Positions 1 through 50,918 of a DNA stretch of 50,918 nucleotides are shown here, in pieces. A program made the translations under genes and the position numbers. The stretch's first letter is position 1. Each line of letters begins with the position of its first letter. The notes beneath the pieces were generated by a model. That model was given only the letters and a program-made list of their open reading frames with translations. It had not been told where the DNA came from and ran no database searches. Origin of the DNA: a virus; the IMG/VR virus record IMGVR_UViG_3300042305_001936, positions 1 through 50,918 of that record; one strand, 5' to 3'.

Positions 1-447
1 CTCCTGCAGCAGCTCGGCGGACACCAGCCCCAGCCGGCGTAGGCCCAGCCAAGCTGCCCGAAAATCGTCCACGTCACCGCCACCGGCAGCGGCCAGCAGG
101 GTGGCAGGCAGGCTGAGCGCTGCAGCGGGAGCCGTGCTCACCCCGCCGCCCAGCAGGGCATTGATCGCCGGATGGCCAAGCAGAGTGCGTTTGAACGTCC
201 TCCAGTCAGCAATTGGCGCCGGCTCCGAAATGTCCACCACGCTCCAGCCCCAGCGCCATTCGCCAGCCTCCAGGTCCACCGTGCGGGTCTGGTTGGCCTG
301 CTGGTCAGGGAGGATCTCAGGGGCGGGCTCGCGCACTACGCGGAGCACTGCGTAGCGGGGGTCGAGCTGCTCGACCGGCTGATCATCCGCTCTGGGGTAA
401 TCCCGAACCTGAGCGGTCTGGGTGTCGAACAGGACGAGGTTTCGCAT
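1..447 (-). CDS. Tail-fibre-associated protein, partial (C-terminus off window)
   Basis: Open frame of 149 codons running off the left edge, beginning MRNLVLFDTQTAQVRDY. The start ATG (447-445) shares a base with the TGA stop (449-447) of the long fibre gene upstream, a TGATG overlap that implies coupled translation. The central part has W-R-W-G-W and IADWRTFKR, then Ala/Leu-rich helix. I do not recognise a named domain. Position after the fibre suggests a fibre-attached or fibre-assembly protein, which is inference. Frame and start are well supported by the overlap and by the absence of stops. Confidence 0.75.
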   Translation of the reverse strand, partial: MRNLVLFDTQTAQVRDYPRADDQPVEQLDPRYAVLRVVREPAPEILPDQQANQTRTVDLEAGEWRWGWSVVDISEPAPIADWRTFKRTLLGHPAINALLGGGVSTAPAAALSLPATLLAAAGGGDVDDFRAAWLGLRRLGLVSAELLQE

Positions 448-2327
448 CATGCCCTCCGCACGAACAGCGAGACCTTCAAGCCCGCACCTGCCACGGTGCT
501 ACCGATCTGGTCGATGTCGATGCTGATCTCGGCGTCGTCCGCCAGACTGGAGTCGGTGATCGTTGCGGCGCTCGCTGCGGTGGTGCTGCTGAACTCGGTG
601 GCGTCGATGCTGAGTTTCGTGCCCAGCACGCTGCTGCCTGCCTCGTTCACGTCCACGATCAGCGTCGAGCCTGTCGGCGCTGTGTTCACCGCAGCTCGCA
701 CCGCCAGCAGGGTGGCGGAAAACGGCATCCTGAATCTCACCCGGCTGGTGCCGGTGGTGAGCGCCGTGGTCTCATCGCCCACCGGGATCACGATTACATC
801 GGAATCGCGCTGGTGGGCGTGATCCTCCCTGGCGTAGTCCGCGCTGCTGCCGATGGCTGCAGTGGCCGCCAGGGCGGCGGGAGCTGCGTCGGCGGGGGCG
901 GGGATCGACGGCAACCCGCTCAGGTCCGCATAGGCCCCCGTGAATCCCACCCGAGCCATCGCCGCGCCAGTGTTCACCAGGATGGTGCCGGTGTTGCTGT
1001 TCACCCGTGCCACGCTGCCCACGGCCTGCACCAATCCGCTGGCCGGGGGGGTGGCCACCATGGCGCCGCCAGCGCCGACATAGAGCCGGTCCCTGATTTG
1101 ATAGCCGCTGGTATTGAACGGTCGCAGCTCGCCCAGAACGACGGCGTCACCATCGCCGTTTTGGGCGAGCGTGGTCTGCAGGATCCCGATTGCCGGCATG
1201 GTCGCCGCGTTGCTCGGGTCGCAGGCGGATACGGTGATGCGGTCGGTGTCGCCGACTGAGCCCGTGGCGTAAACCGCTGTGCCAGCCGCCAAGGGGGCGC
1301 CGCTGGTGTTGCGGACGTGGACGTAAAAATCACCGGCAATGCTGCCATGGATGTGTGGGATGACGACCGGCGCTGTGCCGGTGATCGTCAGGCCGGTGAA
1401 GGAGGGGGAATCGTCGGCGCCCAGCTGATCGATTCGTGTCTTATCCGCTGCGCTTTGCAGGCCCGCCAGAGTGGTAGTGGCCTCAGGCAGCGTCACATCC
1501 GCCCCTGTGCTGCTGGCAAGCAGCCTGCTGGAGGCGGTGTAGCTCAGATCTGTGCCCACATTTGCCTGGGCGCCGGCCTCGATGCCGTCGAGCTTCGTCT
1601 TTGCCGTGCTGGCTGCCCACCAGGCGGCAACAGCCTGGAAGACACGCTGTGCGGTGAAGGCACGCCTCGTGGTGGCGGTGCCGGTTTCCGCCTCCGCCTG
1701 GCTGATGGTGTCAGCGGTCCACTCACGAGCGTTGGTCAGCCGGGCGTCGCTCAGGCCCACGTAGGCGGCATCGCCCTCGGTGGGAGTGAGGTACCCCGGG
1801 TGCGGATCGGCGGCGGCCACGTGGGCGCTCAAGGCACTGGCAGCTGCGCCAGCGACCTCGGCGCCGATGTCGGCGGGGGCCAGGGCGGCTCCCCCGGGGC
1901 CGGTGATGGTGCTGACGGCTTGGGTGCCGGTGTGGGTGGCCCTGTCGCGCAGCTGGGCGTCGGTTGCGTTGGCCGTGGCCCCGGTGGCAATGGTGGCGAG
2001 CTTGGTGGCGGCGGCGCTGGCGGCCCACCAGGCGGCAATAGCTTGGAAGACGCGCTGTGCGGTGAAGGCGCGGCGGGTCGTCGCGGTGCCGGCTTCTGCT
2101 TCAGCCTGAGAGATGGTTTCCGCAGACCACTCGCTGATGCCGTCTCCACCTCCGTCTCCACCTCCGTCGCCGCCCGTGCCTTGGATGCCGGGAATGACAA
2201 TCGCTATCGCTGCCGGAGCGGTGTTCAGCACGGCGATGGTGGTTTGAGAACCAGCGATCAGAGCCGCAGTGGTTTGAGAACCAGCGATCAGAGCCGCAGT
2301 GGTTTGACCTGGCGTATCAAGGCTCAT
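447..2327 (-). CDS. Long tail fibre / adhesin, 626 aa
   Basis: Low-complexity, Ala/Thr/Ser-rich fibre protein. Residues 1-30 hold two tandem copies of QTTAALIAGS. A Gly/Asp linker (GGDGGGDGGGDG) near residue 55 looks like a flexible hinge. Two related shaft modules containing ISQAEAEAGTATTRRAF occur near residues 65-115 and 200-247. The middle has GDFYVHVRNTSG and similar beta-rich modules seen in cyanophage and other phage fibres, and the C-terminus is a beta-rich head. Its likely role is host-surface binding at the tail end. It follows the 209-aa gene by 2 nt. Function comes from composition and context, not from a named catalytic domain. Confidence 0.8.
   Translation of the reverse strand: MSLDTPGQTTAALIAGSQTTAALIAGSQTTIAVLNTAPAAIAIVIPGIQGTGGDGGGDGGGDGISEWSAETISQAEAEAGTATTRRAFTAQRVFQAIAAWWAASAAATKLATIATGATANATDAQLRDRATHTGTQAVSTITGPGGAALAPADIGAEVAGAAASALSAHVAAADPHPGYLTPTEGDAAYVGLSDARLTNAREWTADTISQAEAETGTATTRRAFTAQRVFQAVAAWWAASTAKTKLDGIEAGAQANVGTDLSYTASSRLLASSTGADVTLPEATTTLAGLQSAADKTRIDQLGADDSPSFTGLTITGTAPVVIPHIHGSIAGDFYVHVRNTSGAPLAAGTAVYATGSVGDTDRITVSACDPSNAATMPAIGILQTTLAQNGDGDAVVLGELRPFNTSGYQIRDRLYVGAGGAMVATPPASGLVQAVGSVARVNSNTGTILVNTGAAMARVGFTGAYADLSGLPSIPAPADAAPAALAATAAIGSSADYAREDHAHQRDSDVIVIPVGDETTALTTGTSRVRFRMPFSATLLAVRAAVNTAPTGSTLIVDVNEAGSSVLGTKLSIDATEFSSTTAASAATITDSSLADDAEISIDIDQIGSTVAGAGLKVSLFVRRA
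1608..2135 (-). repeat. Two imperfect direct copies of a fibre shaft module (1608-1728 and 2016-2135)
   Basis: The two stretches share long identical runs, for example gcccaccaggcggcaa and cgctgtgcggtgaaggc, interrupted by mainly third-position changes. Both encode a module with the order ISQAEAE, GTATTRRAFTAQRVFQA, AAWWAAS. They lie about 408 bp apart. This is internal module duplication in a fibre followed by silent divergence, a common way for fibre length to change. Confidence 0.8.
2241..2300 (-). repeat. Perfect 2 x 30-bp tandem repeat at the fibre N-terminus
   Basis: Positions 2241-2270 and 2271-2300 are identical, and a third partial copy (ggtttga) follows at 2301-2307. The repeat is in frame and encodes QTTAALIAGS twice. 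Perfect identity points to recent duplication or copy-number variation by slippage or recombination. Confidence 0.95.
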
Positions 2328-2329
2328 GA

Positions 2330-2959
2330 TCAGGTCCTCGAATAAGTGCGATCAAGAGTGATCGTGCCTTTGAGCCAGTAGTAACGATCTCCCCCGGGGC
2401 TGGTGAGGCTGGAGTCGTAGCCGTAAGTACCGCGCTCGAGGGAGGTGCTGGCTGGGAGGAGGAGCTCGACGAGGCCGTCGAGGACGTTGGTAATGGATGC
2501 AGTGAATGAAGCGACTTGGGTGTCTTCGAGAAGGCTGAAGATGTCACTGTCGATTGCGTAGCCGGTTAAGTCAGCCGGTTGTGCAACGTAGATGGGGAGA
2601 GCAGATGTCTCGCTGACTTGAATGGGCGAGCCGTTCAGCGTGCTGGAGACTGTGAATGTGTCGGAGGTTAAGCTGCTAGAAGAGACAAAGTAGATCGTGT
2701 TTAGTTCCAGTCCGCAAGGGATTGTGGCGGCTGCCACTGCTGGGGCAGATACGTAATTCGCGACCTCTTGCACTTCAGGCAAGAAGACGACTTTTGTACC
2801 GGCCGTGAGCTTATGACACTTCTTGTAAAAGACAGGGGAGCCGCCACCAACTTCAACAGCGTTAAGCGTTACGCGATTGAGGTTGTGGTTAATGCGAAAA
2901 ATCGATCTCCAAGTTGCGTTCTGGAGAATCGGTATGTTCAGTGTTGCGGGGTAGATCAT
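2330..2959 (-). CDS. Tail/baseplate-region protein, 209 aa
   Basis: Starts MIYPATLNIPILQNATWRS. The C-terminal half (ADLTGYAIDSDI, then VASFTASITNVLDGLVELLLP) resembles the short beta-sandwich proteins often found beside phage fibre genes, in which an applied quantity is limited, integrated and then set against a physical-unit-like strand pattern. I cannot name the family. The ATG has CTCGGGGGGT 6 nt upstream on the coding strand, which may act as a poor Shine-Dalgarno substitute. A strong hairpin lies just upstream at 2985-3014. Probably structural, from position. Confidence 0.7.
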   Translation of the reverse strand: MIYPATLNIPILQNATWRSIFRINHNLNRVTLNAVEVGGGSPVFYKKCHKLTAGTKVVFLPEVQEVANYVSAPAVAAATIPCGLELNTIYFVSSSSLTSDTFTVSSTLNGSPIQVSETSALPIYVAQPADLTGYAIDSDIFSLLEDTQVASFTASITNVLDGLVELLLPASTSLERGTYGYDSSLTSPGGDRYYWLKGTITLDRTYSRT

Positions 2960-2984
2960 TCGCTTGACCCCCCGAGAACGGGGA

Positions 2985-3014
2985 CTACAGCGCTCGGGGG
3001 TGAGAGCGCTGTAG
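2985..3014 (-). terminator. 11-bp perfect stem-loop between two tail genes
   Basis: The arms ctacagcgctc (2985-2995) and gagcgctgtag (3004-3014) are perfect reverse complements around an 8-nt loop. It lies 28 nt downstream of the 62-aa gene and 25 nt upstream of the 209-aa gene. No U-tract follows on the minus strand, so it may attenuate, process or protect RNA rather than terminate fully. A second small hairpin (CCCC/GGGG around GAGAAC, 2970-2984) abuts it. Confidence 0.6.
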
Positions 3015-3041
3015 ACAAACTAGCGAGGTGAGAGGCGGGGA

Positions 3042-3230
3042 TCAGGAGGCAGGGCCGCTCTCGGGGGGTGTGGCAGCTTCTTCGACTGGGGCCTCTTCGA
3101 TGCTCTCTTCGATACTGACCTTAGAGAGAAAGTCGTTGATGTTGTTGACTGAGAGTTGGAGAAGAAGAACATTGCCGGATTTGACTGCAACGCCGTAGGC
3201 TTCAATAGCCTGGAGAAGCTGCTCTTTCAT
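3042..3230 (-). CDS. Small protein, 62 aa, paralogue of the gene at 4606-4779
   Basis: Begins MKEQLLQAIEAYGVAVKSGN. An earlier in-frame ATG at 3248 exists, but the MKEQL start matches the paralogue MKDQLITIVNSY at 4779. Both share MK[ED]QL, Y-x2-A, SG, then a leucine-rich helix ending F-L-x2-V, followed by an acidic Pro/Glu tail (TPPESGPAS here). Short helical protein of unknown job. The duplicate pair brackets the membrane-protein cluster. Confidence 0.7.
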   Translation of the reverse strand: MKEQLLQAIEAYGVAVKSGNVLLLQLSVNNINDFLSKVSIEESIEEAPVEEAATPPESGPAS

Positions 3231-3300
3231 GTGAAGGGTGTGATGCAAGTCAGTGTAGCTACGTTGAGATGCGTGTATTTCTCGTGCTTGGAGAAACAGC

Positions 3301-3340
3301 TTGAAGTGACGGAATGCTGTCGAAGCTCAGGTCACTTCAA
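3301..3340. repeat. 10-bp perfect inverted repeat with 20-nt spacer
   Basis: TTGAAGTGAC (3301-3310) and GTCACTTCAA (3331-3340) are perfect reverse complements. The right arm covers the stop codon of the 58-aa gene (3332-3334). No T-run follows on either strand, so it is more likely a 3-prime RNA structure or protein-binding palindrome than a classical terminator. Confidence 0.6.
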
Positions 3341-3508
3341 ATCGGGGAGGCGATCATCTAGCACCTTGTCGAGCACGCGCCATCCCCGGCGGCCGGCCCA
3401 GAAGGCGGCGGGCTCGAGGAATGCCTTCAGGGTGATCAGCTTGACGAGCGGGGTGAGCAGTGAGGCCAGCACAACGTCCAGGATCAGGATCGCGTCGTGG
3501 TTGGTCAT
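3332..3508 (-). CDS. Small amphipathic/membrane peptide, 58 aa
   Basis: Sequence starts MTNHDAILILDVVLASLL and continues with a Leu/Val-rich helix, then a basic WAGRRGWRVL segment and an acidic end. The ATG (3508-3506) overlaps the TGA of the TM-HTH gene by ATGA, indicating coupled translation. One hydrophobic helix plus a basic flank fits a membrane-associated peptide. In this cluster of small membrane proteins a lysis role (holin or antiholin) is possible but unproven. Confidence 0.65.
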   Translation of the reverse strand: MTNHDAILILDVVLASLLTPLVKLITLKAFLEPAAFWAGRRGWRVLDKVLDDRLPDLK

Positions 3509-3948
3509 GACCGAAGGACTCTGCCCACGGTGGAGCGGCTGATGCCGAGCTGTGCAGCGATGGCTTGCTGGGTGTGGCCTTCAGCCCGCAACGCCCAGAT
3601 CATTTCATCGCGGGCGGTGTCTGCGTCGGGCTCGGGGGAATCAGGCGCTGGAGGAGGGTCGGCCTCGGGGGGAGGTGCATCCTGCGCTTCGTCCCAGCGT
3701 CTGCGCATCGCGGTGAAGGGCGATTCCAGGTCGGGGTTCAGCGTCATGAAGCCGGCTACCGGGCCGGCGATGGCGGCGATCCCGGCGACAAGGGGGAGGG
3801 CGTTGGTTTCGAGCACCTCGCTGCACTCGCCGGGTTTGGACTGGAACCGGAGGCAGTCGGCGATCTTGTAGCCCGAGATGAGTGCGGCGGCGATGCCGGC
3901 GACCACGGCGCCGCCGAAAGCAGGGGCGGCCCAGGTGGGTTGTCTCAT
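3505..3948 (-). CDS. Two-TM protein with C-terminal helix-turn-helix, 147 aa
   Basis: Two hydrophobic segments (about residues 8-30, containing GGAVVAGIAAALISGY, and 52-70, containing LVAGIAAIAGPVAGF) are followed by a Pro/Asp/Glu-rich linker (PPPEADPPPAPDSPEPDAD). The last 30 residues, GHTQQAIAAQLGISRSTVGR, form a resolvase/Hin-type HTH. A membrane-anchored HTH is odd: it could tether DNA to the membrane, or be a holin-like protein that acquired an HTH tail. The start overlaps the stop of the 88-aa gene (ATGA). Confidence 0.75.
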   Translation of the reverse strand: MRQPTWAAPAFGGAVVAGIAAALISGYKIADCLRFQSKPGECSEVLETNALPLVAGIAAIAGPVAGFMTLNPDLESPFTAMRRRWDEAQDAPPPEADPPPAPDSPEPDADTARDEMIWALRAEGHTQQAIAAQLGISRSTVGRVLRS

Positions 3949-4211
3949 CGGTTCAGCTCCAGGCGAATGGTGCGTCGGTCGAGATCCTGGACTTCCTTCT
4001 CCAGCTTCTCGAACCGGATCCCGAATTGGTCCTGATTCCGCAGGATCTGGGTGATCTGCGTCTCCAGCTGTTGCAGCCGATTTGGCAGGCTGACGACCAG
4101 CCAGCCCATGCCGCCAGCGGTGGCCAGGATCGCCGCAGCCATCAGGCTGGCGGCGGTGGCTTCCAAGACCTGGATCCTGGAGAATCTGCGGCGATCAGGT
4201 GGCGAAGTCAC
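3945..4211 (-). CDS. Membrane-anchored coiled-coil protein, 88 aa
   Basis: A basic N-terminus (PPDRRRFSRIQ), one transmembrane helix (about residues 18-42, AAAILATAGGMGWLVV) and a heptad-rich coiled coil (LQQLETQITQI through FEKLEKEVQDLDRRTIRLE). This topology is shared by phage spanin-like and small accessory membrane proteins. It is coupled by ATGA to the TM-HTH gene. The exact role is unknown; a lysis-module role is inference. Confidence 0.7.
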   Translation of the reverse strand: MTSPPDRRRFSRIQVLEATAASLMAAAILATAGGMGWLVVSLPNRLQQLETQITQILRNQDQFGIRFEKLEKEVQDLDRRTIRLELNR

Positions 4212-4262
4212 GCTGAGGGGCTGGCTATTTTCAGTTTGCCGAGGCGCGGCCTAGATGTTGTG

Positions 4263-4613
4263 CTACCAGGGCACGGGCATGGGCACCACCGAGGGCGTCC
4301 GCTTGGCGGCGAGCATCCCGGCCAGGTCGGTGCGCATCTGGGCCACGGTGGGCTCCTCCTCGCCGGCACGGGCGTCGACGGCGGCCTCCAGCCAGGTGGT
4401 CACCGTGGCTTCTGTGAGGTTCTCGAACAGGATGAAGTCCTCGGGGTCGGCACCACCCAGGGGCACGTCGCCGTAGAGGTCGAGGGTGTTGGTGCCGTCG
4501 GCTCCGAACAGGCGCCAGTGGATCTTGCGGACGACGTTGGTGAGGGTGCCTCCGGTGAGTGCGACATCGAGGCGCTCGATGCGCCAGGTGTAGGTGACGG
4601 TGGGTTCAGTCAT
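4263..4613 (-). CDS. Phage protein of the MTE.TYTW..L family, 116 aa
   Basis: Starts MTEPTVTYTWRIERLDVAL and contains KIHWRLFGADGTNTLDLYG, then LTEATVTTWLEAAVD. This layout (a beta-rich start that reads like an Ig strand pair, then a short helical end) recurs in small proteins next to phage fibre genes; I know no function. The ATG at 4613 lies inside the end of the 57-aa gene (stop 4606-4608), so the two are translationally coupled. Confidence 0.75.
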   Translation of the reverse strand: MTEPTVTYTWRIERLDVALTGGTLTNVVRKIHWRLFGADGTNTLDLYGDVPLGGADPEDFILFENLTEATVTTWLEAAVDARAGEEEPTVAQMRTDLAGMLAAKRTPSVVPMPVPW

Positions 4614-4779
4614 TGGCGGGGTTCTCCTCGGGGGTGGGGTTGGCGTCGCCCTTGGGGACGATCTCGACGCTTTCCAGGAAGGCGCCGAGTTGCTGAGCGG
4701 CGAACTGCTGCAGCACGGTGTCACCGCTGGCCCGTGCTGCGGCGTAGGAGTTCACGATGGTGATCAGTTGGTCCTTCAT
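4606..4779 (-). CDS. Small protein, 57 aa, paralogue of the gene at 3042-3230
   Basis: Begins MKDQLITIVNSYAAARASGD and ends with a TPEENPAND tail. It matches the 62-aa protein at 3042-3230 in length, MK[ED]QL start, SG at about residue 18, a LGAFLESV-type helix end and an acidic C-terminus. It sits 14 nt downstream of the fibre-tip gene. Function unknown. Confidence 0.7.
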   Translation of the reverse strand: MKDQLITIVNSYAAARASGDTVLQQFAAQQLGAFLESVEIVPKGDANPTPEENPAND

Positions 4780-4793
4780 GGCGAGTGGTGGTG

Positions 4794-5651
4794 TCAGGCC
4801 CCGATGAGGCCGTGGGAGGTGAGGTCGTCAATGAGCGCTTTGACGCGCTCGGCGAGCTGGGCAACGGTGACGGTGGAGGTGGCGAACGCAGTGCGGGTTG
4901 CGGTGCCGGTGGGTGCGGCCCAGCCGGTCTTGCGGGACCCGACGACGTTGTTGGTGCCGACCCTGTAGCTGTTAGCGGTGTTGGTGAGTTGGATGTTGCC
5001 TTCAACGGAGAGCCGCTCCGTGCCGGTGCCGTTGTTGATTTGGAAGTTGCCGCTGGATGTAATCCGCAGCCTGGTTATGAGACTGCTGCCGCCGTCTGGA
5101 CGAGTCCTCAGGTTTAGCAACATTGGCATATTATCTACTGAGGGTGTTCCGTCAACCCTGGAATCTATAGCTGCCCCGGTTATTATATTGATACCATCAC
5201 CACCCATGAAAAGTAAGATCCCAGTGCTGTCATCGTCTTGCAAGACGCCGGCTCCTCCACGACTCCTGCCAAGGATGTAGCGAGGAACCGTGCTCGCGCT
5301 GGGCGTAGAAGAGCTATCGATTACAGAAAAAGAAGGGCTAGTCTGCCCCGTTCCTTCGAGCTGTACTGCTGGAACAAAGAACATCCCACCTGATATAGCA
5401 TCAACAATTATGTTTTGTCGCAGGCTATTTATGTCGCCTAGTAATAGCTCACCAGTTTCCAGGGATCGCGGGCTGCGGTTCCATTCATAGACTCCGCCGA
5501 TCTTGATGCTGGTGTAAATCTGCCCATCCGTCCCCAGCACCGACGCGCCCGGCATGGCCGCCGCGTCATAGGGCACCGGCACCGCGACCTCGGTGAGCGC
5601 TTCAGTGCGCAGGCGCTTGCCGGAGCCGGTCTTCAGTTTGTCCATCGTCAT
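4794..5651 (-). CDS. Tail fibre / tip protein, 285 aa
   Basis: N-terminal region with VLGTDGQIYTSIKIGGVYEW, a middle beta-rich region (FMGGDGINIITGAAIDSRV) and a C-terminal module with LSVEGNIQLTNTANSYRVG, TGTATRTAFATSTVT and AQLAERVKALIDDL. That C-terminus is recurrent in cyanophage fibre and trimerisation modules. Probably a short fibre or fibre tip. The start overlaps the preceding stop (ATGA). The 5-prime part is more A+T-rich than its neighbours. Confidence 0.75.
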   Translation of the reverse strand: MTMDKLKTGSGKRLRTEALTEVAVPVPYDAAAMPGASVLGTDGQIYTSIKIGGVYEWNRSPRSLETGELLLGDINSLRQNIIVDAISGGMFFVPAVQLEGTGQTSPSFSVIDSSSTPSASTVPRYILGRSRGGAGVLQDDDSTGILLFMGGDGINIITGAAIDSRVDGTPSVDNMPMLLNLRTRPDGGSSLITRLRITSSGNFQINNGTGTERLSVEGNIQLTNTANSYRVGTNNVVGSRKTGWAAPTGTATRTAFATSTVTVAQLAERVKALIDDLTSHGLIGA

Positions 5652-6148
5652 GCCTCCGTATCAGGTGCGTGGGCCTGGGCTTCCAGCTCGACCGCCGAGC
5701 CGATCACCTTGATGGCGTTGTTCACCTCGGCCTGGATCTGCAGCCGCCCGCCGGGCTGGGTGTTGGTCAGATCGGTCTTGAGCAGCCGCAGGCCCTGGAT
5801 CGCCAGATAGGCCGATTCGCCGGCTGGGACCACCACTCGCGGGCTCAAAGGGATGGCCTGGCCACTGTTGCCCTGCAGCAGCATCTGCAGCTCCACCCAG
5901 CGGCTGGTGGCCGTGGTGTTGATGCACTGCAGCGGCGTCTCGAAGGACACCTCGCCGGGGCGCAGCTCACGGCCAGTGTCGGCGGGGTCGAGGACAATGC
6001 CGTCATCCCCCGAGGACGGGATCGAGAAATCAGGCGCTTCGGCGATCGTCGTCCAGGTGGTGTTGACGAAGCCGCTGTTGCTGCTGGATGGGATGTAGAG
6101 CAGCAACGGCTTGCCGCTGCTCGGCTGGTCGGTGTTGATGCGGGGCAT
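5648..6148 (-). CDS. Virion structural protein, 166 aa
   Basis: Begins MPRINTDQPSSGKPLLLYIP. Beta-rich, with VSFETPLQCINTTATSRWV and VVVPAGESAYLAIQGLRLL, a pattern of small virion decoration or fibre-collar proteins. A good Shine-Dalgarno (AGGAG) lies about 12 nt upstream. It lies 3 nt from the end of the large fibre gene and overlaps the next gene by ATGA, so it belongs to the fibre operon. Confidence 0.7.
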   Translation of the reverse strand: MPRINTDQPSSGKPLLLYIPSSSNSGFVNTTWTTIAEAPDFSIPSSGDDGIVLDPADTGRELRPGEVSFETPLQCINTTATSRWVELQMLLQGNSGQAIPLSPRVVVPAGESAYLAIQGLRLLKTDLTNTQPGGRLQIQAEVNNAIKVIGSAVELEAQAHAPDTEA

Positions 6149-6151
6149 GGA

Positions 6152-9100
6152 TCAGTAGCTCCTGGAGATGACAGCGCGGGTAACCCGGCCCCTGAGAGCC
6201 GTGTCGAACGGTGGGCCGCCGAGCTGGCCAGAGCGGGCGTCGATGGTGAGGCCGCCGACGAACACCGCATTGCCGGCGTCGTCCTGGCCGGAGAAGCGCA
6301 CCCGGCCTCCGTTCTTGCGGATGATGCTGCGGGCGATGCGGCGGGCAGCCCGAGCAGGCGGCACCCGGTAGAACTCCACGCCGGCAAACGGCGCGGTCCA
6401 CTGATGGTTGATCGCGGTGATCTCGCTGCGCAGCTTGCGCCGCACGGGCTCCACCGGGGTCGGGGCAGGGCCTTGGCTGACCTCGTACCAGTAGTTGTCG
6501 AGGGTCGCCTTGAGCCGTGCCACCAGGGCGTTGACGAAGGTGACCGCGCCGGCCGTGAGTTGGCCGCCGGCAATCAACTGCGAAGCCAGGCGATCCCAGC
6601 TGGCCTTGAAGGCTGTGTGATAGGCGTAGGTGTAGACGCAAGTGCCGTCGAAATTGAACATCCCCTCGGCGAAGTTCAACATCGGCCGCTCGAAGCCATG
6701 CACCAGGCAGGCGCTGATGGCATCGAGGAACAGGCCGGAGTCCTTGCGGGTGAGTGTCTCGAAGCCGGAGGGCCAGCTGCCGGCGCTGTGATTGGCGACG
6801 AGGAAGGTCCAGACGTCGTTGATCAGTGAAGCCTTGGCGGCTGTGATGATCGCTGCAGCACCGGTCTGGGTGGCAATCGCGCTCGGGGGGACCTTGAGCG
6901 GTATGACCCGCTGGATGCTGCCTTCGCTCCAGAACGAGTAATCGCCGAACTGGGAGCTGGAGCCACTGACCACCATCTGGCCGCCATCGAGGGCCATGAA
7001 ATGACGGTGGGCGCCCACGCCGATCGCGTTGACCGGGTTGATGAAGCCCCGGTTGCGGGCGACATAGCCCAGGCCGTTGTGGCTGCTCGGGGTGAAGCCC
7101 CAGGTCATGATGTTCGGGAACACCGAGTAGGCCGACAGCACTGAGGCATCGGCCAGCACGCAGCCGCCGCCCCTGGGGTGGGCCGGGTTGCCGTTCTCGG
7201 GGTCCATCGGCAGCGGTGTCGGCACCTCGGTCAGGGCCGACGTGACCACGCAGTTCTGCCCGTAGGGAACGCCGCCGGGGAGGATGATCGCCCCGGGCCG
7301 GAAGGCCATGGCGAAACCCTTGGTGGGGTTGTCGAAGTCATCGATCTGCCAGTTGGCGAACTTCAGGCCGTACAGGTGGACACCGTTGCCGCAGAGGAAG
7401 ACGTTGCGTTGCTGGTTGCCGGTGGTGGGACGGCACACCGTGCGGCGCTGAAGGTTGGCGCCCCAGATCGTGGTGAAGTCGGGAACTTCGAGCTCGCCGG
7501 CTGTGGTGAAGTCGTCGAGGATCTTGACTGTCCAGGGACCGGGCTCGGGGAGCGCCCGGATCTGGTCCAGGGCATGCTCGACGTGCTGGAAGGCGTTGTG
7601 GGCGTTCCGGCCGTCCCGGGAGTTGCTGCCGTCGGAGCGGACGTAGAAGATCCTGGGTTCCTGGTTGTCGGGCTTGGCCGTGACGGTGATGGCAGCGGTG
7701 CCATCGAAGGGGATGCCATTGATGTTGCGGGCGGTCTGCAGCTTGGTCGCTGAGACGGCGTTGGCGTTGGCTGGCAGGGCAGCGGCGGCCAGGTCATAGG
7801 CCGTTTTCACCGCTGTGGCAGTCGCGGCCAGGGTGCTGCTGCTGGTGCTCACCGAGTTGGTCAGCTGGACGATGCCGTTGACCGTGGTGCTGGCTGAGCG
7901 CAGGGTGAGCGCTGGGGTGGTCGTGGGATTGGCAACGGTCAGGGCAGCCGTGGTGCTGCTGACGCTGGACACCCAGGTCGGAAGTGTGAGCCACTTGATG
8001 CCTGTGGCCGTGGTCGAGTCGGCAGAAAGCACCTGGCCGTTGGTGCCTACCCCGAGGGCGGTGAGTCCGTTGGAGGCGTTGCCGACCAGGAGGTTGCCCT
8101 TGGTGTAGGTGCCCAGGCCAGTTCCGCCTCTCGCTACGGCAAGTAGACCGCTGGTGAGATTGCTGGCGTTGCGAGTTTCGTTGCTGACTTCGACAATAGC
8201 GGCTTGAACATTGGTAGCGCTGATGTCGGTTGTTGAAGCGAAGCTGATGTTCGCTGCAGTTTGAGCAATGAAAGTAGAGCTGACATCGAGTTCAACCCAG
8301 GTCGTGCCGTTAGAGATGATGTTGTCGGGTGGAGCCAGCGCAGTTGCGGGCGCGGGGCTTACACCAGTGCCGGCAGTGGATACAACAACGTAGTAACCAT
8401 TATTGAGAGCACTGGCTGCGGGAAGACCAAGTCCTACGGTCAGGCCAATGGCTGCTCCATCAGCAGTGACAGACGCCATCTGATTGAGATTGGCGTTGTA
8501 AGTGCCTGCAAATACGACTTGACCGGCATTAACTGAAAGAGGAACCCAGATGTTGCCGTCCCAAAGCGAAAACGCTTTGGTCAGAGGGTTCATGAGTATC
8601 TGACCAATAAAGTCAGCTACTGGAATACCTTCGCCGATCTTGGCAGTAGCGTAATCAGCGAGCTTCTGGGCAGTAATTGATGAGTCAGGGATGCGATTGA
8701 CGTTGAGCAAGCCGGATGTGAGCTTGCTGGCATCGAGCTCGGGGATGTCAGCCGCCTGGAGAGGGACTGCGCCAGTGATGTGACCCTGCGCATCGACTGT
8801 GATGCCGGAGATGGTGCCGGCCGTCAGCACGTTGCTGTGGTTGAGGATCCCGTCCTCGGTGACGATGAGGCCCGTGCCGGGGCGGCTGATGCCGGCCGTG
8901 CCGGAGGTGGCCAGCGGCAGGTCTGTGCTGAGCAGGGCGCGGAAGGTCGGAGCGGCGTCTGCGCCGCTGGCTGGGCCCGCGAGAACCGTGGCTGCGGGCT
9001 GGTTTGTGAAGGAGAGCGCGAGCTCCGCGACGTTGGGCTCGGGGTAGGTGATCGCGAGGTTGAGGAGTCCGCCGGCAGCTGACTGCAGGGTCGTGAGACC

Positions 9101-10234
9101 GGCGATGCGCACCCAGGTCGAGCCGGTCCAGGCTGAGTCTTCGCCGGTGAGCGGGTTGAACCAGCGTTGGCCGATGAAGCTGCCGGAGCCGCTGGGGGCG
9201 CTGCTGTTGATGATGGTGGCTGAGTTGCCGGCCAGACGATCTGCAGTGACAGCACCGAGGGCGAGGAGGGGCCCGGTGACGGCGCCCGGTGCGATGTTGC
9301 TTGTTTGGACAACTCCGGGGGAGAGCGTTGTCGGGAAGGTGCCCCGGCCGCTGCCGGTGACCGCGCCGGTGAGGGTGATGGTCTGGTCGCCGGTGTTGAC
9401 GCCGCTGCTGCTCCCCGAGAACGAAGAGCCGTCGACCCAGGTGCCGACCCCGAGGGCCAGATTGCCGAGGCCCAGGGCGTCACGCTGCTCGGGAACTGTC
9501 GGAGCGGCCAGCAGGGCTCGACCGGGCGCGGTAAGCGGGAGCTCTTGCACGGGGCCGGCTGAACCGGAGGCCCGGCCGAGCAGGCGGTCAGGTTGGAGGT
9601 TCTGGATGCGGTCGTAGGTGACTGCAGCAGGCGCGAGGGCCGGGGTGGTGACAGCAGCGGGGGCGAGCTTAGGGGCTGTGACAGCACCCGGGGCGAGGCG
9701 GGATTCGGTGACGCTCTCGGGGGCGAGCTTGGGGCTGGTGACGCTGGCGTCGGCGTAGGCGGCGGTGCCCAGAGGGGTGACCTTGTCGGTCGTGACAGCC
9801 CCCGGGGCGAGCTTGGGGGTGGTGACGCTGAGATCGGCGAGCCCTTCAGTGGGAAGGACGAGTTGGAGGAATGTCGAGCCGTTGAAGAGCTTGAGGTTTT
9901 GAGTTTGACTGTTAAAGAAGCCTCGGCCGATGAAGTTATTGGCAGTCGGTTCGTTAGCTTGAACAGCGATCGAGCTGTTGTTAGCAAGCTTGCTGGCTTC
10001 GACAGATTGAGGTGCTAAAGCGAGAGCAGTGAGCTTAGTTGTACTGGCCTGATTTAGCTTTGCAAGATCTATCGAGTTATTTGCTACTAGATTTAAGCCG
10101 GCTGCTATAAGATTCGCGACAGTGATCTTTTTGGTAAAGCTTGCGGATACATCAACAATCGCAAGCAGATCCAATCCGGCCACAGCGTTGGCCGTGATTG
10201 GGGGTAAGCCTGAAATCCTGTCGTCGTCAGCCAA
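6152..10234 (-). CDS. Giant tail fibre, 1,360 aa
   Basis: The start codon is TTG (10234-10232, reading MADDDRISGLPP), chosen because no ATG or GTG fits before the N-terminal motif. The N-terminal third holds repeated turns of the form PKLAPGAVTT/PKLAPESVTE (encoded near 9.5-9.9 kb), typical of a triple beta-helical shaft. The C-terminal third has FYVRSDGSNSRDGRNAHNAF and long parallel-beta-like turns (ILDDFTTAGELEVPDFTTI), like the pectin-lyase-type fibre domains of cyanophages. It is the main candidate host-binding fibre. Base composition switches several times inside the gene (A+T-rich at 8.15-8.75 and 9.85-10.2 kb). Confidence 0.85.
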   Translation of the reverse strand: MADDDRISGLPPITANAVAGLDLLAIVDVSASFTKKITVANLIAAGLNLVANNSIDLAKLNQASTTKLTALALAPQSVEASKLANNSSIAVQANEPTANNFIGRGFFNSQTQNLKLFNGSTFLQLVLPTEGLADLSVTTPKLAPGAVTTDKVTPLGTAAYADASVTSPKLAPESVTESRLAPGAVTAPKLAPAAVTTPALAPAAVTYDRIQNLQPDRLLGRASGSAGPVQELPLTAPGRALLAAPTVPEQRDALGLGNLALGVGTWVDGSSFSGSSSGVNTGDQTITLTGAVTGSGRGTFPTTLSPGVVQTSNIAPGAVTGPLLALGAVTADRLAGNSATIINSSAPSGSGSFIGQRWFNPLTGEDSAWTGSTWVRIAGLTTLQSAAGGLLNLAITYPEPNVAELALSFTNQPAATVLAGPASGADAAPTFRALLSTDLPLATSGTAGISRPGTGLIVTEDGILNHSNVLTAGTISGITVDAQGHITGAVPLQAADIPELDASKLTSGLLNVNRIPDSSITAQKLADYATAKIGEGIPVADFIGQILMNPLTKAFSLWDGNIWVPLSVNAGQVVFAGTYNANLNQMASVTADGAAIGLTVGLGLPAASALNNGYYVVVSTAGTGVSPAPATALAPPDNIISNGTTWVELDVSSTFIAQTAANISFASTTDISATNVQAAIVEVSNETRNASNLTSGLLAVARGGTGLGTYTKGNLLVGNASNGLTALGVGTNGQVLSADSTTATGIKWLTLPTWVSSVSSTTAALTVANPTTTPALTLRSASTTVNGIVQLTNSVSTSSSTLAATATAVKTAYDLAAAALPANANAVSATKLQTARNINGIPFDGTAAITVTAKPDNQEPRIFYVRSDGSNSRDGRNAHNAFQHVEHALDQIRALPEPGPWTVKILDDFTTAGELEVPDFTTIWGANLQRRTVCRPTTGNQQRNVFLCGNGVHLYGLKFANWQIDDFDNPTKGFAMAFRPGAIILPGGVPYGQNCVVTSALTEVPTPLPMDPENGNPAHPRGGGCVLADASVLSAYSVFPNIMTWGFTPSSHNGLGYVARNRGFINPVNAIGVGAHRHFMALDGGQMVVSGSSSQFGDYSFWSEGSIQRVIPLKVPPSAIATQTGAAAIITAAKASLINDVWTFLVANHSAGSWPSGFETLTRKDSGLFLDAISACLVHGFERPMLNFAEGMFNFDGTCVYTYAYHTAFKASWDRLASQLIAGGQLTAGAVTFVNALVARLKATLDNYWYEVSQGPAPTPVEPVRRKLRSEITAINHQWTAPFAGVEFYRVPPARAARRIARSIIRKNGGRVRFSGQDDAGNAVFVGGLTIDARSGQLGGPPFDTALRGRVTRAVISRSY

Positions 10235-10264
10235 GGATCAGCTCATGGCACGCATCAAACCAGC

Positions 10265-11134
10265 TTAGTCAGAGATCTCTTGAAGTAAGAATCCAAGGGT
10301 CTGTTCCAGCTGGATGCGTTCCTCATTCTCTTGGAGAATGTAGCGCGTTGGCTGGCCGTAGTTGAGTTTAATATCGCCGGAGGTAATAAAGTCAATAGAA
10401 GAGTTGACGAGATTATCTGCAGGAACAGAAACACCAGCTTTAACAATTAAAGCTGTGAGACTATAGAAGACAGCATTGCCGTTGGGCTCAGGATCTGTAA
10501 GATAGAGGTAAAGACTAAATTCAGAACCTTGCTTAAGTCTCTGTGCTAGTTGCAGCATTAACAAAGAGGGCTCTTGTCTGTTTTGTGATGTGATTGTAAA
10601 AAGACAATCAATGGTCCCACTTCCACTGATTAGTCCAGCACTAATCTGATTTTTGAATGTGTCGCTTAAGGACGAGGTGTCAATAGCCTCGTAGTCTGTT
10701 GTAAAGGTATAAGAGCGAACTCCCCCGAGAACGTTGAATGTGGTGTCTCTAAGCGAGAAAGATAGCTCAATATCATCTCCATCAAAAGACTGTAGCGTTA
10801 TTTCTTTGAGTCTATTGTTGTTAATAGCGTCTTCAAAAGTTGGGTAAAGACGGATACCACCTATGAGATTCACATTGACAAATGCAACGAGCGTGTCTTG
10901 CACGCTGCGTTGGGCCCAAGCATTTTGATTTATGAAGACAAGCTTTCGAGGATCGGTAGTTGATAGTTCTATGCGGTCACCATTAAGCAAAGCATCAGAA
11001 GCCTCGTCAATGGTAAAACGATTGAGAGAAGTAATAACATCGGCAGGTGTTAATACAGCATCAAACTGACCGTATGTAATTGAACTTCCGCGTCGTAGCT
11101 TGACCGCACCTTTATTTCCGACGAAGTAGGTCAT
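10265..11134 (-). CDS. Tail protein, 289 aa, A+T-rich
   Basis: Begins MTYFVGNKGAVKLRRGS and ends NEERIQLEQTLGFLLQEISD. A beta-rich N-terminus with the pattern of a tube-like fold (RRGSSITYGQF, then FDGDDIELSFSL), followed by a second beta domain. It is clearly more A+T-rich than adjacent genes and overlaps the 146-aa gene by ATGA. The pair lies between the tail tip gene and the fibre, so a tail-tip connector or fibre-attachment role is likely. The family is not recognised with certainty. Confidence 0.7.
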   Translation of the reverse strand: MTYFVGNKGAVKLRRGSSITYGQFDAVLTPADVITSLNRFTIDEASDALLNGDRIELSTTDPRKLVFINQNAWAQRSVQDTLVAFVNVNLIGGIRLYPTFEDAINNNRLKEITLQSFDGDDIELSFSLRDTTFNVLGGVRSYTFTTDYEAIDTSSLSDTFKNQISAGLISGSGTIDCLFTITSQNRQEPSLLMLQLAQRLKQGSEFSLYLYLTDPEPNGNAVFYSLTALIVKAGVSVPADNLVNSSIDFITSGDIKLNYGQPTRYILQENEERIQLEQTLGFLLQEISD

Positions 11135-11571
11135 GAAACTACGTCAAGAAAATCGCCATCCATTGTGAATTGAAACGGCACTACAGTAAGCTCTCCGGTG
11201 CTGACACTGATTCGAGCTTGAGTAATAAATGCGTAGAAAGACAAGTCATCAGCAGCTCCGCCGCCAACGTTGATTGTTAGCTTTACGCGGTCTGCGTCTG
11301 TAATTGCTCCTTTCTTGATTATGCGTTTGATGAGCTCAGTAAACTGAGCTTTCGTTGATTGCTCTTCTACAGTTTCAAGTCTGTAGTAAATCAGTGTGCC
11401 ACTTCCAGTTGCGCCTTTGACTCCAGGCGTAAAAGTATTAACTACGCTATCGATTGAGTTGGTAGATAAAAGCTCAACAGATACATCAAGTGAGACGTCT
11501 TTTAGCTTGGCTACAGGAACGTCGTTGAAGTCCAAATGGCCGGTGCGGCCGGTGTAGTAGCCCATGGCCAT
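11131..11571 (-). CDS. Tail-tube-like protein, 146 aa
   Basis: Begins MAMGYYTGRTGHLDFNDVPVAKLKDVSLD, with SVELLSTNSID and a closing beta strand pair (GELTVVPFQFTMDGDFLD). The pattern (short amphipathic strands, a loop naming a change in a bound property, then an insertion) is that of a tail-tube fold. The true start may be the second ATG at 11565. A second tube-like protein downstream of the tip gene is unusual, since the main tube is at 24235-25239; it may form a distal tail collar. A+T-rich like its partner. Confidence 0.65.
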   Translation of the reverse strand: MAMGYYTGRTGHLDFNDVPVAKLKDVSLDVSVELLSTNSIDSVVNTFTPGVKGATGSGTLIYYRLETVEEQSTKAQFTELIKRIIKKGAITDADRVKLTINVGGGAADDLSFYAFITQARISVSTGELTVVPFQFTMDGDFLDVVS

Positions 11572-11599
11572 TCCGTTGCATGATCGAAGTTTACGAACT

Positions 11600-14500
11600 T
11601 CAGATCACTGTGAAGCGTCCGTCTCGGAAGTCGGCAATCCGGCTGAGGAGACGAGTGCCGTCCTGGTCACAGGGGTATTCGGTGGCGCGGACTGTGATTT
11701 CGCCCTCTTCGTTGATTTCGACCTCGGTGACGCGGAAGATGCGTTTGGTGTTGAGGGTTGAGCCGAGAACAAATAAGCGGCCTGTGTAGTTAGAAGTGAA
11801 AGCGGCTTTGCCGTTTGCGTCGATATTGATGTTGCTGAGTCGCACAGTGGGGGCGCCACTCTTGTAGAGCAGCATGGAGTAGCTGCCGGGGGAGATGCGG
11901 GTGCCCAGGGGGACGTTGAGGACGCCCTCGGGGAGAACGACACCGGTGGTGAGATTGTCCCAGGTGTTCAGGCCGATGTCGACGACGATGAAGGCCCCGG
12001 GGGCGACAGCTGAGTTGGTGGGGACGGTCTGAAACTCGACGGCCTTGCGCACCAGGCTGCGCTGGTTGGCAAGGAGCTTGCCGTAGAGGACGGCCTGGGC
12101 CCGGCGCGTGACGTAAGGGCTGAGGTCGAAGGTCTGGCGGATGGCGGTGGCTTCGGTGACGCCTTTGAGGGAGACCGTGACGCTGGCGTTTCGCGTGAAG
12201 ACGTCTTTGAACTCAGTTTCGCGGTAGATGACTGTGGCGATGAGATCTTGGACTTCAGTGCCGTAATCGATGAACTCTTCACGGTATGAACCCTCAAGGA
12301 TGTTGCCCTGGTTGAAGACGGCGGAAACAGTGATGTCCCGGGTGGCGACTCCGCCGGAGGTGACGGGGATGGCGGGGATGAGCGTGTCGCGCCCGTTGAT
12401 GCGGCCGAACTCGAGGAGGCTGTAAGGCGCGACCTCGGTCCAGAATTCGCGCCAGTTACCGAGGTCGGAGATGAGGACGTCCATGTTGAGCGGGGTGCCC
12501 AGGCCGTTGAAGCGGCAGAAGCGCTTGGAGAGGGCCAGGAGATCCCAGTCGATGCCTTCAGGTTGTGCGGTGGAGCCGATGCCGTTCTCGGGGTCGAGGA
12601 CGGTGTCGGCAAAGATGTCGGGGGCCCAGCTCGTGCTGCGGTTGCTCTTGGAGACGGTGCCGTTGTCTTCGTTGATGCGGTAGCTCTCCTTGCCTTCGGT
12701 GACGTAGCCGGTGATGGAACGCAGGTCCTGCATCCCGAGGCCGGAGTAGACACCGAGTGCGAGCATGCTGATGTTGTTGTATCTGCCTTCTGTTGATTCC
12801 AGTTGCTGCTCGGTGATTGCCGAGATTGTGAACTCAGGCCCACTGTCGAAACTGGCCTGGAGTTGGGAGTCGGAGCGGGTGGAGAAGAGATCCCATTCGT
12901 TGGTGTAAACAGGGCCGCGCTCTTCTTGATCAGGGCGGAGCAGTGTGGGATTGACAGGAACAAGATTGCCGATAAACTTGAACTCGTTTGAGTCGTGAAT
13001 AACGCGGTCACGCGAACCTGAGTTCTTAATAAGAGCAAAAGCTGTTTTGGCGTTTTCTTTAATCTCGGCACCCATATCGGGGACAGATCGGACCTTAAAT
13101 TCCCATTTTGTACGATTATCGGTTTTGAATGTAAGCCCTATGAAGCTGTCTTGGTCAGCGCCGCGACGTGTCGTGAAGATTACAGGTACGAGTTGCCAGT
13201 TATCAGAAGTAGTAGGCTTATAGTAAACCTTAAAGAACGCCATGCGAGCTTTGTAGCCATTGTCGCTTAGCTTGAAACCATCGGGAGCTTCTTGTTCGCC
13301 GTACTCTTTGGCGCGACCAGATATGTTGCGAAAAACTCTGCATTTAATTGCAAGTTTCACGTAATTGCATGAGCTGACTGTCTGATAGACAGCTTCTTCG
13401 CATTTAACAAGACACTTAGTATAGAAGTGGTCATCTGCAGCTTTCTGTAAGAGCTCCCAGTTTTTGGTTACATACTTTGTAAACTTGAGAGCTTCTTCCT
13501 TTTGCTGTATTAGGGATCGCATATAATCTCGCACAGCTCTGACACCACGCTGATCGGTGGTGCGCTCTCCCTTCAGATCACGTAATTGACGTTTCACATA
13601 GAGTATGCCACCAGAGTAGGTACGACCAAAAGATGTGAATTGACTATTAGAATTGCGAATTTGGTTGATCCAGCCTCTACGCTGACGTGAAATGTCGGCG
13701 CTTAGAAGGTCTTCTTTCTGCTCTTGGAGGTCTTCCAGGTCTTTAAGCAGCTTGTCGACTTTCTTGGAGGTGTCAGTTGTGAGATCAGTGCCTTTAGCCT
13801 TTAGAAGGCCGGCGCTATTAGAGTCCTTTTTGAATCCGTAGCGCTCTCCAATCTGTTTATCGATCTTGTCATTAACAGTGTCAATAGATTTGCGGATGTT
13901 GTCAACAACACCGCTTCTTTTCGCTTCTTTTCTAAGCTTGTCTGCAATGTCGTCGTCTGCACCGTTGATCCAGTCTCTGAGCTCTCTCAAGTCTTCGAGA
14001 TCGCTTTCATAGCTCTCGCGCAGCTTCTTTGATGAGACTTTGGGTTTGTCCGCCAGAAATTCTTCTAATAGCAGCTTTGTATAAGCGATTGAGCCGCCTC
14101 TCGAAACCGCGTACGAACTGCGAACAAAGTCTTCACTGGCTCGATCTTGAACATCAGTCTCCCAGCTAATCGTTTCAGTGCCAGAAAAGTTGTAGCGTTT
14201 ACCTAAGAAATCAATAGAGATGTCACGTTGCTGCAAGTTAACCAGCTTATCCTCGTCACGATCAAAGTAGAGATTGTCTCTGTTTGCTGGGGGCAAAAGA
14301 CTGTCGCTGTCTGCTGTAGTTGATTCAGATCCACTTTTCAGAACCAGCTCAGCTTCTTCAAGAGCTTCTCGATCGTTATCGTCGTATTTCCAGGCTTTTG
14401 TCTGATCGTAGGGGGTAAACGGAGGGTGGCCGGCTTCAAGACACTCGAACTCTGCTACAACATCATTTTTATCAAGGTTGGTTGAATCGCTGATGGACCG

Positions 14501-15478
14501 TAAGCGGAACAAAGCTGTTCCCAACTGATAAGTCGAAGCAGGGTCGAGGGATTCGACGTATTGATAGCGCAACTCCTTAGCAGCTTCTTCAGCGACGTTG
14601 TCTTTCTTCTTTGACGCCTTTTGAAACACCAGCGTGAACGTGTCACCGTCCTTCCACCGTCCTCGGGTGACCTGCCAGCTCTCCCCGCGAATCTTGACTC
14701 CGTTGGGGGCGCTGCGCATGCGGCCGGAGCTCCGGCGTTCCTGGATGTCGACGTTGATCGGAATCGGGGAGTAGACCCCGAACACGTTCATGCTGGTGGG
14801 GCTGAACGCCTGGCTGTAGCCCGAGCGGCGCTGGCCGCCGTCGAGGATGCGGCAGACGTCTTCCGTGCTCGGGGTGCCGTCGAGGCGGGCGGGGTCCCGG
14901 CCGTCACCGAGGAGCTTGTCGTTGAATTTGACCCGGCCGGAGGCGTCGTAGTAGACCCAGACCTTGCTGGGCATGACCTGGCGCAGGGAGAGCTGGCCGA
15001 AGGCGAAGCGCGTGGGGTCCAGCTGGAGGATCTTGGCGGCCCCGAGCACGAGGAGCAGCTGCGTGAATTGGCTGCTGCCGAAGCTCTCGACGGAGCTCCA
15101 GACCAGGCTGGTGGCGGCTCTTACACCCCCGAGATCGTTGTCTCTGGTGCTGGTATAAATCAGGTTGATCGGGTCGCCGTATTGGGCGAGTTCTTGTGAA
15201 CTGTTGAAGCCGAAACGGGGACTGAAGCGTTCTTGGCGTCTTTGGCGTTGGCTTTTCTGGTCAGGCTTGGAAAGAAGTGCTCCAGCGACTTGGAAGATAA
15301 TGCCTATTACAGTGAGCACAAGGGCTACTGTAGATGCTGGCTCTGCTCTGACAATAGATGCGCGATCTTCTGGTGACTGAGTAAAGTCGTATTGAGTAGC
15401 TAAAAAATCAACGTACTCTTCTTCTGTGACTCCAAGTGCTTTGACAAGCTGGTGTTCATAAGGAAGAAGCCGTCTCAT
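11600..15478 (-). CDS. Tail tip / host-specificity protein, lambda J-like, 1,292 aa
   Basis: Position after M-, L- and K-like genes and length identify the central tail-tip protein. The N-terminus has a hydrophobic stretch (about residues 48-70, VALVLTVIGIIFQVAGALL), as in many J homologues of this type. The middle (encoded about 13.0-14.6 kb) carries long charged helices (ESDLEDLRELRDWINGADDD and following) inserted in the J frame. The C-terminal half is beta-rich (DLLALSKRFCRFNGLGT, SGAPTVRLSNI). Its likely role is tube closure and receptor contact. The helical insert is encoded by markedly A+T-rich DNA, with a sharp return to G+C-rich sequence near 14.65 kb. Confidence 0.85.
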   Translation of the reverse strand: MRRLLPYEHQLVKALGVTEEEYVDFLATQYDFTQSPEDRASIVRAEPASTVALVLTVIGIIFQVAGALLSKPDQKSQRQRRQERFSPRFGFNSSQELAQYGDPINLIYTSTRDNDLGGVRAATSLVWSSVESFGSSQFTQLLLVLGAAKILQLDPTRFAFGQLSLRQVMPSKVWVYYDASGRVKFNDKLLGDGRDPARLDGTPSTEDVCRILDGGQRRSGYSQAFSPTSMNVFGVYSPIPINVDIQERRSSGRMRSAPNGVKIRGESWQVTRGRWKDGDTFTLVFQKASKKKDNVAEEAAKELRYQYVESLDPASTYQLGTALFRLRSISDSTNLDKNDVVAEFECLEAGHPPFTPYDQTKAWKYDDNDREALEEAELVLKSGSESTTADSDSLLPPANRDNLYFDRDEDKLVNLQQRDISIDFLGKRYNFSGTETISWETDVQDRASEDFVRSSYAVSRGGSIAYTKLLLEEFLADKPKVSSKKLRESYESDLEDLRELRDWINGADDDIADKLRKEAKRSGVVDNIRKSIDTVNDKIDKQIGERYGFKKDSNSAGLLKAKGTDLTTDTSKKVDKLLKDLEDLQEQKEDLLSADISRQRRGWINQIRNSNSQFTSFGRTYSGGILYVKRQLRDLKGERTTDQRGVRAVRDYMRSLIQQKEEALKFTKYVTKNWELLQKAADDHFYTKCLVKCEEAVYQTVSSCNYVKLAIKCRVFRNISGRAKEYGEQEAPDGFKLSDNGYKARMAFFKVYYKPTTSDNWQLVPVIFTTRRGADQDSFIGLTFKTDNRTKWEFKVRSVPDMGAEIKENAKTAFALIKNSGSRDRVIHDSNEFKFIGNLVPVNPTLLRPDQEERGPVYTNEWDLFSTRSDSQLQASFDSGPEFTISAITEQQLESTEGRYNNISMLALGVYSGLGMQDLRSITGYVTEGKESYRINEDNGTVSKSNRSTSWAPDIFADTVLDPENGIGSTAQPEGIDWDLLALSKRFCRFNGLGTPLNMDVLISDLGNWREFWTEVAPYSLLEFGRINGRDTLIPAIPVTSGGVATRDITVSAVFNQGNILEGSYREEFIDYGTEVQDLIATVIYRETEFKDVFTRNASVTVSLKGVTEATAIRQTFDLSPYVTRRAQAVLYGKLLANQRSLVRKAVEFQTVPTNSAVAPGAFIVVDIGLNTWDNLTTGVVLPEGVLNVPLGTRISPGSYSMLLYKSGAPTVRLSNINIDANGKAAFTSNYTGRLFVLGSTLNTKRIFRVTEVEINEEGEITVRATEYPCDQDGTRLLSRIADFRDGRFTVI

Positions 15479-15849
15479 TCTTTGAGCCAGTAAGTGCGCA
15501 ACGTCCTCGGGGAGATAGGGACGTGAATTACATTCTGCCCGGGGCCGATGCAGATGACGCCGTGCTCGGTGTGCGTGAGGAGTGCTCCGTGCGTTGTTTG
15601 GACAACGGAGATCGCACCTGGGCGCTGCTCACAGGGGGTGCCGTTCTCGAGGACCCAGCGGAGGATCCGGCCCGGGGGAAGGGAGGCTTCGGTGTAGTGG
15701 TCGTAGACCCAGCGGAAGCGGGGGTAGTAGTCGCTGAGGCTGAGCCGGCGGCGCACCGTGCAGAGGAGGCCGAAGCAGTCGGTGAAGCCGGATCCGTCCT
15801 CGGGGGAGTGGCCGAATCGATAGCGCAGGCCCACGAGGTCGTTGAACAT
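15475..15849 (-). CDS. NlpC/P60-type tail assembly protein, lambda K-like, 124 aa
   Basis: Contains GSGFTDCFGLLCTVRRR, where DCFGL gives the cysteine of an NlpC/P60 fold, and GALLTHTEHGVICIG, which supplies a candidate catalytic histidine. In lambda-like tails the K protein works with L and J in tip assembly and may cut peptidoglycan peptides on entry. At 124 aa it is the peptidase part without the JAB domain of full-length K. The ATG overlaps the preceding stop (TGATG) and its stop overlaps J (ATGA). Confidence 0.8.
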   Translation of the reverse strand: MFNDLVGLRYRFGHSPEDGSGFTDCFGLLCTVRRRLSLSDYYPRFRWVYDHYTEASLPPGRILRWVLENGTPCEQRPGAISVVQTTHGALLTHTEHGVICIGPGQNVIHVPISPRTLRTYWLKE

Positions 15850-16319
15850 CAGCGCAGCGTGAGGTCGCTGTTGAGCGGGAGGATACCGACGTTCTCCTGG
15901 GTGAGGGTGCGGGCCGGGAAGGAGGTGCTGACCGAGTCCATGGCGGAGCGGAAGCGCAGCTCGACGGTCTCGTCGCTGAAGGAGGCGCCGGTGCCGGAGA
16001 AGAAGTCGTCGATCGAGGTCTGGACGGCGCCCCGGGCGTCGAGCCAGGCTGTGGTCAGGGTGAGTGTGCTGAGGCGGTTGCCGTTGCCAGCTTCCACCAG
16101 GGTGATGATCACCGGTTGGGCTGGGAGGAGGATGCGCAGGGACTGGTTCTCGCCGTTGAGGCTGGAGACGCTGCCCTCGGCGCGGAAGGGGATGAAGTCG
16201 AAGCGTTCGCCTTTGAATGTGATCTGTTCGTTGATGAAATAGTTCTGGTAGCGGTGGCGAGTATTGTCGGCAGTACGAAGGTTCAGGAAGTTGCAGACGC
16301 GGATGCGCGAGTCAGACAT
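15849..16319 (-). CDS. Minor tail protein, lambda L-like, 156 aa
   Basis: Begins MSDSRIRVCNFLNLRTADN. Beta-rich, with FKGERFDFIPFRAEGSVSSL, then RLSTLTLTTAWLDARG. It occupies the L position between the M-like and K-like genes and matches their size pattern. It likely forms part of the tail tip ring. It overlaps the M-like gene by 8 nt and the K-like gene by TGATG. Assigned by order and size more than by motif. Confidence 0.7.
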   Translation of the reverse strand: MSDSRIRVCNFLNLRTADNTRHRYQNYFINEQITFKGERFDFIPFRAEGSVSSLNGENQSLRILLPAQPVIITLVEAGNGNRLSTLTLTTAWLDARGAVQTSIDDFFSGTGASFSDETVELRFRSAMDSVSTSFPARTLTQENVGILPLNSDLTLR

Positions 16320-16722
16320 TGAGCTCTCCCGTCAGTTGCACATTGATGTTCTTGACGTTGCGGAGGACGGCTTCGAGCTCGGGGGGAGCGGCGTACTCCC
16401 AGCGGATGGAGAAGGGCTCGCGCAGCTGCGCCTGGAGATCGGTGTCCATGTTGCGCACGATGTTGGCGGAGAGGCGGAAGCGATCGAAGCCGGCCTCGGT
16501 GTCGTAGTAGTGCTGGAGGATGAGGGCGGCTGTGGCGTCCGTGTGGTGGCGGAACGCGAGGCCAAGCTGGAAGGCGGCGGGCTTGTTGCCGAAGCTGCGC
16601 TTGACGGTGGTGCCGGCCAGGGTGCGGTAGGTCTTGGTGGGGTAGACCCCGGCGGTGAAGTTCAGGGTGCTGGGGACCAGGGGGGTGCCGGCAGCGGTGA
16701 GGGAGGGGAAGGCGGTGCTCAT
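16312..16722 (-). CDS. Minor tail protein, lambda M-like, 136 aa
   Basis: Starts MSTAFPSLTAAGTPLVPSTL; contains RSFGNKPAAFQLGLAFRH, a strand-turn-helix in which the variable applied region is followed by LILQHYYDTEAGFDRFRLS and a beta end WEYAAPPELEAVL. The FxLxxYY and closing-strand pattern is that of the M/distal-tail adaptor family next to tape measure genes. The start overlaps the tape measure stop (ATGA). Confidence 0.7.
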   Translation of the reverse strand: MSTAFPSLTAAGTPLVPSTLNFTAGVYPTKTYRTLAGTTVKRSFGNKPAAFQLGLAFRHHTDATAALILQHYYDTEAGFDRFRLSANIVRNMDTDLQAQLREPFSIRWEYAAPPELEAVLRNVKNINVQLTGELNV

Positions 16723-19700
16723 CGGCGGAAGCCGGCGCGGGCTCGGGTGCGGGGGGAGTTTTCGAAGCGGTCGAGGGTCATGGCCATGCCTCGGCGGGCG
16801 CCTTCGGCGATGGACTGACGGCGGGTGCGGGCCTGGGCGGCTTCGAGTTGCTCCAGGGAGACGTACTCGCGGCGGTTGATGACCTCGGACTGGAAGCGGA
16901 ACTCGACGCTGCTGCCGGGGTTCTGCGAGCCGATGGTGGTGTTCATGGCTTCGCGCAGGCTGTTGTTGGGCTTGACGCTGCCGAAGCTGTTGGGGACGAA
17001 GAGCTCGGGGCCCTTCTCGCCGACGAGGTAGGGGGCGTTGGCGCTGACCATGCCGCCGGAGGCGCGAGCCTGCGGGAAGAAGCTGCTGACCCCGCTGATC
17101 CCGCCGGCTACGCCCAGGAAGATGGAGCCGATCCCCATCAGGACGCTGCCAGCGTCGCCCTCCTGGATCATCTGGATGCCGCCGACGATGCTGAGGGCAG
17201 CGGTCGCCACGGAGGCCAGGCCCGTGGCGTACTTCTGCATGTTGGTGAGGGTCGCGTCGGTGCCCTCGGTGGTGGTCTTGGCAGAGGTCTCGACGCCCTT
17301 GGCGAAGTTCTTGGTGGAGACTTCGAGGTTGGCCAGGCTGTCAGTGGCCGGCTTGAAGTCGGGGGCAGGCACCTGGAATGGCTTGATGTCGTTAGCGGCC
17401 TCCGGGATTGTGAAGTCGACAGGGGTGCTGTCCACGTTGAAGGAGGGCGCGTCGGCGCTGAAATCAAAGAGACCGGAGGTGGGGCTTTGAGGAGAAGCTG
17501 TTGTCGCTGTAGGTGTAGTCGAAGTGGTTGGAGTTGTTGGTGCTGTAGGTGCGTTCAGAGCCGTTATGAGCTCACCGAGCTTCGTGGTCAGCGCTTCAAA
17601 CTTTGCAGAGTTGTTGTTAATTGCTGTTGTATTTGCTTTCTGAGCGTCGTCGACTTTGAAGAAGTCTTTCCACATGCCTTCGATCTGCTTTTCGATCGGC
17701 TTGAAGGCGTAGTCGAGCATCATGTCGACGAACTTGCCGGAGATGGTCTGTGCCATCTGGGCGGCGGCCTCCTTGATGGGGGTGCCGGAAAGGACGGAGG
17801 AGAGGAAGCCCTTGTAGCCGCCGACTAGGGCGTCGGTTGCTTGCTTGACCAGGGCGAGCCGCTCGGCCAGGTTGGCGGCGGCGCTGTCCAGTTCGGCCAG
17901 GGCCTGGGCGGAGGCAATGACCTGGGGCTCCAGGGTGGCGAGGTACTTCTCGATGTCCCGGGGATCCAGGTTGGATTGCTCGAGCTCGGTGCGCTTCTGG
18001 AACAGGTTGCGCTGGGCATCCTGCATGCGCCGGGCGAGGAAGTCGTCCTCGTCGAAGTTGAGGGCCTCGTTGGCCAGGCCGGCTTCAAAGATCTGGCCCC
18101 GGGTGTTGTAGAGGAGATCGCGCTGGTCCTTGGCCAGGGCCATGACGGCCTGGGACTGGCGCTGCAGACGGAGGTTTTCGAGGCGGAGCTTGCCCTCCTC
18201 CTCGAGGGCGTTGTTGAAGTCTTCCTGGCGCTTTTTGATGTCTTCGTCGATTTTCTTGCGATCGGCCTCGGTGAGACCTGTGAGCTCCTTCTGCTTCTTC
18301 TCGAACTCAGCGAGCTCGCGGGCGGCGATCTTGCGGCGGGTGGTGAGGTCGACGGCGATGGCCAGGCGCTCGGGGTCGAATGCGGCACCGGCGAATTTGG
18401 TGGACTGCTCGAGGGTTTCCTGGAGCTCCAGCTGGGCGTCGCGGAAGCGCTCGAGGGGGACGGTGGGGAAGAGCTGCTTGGCGACGGCCTCGAGCTTCTC
18501 CTTGCTGTTGGCCTCGGCGATCTGCTTCTTGAGCTCGGCCTCGCGGCGGAGGAGCTCCTGGAGCTTGCCCTGGACGGCGATGATGTCTTCCCCGAGCTCG
18601 AGGGCCTTGCCGGTGACAGCGCCGGGGAGCGGGGGCGGGAGAGGGATGGGCGGTGGGGGCGGGAGAGGGATGGGCGGTGGGGCTGCGCCGGGCGTGGCGC
18701 CACCGGATGCGGCAGCCGGGCCGGTGGCAAGGGGGGCGTTGAAGGCTTGGCGGAACTCCGCAACGGAGCCGCGAGGTTCGGTCCCGGCGGGTAGGGAAGA
18801 GAACTCGTCTTTCAGCTTGCGCAGGTTCTCTGGAGTCGGCGGGTCGGTGGAGATGTTGACGCCGCGCCTGCGGGTGGCCCAGAGGAAGGCTCGGTCTTGA
18901 TTCTCGGGCGTCATCGGCAGGTTTCTGCCGCCGTGGGCGTCGAGCCAGGTGGGTCCCTGGTACTGGTGCTTGCCGTAAGGGGTGAGGTTGCCGCGAGACC
19001 CCGACATAGGGTGGGGCTTGGAGTTGTCGAAGGTGCCGCCGCCGTATTGGATGTCGTAGCGGTTCCGGGTGCCTTCGAAGTTGCTGATGGCTTGGGACCA
19101 GCGGGCGGCGTTCTCGTTGAGGAGGACGCTGGAGCCGGTGGATGGGAGGTTGCTGGAGGAGCTTCCGCCCTGGCTGCCTTCCGCGAGGTGGAGCCAGCGG
19201 TTGCCTGTGCCTGGGTTGGTGCCGTAGAAGCCGCCGCCCCGGGGATCCCACTGGACGGGGCCTAGGGGGACGGGGACGCGGGTGCCGCTGGGGACTGCGA
19301 TGTCGGCGGCGTAGGTGCCGCTCGCGGCGGAAGTGGGTGCGGTGCTGCTCCCCCGTCGGTAAGCGTGCGCATCGATCTCGCGGCGGACTTCAGCTCGCAG
19401 TCGGACAGGATCGGTTATGTTCTTGACATCGATCTTGGCGTTACTGAGCTGGATGTATTCGGCGCCATCTTTCTGGAATTGAAGAACGGCTTGGACTGTC
19501 TCTTCAATGACGCTGTTTAGATTCTCACCACGGATGTCGGCGTGGGGCCCAGTGCTTGTTCCAGTGCTGCCTACGAACGCCTGGCCGCTGCCCATACCGG
19601 CGCCGGTGGCTCCGGCAGCAACAGCGGCGGCGACCTGGGCGTCGTACTGGGCGGCCTTCATGCGGATGTCGGCGATCCGCTTCTCCATCTCGTAGCGGTA

Positions 19701-22700
19701 GTCGACGACCTTGCGATCCAGGTTGGCGAGCTCGATGGCGAGCTCTTTCTGGATGGTCGAGATTTCGAGCTCGCCTTTCTTCTTGGTGGTGATGTAGTCG
19801 TTGAGGGCGGCCAGGGCGGCCTCGGAGGCACCTTCTTCGCCTTCGAGCTTCTTGGCGTTGGCGCGTTCAACCTGCTCGATTTTGAAGAGTTCGGCGGCTT
19901 TGTAGACTTCGACTTCTTTGCGGGCCAGGGCCTGGCGTTCGTCGAAGAGTTGTTTGTCGAGTTGCCGTTCGTACTCTTTGAGCTCTTTCAGGCTGTCCTG
20001 GCGGGCTTTTTGAGCGAGTGCGATGTTCTTGGCTTCCTCCTCGCGGTCGAGTAGTCCAGCGATGCGCTGGTTTTCTTCGATGAGGCTTTGACGGTAGTCT
20101 TCGTCCTCGGAGAGGTTGCGCTGATCAATCTCTTCTCGAAGATCGTTGCCTGTCAGACTCAGGATCTTGTCGATCGCCCCACCTGCCATAGCAGCGGGAT
20201 TGACGACGTTTGTGAGCAGCAGCAAGCCCTGGATGAATCTTTGGTTGTTGAACTTGTCAGCTAGGGTTTCGACTTTGTCAATAACAGCGGAAAGCTCTTT
20301 AACCAGAAAACCGAAAAGCTCGTAGAGACCTTCGACTGCCGGGACAGCCAGGCGTATCCAACGGGTAAAACCGTCGATATTGAGAGAGATGCTGTTGCGA
20401 ATATCATCTGCGCCTTTTTTAAGTAACGAGAAGCGGTCTATGAGGACCTGGACTGCAGTAACTGGGTTGACAAAGACTGTCCGCATCAACTCGCCCCAGC
20501 TTTGAATACCAGGGGTGTCCATTTCACGCTTAAGCTTGCCGATCTTTTGAGATAGCTCTTCGATCTCTTGTTGATTCTGCGTGAAGCGCGTCTCTACAAG
20601 TTGACGCTCGAAAGCGGCTGCACGCTTGGTGGCAATGTCGACGTTGTCACCGAGGTCTTTATAGACCGTGCTGAGGCGTTCGATCGCTTCGTCGGTGCGG
20701 CGGCCGGCGGTGGCTTGCTCGGCGGCGCGTTGGTAGCGGCCGACGGCGTCGGCGACGGCAGCTGCGCCGGCCTGAACCACGAAGAGCAGGGCCTGGAACT
20801 TGATGAAGCCGACGACGAGGCCGCGCAGGGCTGAGCCCAGCTTCTGGATGCCGGTGACCAGGGCGCCCCCGAGGGCGGCACCGAGACCTCGTACTCGGGT
20901 GGCAGCTTGGTCGGCAGCGGCGCCGACAGCCTGGAGGTCTTGCTGCGCTCTCGTGGAGAAGTTGCGAATGCTCTGAGCTGCGCGGGCTGTGCTGCGATCG
21001 ATGTTGATAAACTTGCTGGCGATGTCTGCAAGTACGACGCCGACTTGCCCGAGGGCTTGGCCCGAGAATGCAGTTTGTAGTTGAACAGCCAGGCGCATTA
21101 AGTAAACGCCTATCTCGCGGATGGCACCACTGATGAGGCGAATTACAAAAATGAGAGCTTGGCTGATGGCAGAGACAGCACGTGAAAGCACCGCTTCAAG
21201 GCCGCTGCCGAGTGTGCTGATGGAGTTAGCTATCGCATCAGTTGTAGCTTTGAAAGCTGTGCTGATGAAGTTTGCAGCATTGCGAACCCAGCCGATAGCA
21301 GTGTTGATCGACTCTTGGTAAAACTTCCATGTCGCGATTAACCGCAAAATGGAATTGACACCGAGTCGCTCCAGGATGACGTGCTGCGCTTGCACCTGGG
21401 CGAGGTAGTTGACCAGTGGCAGCTCAAGAAACGCTCCGTAGAGATTGAGCATCGTCTGCAGAGCTGGCACAACAGTCGCGTTGAGCAGGCCAGCAATGTT
21501 GGCGAAAGCCGTAGCAAGAATCTTCAGCTCTTCAAACTTGAAGTAGGCGAAGCCCTTGAGCAGGGCGGCCAGGCCCTGGGAGATGCGAGCGATGGCGATG
21601 ATCACCTCGTTGGTGATCCGGGAGATGATCGGGCGCACCTTGTCGATTTCGCGCTCGACGTTGGCGGCGAAGTTCTTGGTGGCTTCGGCGACCTCGTTGG
21701 CGACGCCGGTCTGGCTCTGCGGGGTGAGGTTCTGCAGCACCGGGGCCGAGGCGATGCCGCCGAGCAGGCCGGAGGTCAGGTTGGCGGCGGCTTTGCCGGC
21801 ATTGGTGGAGATGGCCAGGACCTGATCGAAGATCAGGCTCAGTCGGTCGTAGACCGCGCTCAGGGAGTTGAGCAGGGGCTCGAGCAGCGGCTTGCCGAAG
21901 GAGCGGGAGGCTTCCTCGCGGACCTCCTGGATGTTGGAGACGATGCCGGCGAAGCCCTGGGCAGCGAGCTTCTGGCCGGCGGTGAAGCCCTCGAGGCGTT
22001 TGGTGAGGTAGGCGACCAGGCCCTCGGAGGAGCGCTTGGCTTTCTGGACCTCCTCGTTGGTGATGCCCAGGCTGCGGGCCAGCACCGAGTTCTGGTCGAT
22101 GTTGCCAGTGAGGATCGAGCGGATCTCCTGGTTGGCCAGCATCGGATCGGACATGCCGATCGTGCCGAGGGCCCCGGCGAAGGTGATGGCCAGGTCCTCG
22201 GCGTCCTTCAGGGAGCCGCCGATGGCACCGACCTGAGAGGCCACCACACCGAAGACCTGGACAATGGCGTCGGAGGTGGTGCCGGCGATGTCGAGGGAGC
22301 GGCGCCGGATGTTCTCCAGGGTCTTCTCGATGGGCCGGTCGAGTGCGGTGAGCGCCTGGAAGGGATCGGTGATCCGCTGACCATTGCGCATCACGTCCGC
22401 AGTGGAGATCAGCGTGGTCTTGGTGCGCAGCAGGGATTCCTGCAGGCGGATCTCGCGGCCGATGGTGTCGTCGAAGAAGCCGCCGAAGGCTTGCTTGAGG
22501 ACGTTGACCGACTGGGTGACGCCGAAGAGGACGAAGCCCAGGTTGGCAACCTGTTTGGAGAAGCGATCGACGCTGGAGGTGGCGGCGTCGAAGGACGTGC
22601 CGAGGATGCGGGTGGGGGTGGCCTTGGAAAGGGCTTCAAATACGGAGAGCGTTTGCTCGCCTTTCTTGGCGACTTTGCCGAAGAGGTCTTCTAAGTCGTT

Positions 22701-22934
22701 GAGAACCGCACCTGGCCCGACGTTGAGCTTGCGGGACAGGTCGAGAGCGGTCTTGCCGACATTGGCAGCAGTAGTAGCGAACGTCTGCAGCGCAGAGGTT
22801 GCTTGCTGAATGGAAGGAAGCTGAACATTTACTTTGACGTCACGGTCAATGTTGCTGATCTGTCGTTCGACTTTTCTGAGCTTACTTTCGGCTTCCGAAG
22901 TAGCCGCTTCAACTCTTACGACATAATCAGCCAT
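16719..22934 (-). CDS. Tape measure protein with muramidase-like domain, 2,071 aa
   Basis: Sets tail length and is ejected with DNA. It has a strong Shine-Dalgarno, GAGGAGG, 8 nt before ATG. The N-terminus is coiled coil (EAESKLRKVERQISNIDRD). Hydrophobic segments occur near residues 690-730 (LRGLVVGFIKFQALLFVVQ), and charged coiled coils near 980-1,110. A lysozyme-like domain at about 1,275-1,350 shows ISNFEGTRNRYDIQYGGG, with the Glu of FEGT as candidate catalytic acid, then LTPYGKHQYQGPTW. It is followed by a polyproline hinge (PPPIPLPPP). The C-terminus has GGMVSANAPYLVGEKGPEL, common in tape measures. The domain likely opens peptidoglycan at infection. Confidence 0.92.
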   Translation of the reverse strand: MADYVVRVEAATSEAESKLRKVERQISNIDRDVKVNVQLPSIQQATSALQTFATTAANVGKTALDLSRKLNVGPGAVLNDLEDLFGKVAKKGEQTLSVFEALSKATPTRILGTSFDAATSSVDRFSKQVANLGFVLFGVTQSVNVLKQAFGGFFDDTIGREIRLQESLLRTKTTLISTADVMRNGQRITDPFQALTALDRPIEKTLENIRRRSLDIAGTTSDAIVQVFGVVASQVGAIGGSLKDAEDLAITFAGALGTIGMSDPMLANQEIRSILTGNIDQNSVLARSLGITNEEVQKAKRSSEGLVAYLTKRLEGFTAGQKLAAQGFAGIVSNIQEVREEASRSFGKPLLEPLLNSLSAVYDRLSLIFDQVLAISTNAGKAAANLTSGLLGGIASAPVLQNLTPQSQTGVANEVAEATKNFAANVEREIDKVRPIISRITNEVIIAIARISQGLAALLKGFAYFKFEELKILATAFANIAGLLNATVVPALQTMLNLYGAFLELPLVNYLAQVQAQHVILERLGVNSILRLIATWKFYQESINTAIGWVRNAANFISTAFKATTDAIANSISTLGSGLEAVLSRAVSAISQALIFVIRLISGAIREIGVYLMRLAVQLQTAFSGQALGQVGVVLADIASKFINIDRSTARAAQSIRNFSTRAQQDLQAVGAAADQAATRVRGLGAALGGALVTGIQKLGSALRGLVVGFIKFQALLFVVQAGAAAVADAVGRYQRAAEQATAGRRTDEAIERLSTVYKDLGDNVDIATKRAAAFERQLVETRFTQNQQEIEELSQKIGKLKREMDTPGIQSWGELMRTVFVNPVTAVQVLIDRFSLLKKGADDIRNSISLNIDGFTRWIRLAVPAVEGLYELFGFLVKELSAVIDKVETLADKFNNQRFIQGLLLLTNVVNPAAMAGGAIDKILSLTGNDLREEIDQRNLSEDEDYRQSLIEENQRIAGLLDREEEAKNIALAQKARQDSLKELKEYERQLDKQLFDERQALARKEVEVYKAAELFKIEQVERANAKKLEGEEGASEAALAALNDYITTKKKGELEISTIQKELAIELANLDRKVVDYRYEMEKRIADIRMKAAQYDAQVAAAVAAGATGAGMGSGQAFVGSTGTSTGPHADIRGENLNSVIEETVQAVLQFQKDGAEYIQLSNAKIDVKNITDPVRLRAEVRREIDAHAYRRGSSTAPTSAASGTYAADIAVPSGTRVPVPLGPVQWDPRGGGFYGTNPGTGNRWLHLAEGSQGGSSSSNLPSTGSSVLLNENAARWSQAISNFEGTRNRYDIQYGGGTFDNSKPHPMSGSRGNLTPYGKHQYQGPTWLDAHGGRNLPMTPENQDRAFLWATRRRGVNISTDPPTPENLRKLKDEFSSLPAGTEPRGSVAEFRQAFNAPLATGPAAASGGATPGAAPPPIPLPPPPPIPLPPPLPGAVTGKALELGEDIIAVQGKLQELLRREAELKKQIAEANSKEKLEAVAKQLFPTVPLERFRDAQLELQETLEQSTKFAGAAFDPERLAIAVDLTTRRKIAARELAEFEKKQKELTGLTEADRKKIDEDIKKRQEDFNNALEEEGKLRLENLRLQRQSQAVMALAKDQRDLLYNTRGQIFEAGLANEALNFDEDDFLARRMQDAQRNLFQKRTELEQSNLDPRDIEKYLATLEPQVIASAQALAELDSAAANLAERLALVKQATDALVGGYKGFLSSVLSGTPIKEAAAQMAQTISGKFVDMMLDYAFKPIEKQIEGMWKDFFKVDDAQKANTTAINNNSAKFEALTTKLGELITALNAPTAPTTPTTSTTPTATTASPQSPTSGLFDFSADAPSFNVDSTPVDFTIPEAANDIKPFQVPAPDFKPATDSLANLEVSTKNFAKGVETSAKTTTEGTDATLTNMQKYATGLASVATAALSIVGGIQMIQEGDAGSVLMGIGSIFLGVAGGISGVSSFFPQARASGGMVSANAPYLVGEKGPELFVPNSFGSVKPNNSLREAMNTTIGSQNPGSSVEFRFQSEVINRREYVSLEQLEAAQARTRRQSIAEGARRGMAMTLDRFENSPRTRARAGFRR
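18631..18678 (-). repeat. 2 x 24-bp tandem repeat encoding a polyproline hinge
   Basis: The unit gggggcgggagagggatggg plus cggt is repeated exactly at 18631-18654 and 18655-18678 and encodes two PPPIPLPP-type units in the tape measure, between the muramidase-like domain and the next coiled coil. Confidence 0.9.
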
Positions 22935-22957
22935 GGATGCAGCCTCCTCGAATCAGT

Positions 22958-23458
22958 CTACGGATCGTTCTCGGGGGGAGAGGTGAGCTGGGTGTAGACA
23001 TGCGCCGGAATCCGGCGTTCTTTGAAGAGCTGTGTGAGCAGCATGCGTGTTTCCGGGGTGGGGCCCACAGGCAGGGTGCGCTCCTGGAGGGGCTGCCACT
23101 CGGGGAAGGGCAGGAAATGGCGCAGCTCCACCTGAGGTTTGCCACCCTTGCCGCCGGCAAAGCCCCAGGCGATGTAGGCCATCTGGACGCCCAGCTTGCC
23201 GATGGAGGCGCTCTGGATGTTGGCCTGGCGCTGCTCTTCGCTCTCGAGGTAGAGCATGATCCCCCCGAGGGCGGAGATAGGTGTGCTCAGGAATCGCTCT
23301 CGGGGGAAGTCGGGGCCCAGGGCGGAGGTGCGGATGCGCAGGTAGAGGCGCTCCCAGTCGGGCTCAGGGGTGGAGAGCGCCTGGCGGACCTGGCTCAGCT
23401 GCGCGTCGAAGTCGAGCTCTTCTTGCTGGTGGACGAGGGCTCGCTCGTCTCGGGCTCG
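22958..23458 (-). CDS. T domain of the G-T tail assembly chaperone, expressed by -1 frameshift
   Basis: This frame continues the G gene after a -1 slip at 23458-23464: after GGG AAA it reads RARDERALVHQQEELDFD and then QVRQALSTPEPDWERLYLRI, ending LTSPPENDP. It has no start codon for its first two thirds (first in-frame ATG at 23257), so normal initiation would lose most of it. The fusion would be 163 residues of G plus 166 of T, 329 aa. In lambda the equivalent GT protein binds tape measure and tail tube subunits during tail assembly. Immediately upstream of the tape measure, as expected. Confidence 0.88.
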   Translation of the reverse strand, partial: RARDERALVHQQEELDFDAQLSQVRQALSTPEPDWERLYLRIRTSALGPDFPRERFLSTPISALGGIMLYLESEEQRQANIQSASIGKLGVQMAYIAWGFAGGKGGKPQVELRHFLPFPEWQPLQERTLPVGPTPETRMLLTQLFKERRIPAHVYTQLTSPPENDP

Positions 23459-23946
23459 TTTCCCTCAGAGGGCCAGCCGTGACGCTCCCAGTTGATGAAC
23501 GTGTGGATCTCGTTGATCAGGGGGCCAGGCATCGAGTCGGTGTCCTCGCTGGTCCAGTCGGTGGTGCGCACCCAGCCTTCGCCGGGCATGTCGGCCTCGC
23601 CGCGCATCTGCATGAAGGCGGTGACGATGGTGTCGCGCTGTTCGTCGGCGGTCATCACGCCGTCGGAGAGGGTCTGGACCTCTTCGGCGTACTGGAAGAG
23701 GTAGTCCTGGTTCTCGTCGCTGCTGATGGAGCTGAGAATTTTAAGAGCTTCGGAAGGCTTGATCTTGTGATCAGTGGCGATTTTCTGAGCAAGCTGCATC
23801 GAGCGGTAGGTGCTGCTCGCGTTCTCCTTGTTGATTTTGTTGAGACGCTTGCTTTCACCTGGCGTCAAGTCGTGGAAGACTGGAAAGCGAAACGAGCCGA
23901 TTTGGTGGTACTCTTCAGGCTCAAATAGAATGCTGTACTTGCTCAT
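23395..23946 (-). CDS. Tail assembly chaperone G, 183 aa
   Basis: Begins MSKYSILFEPEEYHQIGSF, helical and acidic, with LTPGESKRLNKINKENASS. It lies in the classical slot between the tail tube and the tape measure. In the zero frame it ends 20 codons past a GGGAAAC slip site; most ribosomes should give this short form and a minority the G-T fusion. The start overlaps the end of the 84-aa gene by 26 nt and lacks a clear Shine-Dalgarno, so it is probably coupled. Confidence 0.88.
   Translation of the reverse strand: MSKYSILFEPEEYHQIGSFRFPVFHDLTPGESKRLNKINKENASSTYRSMQLAQKIATDHKIKPSEALKILSSISSDENQDYLFQYAEEVQTLSDGVMTADEQRDTIVTAFMQMRGEADMPGEGWVRTTDWTSEDTDSMPGPLINEIHTFINWERHGWPSEGNEPETSEPSSTSKKSSTSTRS
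23432..23464 (-). promoter_or_regulatory. Programmed -1 ribosomal frameshift signal (slip site plus hairpin)
   Basis: On the coding strand GGGAAAC occupies 23464-23458, phased G GGA AAC with the G frame, an X-XXY-YYZ heptamer. After an 8-nt spacer, GACGAG (23449-23444) pairs perfectly with CTCGTC (23437-23432) around a 6-nt loop. Slip motif, phase, spacer and stem all fit bacterial phage -1 frameshift signals. Lambda uses the close relative GGGAAAG at the same gene junction. Confidence 0.9.
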
Positions 23947-24175
23947 GGTTGGTCACAATCGGTAGCTCGATGTTCCAGCCACGTTGAGGAACGGGTTGGT
24001 CGAGCAGCTCTGAGGGGAGACGCACATCCAGACTAGCGGCGCTATCCGATAATCGTATAAGCGAGTGGGGATGTCCGGGCTCGACGTAAAGAGCTCCGCA
24101 TTTGAGAGAAGCGTTGTCAATAGTGCAATTAACGGCGTAAACAGTGCGGGTGGGATTGCAGAGTAGTTGCATCAT
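23921..24175 (-). CDS. Small tail-region protein, 84 aa
   Basis: Starts MMQLLCNPTRTVYAVNCTID (either of two adjacent ATGs, 24175 or 24172). Beta-rich: LKCGALYVEPGHPHSLIRLSD, then SLDVRLPSELLD. It lies between the tail tube terminator and the chaperone gene and overlaps the latter by 26 nt. No family recognised; the frame is supported by tight packing and protein-like composition. Confidence 0.6.
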   Translation of the reverse strand: MMQLLCNPTRTVYAVNCTIDNASLKCGALYVEPGHPHSLIRLSDSAASLDVRLPSELLDQPVPQRGWNIELPIVTNHEQVQHSI

Positions 24176-24187
24176 TTGAAAGACATG

Positions 24188-24209
24188 AAAAAGGGCCCGC
24201 GTGGGGCCC
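24188..24209 (-). terminator. Intrinsic terminator after the tail tube gene
   Basis: On the minus strand GGGCCC-CACGC-GGGCCC is followed directly by TTTTT (24192-24188). It starts 25 nt past the tail tube stop codon. This is the clearest minus-strand rho-independent terminator in the window and fits the need to make more capsid and tube than downstream tail proteins. Confidence 0.9.
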
Positions 24210-24234
24210 GGGAGTGGATGCCGTCCTCGGGGGA

Positions 24235-25239
24235 TCAGGCGGTGCGGAAGGTGGTCGTGAGGCCCTGGATAGCGGTGCGGATCCCCGAGGCCGAGGGCGC
24301 ACCGGTGCCGTCGACAGCCTGGGTGATGGCGCCGTCGGCGACCACCAGGCGGAAGATGGTGGCGGCAGGCAGGTCAGCGGCGGGGTTGATGGTGACCACG
24401 TTGCTGGCCAGGGACACCGCAGCGGGGATGCGGACGCCGGTGGAGGCGTTCTCGAGGTGGAAGCCGGAGCCGTCAGGCTGGCCGAGGGCCAGCTGGGTGA
24501 GAGCTGCGGTGCCGTTGCTGGTGTAGGTGAGGGTGAGGTCGGCGCTGACAACCACGGCGCTTGCGTTGTTCGCTGGCACGGTGGCCACCTGGCGCACGCC
24601 GCTCTCGAGGAAAAGGAGGCTGGACTGGACACCGCCGAACTCCAGGGGGGCGGAGCCGGCGTTGTAGCGACCGAAGACACCCCGGCCTCGGGACATGAGA
24701 TCGAAGGAGATCTCGGTGAGTCCCTCCGCGTTCACCTGCTCCTGGTAGTTGCTGATGCAAGCGTTGAAGCCGGTGAAGTCGTAGAGGTAGTCGCCGGAAG
24801 AGCCGTTGACTTGGCCCATTTCCTTGAGGAACTCGAAATAGATTTCGTAGTCCTTGTCGTAGCGGGCTCTCTGGATGAGGTTGAAACCCTCTTCGTAATC
24901 GCCACGGAAAACCGGGGCGATGCTGCCAGCCGGGATCTGCGTGTCCTTCATGAAGTACGTGGTCACAGATGCCTGCACGCCGGCACCGGTGATCACGCTG
25001 TCGTTCCAGCCGTCGTCACCGAGGAGGCGGAACTCCTGGTTGTTGTCGGAGATCTGGAAGCTGGTCTGGCGGACGCCCTGCAGCTCCACGTAGCGGTTGC
25101 CCGTGGCCAGGGTGGGAAGAGTGATGAAGCCGGCGTTGTCGCGGGTGGCGAAATACCGGTTGGGGGCAGCCAGGTCCACGGCACGGACCAGAGTCCGGTG
25201 AGCCTTGTGGAACGAGAGCCCGATGGCGTAGTCGGCCAT
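24235..25239 (-). CDS. Major tail tube protein with C-terminal Ig-like domain, 334 aa
   Basis: Starts MADYAIGLSFHKAHRTLVRA with Shine-Dalgarno AAGGAG 9 nt upstream. Residues 1-215 are tube-like (ITLPTLATGNRYVELQGVR, and GLTEISFDLMSRGRGVFG). Residues of about 230-330 form a bacterial Ig-like domain (VVSADLTLTYTSNGTAAL, ending FRLVVADGAITQAVDG) of the Big_5 type. Ig-like extensions of tube proteins project from the tail surface and may bind cell-surface glycans. It is followed by a strong terminator and then by chaperone genes. Confidence 0.85.
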   Translation of the reverse strand: MADYAIGLSFHKAHRTLVRAVDLAAPNRYFATRDNAGFITLPTLATGNRYVELQGVRQTSFQISDNNQEFRLLGDDGWNDSVITGAGVQASVTTYFMKDTQIPAGSIAPVFRGDYEEGFNLIQRARYDKDYEIYFEFLKEMGQVNGSSGDYLYDFTGFNACISNYQEQVNAEGLTEISFDLMSRGRGVFGRYNAGSAPLEFGGVQSSLLFLESGVRQVATVPANNASAVVVSADLTLTYTSNGTAALTQLALGQPDGSGFHLENASTGVRIPAAVSLASNVVTINPAADLPAATIFRLVVADGAITQAVDGTGAPSASGIRTAIQGLTTTFRTA

Positions 25240-25251
25240 GGTGGTGACTCC

Positions 25252-25719
25252 TTAGGGGATCGGGGGGTTCAGGAAGGTCTCACGGATGTAGGCCGTGAGG
25301 GCTTCATACGTCGCCTCGGTGCGAGGCATGGGGGTTGTCCGGGCTCGGGGGAAGGCCCGGGCCAGGCGGCGGGAGATGTCACGGAGGGTGGTGGTCATCT
25401 CCGTGCCGGAGCGGTTCCCGTAGTTGGTGAACCGGATCGTCCACTCCTCGGTGGAGAGGACACCCCCAACGGAGCCGGGGGTCGTGTAGCTGGGCAGGTC
25501 ATCGATGGTGGTTTCGATGCCCTGGACGGTCCAGTTGGAGGGGACCATCGACTCGCCGGTGACGTAAACCGCTGGGGTGCGGCTGCCGTCTGGGAGCAGG
25601 TAGACCCCGGGCCAGGTGGCTTCGGGGTTGAGGTTGCCGGCCGCGTCGTGGGTCCCGAGGACGTGAACCTCGAGGGTGCGGCGCAGCGCGGTGACCGGTT
25701 GCCAGGTCGTGGTGGTCAC
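25252..25719 (-). CDS. Tail terminator protein, 155 aa
   Basis: Starts MTTTTWQPVTALRRTLEVHV, a long helix followed by beta strands (WTIRFTNYGNRSGTEM) and a terminal helix. Size, position just before the tail tube and alternating alpha/beta pattern fit the tail-terminator (lambda U-like) role of capping the tube at the head-tail joint. The ATG overlaps the preceding stop (ATGA). Assigned mainly by synteny. Confidence 0.7.
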   Translation of the reverse strand: MTTTTWQPVTALRRTLEVHVLGTHDAAGNLNPEATWPGVYLLPDGSRTPAVYVTGESMVPSNWTVQGIETTIDDLPSYTTPGSVGGVLSTEEWTIRFTNYGNRSGTEMTTTLRDISRRLARAFPRARTTPMPRTEATYEALTAYIRETFLNPPIP

Positions 25720-26093
25720 GGCTGGCCACCTCCTCGCTGGAGGGCGCTACCGAGCTCTTCGCCGAAGATGGTCGGGAGCTCGGCGATGGGGTCGCGGGTC
25801 CAGGGGCGCCCGGGGAAACGGACGCCGTCGGTGGTGACCCCGCCCTCGTGGACTTGCGTCGCGTAGGGGGCGCTCCAGGTGAAGGTCGCTGCGCCCTCGG
25901 GGGAGAGGGTGAGCTGCTGGCTGTCGCGGAGCCGGCCGGTGTCGACGATGTCGCGCACCTTGGGCTCGGTGGGGTACTTCCAATCGGCTTGGTTGAACTC
26001 CTCTTGGAAGCGGGTGTCCAAGCGGGCAGCGGTGTTCTCGAGGGCGACCTTGATGGCGCCTTTGAGGGCTGCAGTCAGGAGGGGTTTGGCCAT
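25716..26093 (-). CDS. Tail completion / HK97 gp10-like protein, 125 aa
   Basis: Begins MAKPLLTAALKGAIKVALEN; contains VDTGRLRDSQQLTLSPEGA and PYATQVHEGG, the D-T-G-x-L-R-x-S and Y-A-x-x-V-H-E-G signatures of the HK97 gp10 family. Helps complete the head-tail junction. Start chosen from a TGATG overlap with the preceding gene at 26093-26095; stop overlaps the terminator gene (ATGA). Confidence 0.8.
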   Translation of the reverse strand: MAKPLLTAALKGAIKVALENTAARLDTRFQEEFNQADWKYPTEPKVRDIVDTGRLRDSQQLTLSPEGAATFTWSAPYATQVHEGGVTTDGVRFPGRPWTRDPIAELPTIFGEELGSALQRGGGQP

Positions 26094-26491
26094 CAGCCGG
26101 GGCCTCCGGTGACGCGGAAGGTGCCCTGGATCGACTGGCGCAGGTCGCGGCGATGAGCAGCGTCCATGGCCAGGTCGAAGACCAGTTCGAGGCGGCCTCG
26201 CATGCCGTTGATGCGGGCCTCGGCCTGGGCACCGTTGGTGATGCGGGGGTCGAGGATCGCGGGCGAGAGCAGGCGGCCGGTGACGCGGTACGTGGTGGTG
26301 TCCGCGCCGGGTTTGCCCTCCCAGGCCGGGCCCTCGATGTTGAGGGAGGCCAGGTAGGAGACGCTCTCGGTGAGCTGGGTCACGTTGCCGGTCTCGGAGT
26401 CGGGCGCCACCGTGCCGGTGCCGACCTGGAAGGCCAGCTCGGCGTTGCCCCAGGGGGCGTAGGCGGCGATCGTGGAGGCGGCGACGGGCAT
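26093..26491 (-). CDS. Head closure / connector protein, 132 aa
   Basis: Starts MPVAASTIAAYAPWGNAELAF; beta-rich with TQLTESVSYLASLNIEGPAW and a helical end (AEARINGMRGRLELVFDLA). Located between a DUF4054-like adaptor and the gp10-like gene, where head-closure (stopper) proteins lie. The motif basis is weak; the assignment is by synteny. Confidence 0.65.
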   Translation of the reverse strand: MPVAASTIAAYAPWGNAELAFQVGTGTVAPDSETGNVTQLTESVSYLASLNIEGPAWEGKPGADTTTYRVTGRLLSPAILDPRITNGAQAEARINGMRGRLELVFDLAMDAAHRRDLRQSIQGTFRVTGGPG

Positions 26492-26493
26492 GG

Positions 26494-26799
26494 TCAGAGA
26501 GCCAGACCGGTGAGAGGCAGGGCCTCGCGCAGGGCGAGGTAGTTCTGCCCGTAGTGGGTGGAGCGGTACTGCTCCCCGAGGGCGGCTCCGCTGGGGGAGC
26601 CGACCTGGGCGCCGATCTGCATGGTGCGGGTGGCCAGCAGATGAGCTGCCAGGTAACCGGTGGCGGTTGACTGGCGAGGGCCCCAGACGGAGCTGGGAAC
26701 GGACAGGGCGGCATCAGCCAGCGTGGCCTCCACCACCGAGAGCGATTGCTCGCCGAACTCGGGGAAGCGGAGGAGGAACTCGCTGGTGGAGAGGGCCAT
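26494..26799 (-). CDS. Head-tail adaptor, DUF4054-like, 101 aa
   Basis: MALSTSEFLLRFPEFG, then helices with ATGYLAAHLLAT and YRSTHYGQNYLALRE. F-x-x-R-F-P-E-F near the start and Y-G-x-x-Y/F-x-x-L near the end are typical of DUF4054 adaptor proteins that bind beneath the portal. The ATG and the preceding stop share a base. Confidence 0.8.
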   Translation of the reverse strand: MALSTSEFLLRFPEFGEQSLSVVEATLADAALSVPSSVWGPRQSTATGYLAAHLLATRTMQIGAQVGSPSGAALGEQYRSTHYGQNYLALREALPLTGLAL

Positions 26800-27212
26800 C
26801 AGCCGTTCCCCTCAGTGATGGCGGCCATGCGCTTGGCGATGGCGTTCTTCACCCGGATGCGCTGCTCGCGATCGTCCCAGCGGGAGAGCTGGGGCAGGTC
26901 GAAGCTGGCTTCGATCAAGTCGAGAGCCTTGGTGAGGGGCAGATCGGCCAGGGAATCGGCCGAGCTGACCTCCGGGGAGGCGGCGACCTCCGCAGCGTCC
27001 TCATCGATCCGCAGGGCGCCCAGGGAGAGAAGGCGTTGGACGACGGCGTAGTCCTTGATGCGCTCCCAGACGGCCTCGGGGAAGTCCCGGGTGACGCCGG
27101 CAGCGACTTGGATGGATTCCGTCTCGGCGCCTTCTCCGATGAAGCTGAACCCGATGGTGCATTCCTTTGCCATCGGGGGGTTTTCCAGCTCAGGGCGATA
27201 AACGAGGATCAT
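26799..27212 (-). CDS. Small head protein, 137 aa
   Basis: Begins MILVYRPELENPPMAKECTI; a second ATG (M14, MAKECTIGFSFIGEG) is also possible. A beta N-terminus, then an acidic Ala/Glu linker and a helical C-terminus (REQRIRVKNAIAKRMAAI). It follows the major capsid gene and precedes the adaptor; such genes often encode neck or capsid accessory proteins. Family not recognised. Confidence 0.65.
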   Translation of the reverse strand: MILVYRPELENPPMAKECTIGFSFIGEGAETESIQVAAGVTRDFPEAVWERIKDYAVVQRLLSLGALRIDEDAAEVAASPEVSSADSLADLPLTKALDLIEASFDLPQLSRWDDREQRIRVKNAIAKRMAAITEGNG

Positions 27213-27267
27213 GATCGGATGAAATAACGGGTGTCCTGTCCAGTATGGGTCGGGCTTGATCGTGCGA

Positions 27268-28182
27268 TTAAGCCTTTTCCATCACCATGACGCTCTTCGG
27301 GTAGTAGAGCGCCAGGCCGCCGATGCGGGCGTGGGCTGCAACCGAGAACTCCAGGTTCTTGCGCAGGGGTGGCAGGAACTCCAGGGGCTGGGGGATGTGC
27401 AGCTGCAGCTTGTCGGGGCTGCGGTCGTACACGATGATCCGGTCCTTGGGCAGGTAGCCGCTGGACTTGGATGCCTCGAGCTCGTTAATGGGCTCAATGG
27501 AGTTGATCATCGGGTTGGTGCGGAGGAAGAACTCCATCACCGTGGTGTCCGAGGTGGTCGACCTCGGGGTGGTGCTGATGATGCGGTACACGTCGTAGGG
27601 CACCAGCATCGTGTTGGGCATCTCCTTCATGTTGGAGCCCTGCACCAGGCGGGTCGGGGCTTCGTTCAGGAGGGCCAGCATCTCGTCCGTGGTGGTCGAG
27701 CCGCCGAACCACTTGTCGGGGACAAGCTTGTCGACCTGATCGTTGTTGAAGAAGCCCTTCATGCCGGAGGCGGGCTCGCCGAAGTAGGCGATCTCCTGCA
27801 CCTTCTCCTCGTAGGAGCGGCGGGCGGCGTTGGCCCGGCGCTGCTCGAGGTTCATGCCGGGCACCATGGAGGCGGCCCTGGTTTCGTGGATGGTGTAGGC
27901 GAAGGAGCCACCGATCGAGCGAACCGGATGGGTGACTTCCTTCCGCAGCACGTCGGTGCGGGGCAGATCATCGGCGCGGTCGCCGATGATCTTCATGCTT
28001 CCCTGCTTGTCGAAGATGCGGTAGCTGAAGCTGTTGGCAGCAGCACCGACCTCGGTGGAGATGGGCAGCAGGGAGGCGTACTTGATGTCGGCGTACTCAA
28101 CCTCGAAGGTGCGGGCCAGGATGGTTTCCAGCTCGCGGGCAAGGAAGACGCCGACCTCGTCGTTACGGATTTGGGCGGGCAT
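27268..28182 (-). CDS. Major capsid protein, DUF2184 type, 304 aa
   Basis: Begins MPAQIRNDEVGVFLARELET. Features include ADIKYASLLPISTEVG and SFSYRIFDKQGSMKIIG, a spine-helix region LEQRRANAARRSYEEKV-QEIAYFG, and a C-terminus LHIPQPLEFLPPLRKNLE, GGLALYYPKS. The pattern matches the DUF2184 family of HK97-fold major capsid proteins. Shine-Dalgarno GGAG lies about 10 nt upstream. Preceded by cement and protease genes as expected. Confidence 0.88.
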   Translation of the reverse strand: MPAQIRNDEVGVFLARELETILARTFEVEYADIKYASLLPISTEVGAAANSFSYRIFDKQGSMKIIGDRADDLPRTDVLRKEVTHPVRSIGGSFAYTIHETRAASMVPGMNLEQRRANAARRSYEEKVQEIAYFGEPASGMKGFFNNDQVDKLVPDKWFGGSTTTDEMLALLNEAPTRLVQGSNMKEMPNTMLVPYDVYRIISTTPRSTTSDTTVMEFFLRTNPMINSIEPINELEASKSSGYLPKDRIIVYDRSPDKLQLHIPQPLEFLPPLRKNLEFSVAAHARIGGLALYYPKSVMVMEKA

Positions 28183-28199
28183 GGCTAGAGGCTCCAGGA

Positions 28200-28814
28200 T
28201 CAGGTGTCGGCTGCGAAGGTGGCCGCCGGGATGTCCAGCTCCAGCAGCACGAGGCCGGCGCCGGTGGTCTCAGAGAGCCAACGGGCACCGGTGCTGATGG
28301 CCACGGTGCGGGTGCCGGATGCGGTCTTGCAGAAGCGGCCGAGGAAAGCGCCGGCCACCGTGGGGTGGTAGGCGGTGTCCCAGAAGCGGACGGCGTCCCC
28401 GAGGGCGATGGCCTCGGTGGTGTAGACCCACACCACGCCCTTGGAGAGGACGTTGACGGTCTGCTTGTCGGGGTAGCCCACCCGGCCGTCGGCGGCGAAC
28501 GGAGTGGGGTTGGGGATGTAGGCCGAGCCACCAACATTGCCCTCCATGGTCAGCGAGCTGACCGCGAGACCCACGATGCCGGTGGCGGCAGTGGCGATCT
28601 CGATGGCGAAGGGGTCGTTGGAGGTGGGGGTGTTGTCGGTGGCCACCAGGACCCCGAAGGGGATCGCGGCACCGGACTGGTTGCGGTAGCTGCGAGACAC
28701 GTATGCCTGCAGGTCCGCGATCATGCCCTCGTGGCCCTTGTCAAGGGTTTGGGGGTAGCTGCCCTGGACCCCAGCGGGGTTGGAAACAGTGGTCGGGGTG
28801 AACGAAACAGCCAT
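28200..28814 (-). CDS. Capsid cement / decoration protein, 204 aa
   Basis: MAVSFTPTTVSNPAGVQGSY, then YVSRSYRNQSGAAIPFGVLV and IVGLAVSSLTMEGNVGGSAY, followed by VLSKGVVWVYTTEAIALGD and a beta end. These are features of the DUF2190/structural cement family, which stabilises capsids between protease and capsid genes. Shine-Dalgarno AAGGAG at 8 nt lies inside a 12-bp palindrome (28817-28828). Confidence 0.8.
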   Translation of the reverse strand: MAVSFTPTTVSNPAGVQGSYPQTLDKGHEGMIADLQAYVSRSYRNQSGAAIPFGVLVATDNTPTSNDPFAIEIATAATGIVGLAVSSLTMEGNVGGSAYIPNPTPFAADGRVGYPDKQTVNVLSKGVVWVYTTEAIALGDAVRFWDTAYHPTVAGAFLGRFCKTASGTRTVAISTGARWLSETTGAGLVLLELDIPAATFAADT

Positions 28815-28826
28815 GGAAGGAGCTCC

Positions 28827-30122
28827 TTACTTGGTGGCGGTGAGGGGTCGCTTCCAGGCGTCCTGCACCTTGGAGCGATAGGTCGAGCTCGGGTCAGCGG
28901 AACGGCGGCCGGCGCCCCGGAGAGCGGTGCGGAGTGGTTCGCTGCTGTCAGCGCGGTCGTCCTCGTCGTCTTCACCGAGGTCGTCCTCGGGGGAGTCGGG
29001 GGCTTCGCCTTCCTCGTCTGTGTCGTCCTCGGGGGAGTCGGCGCGGGTGGCGAGGATGCCGTCGACGACGCCCTGGATGTAGGCGGGGGCGGCGTCTTCA
29101 CGGGGGGCGGAACCGGTGAGGTTCTCGAACGCCTGCTTGTAGAGGGCCTCGTCGTCGATGCCGTCGAACTTGAAGTCGTCGGCGAAGGCGGGGGCCAGCT
29201 GGCGGAGGGTGTTCAGGCGAGCGGTGACGAGCTTGTCGAGCTCAGCGGTGTCGAGGCGGGCGGGTTCGGCGGAGAGCTCGTCGACGCGCTTCTGGAGCTC
29301 GGCGACTTTGTCATCGGCCTCTTGCTTCTCGTAGAGAGTGCCTTCGAGATCTTCCTGCAGTGAGTCGAACTTCGACTGGAGAGAGTCGCGTTCGGTGGTG
29401 ACAGCTTTGAGCTGGCGCTCCAGGTCCCTGGCGAAGGACTGGACCGCCGTTGCTGCTTCTGCGGGGAGGTCGATCTCCAGGCCGTCCAGTTTGACGGTGG
29501 CCATAGCGGGAGATGCAGTGGTTGGGGAACGGAGCGCCGGCCCGCCGAAGCGGGCTGCTGCGGGGTCGATGGCCACTGCGTCGGCAGCGTCCAGGCGATC
29601 GAGCAGCAAACGGACCTCGGGGCCTGCGCGGCCTCGGGGGACGATGGCGATGTGGTTGACGCGGATGTTCCGTTGGATGCCGTCGTAGGACTCGCCCTCG
29701 GGGGTGATGCCGGGGGTGGGGTCGTAGTCGACTTTGTAGCCAGCGGAGACTTCGGTGGCGTCTTTGCGCTTGATGCGTTCGATGGCGTCTTTGTCTGTAA
29801 CGACAAGCGCTACTTCGACAAAGCCGTCGTTGAAGCGGACCTGGCTACCGGAGTAGCCGGTTTGGAACTTCTTGGTGTTGTCGGCATCAAGTAGTACGGG
29901 AGGGTGGCCCCACGTAACGGGTTTCATCCCGAACGTGGCAAGAGAGTCAGGGTCGCTGACTTCTTCAGCTGGGCGATACTCCCGTACTTGCGAACCATCA
30001 GCGCGACGATAAAGTTGAGTGCCAACACGGGCAGCTCTACACCACACACGGAGGTAGCCCTCCTCGGTGGTTTCACTCCGGGTAATGGGAGCGAAATCGA
30101 AGCGATGAACTGATGTGTCCAT
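28827..30122 (-). CDS. Prohead protease (DUF2213-like) fused to scaffold, 431 aa
   Basis: Starts MDTSVHRFDFAPI (ATG 30122; a GTG two codons earlier is also possible). The N-terminal 190 residues carry VTWGHPPVLL, with candidate catalytic His, and TEVSAGYKVDYD, with candidate catalytic Ser, then VNHIAIVPRGRAGPEVRLLL, the DUF2213 protease layout. The C-terminal half is scaffold-like: coiled coil (DSLQSKFDSLQEDLEGTLY), acidic run (EDDTDEEGEAPDSPEDDLG) and basic tail. It should shape the procapsid and cleave head proteins. Contains RADS twice in the acidic part. The start codon overlaps that of the divergent XRE gene. Confidence 0.85.
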   Translation of the reverse strand: MDTSVHRFDFAPITRSETTEEGYLRVWCRAARVGTQLYRRADGSQVREYRPAEEVSDPDSLATFGMKPVTWGHPPVLLDADNTKKFQTGYSGSQVRFNDGFVEVALVVTDKDAIERIKRKDATEVSAGYKVDYDPTPGITPEGESYDGIQRNIRVNHIAIVPRGRAGPEVRLLLDRLDAADAVAIDPAAARFGGPALRSPTTASPAMATVKLDGLEIDLPAEAATAVQSFARDLERQLKAVTTERDSLQSKFDSLQEDLEGTLYEKQEADDKVAELQKRVDELSAEPARLDTAELDKLVTARLNTLRQLAPAFADDFKFDGIDDEALYKQAFENLTGSAPREDAAPAYIQGVVDGILATRADSPEDDTDEEGEAPDSPEDDLGEDDEDDRADSSEPLRTALRGAGRRSADPSSTYRSKVQDAWKRPLTATK

Positions 30123-30399
30123 GCTCACAGATTACGGGGTTTTGATGGAGCAAGTAGCCTTAGTCGATGAGCGAATAGATCCAGTGGCAATCCACAGGCA
30201 GTTAATGATCTGCAGGCGTATTCGGGGTTTGCGCGAGAGGGCTGGACTGACGCAAAATGAGGTCGCAGAGAAGCTGTGCGTCAGTCAGGCTGCGTATTGC
30301 AGGCTGGAGAGGGGTGAAATTGAGATTTCGCTTACACGGATGATCGCTTTGGGCGAGTTATATGGCGTTCCGCTGCATTCTTTGTTGGAGGGTCTCTAG
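30121..30399 (+). CDS. XRE-family helix-turn-helix regulator, 92 aa
   Basis: One of only two well-supported plus-strand genes. The DNA-binding domain is LRERAGLTQNEVAEKLCVSQ then AYCRLERGE, a canonical lambda-repressor-type HTH, ending in LGELYGVPLHSLL. Possible starts are GTG 30115, ATG 30121 or ATG 30145; none has a good Shine-Dalgarno. The ATG at 30121 shares the palindrome CATG with the protease start on the other strand. It could be a late-gene or lysogeny regulator, or an antitoxin-like partner of the kinase, with which it converges. All roles are inference. Confidence 0.85.
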   Translation: MLTDYGVLMEQVALVDERIDPVAIHRQLMICRRIRGLRERAGLTQNEVAEKLCVSQAAYCRLERGEIEISLTRMIALGELYGVPLHSLLEGL

Positions 30400-30476
30400 G
30401 AGTAGACCTCAGAGTGATAAACCATGGCGCCTTCGGCGAGGAGGCGTTGGCGTTCGCCGTGAGCTCGCTCTCGGGG

Positions 30477-31862
30477 TCAGCGGGTGCCGGTGGCGACGAT
30501 CGGAGTGCCGAAGGGTTGCTGGCGTTGCTTGGCCAGGCGGGCCTTGCGCTCGGGGGCGAGGGCCTTCCAGAGTTGGGCGGGTTTGAGGCCCAGGTTGGCT
30601 GCGCCCTGGCGGAAGAGCGTCGGCTGCTGCCGATTGACCTGTTCAAGCACCTGGCGCTGGAAGGTGTTGGCGTTGGCTGAGAGGATCCGGGCAGTCAGGC
30701 CAGGGATGCGCGGTTGATCGGCGCCGCTGACGAAGCGGGAGCGGGGGCGGCGGACGTCCCAGAGGAGCTCGGCCTCGAGGTAGTCGTGGTAGCGGTTGAC
30801 CGCTAGTTCGTACTTCTCCCAGTTGCGGCTGTAGTTTTCAGCTTGCTCGAAGATGTTCTCTCTAACCGAGTTGGTACGCGACTCAATATCTCGTGCATCT
30901 AGTCCGACAAACCACGGGAGAACGTTGAGGTCCGTGCCCAGCGTATCAATCCCGTCGACGCCGCTGTTCACGTTGCGAGGACTGTCGATCTCGGTGGCGT
31001 AGCCGAAGTCGACCAGGGCGACGCGGCGGGAGCGGGGGTGGACCATCACGTTGCCGCCGTGGATGTCGCCGTGGGCCAGGCCGGCGATGTGCAGCTTGCG
31101 GAACTCCCGCAGGGCCTTGACCTTGACGATGTCTGGGGCTCCGGCGATGGTGCCGGGGCGGGAGCCGCCGTAGATGTCGCCGGCCTGGATGTAGCCGTCC
31201 ATGTGGCGCAGCACCATGGTCTGGTACTGGGTGTCGCCGAAGCGGTCTCGGGTGGCGTTGATGGAGAGGGGCTCCGGGGCGTTCACGCCGGCCGCATGAG
31301 CCTTGCCGAGGAGCTCGAACTCATCGCCGATGTCGACGTCGGCGTCGCGGAAGAGCTTGACCCCGTACTTGCGAGAGGTGTGGACGAAGTAGGTGCCGAA
31401 TGCACCTTCCCCGGCTTGGCAACGCGGATTGGGGATCGCCGCGTCAAACTTCGCCGGGGCCTGGAGCTTTCCCAGGCCGCCTCCGCAGAAGGCAGCGTTC
31501 TCAGCCTTGCGGCGGGCGTTGATCTTCTCCTGGACGTCCCAGACTTCGCCGCCGGCAATGGCCTCGTCGGTGATGCGCTTGGCGTCCTCGGGGGAGAGCT
31601 TGGGGTTGGTGCGGGCGTTGCTGGGGTGGGCGGCCCACTCCTCCGCAGTCATGGGCTTGCTGCGGGGTTTTCGTTTGGACAATAGAGTCGCTCCTAGTGC
31701 TAAGGCACCTGTGACAGCAGCGATTGTACCTCCGGTCTTGATAGTTGCTGGAGTTAAAAAGGCTGTGCCTTTGCTGCACTTATGGGAGCGAGGGATGTGG
31801 GAGGAACCGCAGGGCTTGCCCTTGCCGCCCTCGGGGGCGTCGAGCGTTACCAGGCGGAGGAC
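30477..31862 (-). CDS. Protein kinase domain with cysteine tag and TM, read by -1 frameshift from the 111-aa gene
   Basis: 461 codons from the slip point; with 107 residues of the upstream gene the fusion is 568 aa. Numbered in the fusion: tag C125-C136 (CGSSHIPRSHKC), hydrophobic segment 150-168, glycine loop GEGAFG 258-263, Lys 276 (YGVKLF), catalytic HGDIHGGN 371-378, DFG 392-394, then about 170 residues of helical C-terminus. All core kinase residues are present, so it should bind ATP and may phosphorylate host proteins. The frame extends upstream to a GTG at 31934, inside the 111-aa gene and without Shine-Dalgarno, so frameshift entry at GGGAAAG is preferred. A kinase in a head-gene block is unusual. 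Confidence 0.82.
   Translation of the reverse strand, partial: VLRLVTLDAPEGGKGKPCGSSHIPRSHKCSKGTAFLTPATIKTGGTIAAVTGALALGATLLSKRKPRSKPMTAEEWAAHPSNARTNPKLSPEDAKRITDEAIAGGEVWDVQEKINARRKAENAAFCGGGLGKLQAPAKFDAAIPNPRCQAGEGAFGTYFVHTSRKYGVKLFRDADVDIGDEFELLGKAHAAGVNAPEPLSINATRDRFGDTQYQTMVLRHMDGYIQAGDIYGGSRPGTIAGAPDIVKVKALREFRKLHIAGLAHGDIHGGNVMVHPRSRRVALVDFGYATEIDSPRNVNSGVDGIDTLGTDLNVLPWFVGLDARDIESRTNSVRENIFEQAENYSRNWEKYELAVNRYHDYLEAELLWDVRRPRSRFVSGADQPRIPGLTARILSANANTFQRQVLEQVNRQQPTLFRQGAANLGLKPAQLWKALAPERKARLAKQRQQPFGTPIVATGTR
31776..31811 (-). other. Cysteine tag 5 (kinase protein)
   Basis: Twelve codons reading CGSSHIPRSHKC. Preceded by GGKGKP and followed by SKG and, after 10 residues, a hydrophobic helix. 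Fits C-G-x3-[IV]-x4-[KD]-C. Confidence 0.85.
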
Positions 31863-32182
31863 TTTCCCGGCGTGAGGCCCTGGTCGCGGCGGGAGGTCTT
31901 GCCGGAGCACTTCCACTTGGCGCGGGAGAGGCACAAGGGGGTGTTGCGGTCAGGGCCGGCGCAGTTCTTGTTGTGCGACTTCATGTCGCCGAAGGAGCGG
32001 GCGCAGTAGCGGTCGCCTTTGGAGGTGCCGGGGGCGATGCGGTAGCCCTTGGCGCCGTAGCGGACACGGCGCTTGCGGCCGGTCTTGGGGTTGGTGACGG
32101 TCTTGGTGTATTTCTTGCCGTCCTCGGTGTCGAAGCCGGTGGCCCAAGTGTCGAGGCGGAGGGTGCGAGGGGTGAGGGCCAC
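31847..32182 (-). CDS. Cys/Lys-rich protein, 111 aa; N-terminal part of the kinase fusion
   Basis: Begins MALTPRTLRLDTWATGFD. This resembles the start of the 1,517-aa protein (VALTPAALRTDKRTSG), so both carry an ALTPxxLRxD head. Then a basic beta region (YTKTVTNPKTGRKRRVR) and four cysteines (YCARSFGDMKSHNKNC, TPLCLSRAKWKC) that could bind a metal, followed by the slip site near the C-terminus. It could act alone or as the leader of the kinase. It starts 3 nt after the 212-aa gene stops. Confidence 0.75.
   Translation of the reverse strand: MALTPRTLRLDTWATGFDTEDGKKYTKTVTNPKTGRKRRVRYGAKGYRIAPGTSKGDRYCARSFGDMKSHNKNCAGPDRNTPLCLSRAKWKCSGKTSRRDQGLTPGKSSAW
31862..31868 (-). promoter_or_regulatory. 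Candidate programmed -1 frameshift heptamer GGGAAAG
   Basis: On the coding strand the heptamer is phased G GGA AAG with the 111-aa frame, four codons before its TAA stop (31849-31847). A -1 slip continues exactly into the kinase frame (G-K-V-L-R-L-V-T-L-D). It is the same heptamer as in lambda G/GT. A small GC hairpin (CGCCC/GGGCG, 31826-31839) lies 22 nt downstream, farther than usual, so efficiency is uncertain. Confidence 0.65.
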
Positions 32183-32185
32183 GGC

Positions 32186-32824
32186 TCACACGTTGAGCTG
32201 GCTGTAGTCCATGGTGAAGCCTTTGGCGTAGACGCCGTCGCGGTAGCCCACGCTGCGGCGCCACTTCTTCTCCTTCTTCTCGTTCATGGCGTGCTGCTGG
32301 AGGTCGGTGGGGCCGAAAGCGCCGACGCGGCGGGCGGCACCGAAGCCGGCCTGAGGGCCGAGGAGCAGGGTCGAGGCCGCCACGGCACCGACCTTGGAAG
32401 AGCCGGAGCCCTGTTGGTTCTTGCCGCCGGTCATGCCCGTGGCGATGAGCTTGCCCAGGTTGTAGCCCGAGGTCCACTTGACGGTCTCGAGAGCTCCTCG
32501 ACCGATGTTTTTGGCTACCTGGCCAGCTTGAACGGCTGCGCTGGGGCCCTTGTGGCACTTTTCACCTTTAGAAATAGCGCCCTTGCCACACTTGAGGTCG
32601 AAGCGATCAGCAGAGTCAGCGTTAAAGCCCTCTGCATACATGGATTTCTTGGCTTTCTTTTTCTTGCCCTTCATCTTGGCGCATTTGCTGCAGTTGCCGC
32701 TCTCGCAGTCGCAGCTGCCTTTTTCGCCGTCAGCCGTGGGCTGGGACTTTCGGGCTCGGGGGGAGTCCATGGTGCCTTTGCGTGTAGCACTTTCAAATGG
32801 CTTAGTAGCAGCAGTACGGGCCAT
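32186..32824 (-). CDS. Cysteine-tagged protein, 212 aa
   Basis: The basic N-terminus is followed by a CDCESGNCSKCAK cysteine cluster (about residues 38-49), a Lys-rich run (KGKKKKAKK), then MYAEGFNADSADRFD and tag 4 at residues 79-90. A Gly/Ala-rich, weakly hydrophobic segment follows (VGAVAASTLLLGPQAGFGAA). The C-terminus repeats the YAEGF motif as VYAKGFTMDYSQL. No enzyme domain seen. A DNA-binding or membrane-active virion protein is possible; unproven. Confidence 0.75.
   Translation of the reverse strand: MARTAATKPFESATRKGTMDSPRARKSQPTADGEKGSCDCESGNCSKCAKMKGKKKKAKKSMYAEGFNADSADRFDLKCGKGAISKGEKCHKGPSAAVQAGQVAKNIGRGALETVKWTSGYNLGKLIATGMTGGKNQQGSGSSKVGAVAASTLLLGPQAGFGAARRVGAFGPTDLQQHAMNEKKEKKWRRSVGYRDGVYAKGFTMDYSQLNV
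32555..32590 (-). other. Cysteine tag 4 (212-aa protein)
   Basis: Twelve codons reading CGKGAISKGEKC, directly preceded by DSADRFDLK and followed by HKG. Fits the same pattern and exact spacing as the other tags. Confidence 0.85.
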
Positions 32825-32842
32825 GGAGAAACTCTCTGTGAT

Positions 32843-35800
32843 TCAGCTTACCGAGGGCGAAGCTGCGGCCGATGCGCGTAACGCTCGCTTACGGGCCTCG
32901 GAATAGGACAGCTCCGGGTTCCGGCGACGGCTCGCAGCGATGCGATTGCTCAATGAGGTCGGCGGGCTCGGGGGGCGCACGGGTTTGCGCACAGCGGGCT
33001 GGGTCTGGGCCTGCAACTCCTGCCGGAGTTCCCGAGCACGGCGCTTGACGGCGGCAGGGTTGTAGCCGCCGTACCACGTGTCGATCATGCGCTCCTCGAT
33101 CTCGGTGCGGATCGTGGCTTTGATCGCTTCCTTGGCTGCACCATCGCTGGCAAGGAGCTTGGTGCGGTACTCGGAGAGCTTGGTGGTGGCTGCGTTGCCG
33201 TACAGCGTGGTCAGATCGCCCTCGGGGGGTTTGTTGGTGCTGGTGCGCCAGACGATTTCGTCGACCAGCTCCTGAGAGCGTTTCTTGTCGACCGTCAGGA
33301 AGGTGTAAGCCTCGCGCTGCAGCTGCTCGTCGAGGAGGTAGCTGCGCTTGGCCTTGACGTTCTCCTTGGCGCGGGATCCTGTGCGGGCGTTGTTGGGGTC
33401 GATCCCGTCCATCAGGCCATGGGGAATCTTGTCGTTGGCCAGCTTGTTCACCTGGCTGCCTTGAAACGCCTGGCCAGCGCTCATCTGCCAGAAGCCGTCG
33501 CCCTCAGAGACCCAGGTCTGCATGTTCTCGGGCTTGTGCTTGAACATGCCGAACGTGGGGCCGGCGATGTTCACCACCTTGACGTCCCGGTAGCCCATCT
33601 CCGTGAGAATGGCCAGGGCCTCGGAGGCGGCGCTGCCTCCGTTGCTGTAGCTCATCATGTGGACCGGCTTGCCTGTGAGGCGCCGCTGCGCAGCCACGAA
33701 AGCGGCGATCCGCACCGCATCTGGATTGAAGCCGCGCTGATCCACATTGGTGCGGAGGTAGGAGAATCGGCCGGGGAGCTGGCTGAGCGTGCGGACGGTC
33801 TCGGTGATGGCGCGGCCTCCTTGACCCGTGACGGCCTCAACCCGCTGCGCCAGCTTGTTGAAACGCAACTCGTCGAGGTCATCCGGGGCCAAGGTGTTGG
33901 GCTGCGAGATGTTGTTGGCGTAGGGGAGGATGTCATGCTCGCCCCAGATCTTGTTGAAGGCGCCGCTGGAGGCCATTTTGAAGCTGCCCTGGCCGCGAGT
34001 AGTGAAGCGACCGTCGTCCGCATAGGACAGCATCACAACAGCCCCACGTGAGTTTTTGGTCTGGCCGAAGAACTCAGAGCTGTTATCTGTGCCGGAGAAG
34101 CCACGATCATAGCCTTTGTCTTTAAAGTTATAGACAGAAGCTTCGAAGCCACTAACATTTTGCACTGGTTTTTTCAGCCGTGCAGCGGCGTCTTCTCTAA
34201 AACTACGCTCGTACTCTTTCGCGAGCTTCTCTGCTTCGATAGCAGACTTAGCGACATTCGACCTGTATTTCTCAATTCTCTGCTGACTACGAATGTGCTT
34301 GTGAAAAGCCAGAGCAGCTCCAACCGTGGCAACACCGGCGCCCACCTGGGCTACTCGGTTGGTGGCGAGCTGCGTCACAGCCTTTGTCGCTAGACCGCCC
34401 TCGGGGGTGGCAGCAGCTGTGGGGACGTGGCACTTGCGGTTGTCCGGGATGCCGGATTTGCCGCAGCGCTTGTCCATGCGGGCACTGTCGCGGCGGTCAC
34501 CGTTCTGCCGGAGAAGCCAGGCCACCCCCTCGAGTTCGTCGTCTTCGAAGCGGGAGAACTTGCCCTCGCGTTTCACTGCCCAGAGGTTCTCCTGGTTCAT
34601 GCCTGGCAGGGACTGGAAGCCCCATTTCGAATAAACACGCGAGCGCTTGCCCCCGAGACCGTCATCCTTGTAGGCCGTGACGGAGATCAAGCTGTTGTCA
34701 GGGATCTGCTCGACCTGTTTGTTGAACATCGCCTTGGTTGAACGCACCAGACGTGCGCTCTGCTGCGGCGTCAGATTCTCCTTTTGGCTGTTCTTGAGAT
34801 CGACCGTGAAATCCATGATGTAGCGGCCGGCCTTTTGGCCGCCCCCGGTGTCGATGGGCGTGTCCGAGTGCGATCGAAAGAGCAGCAGAGAGTCATCCAC
34901 GCTGCCGATTGTCAGGTAATGGCCTCCAACATGCTTGAACGTCGAGAAGTTGTTCTTAACATCCACGTCGATCAGCGTGCTGCTGTCAGCGCGGAGAACC
35001 ATGGCAGCGGCGCCAACCTTGGCCCGGCCTACCAGGGAGCGTGTCTGCTGCTGCCACTCCTGTGGAACCTTGTTCAGCCCATCCTGGACCTGCTTGCTCG
35101 ACAAAGCGTTGATCGTGGTGATGCCGGTGACGAGCTGCGCACGGTTGTAGGTGCGTGCCGCCTGATTGCGAGCCGCTTGACCTGTGCGGCGGGCCGCACG
35201 ACCTGCCATCCGAGCACGAACAGATGCTTGCCGGTAGAGATCGGGGTTGGCTCGTTTGACAGCTGCACCGATTCGTCTTCGGTTGCGATACAGCGCAGCG
35301 CCACCCGTTACAACCCCAGCAGCGGCTGCGACCTTGGCGGCGCGTTCGGCGATGGAGCCGACTTTCTCGCTGGTCTCTTTGCTGACGCTGTGGGAGCGCT
35401 TGATGCGGTTGGGGATGTAGCCGGCCGGGTAGGTGCGCCGTCCTCGGGGGGTAGTGCCGGGTCGGGGCTGGGGGCGGTCGGCGTAGCCACGGGAGGTGGG
35501 CTTGCTGCACTTGCGCTGCTTCGTCACGAAGCTCTTGCCGCAGGGCTTGCCGGTGCGCTGGTTGGGTGGGGTGTAGTCCAGGCGGGCGGCGTCGGTGCGG
35601 CCCTGGCGGCGGCGCAGTTCGGCGATGGCGGCCTCGGGGGTGGCGTAGCGCGGGGTGCCGTCCGGGTTGCGCTCGCGCTGGATGTCCTGGAGGCGAGCGG
35701 CGGCGCTGCGGCGGCGGGCCGGCCTCGGGGAGGTGGCCGGGGAGGTGGCCGGGGAGGTGGCGGCGGCGGCCGGGCGGGGCCGGGCAGCGGCGGGGCGCAC

Positions 35801-37396
35801 CAGGGTGATCTCGCGCAGGCGGTTGGGGCGGGCGTCATCGCCGCCGGCCAGGGCCTGGTTGAGCAGGGTCAGAGCCTCGGGGACGGTGCCCGGTTCGACG
35901 CGGCCCTGGCTACGGGCGATCTCGGAGGCGGCGGTGAGCGCTTCGGTGCCGGTGAGCGCCACGCTGGTCTTGAACAGGCGCTTCTCCGTCATCACGCGGG
36001 AGGCGTGGTACGCCTTCTTGATCACGGTGGCCGTGCCGGTGCCGCTGAGGGGGCCGGCGTCGAGGCCCATGCGGCGGGCCAGGACGTCGGCGTGGGCCAG
36101 GGTGCCGTCGCGCCAGAACGACTGGGAGCGCAGGTCGCTGGGGACCCGGATGCCGGGGCGGTCGGTGACGGTGGTGCTCAGGCGGCGGAAGAAGGCGTCG
36201 AAGCCGCCCAGGGTGGAGCGGTAGATCTCGCGGGCCTGGGTGCTGTAGTTGTTGTTGAGCACGGCGACCTCGAGGGTCTCGTTGACGCGGAGGCGCGTGC
36301 TCGGGGGGAGCTGGGGGTCGGGCGGGACGGTGCGCAGGTAGCTGCGGACGGCCTCGGGGGAGGAGGGGTTGAGGCCGGCCTGCTGCATGGAGGTGCGGAT
36401 CGCCTTGCCTGATTCGCGCAGCCGCTCGCTGATGGTGCCGACGAGGTCGTTGGCCTGGGTGGTGAGGGTCTGGGACGCTTTGGGGGGCAGGCCGAAGCTG
36501 CGGCTGAGCAGGTTGTTGGTGGCGGTGACCGAGAAGACGCTGGTGCCGGCGTCGGAGGGGATCCAGTCGGGGCCCAGGCTGCGGGGACGCTCGGTGGACC
36601 AGAAAGCCTGGAGGGAGCGGTCCTCCCATTCGCTGTAGCTGAGCTTGCTGGGCTTGCCGTTGAGCGTGTCCACGCTGCGCAGGGAGCGGATCACGGCCAT
36701 GCGGCCCTCGTCGCCGGCCTGGCGTTGCTCGGCGGCGATGCGCTGGAGGAAGTTGCCGGTGCTGGCCTGGCGGGTGGCGGCCTCGATGCCGGTGGACTCG
36801 AGGTTGCGCTGGATGTTGGCCTGGCCGCGCACGGCTGAGGGGCCGGCGGCCTCGCGGGCGCGGACGTTGGCGCCATAGCCGAAGGGCACGTTGCGGGCAA
36901 CGGTGCGGAAGGCGGAGCCGACGGCTTCATCGATCTGGCGGCCGGGCCCCTCGCGGTAGCCCCGGAAGGACTTCAGGCCCTTGTGGCTGAGGGCGGCGAA
37001 GATCGCGACGGTGACCGGGGCGCCCACGGCGAGGCCGTAGTTGTAGACGGTCTGCTGGAGCTCTTTCTTCTTCTGCAGATCGGCGGGCGAGAGCTTGGCG
37101 GCGCCCCGGGCCAGGGCGCGGCGGCCACCTTCGATCTCGGTGAAGCTGAGCTTGACGGCGCCCTTGCCGATGCGGGAGAGGCCCCGCTCGATGTTGGCGA
37201 AGCCGGCGATGGGGTCCGAGCCCTTGCCGGCGGCTTTCAGGTGGTTGTCGTTGCCTTCACCCCGCAGGCGGCAGTCCCACGAGGGCGGAATGCAGCGGTT
37301 GCCGCATTTGCGGTTGGGTGGGTTGCAGCGAAGCGTGCCCGACGTCCGCTTGTCGGTGCGCAGAGCAGCTGGAGTGAGTGCAACGAAATCGCTCAT
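32843..37396 (-). CDS. Giant modular virion protein with lipase-like and acetyltransferase-like regions, 1,517 aa
   Basis: The ATG at 37396 lies just after the portal stop. Tags occur at residues 31-42, 619-630 and 978-989 and split the protein into three modules. Module 1: helical, no enzyme seen, with a hydrophobic stretch near residues 105-120. Module 2: hydrophobic segment, then an alpha/beta region ending RVYSKWGFQSLPG, like the end of GNAT acetyltransferases. Module 3: hydrophobic segment (QVGAGVATVGAALAF), then an alpha/beta hydrolase-like region with nucleophile elbow MMSYSNGGSA (near residue 1,250), a later VSEGDGFWQ (Asp) and KIPHGLMDG (His), a plausible Ser-Asp-His lipase triad. 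It occupies the slot after portal where Mu F-like proteins usually lie. Likely an internal or ejected virion protein. Confidence 0.8.
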   Translation of the reverse strand: MSDFVALTPAALRTDKRTSGTLRCNPPNRKCGNRCIPPSWDCRLRGEGNDNHLKAAGKGSDPIAGFANIERGLSRIGKGAVKLSFTEIEGGRRALARGAAKLSPADLQKKKELQQTVYNYGLAVGAPVTVAIFAALSHKGLKSFRGYREGPGRQIDEAVGSAFRTVARNVPFGYGANVRAREAAGPSAVRGQANIQRNLESTGIEAATRQASTGNFLQRIAAEQRQAGDEGRMAVIRSLRSVDTLNGKPSKLSYSEWEDRSLQAFWSTERPRSLGPDWIPSDAGTSVFSVTATNNLLSRSFGLPPKASQTLTTQANDLVGTISERLRESGKAIRTSMQQAGLNPSSPEAVRSYLRTVPPDPQLPPSTRLRVNETLEVAVLNNNYSTQAREIYRSTLGGFDAFFRRLSTTVTDRPGIRVPSDLRSQSFWRDGTLAHADVLARRMGLDAGPLSGTGTATVIKKAYHASRVMTEKRLFKTSVALTGTEALTAASEIARSQGRVEPGTVPEALTLLNQALAGGDDARPNRLREITLVRPAAARPRPAAAATSPATSPATSPRPARRRSAAARLQDIQRERNPDGTPRYATPEAAIAELRRRQGRTDAARLDYTPPNQRTGKPCGKSFVTKQRKCSKPTSRGYADRPQPRPGTTPRGRRTYPAGYIPNRIKRSHSVSKETSEKVGSIAERAAKVAAAAGVVTGGAALYRNRRRIGAAVKRANPDLYRQASVRARMAGRAARRTGQAARNQAARTYNRAQLVTGITTINALSSKQVQDGLNKVPQEWQQQTRSLVGRAKVGAAAMVLRADSSTLIDVDVKNNFSTFKHVGGHYLTIGSVDDSLLLFRSHSDTPIDTGGGQKAGRYIMDFTVDLKNSQKENLTPQQSARLVRSTKAMFNKQVEQIPDNSLISVTAYKDDGLGGKRSRVYSKWGFQSLPGMNQENLWAVKREGKFSRFEDDELEGVAWLLRQNGDRRDSARMDKRCGKSGIPDNRKCHVPTAAATPEGGLATKAVTQLATNRVAQVGAGVATVGAALAFHKHIRSQQRIEKYRSNVAKSAIEAEKLAKEYERSFREDAAARLKKPVQNVSGFEASVYNFKDKGYDRGFSGTDNSSEFFGQTKNSRGAVVMLSYADDGRFTTRGQGSFKMASSGAFNKIWGEHDILPYANNISQPNTLAPDDLDELRFNKLAQRVEAVTGQGGRAITETVRTLSQLPGRFSYLRTNVDQRGFNPDAVRIAAFVAAQRRLTGKPVHMMSYSNGGSAASEALAILTEMGYRDVKVVNIAGPTFGMFKHKPENMQTWVSEGDGFWQMSAGQAFQGSQVNKLANDKIPHGLMDGIDPNNARTGSRAKENVKAKRSYLLDEQLQREAYTFLTVDKKRSQELVDEIVWRTSTNKPPEGDLTTLYGNAATTKLSEYRTKLLASDGAAKEAIKATIRTEIEERMIDTWYGGYNPAAVKRRARELRQELQAQTQPAVRKPVRPPSPPTSLSNRIAASRRRNPELSYSEARKRALRASAAASPSVS
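34430..34465 (-). other. Cysteine tag 3 (before the lipase-like module)
   Basis: Twelve codons reading CGKSGIPDNRKC, preceded by RRDSARMDKR and followed by HVP. Starts the third module of the 1,517-aa protein. Confidence 0.85.
35507..35542 (-). other. Cysteine tag 2 (before the acetyltransferase-like module)
   Basis: Twelve codons reading CGKSFVTKQRKC, preceded by DAARLDYTPPNQRTGKP and followed by SKP. Starts the second module. Confidence 0.85.
35727..35762 (-). repeat. 3 x 12-bp tandem repeat (last unit imperfect)
   Basis: Unit ggggaggtggcc, encoding ATSP steps (ATSPATSPATSP) in a Pro/Ala/Arg-rich linker of the 1,517-aa protein, just before tag 2. Likely a variable-length hinge. Confidence 0.85.
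37271..37306 (-). other. Cysteine tag 1 (N-terminus of the 1,517-aa protein)
   Basis: Twelve codons reading CGNRCIPPSWDC, preceded by LRCNPPNRK and followed by RLRG. Same spacing as the other four tags but with an extra central Cys and Asp in place of Lys. Confidence 0.8.
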
Positions 37397-37397
37397 T

Positions 37398-38900
37398 TTA
37401 TGGCTCCAGCTCGGGCTCCACGGGGAGGTCTTCAACAGGCTCAGTCTGACTGAGATCGCCAGGTGGAGAAGTAGCGCCGTCCTCGGGGGGAGTCTCTTCC
37501 TGGGGAGGCTGCATGGAGCGCTGCATGTTGACGAGTTCAGCCTGAAACTGGATGTCTTCTTTGACTTTCATCCGCTCCGTAGCTGTTTCATCAAGCGTGG
37601 TTTCGTAGGAGTATTCCTGACCGCCGAAACGTGCCATGCGGACTTCCATGGGTGTGAGAACACCGTTGGAGAGGTATTGGACATCAATGTCTTGCGCCTT
37701 TTTGCGCACATCCAGCTTCTCCTCGTCGGTCTGGGTGAAGACGGAGGGGAAGAGGACGGACCAGGCGGGCGGGACGCGGCCTCGGGTGGGGCCTTCGGTG
37801 CTGGAGAGGATGTAGGTGAAGACCTGGGTGATGGGGCTGCGGCAGTAGACCTCTTGCCATTGCTCGACCAGGGAGGCCCAGACGCGCTCTTCGAAGCGGC
37901 CCTCTTTGCCCAGGCCGCCGGGGCTGGTGCCCATGAGGATGGAGGCGGGCCAGCCGGTGGCGGCCTGGAGCTCCTGGATGAAGGGCTCGGTGGCGCTGGC
38001 CAGGTTGGAGAGGGCGCGGTTGATGAAGTCGACCTCCTCTTCCTTGTCGACGACCATGCCGCCGTACATCGAGCGGCTGAGGGCGTTGGCTTCCAGGCGT
38101 TTGCGGATGTCGGCTTCGCCGCCGGCCGCCAGGCGCTGGAACAGGCCGGGGATCTTGTGGACGAACAGGTCCGAGTCGTTGGTCATGTTCTCGAGGCCGC
38201 TCATGGCGGTCTCGTAGCGCTTGAAGGCATCCCACACCAGTTGGAGAACGGACATGCCCCAGCCGGTGTTCTGGCTGCGCAGGTTCCAGGGCAGGTAGAG
38301 CCCGTCGAAGCGGGCGACCCGGGTGTGGTGGACGATCAGGTTGGTCGTGATCTCGGTCTGGTCTTCGGTGAGGCGCTGGTTGGTTGAGATGCGGTAGTGG
38401 GCCGGCTTGCTCCAGTCGGTGAGGGTGACGTCCTCGGGGATGAGCTCGTGGCGGGAGAGGGGGATGAAGCCGCGCACAGCGCGGAGGCGAGCGGGGTCGA
38501 CCGGCTCCTCCGGCTTGCGGCCGTCATCGAGGAGCAGCACCAGGCCGGCACCGCCGTAGAGACGCTGAAGCTTGACGACCTCGGAGAAGGCGTGGTGGAA
38601 GTTGGAGTCCTGGAGGAACGCCTCGAAGTCGTTGATCAGCTTCTGGCTGCGCTCTTCAGAGAGGTTGTCGTCTCCGAGTTTGATGGTGGTGCGGTGGCGC
38701 AGGATCTCGTCGGCGATGGAATCGACGTAGCGGCGGGGGATGCCATTTACATATAAAACTTCGAGTTCGGTTTCAGACAGCAAAGTGCGGCTGGATACGC
38801 GAGTTGCAGTCGTCTTGTCTTTACTGGGCAAGCCCAGACCTGTGATGACATTGACAAGAGCGCCATCATTGCGAGTGTCAGTAGCGTTATCTGTAGGCAC
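37398..38900 (-). CDS. Portal protein, DUF1073-like, 500 aa
   Basis: Start GTG at 38900 (MPTDNATDTRND). Signatures: YVNGIPRRYVDSIADEILR near the N-terminus, LQRLYGGAGLVLLLDDG, a WGMSVLQLVWDAFKRYETA stem helix, LENMTNDSDLFVHKIPGL, and ATGWPASILMGTSPGGLG. These are the order and motifs of DUF1073 portals, the ring through which DNA is packaged and ejected. The C-terminal tail is Pro/Glu-rich. It follows the large terminase with the HNH gene between them on the opposite strand. The first 150 bp are A+T-rich and no Shine-Dalgarno is obvious. Confidence 0.9.
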   Translation of the reverse strand: MPTDNATDTRNDGALVNVITGLGLPSKDKTTATRVSSRTLLSETELEVLYVNGIPRRYVDSIADEILRHRTTIKLGDDNLSEERSQKLINDFEAFLQDSNFHHAFSEVVKLQRLYGGAGLVLLLDDGRKPEEPVDPARLRAVRGFIPLSRHELIPEDVTLTDWSKPAHYRISTNQRLTEDQTEITTNLIVHHTRVARFDGLYLPWNLRSQNTGWGMSVLQLVWDAFKRYETAMSGLENMTNDSDLFVHKIPGLFQRLAAGGEADIRKRLEANALSRSMYGGMVVDKEEEVDFINRALSNLASATEPFIQELQAATGWPASILMGTSPGGLGKEGRFEERVWASLVEQWQEVYCRSPITQVFTYILSSTEGPTRGRVPPAWSVLFPSVFTQTDEEKLDVRKKAQDIDVQYLSNGVLTPMEVRMARFGGQEYSYETTLDETATERMKVKEDIQFQAELVNMQRSMQPPQEETPPEDGATSPPGDLSQTEPVEDLPVEPELEP

Positions 38901-38978
38901 TACAAAAACGGGCGCTGATCATTACAGACAGGCTACCGAGCTCGGGGGGCAATAACCTGGTGAGCAGCGCCTGAGCGC

Positions 38979-39299
38979 ATGGGGGACCATCGGATTGATG
39001 GCGTTTACCTCACTCCCAAGCGATCGGCGCGGTTGTTGTTCAGGCAGGGGATCCTGCAAAGCTGGTCTGGATGCTGCGCCTACTGCGGGGCGCCGGCCGG
39101 CACGCTGGATCATGTGAAGGCCCGCGCTCGGGGTGGGCAGAGCCTGGAGCGAAACCTCGTGGCCTGTTGCGCGGGGTGCAACGTGGCCAAGGGGTCGACG
39201 GAATGGCGCTCCTGGTTCCGGGAGCAGGCGTTCTGGTGCATCCACCGAGAGCGGAGGATCGATGGCTGGCTGGGTGCGCAGACGAGGCAAGCGGCCTAG
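38979..39299 (+). CDS. HNH endonuclease, 106 aa
   Basis: CAYCGAPAGTLDHVKARARG, then SLERNLVACCAGCNVAKG gives the full HNH/zinc pattern: C-x2-C, D-H, N and C-x2-C. HNH proteins beside the terminase assist DNA cutting during packaging in several phages; a free-standing homing enzyme is the alternative. It is the only structural-region nuclease on the plus strand. Its TAG stop (39297-39299) overlaps the stop of the large terminase on the other strand, and it diverges from the portal gene. Confidence 0.88.
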   Translation: MGDHRIDGVYLTPKRSARLLFRQGILQSWSGCCAYCGAPAGTLDHVKARARGGQSLERNLVACCAGCNVAKGSTEWRSWFREQAFWCIHRERRIDGWLGAQTRQAA

Positions 39300-40801
39300 A
39301 TGTTGGCGAAGAGGACGGCGGAGGCTTCGACCTCGGGGGTGAGAGAGCAGGCGAAGCTCAATGCCATTACTGTGTCATCGTTATGTCCGGGAGCGGCTTC
39401 GCGCCGGCCGCCTTCGAGGTTCTGGAAAGCACGCAGCTCTCTGGGGATGATGCCCTCGGGGAAGATCAGGGCGTCGTGCTCGAGGAGGTAGAGAACTCGG
39501 TCGGTGGCCACGTTCTTCGAGGGGCGGCTGGTGGAGAACGTCTCGATCACGTACTCGGGGACGACAGCCTGGAGGGCCTCGGCGACGACGGAGCCCATGG
39601 CTTGCTTCTCCACCGTGATGCGCTGGGGGAGGAAGTCCTCGATGAGCTGCTTGATGTGGCGCAGGCTGTACTCGGTGGAGCGCCCGTTCTCCCGGTACAT
39701 CTGGACCACGGAGTAGGGCTTCTCGGTGATGTCAAGCACCAGGGCCACGAAGTAGTCGTTGCCACCGCCGTTGGGGTCGATGCCCATGACGTAGGTGCGA
39801 CGGGTGAGGCCACACTCCTGGAAGGCGCCCCGGGCGGCCCGCTTGATCATGGCCGAGGGGTAGATCTGGGTGTCGGTGCTGCCGAAGCTGAGGTTGAACT
39901 CGGCGTCGAATGCCTTCTGGGGGAGGCGGAGCTTCTCGCGGGTCTTCTCGGCCCACTGCGGGTCGGCGTTGTAGACGGGGTGCTGGGTCCAGTGGATGGC
40001 GACCCGGGCCCACTCGTCGTCGACCAGGGCCAGGCGTTGGTTCAGCTGCTCGAGGAGGGACTCGCCCTCGGGGGGATTGGCGACAGCGGCGGCCACGTTG
40101 TCGTACCAGTCCTCGGGGGTGCCGTGGTGCCAGAGGCCGCCGAACCAGTCGGTCTCGGTGTCGGGCGTGCTGGTGATGATCACCTTGGCCAGGTCGCCGA
40201 GCATCGAGAGGGACGGCGTGGCTGCCCGGTAGATGTCCTCGGCGCCATCAACGAAAGCGGCTTCGTCGATCCAGAGAACAGCGCCGGAGGGAATGCCACG
40301 AGCTGCGCGAGGTGATCCTGGCAGGAAATAGAGAGTGCCGCCTCCTTTAATAGAGACGACAGTGTTGCTATCACTAGCGTACCGGAAGTTCTGGCCAACT
40401 ATGCTGTTGAGCATGTAGCGCACACGGCGGCCGAGATCACTGCTATCATTCTGGGTTTTACTTACAATAATAGCGGCGAATCCAGGTTCAGTTGCTGCGC
40501 GGCAAGCGAGATAGGAAGCTACGGATTCAGAAGCACCCATCTGCCTGCTTTTCAGCACGATGGTGTTCTTCGAGTTATGGATAGTATTGATTAAGTCGAC
40601 TTCATACTTGTAAGGCACAAACGGCATGATTGTGCCGCTTGTGCGGATGTAGGTCTGAGCAGCGAAGTCAGGCCAGTTTGCAGCGCCTGGCAGTGTGGTG
40701 CGATTGGCGGTGCCGGCGAACAGCTGCTTGCGGGCCTGGAGTTCCTTGGCCTGCGCATGCAGCTGGTCGACACGACGCTGAAGGCTGGCCAGGCTCGTCA
40801 T
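39296..40801 (-). CDS. terL: Terminase large subunit, 501 aa
   Basis: ATPase-nuclease that pumps and cuts DNA at the portal. Start ATG 40801 overlaps the small subunit stop (ATGA). Walker A-like VLKSRQMGAS (near residue 81), Walker B GAVLWIDEAAF (near 180), coupling motif IITSTPDTE, and nuclease acidic residues in YVMGIDPNGGGNDYF (near 345), ITVEKQAMG and HNDDTVMALSFA. All key residues appear intact. The part encoded at 40.24-40.7 kb is more A+T-rich than the rest. Confidence 0.93.
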   Translation of the reverse strand: MTSLASLQRRVDQLHAQAKELQARKQLFAGTANRTTLPGAANWPDFAAQTYIRTSGTIMPFVPYKYEVDLINTIHNSKNTIVLKSRQMGASESVASYLACRAATEPGFAAIIVSKTQNDSSDLGRRVRYMLNSIVGQNFRYASDSNTVVSIKGGGTLYFLPGSPRAARGIPSGAVLWIDEAAFVDGAEDIYRAATPSLSMLGDLAKVIITSTPDTETDWFGGLWHHGTPEDWYDNVAAAVANPPEGESLLEQLNQRLALVDDEWARVAIHWTQHPVYNADPQWAEKTREKLRLPQKAFDAEFNLSFGSTDTQIYPSAMIKRAARGAFQECGLTRRTYVMGIDPNGGGNDYFVALVLDITEKPYSVVQMYRENGRSTEYSLRHIKQLIEDFLPQRITVEKQAMGSVVAEALQAVVPEYVIETFSTSRPSKNVATDRVLYLLEHDALIFPEGIIPRELRAFQNLEGGRREAAPGHNDDTVMALSFACSLTPEVEASAVLFANI

Positions 40802-41277
40802 GCGGCGCCCTCGGGGACAGCAGCGGAGGGCAGGAGGGGATCGAGCGCCTCGAAGTCGATGGGGGTGGTGTCCTCCTCGTACTCGGGGGGCGAGCCGGTG
40901 AGTTGGATAAGTAGGGCCTCGAGATCGCGGATCTTGCGCTCGAGCATCTTGCGCTCCTGGTAGGCGACGGCGCCGTTCATGAGAGCCCGGGACGCGGCGA
41001 TCCGATCGGAGTCGCGAGCCTGGGGGTCGTTCATGATCTTGGTCAGCGTCTGCACGGCCTCGGGGACGGAGCTGACACCTTGGCCGCCACCTTCGCTCAT
41101 GTAGTCCTCCTGGGCGCGGAGCACAGCGGTCATCACCGCCGGCTTCTTGCGGTAGGTGTGGATCGTGCGCTCGGTGACACCCAGCTCGCGGGCCACGTGG
41201 CGACATGTGTGGCCGCGAGCCAGGAGGTCAACAGCGAGGCGCTGACGGGGTGTCAGGCCATCTCGCGGGTCGACCAT
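40798..41277 (-). CDS. terS: Terminase small subunit, 159 aa
   Basis: MVDPRDGLTPRQRLAVDLLA, then an N-terminal HTH (RHVARELGVTERTIHTYRK) for recognising the packaging site, and a coiled coil (LERKIRDLEALLIQL) for ring assembly. A GTG five codons earlier (41292) is an alternative start. Its stop overlaps terL. Upstream, 41293-41340 holds a small inverted repeat (CGAGTT/AACTCG), possibly an operator. Confidence 0.85.
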   Translation of the reverse strand: MVDPRDGLTPRQRLAVDLLARGHTCRHVARELGVTERTIHTYRKKPAVMTAVLRAQEDYMSEGGGQGVSSVPEAVQTLTKIMNDPQARDSDRIAASRALMNGAVAYQERKMLERKIRDLEALLIQLTGSPPEYEEDTTPIDFEALDPLLPSAAVPEGAA

Positions 41278-41340
41278 GTGGTGGTATCCCACTTCACCAA
41301 TGTTCCGAGTTGTTCACATGATAACTCGTTCAGGAACTGG

Positions 41341-41949
41341 TTAGATGCGAGCAGTAACAACGCCGTGCTCTTGGTTTTGATACTTGCCGGCGCGAGCTGC
41401 GTAGCTGGTGGCACAAGGCTCGCCTTTGAAGAAAACGGCTTGAACAATGCCTTCGTTGGCGTAGATGCGGCAGTCAGCACCAGCGGAATTGCTGAACTCA
41501 AGAGTGAGGTGACCTTTCCAACCAGCTTCACCGGGTGTGAGATTAGCAATAACTCCGCACCTGGCGTATGTAGATTTGCCGAGGAATAGGGCAGTGACGT
41601 CCTCGGGGATGCAGAGCCGCTCCAGGGCCACACCGAGGCCGTAGCTGTGGGCGGGGAGGACGAAGTAGTCGCCCTGGAGCGGGTCGTTGTAGAGGGGGGC
41701 GGGAGCCAGGTTGGCCGAGTTGAACGCCTTGGGGTCGACGATGGTGCCGGGGATGTGGCGGAAGACCCAGAACTCCTTGGGAGAGAGGCGGAGGTCGTAG
41801 CCGTAGGAGCTGCAGCCGTAGGAGAGGAGGCGGCGCTTGAAGGGGCCGCCAAGGCTGACATCCAGCTCCCGGACCAGCTCCGGTTCAAAGGGGGTGATCA
41901 TGCCGGCGGCGGCGAGATCCCGGATGTCGATGTCGTTGAGGATGGTCAC
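41341..41949 (-). CDS. dcd: dCTP deaminase, 202 aa
   Basis: Converts dCTP to dUTP, feeding dTTP synthesis or lowering dCTP. Signatures: SYGCSSYGYDLRLSP, the conserved GKSTYARCG nucleotide-binding loop, and GHLTLEFSN, which holds the catalytic Glu. Length is normal for the family. The start appears to be GTG (41949). It sits between small early-type genes and the terminase, 4 nt downstream of a CTCGGGGG copy. Whether it is mono- or bifunctional (dUTPase) is unclear. Confidence 0.92.
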   Translation of the reverse strand: MTILNDIDIRDLAAAGMITPFEPELVRELDVSLGGPFKRRLLSYGCSSYGYDLRLSPKEFWVFRHIPGTIVDPKAFNSANLAPAPLYNDPLQGDYFVLPAHSYGLGVALERLCIPEDVTALFLGKSTYARCGVIANLTPGEAGWKGHLTLEFSNSAGADCRIYANEGIVQAVFFKGEPCATSYAARAGKYQNQEHGVVTARI

Positions 41950-41994
41950 GTGCTCGGGGGGATGTGGGTGGGGATGGACGGTATCGCTATAGCG

Positions 41995-42192
41995 TTATGC
42001 CTGGGGGTCACGGGATGTGGGTCCAGGCCCGGCGGTTGACGATGCGGGTGACTGTCCCGGGGTCGATCCCGTACTGGGTTGCCAGGACACTGCGGGTGCT
42101 GGGCTTGCGGCGGGCGTTGGGGAGGGGGCCGGGGCGGCGGCGTAGAGCTCGATAGGGCCGTGAGTGGTGCTTACGTGGTAGAGGCGGGGCAT
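41995..42192 (-). pseudogene. Small HTH protein split over two frames
   Basis: From the ATG at 42192 (TGATG overlap with the preceding gene) frame 1 starts MPRLYHVSTTHGPIELYAAA but degenerates into Pro/Ser-rich sequence and ends at 41995. The -1 frame carries TRSVLATQYGIDPGTVTRIV then NRRAWTHIP, ending at 42008, a convincing short HTH. The full protein therefore seems to need a -1 shift near the C-rich run about 42.12-42.14 kb. It could be a real frameshift mutation, an assembly error or recoding; no standard slip heptamer is visible. Alternatively the HTH frame starts at 42220. Confidence 0.55.
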
Positions 42193-42353
42193 CACACACC
42201 CCCCAAGCGCTCAGCATCACGCCACGGGCTGCCCAGTAGGTGGGCAGCAGATGCGAGCTCGCGCCAGTACCGGGGGCAGTGGCCGGTGGCGCCGATCAGC
42301 TGGGCCCTGGCGGTGGCGTTGGCTGCTAGGGCGGTGAATAGAGGGGTGGTCAT
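42192..42353 (-). CDS. Small conserved-looking protein, 53 aa
   Basis: MTTPLFTALAANATARAQLI, then GHCPRYWRELASAAHLLGSP. The start overlaps the preceding stop (TGATG) and its stop overlaps the next start in the same way. A helical protein with a central C-P-x-Y-W; I associate this type with Synechococcus-like genomes and phages but know no function. Confidence 0.7.
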   Translation of the reverse strand: MTTPLFTALAANATARAQLIGATGHCPRYWRELASAAHLLGSPWRDAERLGGV

Positions 42354-42577
42354 CACAGTTCTTCAATGCGGAAAATACGCTTAAAAGTTGAATCGGTGAT
42401 TTTTACAACATAGCCAACTGAGTACGGGCTGGCCGACACACTTCGGAAGTGGCTTAGTGCCTCATCTTTAGAAGTCGTGCGGCCTGCGTAATTTCCAGGT
42501 CCCATGCCATCCGCGCTGGTGCCGTCATACAAAAGATACCAATCTGGTGTGCTCATCGCCTGCGCGTTGCTGGTCAT
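42353..42577 (-). CDS. Small hypothetical protein, 74 aa
   Basis: Contains MSTPDWYLLYDGTSADGMGP, with a likely alternative start at that Met, and a basic end (ITDSTFKRIFRIEEL). ATGA overlap upstream and TGATG overlap downstream place it in the coupled series. More A+T-rich than its neighbours. No family recognised. Confidence 0.65.
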   Translation of the reverse strand: MTSNAQAMSTPDWYLLYDGTSADGMGPGNYAGRTTSKDEALSHFRSVSASPYSVGYVVKITDSTFKRIFRIEEL

Positions 42578-42807
42578 GGGGTGGGGTCCAGTTCGGTGGC
42601 GATGGCGTACAGCTCGGAGCGGATCTTGAGCTGGCGGTTGAACACGTCAGCAGTGCAGTCGTCCGGGATGGGCGGCACCACCTGATCCGCTGCAGCGCGG
42701 ATGGCGGCGGCGGCGATCCACTTGGCGTAAGAGTCGGACTCTCCAGCAGACATCCGATACAGCACTTCATCCAACACCGCCTGAGCAGCTGGGGAGAGAT
42801 CAGCCAC
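42574..42807 (-). CDS. Small hypothetical protein, 77 aa
   Basis: Starts at GTG 42807 as MADLSPAAQAVLDEVLYRMS; the longer ATG start at 42837 would overlap the preceding gene more. ADLSPAAQAVLD and the following RAAADQVVP and AIATELD segments recur in small cyanobacterial/phage proteins. All-helical; function unknown. Confidence 0.7.
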   Translation of the reverse strand: MADLSPAAQAVLDEVLYRMSAGESDSYAKWIAAAAIRAAADQVVPPIPDDCTADVFNRQLKIRSELYAIATELDPTP

Positions 42808-43231
42808 GGTCGGCCTCCTGCTCAATGATGTTGGCAATGGCGTTCATGGTTGATTCTTCCCAGCCTGGGAGCACTCGCAACCACTTGGCCACCTCGCGGA
42901 TTGCGGCGCGGGCTTCGGCTGCGGAGTCGTGGGGAACGTTGTAGATCGCATTTGCCACCCTCTCCACCAGCGACCCAGGCTGGGCCTCAGCATTGGCGGC
43001 GCGGAGTTCGGCCATGGCGGTCTCTTCGTATGCAGCCTCCAGCGCCTCCACCCGCCGAACGATCGCATCAGTGCAGAATCGGTGGCTCTCGGCCTGTTCC
43101 AGCTGGTCGGCCTCCAGCGCTTCGATGCGGTCGCGGAGTTCGAGGATGCAGTTGAGCGCGCCAGACCAAAGACGGGCATCTTCCTCGCATTTGGCCCACT
43201 GCTCAGGCGTGGCGCGGTGCTGGTCGGTCAT
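42800..43231 (-). CDS. Coiled-coil hypothetical protein, 143 aa
   Basis: Starts MTDQHRATPEQWAKCEEDAR. Then LRDRIEALEADQLEQAESHR forms a coiled coil, and a helical C-terminus follows (AAIREVAKWLRVLPGW). The start was chosen at 43231 because the longer frame begins in non-protein-like sequence. The 3-prime end overlaps the next gene by 8 nt. Confidence 0.7.
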   Translation of the reverse strand: MTDQHRATPEQWAKCEEDARLWSGALNCILELRDRIEALEADQLEQAESHRFCTDAIVRRVEALEAAYEETAMAELRAANAEAQPGSLVERVANAIYNVPHDSAAEARAAIREVAKWLRVLPGWEESTMNAIANIIEQEADRG

Positions 43232-43256
43232 GGTGTCTCCGTGGTGGGGTGAGCGA

Positions 43257-43466
43257 TCAGCTCCGGGCAATAGCAGCGTTTGCCCAAAACACGGCTGTTT
43301 CCAGATGCGTCATGGCCACGCTGAGCTCGCGGCTGTCAGGGCAACGGGTGTTCATGAGCTCTGCAAGTTCGCGTGCTTTGACGCGCAACTCTTGATAAGC
43401 CTCGGGCTGGCCGGGCTTCGGAGCGTGATAGGTAAAGCGGCTTTCGAGCTGTTTGGGTGTGAGCAT
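43257..43466 (-). CDS. acb2: Acb2/Tad1-hairpin family anti-CBASS sponge, 69 aa
   Basis: MLTPKQLESRFTYHAPKPGQ, then AYQELRVKARELAELM, CPDSRELSVAMTHLE and AVFWANAAIAR. The order F-x-Y-H-x-P, Y-x2-[LI]-R, S-R-E-x-S, LE-x-A-x-x-WANA-x-IAR is characteristic of the Acb2-type two-helix family. Known members bind cyclic di- and trinucleotides as hexamers and block CBASS (and, for relatives, Thoeris) signalling. Length is normal. It stands alone between two small genes with gaps of 25 and 66 nt. Recognised from memory of the family, not from a search. Confidence 0.85.
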   Translation of the reverse strand: MLTPKQLESRFTYHAPKPGQPEAYQELRVKARELAELMNTRCPDSRELSVAMTHLETAVFWANAAIARS

Positions 43467-43532
43467 TGATTTTTGGCGATAGTTATTGCCGGATTGGAGA
43501 CGGCTCCGGCGGGCCGTGGGGGGAGTGGGAGT

Positions 43533-43898
43533 TTAATAGTCCTTTCGCATTGATGCAACAAAAGCATCGGCCATGCGCTCTGACAGCTTTTCCGTGTCAG
43601 CTGCCAATACTTTATCGGCAGTATCTCTAAGAAGTTGCTGGAGCTTAGTTTTCATGCTTTCATCTTCTTGCACCAAACGCACAGCTTGCTCTTGTGCAAC
43701 ACGTTGGACAGCATTCTCAAACGCCATTTGTAAAGGAGACCTACCACGGTCATAGCTACTGGTACTAGGCGCAAGAACAGCCTGAACGGCTTTATCCAGC
43801 AGCTCGCGCTGGGCTTCGGGGGTGAGGTGCCCAATAATGGACTGAGCAATAGCTTCGCGCAGAGCGTCGCCTTCTAGCTGAAGAGTGAGGCTGGTCAT
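43533..43898 (-). CDS. Helical hypothetical protein, 121 aa
   Basis: MTSLTLQLEGDALREAIAQS, then long charged helices (AQRELLDKAVQAVLA, LQQLLRDTADKVL) and a basic end. Probably an oligomeric helical protein. ATGA overlap at its start joins it to the short frame upstream. No family recognised. Confidence 0.65.
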   Translation of the reverse strand: MTSLTLQLEGDALREAIAQSIIGHLTPEAQRELLDKAVQAVLAPSTSSYDRGRSPLQMAFENAVQRVAQEQAVRLVQEDESMKTKLQQLLRDTADKVLAADTEKLSERMADAFVASMRKDY

Positions 43899-43936
43899 AG
43901 CTGGTAAATAGCGAGTGGATGACTGCCGGGATTCAT
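43895..43936 (-). CDS. Possible 13-codon minigene
   Basis: MNPGSHPLAIYQL then TGA. Its ATG overlaps the stop of the 39-aa frame and its stop overlaps the start of the 121-aa gene, both as ATGA. Either a coupling relay that keeps ribosomes moving to the next gene, or chance. No protein function can be argued. Confidence 0.3.
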   Translation of the reverse strand: MNPGSHPLAIYQL

Positions 43937-44052
43937 ACGTCTGCCTCCAGCTCCCGGCGGATTGGGGGCGTTGTGAGTGGTGCCGGGCGGGTTCCGGTTC
44001 TGCACCCTAGAGGGTGGGGATTGGTGGGGCGTGGGCGGAATGGGTGGGTCAT
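43933..44052 (-). CDS. Proline-rich small protein, 39 aa
   Basis: MTHPFRPRPTNPHPLGCRTG and then Pro/Thr-rich sequence ending PPIRRELEADV. The ATG at 44052 overlaps the stop of the cysteine-rich gene (ATGA). Short and biased, so it is supported mainly by the overlaps at both ends and the protein-like C-terminus. Confidence 0.45.
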   Translation of the reverse strand: MTHPFRPRPTNPHPLGCRTGTRPAPLTTPPIRRELEADV

Positions 44053-44393
44053 GCCCGCCCCTCCTGCCGCTCGGCACGCCACTCAGCCCACGATGGATCT
44101 GTGGCCTTGTGATGCGTCCATTCCGCTGTATCCGGCTTTGGGTTGAAAGGTTCCAGCCCTGCTGCACAGCGTTCGCAGAGCTGAATCATGTCCCCGCCAA
44201 TCTCGTGATAGGCGAGATGGCTGCGGCAGAAATACAGCCCGCACCCATGCTCGCCGCCATAAGGATTACTGCCGCACACATGTGGTAGGCCGCGATTGAT
44301 CTCAGCATTGCAATCAGGGTGGTCGCAAACAGCGGGCACGCCATAGCCAATGTCGCGCTGCCAGTTGCTGTCGTAGCCAATACTCCAGCCCAT
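44049..44393 (-). CDS. Cysteine-rich, zinc-finger-like protein, 114 aa
   Basis: MGWSIGYDSNWQRDIGYGVP, then cysteines and histidines in order: C-D-H-P-D-C, H-V-C, HGCGLYFCRSH and LCERCAAG. This makes at least two metal-binding knuckles. Similar small proteins are widespread in phages of Proteobacteria and Cyanobacteria without known function. It starts at a TGATG overlap with the 252-aa gene. Confidence 0.78.
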   Translation of the reverse strand: MGWSIGYDSNWQRDIGYGVPAVCDHPDCNAEINRGLPHVCGSNPYGGEHGCGLYFCRSHLAYHEIGGDMIQLCERCAAGLEPFNPKPDTAEWTHHKATDPSWAEWRAERQEGRA

Positions 44394-45151
44394 CACCCCA
44401 CCTCCGCACCGGGCACCGGCAGGGTGTGGCGGGGGAGCCAGTGGGTGAACTTCTGCCTCCAGCCTGCATACAGACTCCAATCGGCTGATCTGAATGGAGC
44501 CGGGTTTCCATCCCTGGGAGTAAACCACCAACACCTTCCCATCGCATCGCAATCCTCCGGCCCCGGCAGCCGCTCCGCCACCGGCACGTCCTCGATGGTG
44601 GGGCGGCTTATGCGTTCTTGCACGAAAAAAGCACCACTCTTAAAGGCTCTGTATTCATCATCGGAGTCTGCATTTTTAAGGGCTTCCCGTTCAATCTCCT
44701 CATCCGTCACCCCCACCGGCTCAATGGTGGGGCTGGCGTAGAGAGCCAGGGATTCCCGAACAACTTCAAATACTTGACGCTCTTCTGTCCTAGACCGCAA
44801 ATAGCGAGGCCCATCATACTTGCTGTCCCGAAGGTAGGCGACATTATGCTTAACCATCAGAGACAGAATTTCTCCATCGCTCGGCCCCTCCGGCTCGGGC
44901 TGGGCCAGGGCGGCATCAGCCTTGGTAATCACAGCGTCGGCTGTGCTGATGTGCTTGGTGCCGTCTTCGCCGTAGATCACGCCGATGGCGTTCTCCAGCG
45001 CATCCAGCAGCTCAGCGCACAGGGCTTTGTAATCAGGGTCAGGCATTTGCAAGGCTTCTGTGTCCTCGGGTGAGAGGTCAGTTTCTGGTTCTGGCTTGTT
45101 CATCATTGCCGCAAAGAGTTCGGCGGCTTCGAAGTCGTAGACGGTAGCCAT
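44393..45151 (-). CDS. Phage protein with DUF551-like C-terminus, 252 aa
   Basis: The start at 45151 (MATVYDFEAAELFAAMM) shares a base with the preceding stop. N-terminal helix, acidic stretch, then DALENAIGVIYGEDGTKHIS. The last 60 residues, VAERLPGPEDCDAMGRCWWF through FTHWLPRHTLP, match the W-x-V-x-E-R-L-P ... THWLP plan of DUF551, a small accessory domain common in phages. Function unknown. Confidence 0.72.
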   Translation of the reverse strand: MATVYDFEAAELFAAMMNKPEPETDLSPEDTEALQMPDPDYKALCAELLDALENAIGVIYGEDGTKHISTADAVITKADAALAQPEPEGPSDGEILSLMVKHNVAYLRDSKYDGPRYLRSRTEERQVFEVVRESLALYASPTIEPVGVTDEEIEREALKNADSDDEYRAFKSGAFFVQERISRPTIEDVPVAERLPGPEDCDAMGRCWWFTPRDGNPAPFRSADWSLYAGWRQKFTHWLPRHTLPVPGAEVG

Positions 45152-45534
45152 CAGTCCTGCCTGGCGCACTCGGGGGAGTCGCCAGCTGCGGCCTCCATGT
45201 GAGCATGCTGCAGGGCTAGGGCGGCCCGCTGATGGCTCAGGCGGAAGGCTGCTGTGTCTTCAAGGGTCTCCAGGATCACGCTGGGGGTGAACTTGCCGGT
45301 GTCGACCCAGATGAAGCCGGTGCCCCGGGTGAAAAAGGAGGACTTTTCGCGATAAGCCCGCCGCTGGACGGTGGAGCGGAAAGGCCAGATGCCGGAGGTG
45401 CAGGAGACTTCGATCTCGACGAGTTGGTTCTTACCGCTAGGCTCGATGATGTAGCTGACGTTGTGATAGTGAACCAGGCGCGTCAGCTGGAGCAGATCGT
45501 GATAGAGGCAACGAGCGCGGAGTAAAAGACGCAT
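45151..45534 (-). CDS. Hypothetical protein, 127 aa
   Basis: Start placed at 45534 (MRLLLRARCLYHDLLQLTRL) because the longer frame overlaps the previous gene and is not protein-like. The core is beta-rich: VSYIIEPSGKNQLVEIEVSC, GIWPFRSTVQRRAY, GTGFIWVDTGKF. Ends DSPECARQD. No family recognised. Confidence 0.65.
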   Translation of the reverse strand: MRLLLRARCLYHDLLQLTRLVHYHNVSYIIEPSGKNQLVEIEVSCTSGIWPFRSTVQRRAYREKSSFFTRGTGFIWVDTGKFTPSVILETLEDTAAFRLSHQRAALALQHAHMEAAAGDSPECARQD

Positions 45535-45583
45535 GACAAGAAAGGGGTAAGTCAGAAAGAAAGTGGTGGAAGAAGCTGAACAA

Positions 45584-45853
45584 TCAGCCAGGGAGACTTC
45601 GTTCTCCCCGGCGGAAGGCCAGGTTGCGGCGGTCGTAGCCAAGGTGGTGATAGAGGCGGGAGAGCGTGCGCTCGGCCTCTATGACAGAGGGGGTGGCCAC
45701 GGGCTCGGGGGCCTCGAGGAGCTCCTTGCGAGCGCTGCAGATGAAGCGGATGGTGGCGTCTGCCGTGAGGGGGCACTCGAGGAGGGTGTCGAGTTCCAGC
45801 TCGGCGGCCATCTGGAGGACGGTCTCGGGGATGGGAGTGGTGGTTTGGCTCAT
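45584..45853 (-). CDS. Helical hypothetical protein, 89 aa
   Basis: MSQTTTPIPETVLQMAAELE, then CSARKELLEAPEPVAT and LSRLYHHLGYDRRNL. ATGA overlap with the 117-aa gene upstream. Small, acidic to basic along its length. No family recognised. Confidence 0.65.
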   Translation of the reverse strand: MSQTTTPIPETVLQMAAELELDTLLECPLTADATIRFICSARKELLEAPEPVATPSVIEAERTLSRLYHHLGYDRRNLAFRRGERSLPG

Positions 45854-46203
45854 GCGGCTACAGGTGGTTGGAAGGACAGAGTGCGGCGACGGCGGACGCG
45901 GAAGAAGTCGCTCAGGGCCGGCTCGTTCTGCATGAGGAGGCGGGCGTACAAACTGGTGAAGTTGTTATTGAGCTTCCAATCAGCACAAGAACGGGCGTTA
46001 AGAGCTCGTTGAAAGCGGACGATTTCGTAGAGCGCTTTGATGCCGTAGTGCTGGCGGCCTTGGCGGCGGAGGCGCAGGGCCATGTCTCGGAGCTCTTGGT
46101 AGACCTCGGGGTGAGCCGTGTGGAAGGCCCAGAAGTCGACCTCGATGGAGTCAGGCGTGGGTGGGTTGGGGCGTGTCTGGTTCGTGAATGGGGTGATTGT
46201 CAT
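45850..46203 (-). CDS. Conserved phage protein of unknown function, 117 aa
   Basis: Contains DFWAFHTAHPEVYQELRDMA, GIKALYEIVRFQRALN and KLNNNFTSLYARLLMQNEP-ALSDFF. The H-P-x-V-Y, G-I-K-x-L-x-E-x-x-R and L-N-N-N-F-x-S-x-Y-A-R-L-x-M blocks recur in small proteins of many phages (function unknown to me). Basic C-terminus RVRRRRT. Confidence 0.78.
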   Translation of the reverse strand: MTITPFTNQTRPNPPTPDSIEVDFWAFHTAHPEVYQELRDMALRLRRQGRQHYGIKALYEIVRFQRALNARSCADWKLNNNFTSLYARLLMQNEPALSDFFRVRRRRTLSFQPPVAA

Positions 46204-46221
46204 TAGAAAGATGTTGAAAGC

Positions 46222-46356
46222 TTAGCGGCGAAATTGCTTTGTAATGAGGTAGAGCAAAATGAGGGTTACGAGAATGGCGGGAGAAAGCTGAATGATTAAG
46301 AGGCAAATGAAGATGATGAAGAGGAACTTGACGATCTTGCAGAGGCAACTATCCAT
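46222..46356 (-). CDS. Small membrane protein, 44 aa
   Basis: MDSCLCKIVKFLFIIFICLL continues hydrophobic almost to the end (PAILVTLILLYLI), then KQFRR. One long or two short transmembrane helices with a positive tail. The ATG at 46356 overlaps the stop of the upstream gene; an ATG at 46365 is an alternative. Holin-like in size, but small membrane proteins have many roles. Confidence 0.6.
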   Translation of the reverse strand: MDSCLCKIVKFLFIIFICLLIIQLSPAILVTLILLYLITKQFRR

Positions 46357-46558
46357 CCAGGTCATCTTCTGTGAGCAGCGGTACAGATTCCAGGTAGGTG
46401 GCCTGGGCGCGTAGCCGCCTTGTGTCATCGTTCATCGCTTGGATTTGGCGGTCTGCCGTTGAGACGGCGTTGGCGATGCTGCCGAGAGTGGCGACGGCTG
46501 GCGTTGCAACAGGTGCGAGATTCTCGCAGTAGACAGCGAGTTCGTCCCAGAAAGACAT
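46349..46558 (-). CDS. Helical hypothetical protein, 69 aa
   Basis: Start placed at 46558 (MSFWDELAVYCENLAPVATP); the longer frame at 46639 begins with non-protein-like sequence. A coiled-coil-like end (ADRQIQAMNDDTRRLRAQAT) and acidic tail (LLTEDDLDG). Overlaps the membrane peptide by 8 nt. Confidence 0.6.
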   Translation of the reverse strand: MSFWDELAVYCENLAPVATPAVATLGSIANAVSTADRQIQAMNDDTRRLRAQATYLESVPLLTEDDLDG

Positions 46559-46592
46559 GAGAAGAGAATGTGGATGAGGGAAAGAATGAGAA

Positions 46593-46781
46593 TCAAGAAG
46601 CGTGCAGGTTTGGAAGTGAGAGGCTTCCAGCTGGCACATAACGTGTCACTTGTCCACGTGACTTGAGATTAGCGTTTGCTTGCAGGATTTCAGCCTGAGT
46701 GGCTGTTGTCTGGTAAAGCGCGATTCCGGTTTCGACGTTCACGAGCTGGTACGCAGCAAAGCCAGCCATGGCGAGGTCCAT
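46593..46781 (-). CDS. Small hypothetical protein, 62 aa
   Basis: MDLAMAGFAAYQLVNVETGI, then LYQTTATQAEILQANANLKS and GQVTRYVPAG. The start may be M5 (MAGF). No Shine-Dalgarno seen. Protein-like composition and fit between neighbours support it; function unknown. Confidence 0.55.
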   Translation of the reverse strand: MDLAMAGFAAYQLVNVETGIALYQTTATQAEILQANANLKSRGQVTRYVPAGSLSLPNLHAS

Positions 46782-46789
46782 GTGAGCAG

Positions 46790-46805
46790 GGCCGCTCTCG
46801 CGGCC
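46790..46805. other. GGCCGC-TCTC-GCGGCC hairpin
   Basis: A perfect 6-bp stem with a 4-nt loop just upstream of the 62-aa gene and 43 nt past the 146-aa gene. No U-tract on either side, so not a standard terminator. It could be an RNA-processing or attenuation signal. Confidence 0.4.
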
Positions 46806-46847
46806 GGCGAGACGGTGGAGCGGCGCGGCCAGGCGCCGAGGCTGTGC

Positions 46848-47288
46848 TCAGTCTGCCGAGGGGCGCAGGTAGTAGTGGCTCCAGGCGGACATGGGGTTGT
46901 CGGGGTCCTCGGGGGGCATGGCGCCCAAGCTGACCAGGAGACCCGTGAGGTACTGGTCCATGCGATGCATGGCGCTGGACGCTCGGATCCAATCGCTTTC
47001 GATCTCGGGCTCGGTGTCGAGCTGTTCGTCCATGCGTTGCATGGCGCCTGCGTTGAAGCTGCGCCAGAGATGCAGGGTGAAGCTGACGAACTCCTGGAGG
47101 GTGCCGTCAGTGAGGGTGCCCTTGGCGAGCTCGGTGTGCAGGAGGCGCACGAGCTTCTGGGCCACCGGGGAAAGCTCGTAGTAGTCGGGGAAGACCTCGT
47201 GGAGGGTTGGTTCGGCCAGTTGCTCGAAGAGCTGCTCCGGTGTGTCCGGGATACTCATGGGCTGGCTTGTGGGATAGTGGGATGGCAT
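46848..47288 (-). CDS. Hypothetical protein, 146 aa
   Basis: The start at 47288 (MPSHYPTSQPMSIPD) has AGGAG 9 nt upstream. Helical: TPEQLFEQLAEPTLHEVF, KLVRLLHTELAKG, FVSFTLHLWRSFNAGAM. A Met-rich stretch includes two related MQRMDEQL/MHRMDQYL elements. No family recognised. Confidence 0.7.
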   Translation of the reverse strand: MPSHYPTSQPMSIPDTPEQLFEQLAEPTLHEVFPDYYELSPVAQKLVRLLHTELAKGTLTDGTLQEFVSFTLHLWRSFNAGAMQRMDEQLDTEPEIESDWIRASSAMHRMDQYLTGLLVSLGAMPPEDPDNPMSAWSHYYLRPSAD

Positions 47289-47327
47289 GAGAGCTGCTCC
47301 TGAAGCAGAGCTTGTGTGGATGATTCC

Positions 47328-47356
47328 GCCCGGGGCCTGAGAACCCCGGGCTTTTT
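47328..47356 (+). terminator. Plus-strand intrinsic terminator
   Basis: GCCCGGGG (47328-47335), 8-nt loop, CCCCGGGC (47344-47351), then TTTTT. A textbook rho-independent terminator for plus-strand transcription, in a region where every recognisable gene is on the minus strand. On the minus strand no U-tract follows. Just upstream on the plus strand is a small CTGCT/AGCAG hairpin (about 47295-47309). A short plus-strand RNA is possible. Confidence 0.8.
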
Positions 47357-47361
47357 GCTGG

Positions 47362-47523
47362 TCAGCGCTGGAGCTCGGCCTGGAGGGTCAGGCAGCGTTG
47401 GAGCGCGGTGGCCTCCAAGTTGGTGTCGCGCTCGGTGAGGAGCGCCTGCAGGGCCTCAGTGAGAAGGCTTCGATCAGCTGCCGTGAGGGGGAAGGTGAGC
47501 ACAGCGGAGCTGCTGGAGAACAT
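47362..47523 (-). CDS. Small helical protein, 53 aa
   Basis: Start placed at 47523 (MFSSSSAVLTFPLTAADRSL), with a helical end (LLTEALQALLTERDTNLEA). The frame extends upstream to 47607, but that part is Ser/Thr/Pro-rich and is the shadow of the overlapping 59-aa gene. Overlaps that gene by 50 nt. Confidence 0.6.
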   Translation of the reverse strand: MFSSSSAVLTFPLTAADRSLLTEALQALLTERDTNLEATALQRCLTLQAELQR

Positions 47524-47653
47524 CCAGGTGGGATCGGAGCTGCTCTCGGAGGTGGATGGAGGCGGGGTTGTCGGAGCGGGACAGACCGTCGTAGAGGAGA
47601 CAGACATCGAACTCGGTGAAGAGGTAGGGGGAGCGGTCAGGGTTTGATGCCAC
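47474..47653 (-). CDS. Small hypothetical protein, 59 aa
   Basis: GTG start at 47653: MASNPDRSPYLFTEFDVCLL, then YDGLSRSDNPASIHLREQL and a helical end HLDVLQQLRC. Balanced composition with regular hydrophobic spacing makes this the real frame over 47524-47653. Easily missed because of its GTG start. Confidence 0.6.
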   Translation of the reverse strand: MASNPDRSPYLFTEFDVCLLYDGLSRSDNPASIHLREQLRSHLDVLQQLRCAHLPPHGS

Positions 47654-47672
47654 TGATCTGGGAGAAGCTTTC

Positions 47673-48074
47673 TTATTCTGTCATGTGCGCTGTTTCCAAT
47701 GGTCTCTTCTCGTCGTTTGAGTCGCGCTGCTCCATGCGTTCATAAATGAGTTTGAGAAGGTCATCGACGGAGAGGTCATTGGCGTTCTTGAAGATGGCTT
47801 CGACCTCGTAGGCAGAGCAGGCTTTGAGGGGACCTCGGGAGCGGAGGTGGATGTCCATGTAGGAGGATCCCCGCTGGCTTCGTCGGTTTGAATCGCCGAT
47901 TAGGGTCACACCTATGTCCTCGCGTGTCACCTGTACCGATTGCACGGAATACCCGGGCATGATGTAGGTAAAGGCTCCATTCGTGATGGCTAGGGATTGA
48001 CCGTCAGCGAACAATCGGTTGTTCCAGTTGACTTCATCCAAGCTCGAACCCCCGTAGTGATGGGTGAACTTCAT
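47673..48074 (-). CDS. Hypothetical protein, 133 aa
   Basis: MKFTHHYGGSSLDEVNWNNR, then beta-rich AFTYIMPGYSVQSVQVTRED, MDIHLRSRGPLKACSAYEVE and helix LSVDDLLKLIYERMEQ. More A+T-rich than the DUF932 gene upstream. Lies 6 nt after the 83-aa gene. No family recognised. Confidence 0.7.
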   Translation of the reverse strand: MKFTHHYGGSSLDEVNWNNRLFADGQSLAITNGAFTYIMPGYSVQSVQVTREDIGVTLIGDSNRRSQRGSSYMDIHLRSRGPLKACSAYEVEAIFKNANDLSVDDLLKLIYERMEQRDSNDEKRPLETAHMTE

Positions 48075-48080
48075 GCGGCA

Positions 48081-48332
48081 TCAGAACGACATCAGTGCGA
48101 TTTCGGCAGGGGTCTTCTCCATGAGCTTGGCGAGGTCGGCCTCCGCTCGGGCAACAAGAGTGCGCATGCGCTGAATCTCTTTGATGCGGCTGGCGATGAC
48201 GGCTTTGGCTTCGTCGCGCTCGGTGATGTTGAGCTCGGCGAGGGCTTCTTCGTAGATCGAGCGGGTCGAGTTGGGGTCGACGATCTCGGTGGAGCTGGTG
48301 GCTGTGGTGGTGAGGCTGGTGTCTTCAGTCAT
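48081..48332 (-). CDS. Coiled-coil hypothetical protein, 83 aa
   Basis: Thr/Ser-rich N-terminus (TEDTSLTTTATSSTE), then a charged coiled coil: SIYEEALAELNITERDEAKA and EIQRMRTLVARAEADLAKLM. Between DUF932 and the 133-aa gene. Possibly an oligomeric accessory protein; function unknown. Confidence 0.65.
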   Translation of the reverse strand: MTEDTSLTTTATSSTEIVDPNSTRSIYEEALAELNITERDEAKAVIASRIKEIQRMRTLVARAEADLAKLMEKTPAEIALMSF

Positions 48333-48393
48333 GAGAGGCGAGGGTGGATGGGGTAGGGGGTTCGGGTCTTACATGCGGCGCAACGCCCCGGGG

Positions 48394-49470
48394 TCACACC
48401 AGGGCGAGGCAGGCTTCGCGGGCGCGGTCGATGCGCTTGGCGGAGCTGCCGCCCCAGAGGCTCTCCAGGCGGGCGCGGGCCCGCTCGGTCTCGTCCTTGG
48501 CGCGGCCAGCGTCGTGGGTCTCGAACTGGGTGATGGAGTTGAAGAGGGCGTAGGCGGTGCCGCGCACGCCTTCGAGCTGGGTGCCCATGCCGGTGGAGCC
48601 GGCGTAGTGGCTGCGGATGGTTTCGACCTCGGGGAGGTCGGCCAGGGTGCGGGGGCGCTTGGTGTCGGTGGTCCTGTCTCGGATGGGGGTGGCGAGCTTG
48701 TCGGCGAATGTGGCCTCGAGGACGCGGCGGGCGATCTCAGGGGTGAGCTGCACCGTGGTGAGGGCACGCATCTGGTCCAGGGTCTGGGCGAAGCTGCGGC
48801 GCTCCAGGTTGATGAGTTGGGGGAGGGACGAGGCGAAGGCGGTGACCGAGCTGGTGTGCTTGCGGCGGAGGCCGGAGCCGTCGGAAACGGCCTGGGTAGA
48901 CGCCTTGCCGGTGAGATGGGTCAACTGATTGGCGCAGAAGAGGCGGACGTCGGAGAAGAACGCGCCGAAGCCACTGGAGCCGTCGTGGGAGTTGAACAGG
49001 TGGATGTAGCGACGGATGCGGTCACCGGGGACGACTTCGCCCTCGGTGGAGATGGAGGCGGTGGCGAAGACCTTGCGGCCCCCACGGATGGCCAGGACGG
49101 ACTCGATCTGGATGTCCTCCCGGAGGTAGTCCAGGAGGTTGATCAGGGCGCTGTTCTGGACGGGGGTGTAGCCCGAGCCGTGGATGCCCAGGCACTGGTC
49201 GTTGTCGGAGCGCACGATGGAGCAGTGGTCTCGGGACTGGATAGGTCCGTCGGCGCCCAGGAAGTAAACGGGACGCTTCTCGGCAGTCCAGTTGAGGCCG
49301 GCGATCTCGAAGGCTTCGCTGGCGGAGACGTTCTCGGGGACGAGGGTGCCGACCTGGGCGGTGAGGGGGTTCACGGCGTAGCCGCGCTCGCGGTACTTGC
49401 CGTAGACGAGGGGGCCCTTGCCGTCGGCGGCGTAGGCGGTGGAGACGGAGTTGGGGGCGAAGGTACGCAT
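48394..49470 (-). CDS. DUF932 family protein, 358 aa
   Basis: Family signatures include VYFLGADGPIQSRDHCSIVR, LGIHGSGYTPVQNSALINLL and FFSDVRLFCANQLTHL, with a later MGTQLEGVRGTAYALFNSIT. DUF932 proteins are widespread in phages and plasmids, often highly expressed early. No enzymatic function is established to my knowledge; a DNA-associated role has been suggested from context. Length is usual. Strongly G+C-rich. Confidence 0.85.
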   Translation of the reverse strand: MRTFAPNSVSTAYAADGKGPLVYGKYRERGYAVNPLTAQVGTLVPENVSASEAFEIAGLNWTAEKRPVYFLGADGPIQSRDHCSIVRSDNDQCLGIHGSGYTPVQNSALINLLDYLREDIQIESVLAIRGGRKVFATASISTEGEVVPGDRIRRYIHLFNSHDGSSGFGAFFSDVRLFCANQLTHLTGKASTQAVSDGSGLRRKHTSSVTAFASSLPQLINLERRSFAQTLDQMRALTTVQLTPEIARRVLEATFADKLATPIRDRTTDTKRPRTLADLPEVETIRSHYAGSTGMGTQLEGVRGTAYALFNSITQFETHDAGRAKDETERARARLESLWGGSSAKRIDRAREACLALV

Positions 49471-49556
49471 GAGAGGAGAGGTGTGGATGAAAGGGGGCCG
49501 CGCTACTTGGAGAATGTAGGCGGGATGGGGCTATGGGTCAACCCGTTCGGGACGGG

Positions 49557-49808
49557 TCAGGCGGTGAGATGGAGTAGGTGGGCTTCGAGGTACTGCTTGA
49601 TCGCTCCGAAGTGGGCGAGGACCGCGTCACGCTCGGTGCGGGCCTGGGAGAAGGCAGCAGGCCCTTGCGGGTAATAGTCGCGGGCGTTGAACGTGGCGTC
49701 GCAGAAGGCGTCACGGGCCACGCAGACGGACTTGTAGGCGTGGTGGTACTCCTCGCGGAGAGTGTCCCGGCCGGTGCCGTTCAGGTGGAGGGTGGGGAGG
49801 GTGGTCAC
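49557..49808 (-). CDS. Small helical protein, 83 aa
   Basis: MTTLPTLHLNGTGRDTLREE, then YHHAYKSVCVARDAFCDATF and a helix ending HFGAIKQYLEAHLLHL. ATGA overlap with the upstream gene. Its stop lies in a weak hairpin (ACCCG/CGGGT, about 49543-49558) without a clear U-tract. Function unknown. Confidence 0.65.
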   Translation of the reverse strand: MTTLPTLHLNGTGRDTLREEYHHAYKSVCVARDAFCDATFNARDYYPQGPAAFSQARTERDAVLAHFGAIKQYLEAHLLHLTA

Positions 49809-49975
49809 TGGTCGTGATCAGTAAGTGGGGGGAGTGCCGCGATGAAACCTTGCAGCCAGGTGCCGACGTCCTCTGGGGGGAGGAAAGCGGTGATGCGAGG
49901 GTTGTTGTCGAGCTTGATTGCGATGCGCGGAGCCTCGCCAGGCTCGCGGGTGATGTCGAGTCGGATGGAGCGCAT
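49805..49975 (-). CDS. Small hypothetical protein, 56 aa
   Basis: MRSIRLDITREPGEAPRIAI, then NPRITAFLPPEDVGTWLQGF. Beta-beta-alpha pattern. The start shares a base with the preceding stop (TGATG) and its stop overlaps the next start (ATGA). Function unknown. Confidence 0.65.
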   Translation of the reverse strand: MRSIRLDITREPGEAPRIAIKLDNNPRITAFLPPEDVGTWLQGFIAALPPLTDHDQ

Positions 49976-50178
49976 CACTGAGAGACCTCGTTGAAGAAGC
50001 GGGAGCCCGGGCCGAAGTCGGCCAGGAGGTGGGGGAAGGCGGCCTCGATGCGGGCGCGGTTGGAGGAGTCGGCGATGAACCAGGCGGCGGCGAGTTGGGA
50101 GCAGAAGCCACCGCCGTGTTGCTGCATGACACAGAAGGTGCGGTGCAGCTGGAGAGGAGAGAGGGTGGTGCTTGTCAT
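49975..50178 (-). CDS. Small hypothetical protein, 67 aa
   Basis: MTSTTLSPLQLHRTFCVMQQ, HGGGFCSQLAAAWFIADSSN, then ARIEAAFPHLLADFG. ATGA overlap with the ribbon-helix-helix gene upstream. The pattern of an N-terminal helix then F-C-x-x-L-A-x-A-W resembles small phage proteins of unknown function. Confidence 0.65.
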   Translation of the reverse strand: MTSTTLSPLQLHRTFCVMQQHGGGFCSQLAAAWFIADSSNRARIEAAFPHLLADFGPGSRFFNEVSQ

Positions 50179-50339
50179 GAGGAAACAGGGGTGGGGGAAG
50201 CGTCCAGGGCACGCTCGATGAGGTAGGCCGCCAGGTTGGAGATGGAGCGCCCTTGCTTGTAGGAGCGCTCGGAGAGTTGGTGGGCTACGTGCTCGGGGAG
50301 CGTGACGGTGATGCGGTTGGAGATGCGGGGGCGGGTCAC
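50175..50339 (-). CDS. Ribbon-helix-helix (CopG-type) DNA-binding protein, 54 aa
   Basis: GTG start at 50339 (GTGA overlap with the preceding stop). NRITVTLPEHVAHQLSER is the beta strand plus helix A, and GRSISNLAAYLIERALD is helix B, the classic RHH layout with G-x-S turn. Likely a dimeric repressor of this early-type cluster; the target is not identifiable. Confidence 0.82.
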   Translation of the reverse strand: MTRPRISNRITVTLPEHVAHQLSERSYKQGRSISNLAAYLIERALDASPTPVSS

Positions 50340-50443
50340 GGGGCGTTGGGGTAGGGGTTGGGGGTGACTCCGGCGTCGGCGGCCTCGTGGTGGTAGAAGG
50401 CTGAGGCCCAGGCGGCGAAGTCGGGGTCAGGGGGGAGGGTCAT
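50336..50443 (-). CDS. Short protein, 35 aa
   Basis: MTLPPDPDFAAWASAFYHHE, then ADAGVTPNPYPNAP. The ATG overlaps the preceding stop and its stop overlaps the RHH start (GTGA), which is the main support. Longer upstream starts are non-protein-like. Function unknown. Confidence 0.55.
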   Translation of the reverse strand: MTLPPDPDFAAWASAFYHHEAADAGVTPNPYPNAP

Positions 50444-50697
50444 GGGTTGAATAGCCACTCTTTGAATCTGCACAGGGGCTGAGAACCTGATTGCCTCTTG
50501 GGGCTGCTCAGTGGAATTGGATCCCATTTTTCCAGTACCACTGACTGGCCTCGGGTGAGGCTTCGGTTTACATGGCGCATGGCGCCGCTGAGGGTTGAAC
50601 ACCGGACCACATTCGTCCAGCAGCCATGGTGCGGGTAAGGAAAGAACGAGCAGTCGGCGAGGCGGACATGCCAGCGGCGTCTTCTGTGGCGTGGCAT
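50440..50697 (-). CDS. Small basic protein with possible zinc ribbon, 85 aa
   Basis: Start placed at ATG 50697, which shares a base with the preceding stop (TGATG). Basic start (MPRHRRRRWHVRL), then FPYPHHGCWTNVVRCSTLSG, whose H-H-G-C ... C could bind a metal, and RGQSVVLEKWDP. Low-confidence family call; the frame is supported by overlaps on both sides. Confidence 0.5.
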   Translation of the reverse strand: MPRHRRRRWHVRLADCSFFPYPHHGCWTNVVRCSTLSGAMRHVNRSLTRGQSVVLEKWDPIPLSSPKRQSGSQPLCRFKEWLFNP

Positions 50698-50912
50698 CAC
50701 TCGCACCTCACAGGCAGACGAGCTAGTGCAGCTTGCCCGAGTTCTCGCTGGATGGCAGAAGCCGGACGAGGCCGCGACACAGGTAGCGTGAAACGTGCTA
50801 CGGCGCAGATCGAGGGGAAGCGCTTGTTGAGTGTTACCTCGGGGAAAGTAATGAGTTCGTCCCATGGGATTAGGACGGTTACGCTATTCATGGGCCCGAC
50901 AGTGGCGTGCAT
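50697..50912 (-). CDS. Small hypothetical protein, 71 aa, near the right edge
   Basis: MHATVGPMNSVTVLIPWDEL, then FPEVTLNKRFPSICAVARFT and a helical end. M8 (50891) may be the true start, and the frame could begin beyond the window. Its stop overlaps the start of the next gene (TGATG). Function unknown. Confidence 0.55.
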   Translation of the reverse strand: MHATVGPMNSVTVLIPWDELITFPEVTLNKRFPSICAVARFTLPVSRPRPASAIQRELGQAALARLPVRCE

Positions 50913-50918
50913 GTATTC

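What the first reader, a model, noticed from the sequence alone, without database searches (positions are those of the whole stretch)
30477..37396. Modular virion-effector block marked by a repeated 12-residue cysteine tag
Five tags with identical spacing, C-G-x3-[IV]-x4-[KD]-C, occur at 37271-37306, 35507-35542, 34430-34465 (all in the 1,517-aa protein), 32555-32590 (212-aa protein) and 31776-31811 (kinase protein). Tags are usually preceded by a short R/D-rich segment (DSARMD, DAARLD, DSADRFD) and followed by SKG/HKG-like residues and often a hydrophobic helix. The downstream modules differ completely: helical, GNAT-like, lipase-like, kinase. One tag on many different payloads looks like a sorting or delivery signal. 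The position between portal and protease suggests loading into the capsid and ejection into the host. I know no described system of this form, although the tag may exist unnamed in cyanophage proteins.
Basis: partly seen in the sequence, partly recalled or inferred. Interest (0 to 1): 0.92.

Follow-up and report, generated by a model that had tools for sequence, protein, structure and literature searches.

The report
Tagged, swappable phage head effectors
A family of mostly uncultured, probably cyanobacteria-infecting phages puts the same small cysteine tag, behind a probable capsid-protease cut site and in front of a membrane-type helix, onto many interchangeable enzymes (kinase, ADP-ribosyltransferase, lipase and others), which looks like a modular kit for loading proteins into the phage head and delivering them into the host.

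Summary
The five tags are where stated. In 80 portal-related contigs plus the window all 264 tags lie between the portal and head-protease genes. They form a unit: R-x-D, then a 2- or 4-cysteine tag, then a Gly/Ala-rich hydrophobic helix, then a variable payload. R-x-D stands upstream of 204 of 208 tags. It also recurs at the N-termini of portal and major capsid protein and in the protease/scaffold, so it is probably the head-protease cut site (compare L/I-x-E in T4, A-x-E in SPN3US). Payloads include kinases, ADP-ribosyltransferases, lipase-like, LRAT/NlpC and DnaJ domains. In two phages with 95-97% identical flanking DNA, identity stops right after the tag and a kinase is replaced by an ADP-ribosyltransferase. 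The window's 'kinase protein' is very probably a -1 frameshift extension of the preceding 111-aa ORF: G_GGA_AAG is conserved at 21 distinct sites. Cultured cyanophages CL131 and PaV-LD carry tag arrays too. Best explanation: head-packaged, protease-matured, swappable effectors ejected into the host, working like T4 Alt/internal proteins and MuF or polyvalent effectors, but with an undescribed tag. Packaging, cleavage and ejection are inferred; no proteomics could be read.

The parts
37398..38900 (-). Portal protein; conserved N-terminal R-x-D (DTRNDGALVN, 38850-38879)
   Evidence: PF06381 E 1.7e-57, phrog_146 1.6e-86; R-x-D kept in 69 of 72 relatives examined; coordinates
32843..37396 (-). 1,517-aa three-module tagged protein, first gene after the portal (ATG start at 37396)
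   Evidence: ORF; first module in 73 loci by clustering and aligned in A5; no Pfam family at E<1
37352..37396 (-). N-terminal LTP...R-x-D leader MSDFVALTPAALRTD (candidate head-targeting peptide plus cut site)
   Evidence: LTP-R-x-D occurs 73 times in long + ORFs and never on - strand, mostly at ORF starts; coordinates
37271..37327 (-). Tag 1, 4-Cys version CNPPNRKCGNRCIPPSWDC
   Evidence: predicted beta hairpin, pLDDT about 70
36983..37039 (-). Hydrophobic segment 1 (YGLAVGAPVTVAIFAALSH)
   Evidence: hydrophobicity analysis of tag-downstream segments; coordinates
35576..35599 (-). Double R-x-D (RTDAARLD) before tag 2
35507..35542 (-). Tag 2, CGKSFVTKQRKC
35285..35341 (-). Hydrophobic segment 2 (AAKVAAAAGVVTGGAALYR)
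34529..35146 (-).
   Evidence: alignment A9; no Pfam or PDB profile hit; C-terminal part resembles the last-slot payload of L032, E 0.001
34472..34495 (-). Double R-x-D (RRDSARMD) before tag 3
34430..34465 (-). Tag 3, CGKSGIPDNRKC
34298..34354 (-). Hydrophobic segment 3 (VAQVGAGVATVGAALAFHK)
32846..34501 (-). Tag-3 module with lipase-like alpha/beta-hydrolase payload (SYSNGG, 33593-33658)
   Evidence: BLASTP to CL131 gp048 across tag, helix and hydrolase, E 4e-8; CL131 gp048 matches serine esterase/lipase families
32186..32824 (-). 212-aa tagged protein: R-x-D (DSADRFD, 32597-32617), tag 4 (32555-32590), hydrophobic segment (32336-32392)
   Evidence: no Pfam or PHROG family
31847..32182 (-). 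111-aa zero-frame product: LTPRTLRLD leader (32150-32182) plus 4-Cys C-terminal domain
   Evidence: C-terminal domain also in S-TIM5, roseophage and vibriophages
31862..31868 (-). Slippery heptamer G_GGA_AAG for -1 frameshifting into the tag-kinase ORF
   Evidence: invariant at 21 distinct sites; 7 have no ATG/GTG/TTG between the -1-frame stop and the tag; present in all 17 p111-domain ORFs with a tag nearby and in 5 of 34 without
30477..31868 (-). -1-frame extension: tag 5 (31776-31811), hydrophobic helix (31677-31733), protein-kinase-like payload with HGDIHGGN (31050-31073) and DFG (31002-31013)
   Evidence: PF01636 1.6e-9; kinase fold in PDB, Foldseek E 6e-7; aligned relatives; fused product 568 aa
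28827..30128 (-). Head maturation protease plus scaffold (DUF2213), rich in conserved R-x-D[AST]
   Evidence: PF09979 1.3e-43, phrog_530 1.2e-87; R-x-D conservation, enrichment
27268..28182 (-). Major capsid protein; N-terminal QIRNDEVG (28150-28173)
   Evidence: PF09950 9.2e-55; R-x-D in 11 of 11 aligned relatives and at the same place in PaV-LD, CL131 and S-CBS4

Best explanation
The block encodes a polymorphic set of head-packaged, ejected host-takeover proteins. Steps: (1) Tagged proteins and polyproteins are made with the late head genes; at the last position of the window's block a -1 frameshift at G_GGA_AAG makes a minority long product that carries the kinase. (2) They enter the prohead, probably through the N-terminal LTPxxLRxD leader. 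(3) The DUF2213 protease cuts after R-x-D, as it probably does in portal, capsid protein and its own scaffold, so each mature module starts at or near the cysteine tag. (4) The tag closes as a disulfide-pinned hairpin (Cys2-Cys4, plus Cys1-Cys3 in the 4-Cys form) in front of a Gly/Ala-rich hydrophobic helix. (5) On infection the modules are ejected with the DNA; tag and helix help them insert into or anchor at the host membrane, and the payload (kinase, ADP-ribosyltransferase, lipase, LRAT/NlpC, DnaJ, others) acts on the host. (6) The tag is the boundary at which payloads are swapped by recombination. Shown from sequence: the unit, its confinement to the portal-protease interval in this family, payload diversity, one swap at the tag edge, and the conserved frameshift site. 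Inferred: packaging, cleavage, disulfides, membrane role, ejection.
For: Location: 264 of 264 tags between portal and protease; a second, tag-based search of 77 loci gave 362 compatible positions and none outside. R-x-D within 40 aa upstream of 204 of 208 tags against 12% of control 40-mers. R[LMFYA]D[AST] enriched 18x in protease/scaffold and 4.5x in tagged ORFs, but 0.6x in portal and 0.1x in TerL. R-x-D at the portal N-terminus and at the capsid-protein N-terminus in four divergent phages. Same P3-x-acidic geometry as known head proteases (PMC10052503; PMC9026906). Hydrophobic segment after 86% of tags against 0.6% and 6.8% of controls. Cys1/Cys3 co-occurrence 40/153/0. Payload families, including matches to the profile named RNA polymerase ADP-ribosylase (phrog_832). 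Swap L006 against L015 exactly after the tag. Frameshift site. Arrays in CL131 and PaV-LD, with PaV-LD tagged proteins matching a PHROG named minor head protein.
Against: No proteomics could be read; the CL131 virion LC-MS/MS list is in a supplement outside reach. In CL131 and part of PaV-LD the arrays lie between capsid and tape-measure genes, so the strict position is lineage-specific. The window kinase has T-L-D where relatives have R-x-D. Most PaV-LD tags have no hydrophobic segment nearby. AlphaFold gives low confidence for the 2-Cys tag. No covarying stem downstream of the heptamer. Related sequences are not independent, so the p-values overstate.
Confidence: 0.68

Rival explanations
1. 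Head-internal structural cargo: the tagged modules are packaged and cut with the head proteins but stay as core, portal-vertex or capsid-lining proteins; payload domains are structural or act on phage components, and nothing is ejected as an effector.
For: Same location and R-x-D evidence. The first module is present in 73 loci, is all-helical and without known fold, and sits where MuF minor head proteins sit (PMC5576092).
Against: Payloads are enzymes, with intact kinase motifs and ADP-ribosyltransferase domains, and are swapped between near-identical phages, which fits effectors better than structural parts.
Confidence: 0.17
2. Not packaged: late-expressed membrane-anchored effectors (for example superinfection exclusion or host control) that only share an operon with head genes; the tag plus helix is a membrane-anchoring module.
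For: Strong link of tag and hydrophobic helix; none of the headline motifs proves packaging.
Against: R-x-D is shared with portal, capsid and scaffold. Confinement to the head block is complete in this family. Host-takeover enzymes are of little use late in infection.
Confidence: 0.1
3. The tag is only a conserved recombination seam or a fast-evolving repeat without a role as protein element.
For: Swaps break at the tag.
Against: Conservation is at protein level with diverse DNA; Cys1/Cys3 are strictly paired; the order R-x-D, tag, helix is fixed; the same protein motif occurs in distant cyanophages.
Confidence: 0.03

Closest known systems
T4 internal proteins and Alt with the capsid targeting sequence (CTS) cut by gp21
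   Same: A short N-terminal peptide ending in a P3-x-acid cut site targets diverse proteins to the head; the head protease removes it; proteins including an ADP-ribosyltransferase are ejected (PMC9026906). Here an LTPxxLRxD leader, a head protease gene next door and ADP-ribosyltransferase payloads.
   Different: Motif is R-x-D instead of L/I-x-E; after the cut site comes a cysteine tag and a hydrophobic helix, for which I know no T4 counterpart; modules are also strung in polyproteins; one payload is reached by frameshifting; packaging is untested here.
MuF polymorphic toxins
   Same: Gene directly after the portal, conserved N-terminal part and variable toxin-like C-terminal parts including ADP-ribosyltransferases (PMC5576092).
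   Different: No MuF domain by Pfam or by profile comparison with two minor head proteins; tag on many genes and many times per gene.
Polyvalent proteins of phages (Iyer et al. 2017)
   Same: Large multidomain proteins encoded beside head genes, thought to be packaged and injected, with ART and GNAT domains (PMC5512222; PMC7824862).
   Different: No cysteine tag is described there (the word cysteine does not occur in the main text); here a repeated tag-helix unit precedes each payload and payloads are also separate genes.
Prohead proteases of SPN3US and phiKZ
   Same: Cleavage C-terminal to short x-acid motifs in many head and ejection proteins (PMC10052503; PMC9026906).
   Different: Glutamate in A-x-E or S/A-x-E there, predicted aspartate in R-x-D here; not demonstrated.
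Lambda G/GT type -1 frameshifting
   Same: G_GGA_AAG is a highly shift-prone heptamer and -1 shifting makes a minority long product (PMC5009743).
   Different: Here it joins a small leader protein to an enzymatic head-block payload; the usual tail-chaperone site is separate, at 23458-23464.

Membership tests
T4-type CTS internal proteins | Short shared N-terminal peptide on otherwise unrelated proteins | tested here: met
   LTPxxxRxD at the start of many block proteins, 53 of 73 followed by a tag, none on the - strand
T4-type CTS internal proteins | Cleavage by the head protease after the peptide | tested here: inconclusive
   R-x-D shared with capsid, portal and scaffold; no mature N-terminus known
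T4-type CTS internal proteins | Present in the capsid and ejected into the host | not testable with these tools
   needs proteomics and infection assays; CL131 LC-MS/MS list is in a supplement
T4-type CTS internal proteins | Homology to T4 IPs or the LxE motif | tested here: not met
   two payloads match phrog_832 RNA polymerase ADP-ribosylase, but the tagged proteins show R-x-D, not LxE, and no IP family match was listed
MuF polymorphic toxins | MuF domain (PF04233 or PF06152) | tested here: not met
   no such Pfam match in the window's big protein or among the families listed for 63 tagged relatives; hhalign probability below 1% with two minor head proteins
MuF polymorphic toxins | Gene immediately downstream of the portal | tested here: met
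   37398-38900 then 32843-37396; same in relatives
MuF polymorphic toxins | Variable C-terminal toxin/enzyme domains | tested here: met
Polyvalent proteins | Several effector domains in one polypeptide beside packaging genes | tested here: met
   three modules in the window protein; five tagged modules in CL131 gp048
Polyvalent proteins | Signature domains (MPTase, LPD, DdrB-like ParB, PBECR) | tested here: inconclusive
   no named match in the top families listed, but not every such domain has a Pfam model
Programmed -1 frameshift gene | Slippery heptamer X_XXY_YYZ in frame in an ORF overlap | tested here: met
   21 distinct sites; invariant in the alignment
Programmed -1 frameshift gene | No alternative start for the downstream ORF | tested here: met
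   7 of 21 have no ATG/GTG/TTG from the -1-frame stop to the tag; 20 of 21 have none after the heptamer. In the window itself upstream GTG codons exist
Programmed -1 frameshift gene | Downstream stimulatory RNA structure | tested here: not met
   no covarying stem found; such a structure is not obligatory
Protein kinase-like fold (kinase payload) | Catalytic HxDxxxxN and DFG, kinase fold | tested here: met
   HGDIHGGN and DFG conserved; Foldseek PDB E 6e-7; PF01636 1.6e-9
ADP-ribosyltransferases (relatives only) | ART domain | tested here: met
   PF03496 1.1e-6 and 4.8e-6 in L059 and L015, above the gathering score; PF01129 2.4e-5 in PaV-LD ORF079

The most novel reading that the evidence does not exclude
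A general protein-delivery code of cyanophages: a cleavable R-x-D leader plus a disulfide-pinned cysteine tag and a membrane-inserting helix mark any payload for capsid loading, passage through the tail and placement at the host membrane. Payloads are exchanged at the tag boundary as cassettes, and dosage is set in part by ribosomal frameshifting. It would amount to a phage-head counterpart of secretion-signal-based effector repertoires.
Probability: 0.4. Interest if true: 0.92.

Novelty: new variant of a known kind. Interest (0 to 1): 0.82.

Why it matters
Virion-delivered effectors are usually found one at a time, because nothing marks them. A short, searchable mark (R-x-D, CG-x3-I-x5-C, helix) would let whole effector repertoires be read from genomes and metagenomes, including many with no known domain, and makes capsid packaging testable by simple fusion experiments. 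It also predicts the specificity (R-x-D) of the DUF2213 head protease family, and suggests a natural cassette system for loading foreign proteins into capsids of phages that infect cyanobacteria. The frameshift site shows how a phage might set the copy number of one payload.

Tried and rejected
tblastn of the 1,530-aa ORF and of a 76-aa tag segment against phage records found nothing; the tag is too short and diverged, and a nucleotide pattern search on whole records worked after a first pattern with one base missing gave a false zero. A scan of genome contigs with the first-module motif gave one 14-residue match in an archaeal bin, treated as chance. MuF membership of the first module was tested and rejected. 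Fold searches of the first module gave nothing significant in PDB or viral models. Zinc finger as the role of the four cysteines: considered less likely, because two of four are lost together while the other two stay. A conserved RNA structure at the frameshift site was not found. GNAT for module 2 was not confirmed. Independent translation of the window kinase from an upstream GTG is possible in the window but excluded, for ATG/GTG/TTG starts, in seven relatives. S-CBS4, the nearest cultured phage by portal, has no tag, so the system is not universal in this portal family; L081 likewise has portal and protease but no tag.

Full report
What is there. The window is a 50,918-base IMG/VR virus record. 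On the minus strand it carries TerL, portal, a block of tagged genes, a DUF2213 head protease with scaffold, a small protein, the major capsid protein and tail genes.

Beyond chance. Portal-related contigs were fetched without reference to the tag. In 80 of them the tag pattern occurs 255 times in long sense-strand ORFs and 0 times in long antisense ORFs. All 264 tags in these loci and the window lie between portal and protease; none lies before, within or after. A second search that started from the tag gave 77 loci with 362 positions compatible with the same place and none outside; five antisense matches look random. In twelve long relatives scanned over their whole length the tags are clustered, with a few isolated matches elsewhere and almost none for the reversed control pattern.

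Anatomy of the unit. (1) R-x-D: 204 of 208 distinct tags have it within 40 residues upstream, at preferred offsets (D at -3, -6, -10/-11, -22/-23), against 12% of control 40-mers (Fisher test, where relatedness inflates significance). Many proteins start with LTPxx[LIV]RxD. (2) The tag, C-G-x-[SGR]-x-I-[PS]-x3-x-C. A 4-Cys version adds Cys seven residues before and four after the first tag Cys. These two extra cysteines are both present (40) or both absent (153), never one alone, and no other Cys occurs from -12 to +25. The simplest reading is two disulfides, Cys1-Cys3 and Cys2-Cys4, the first dispensable; the first-module model shows a hairpin there. This is inference. (3) A hydrophobic Gly/Ala-rich 19-residue stretch within 108 residues: 86% of tags, against 0.6% of other parts of the same ORFs and 6.8% of untagged ORFs. 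(4) A payload that differs.

Why R-x-D is probably the head-protease site. It is conserved at the N-terminus of the portal (69 of 72 examined) and of the major capsid protein in the family (11 of 11). It recurs at the same capsid place in S-CBS4 (FRMD/EAGLFL), PaV-LD (TRLD/ADEIGTF) and CL131 (IRMD/APTIGAF). It is repeated in the protease's scaffold part. R[LMFYA]D[AST] is 18-fold enriched in protease/scaffold and 4.5-fold in tagged ORFs, against 0.6-fold in portal and 0.1-fold in terminase. Known head proteases cut after P3-x-Glu motifs: A-x-E in SPN3US, S/A-x-E in phiKZ and a similar motif in T4. An R-x-D/ site has the same geometry. No cleavage was measured.

Payloads. Among 63 representative tagged relatives Pfam finds protein-kinase-like (8), LRAT (5), NlpC/P60 (4), DnaJ (5), ADP-ribosyltransferase (2), alpha/beta-hydrolase and DUF5872 domains. 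The ADP-ribosyltransferases in L015 and L059 also match phrog_832, RNA polymerase ADP-ribosylase; T4 Alt, an ejected RNA-polymerase ADP-ribosyltransferase, is the precedent for such an enzyme in a phage head. The window kinase keeps HGDIHGGN and DFG and folds as a kinase. The tag-3 module of the window is homologous, through tag, helix and hydrolase, to the first module of CL131 gp048 (E 4e-8).

Swapping. L006 and L015 share 95-97% identical DNA on both sides of the last gene before the protease. From the frameshift site through the tag they are identical; divergence starts two codons after the last tag cysteine and runs to the gene's end. L006 has a kinase there and L015 an ADP-ribosyltransferase; at the same position L059 has another ADP-ribosyltransferase and L032 a third kind of payload.

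A frameshift. The ORF read as a 485-aa kinase protein has no good start. At 31862-31868 lies G_GGA_AAG, in frame at the end of the 111-aa ORF, whose stop follows a few codons on; the -1 frame continues into tag, helix and kinase (568-aa product). The heptamer is invariant at 21 distinct sites, and in seven of them no ATG, GTG or TTG exists between the -1-frame stop codon and the tag. Among 51 distinct ORFs ending in the same domain, all 17 followed by a tag have it and 29 of 34 others lack it; one of the five exceptions, L082, has a tagged -1 ORF with the tag further on. G_GGA_AAG is known to be highly shift-prone in E. coli (PMC5009743). No conserved RNA structure was found.

Outside this family. 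Aphanizomenon phage CL131 has a tag array between capsid and tape-measure genes, including gp048 with five tags, hydrophobic helices and lipase-type domains. Planktothrix phage PaV-LD has seven tags, two of them between portal and protease; one tagged protein (ORF079) has ADP-ribosyltransferase domains, and several match a PHROG named minor head protein. Most of these tags follow an R-x-D; PaV-LD tags mostly lack the helix. S-CBS4, nearest by portal (39%), has none. The host of the window is therefore probably a cyanobacterium, by relatedness only.

Mechanism and confidence. The best explanation is a set of head-packaged, protease-matured and ejected effectors with a common entry module. I give about 0.8 to packaging, 0.65 to ejection and 0.45 to a membrane role for tag plus helix; the 0.68 given for the explanation is for packaged and ejected effectors as a whole.

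Known or new. It works like T4's CTS proteins, MuF toxins and polyvalent proteins, but is not a member by the tests made: no MuF domain, no LxE, and no cysteine tag in the polyvalent-protein paper. Literature searches were limited to open papers; the tag was not found described. I file it as a new variant of a known kind.

Noticed in passing
window 23458-23464, - strand: G_GGA_AAC slippery heptamer near the end of the 183-aa ORF 23395-23946, with a -1 frame ORF of about 170 aa, just before the 2,071-aa tape-measure-sized gene: the usual tail assembly chaperone frameshift.
   Followed up: partly
window 31907-32011 (- strand); S-TIM5 153270-153524: The C-terminal 4-Cys domain of the 111-aa protein (YGAKGYxIAPGTxKGDxYCARS...KWKCSGK) is a widespread small phage domain, found in S-TIM5-type cyanomyophages, roseophages and vibriophages without the tag.
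   Followed up: partly
L194:13706-19141 (CL131 gp048): An 1,811-aa protein of a cultured cyanophage with five tags, hydrophobic helices and three hydrolase-like modules, next to the tape-measure gene, annotated as hypothetical.
   Followed up: partly
L081:1545-7380: A relative with portal and protease but no tags between them, only 2.7 kb of other sequence: a possible tag-free state of the locus.
   Followed up: no
window 48394-49470 and 41341-41949, - strand: A DUF932 gene and a dCTP deaminase-like gene.
   Followed up: no
window 10001-12000: GC content falls to 47% against about 63% around it, over the ends of tail-region genes: possibly recently acquired sequence.
   Followed up: no
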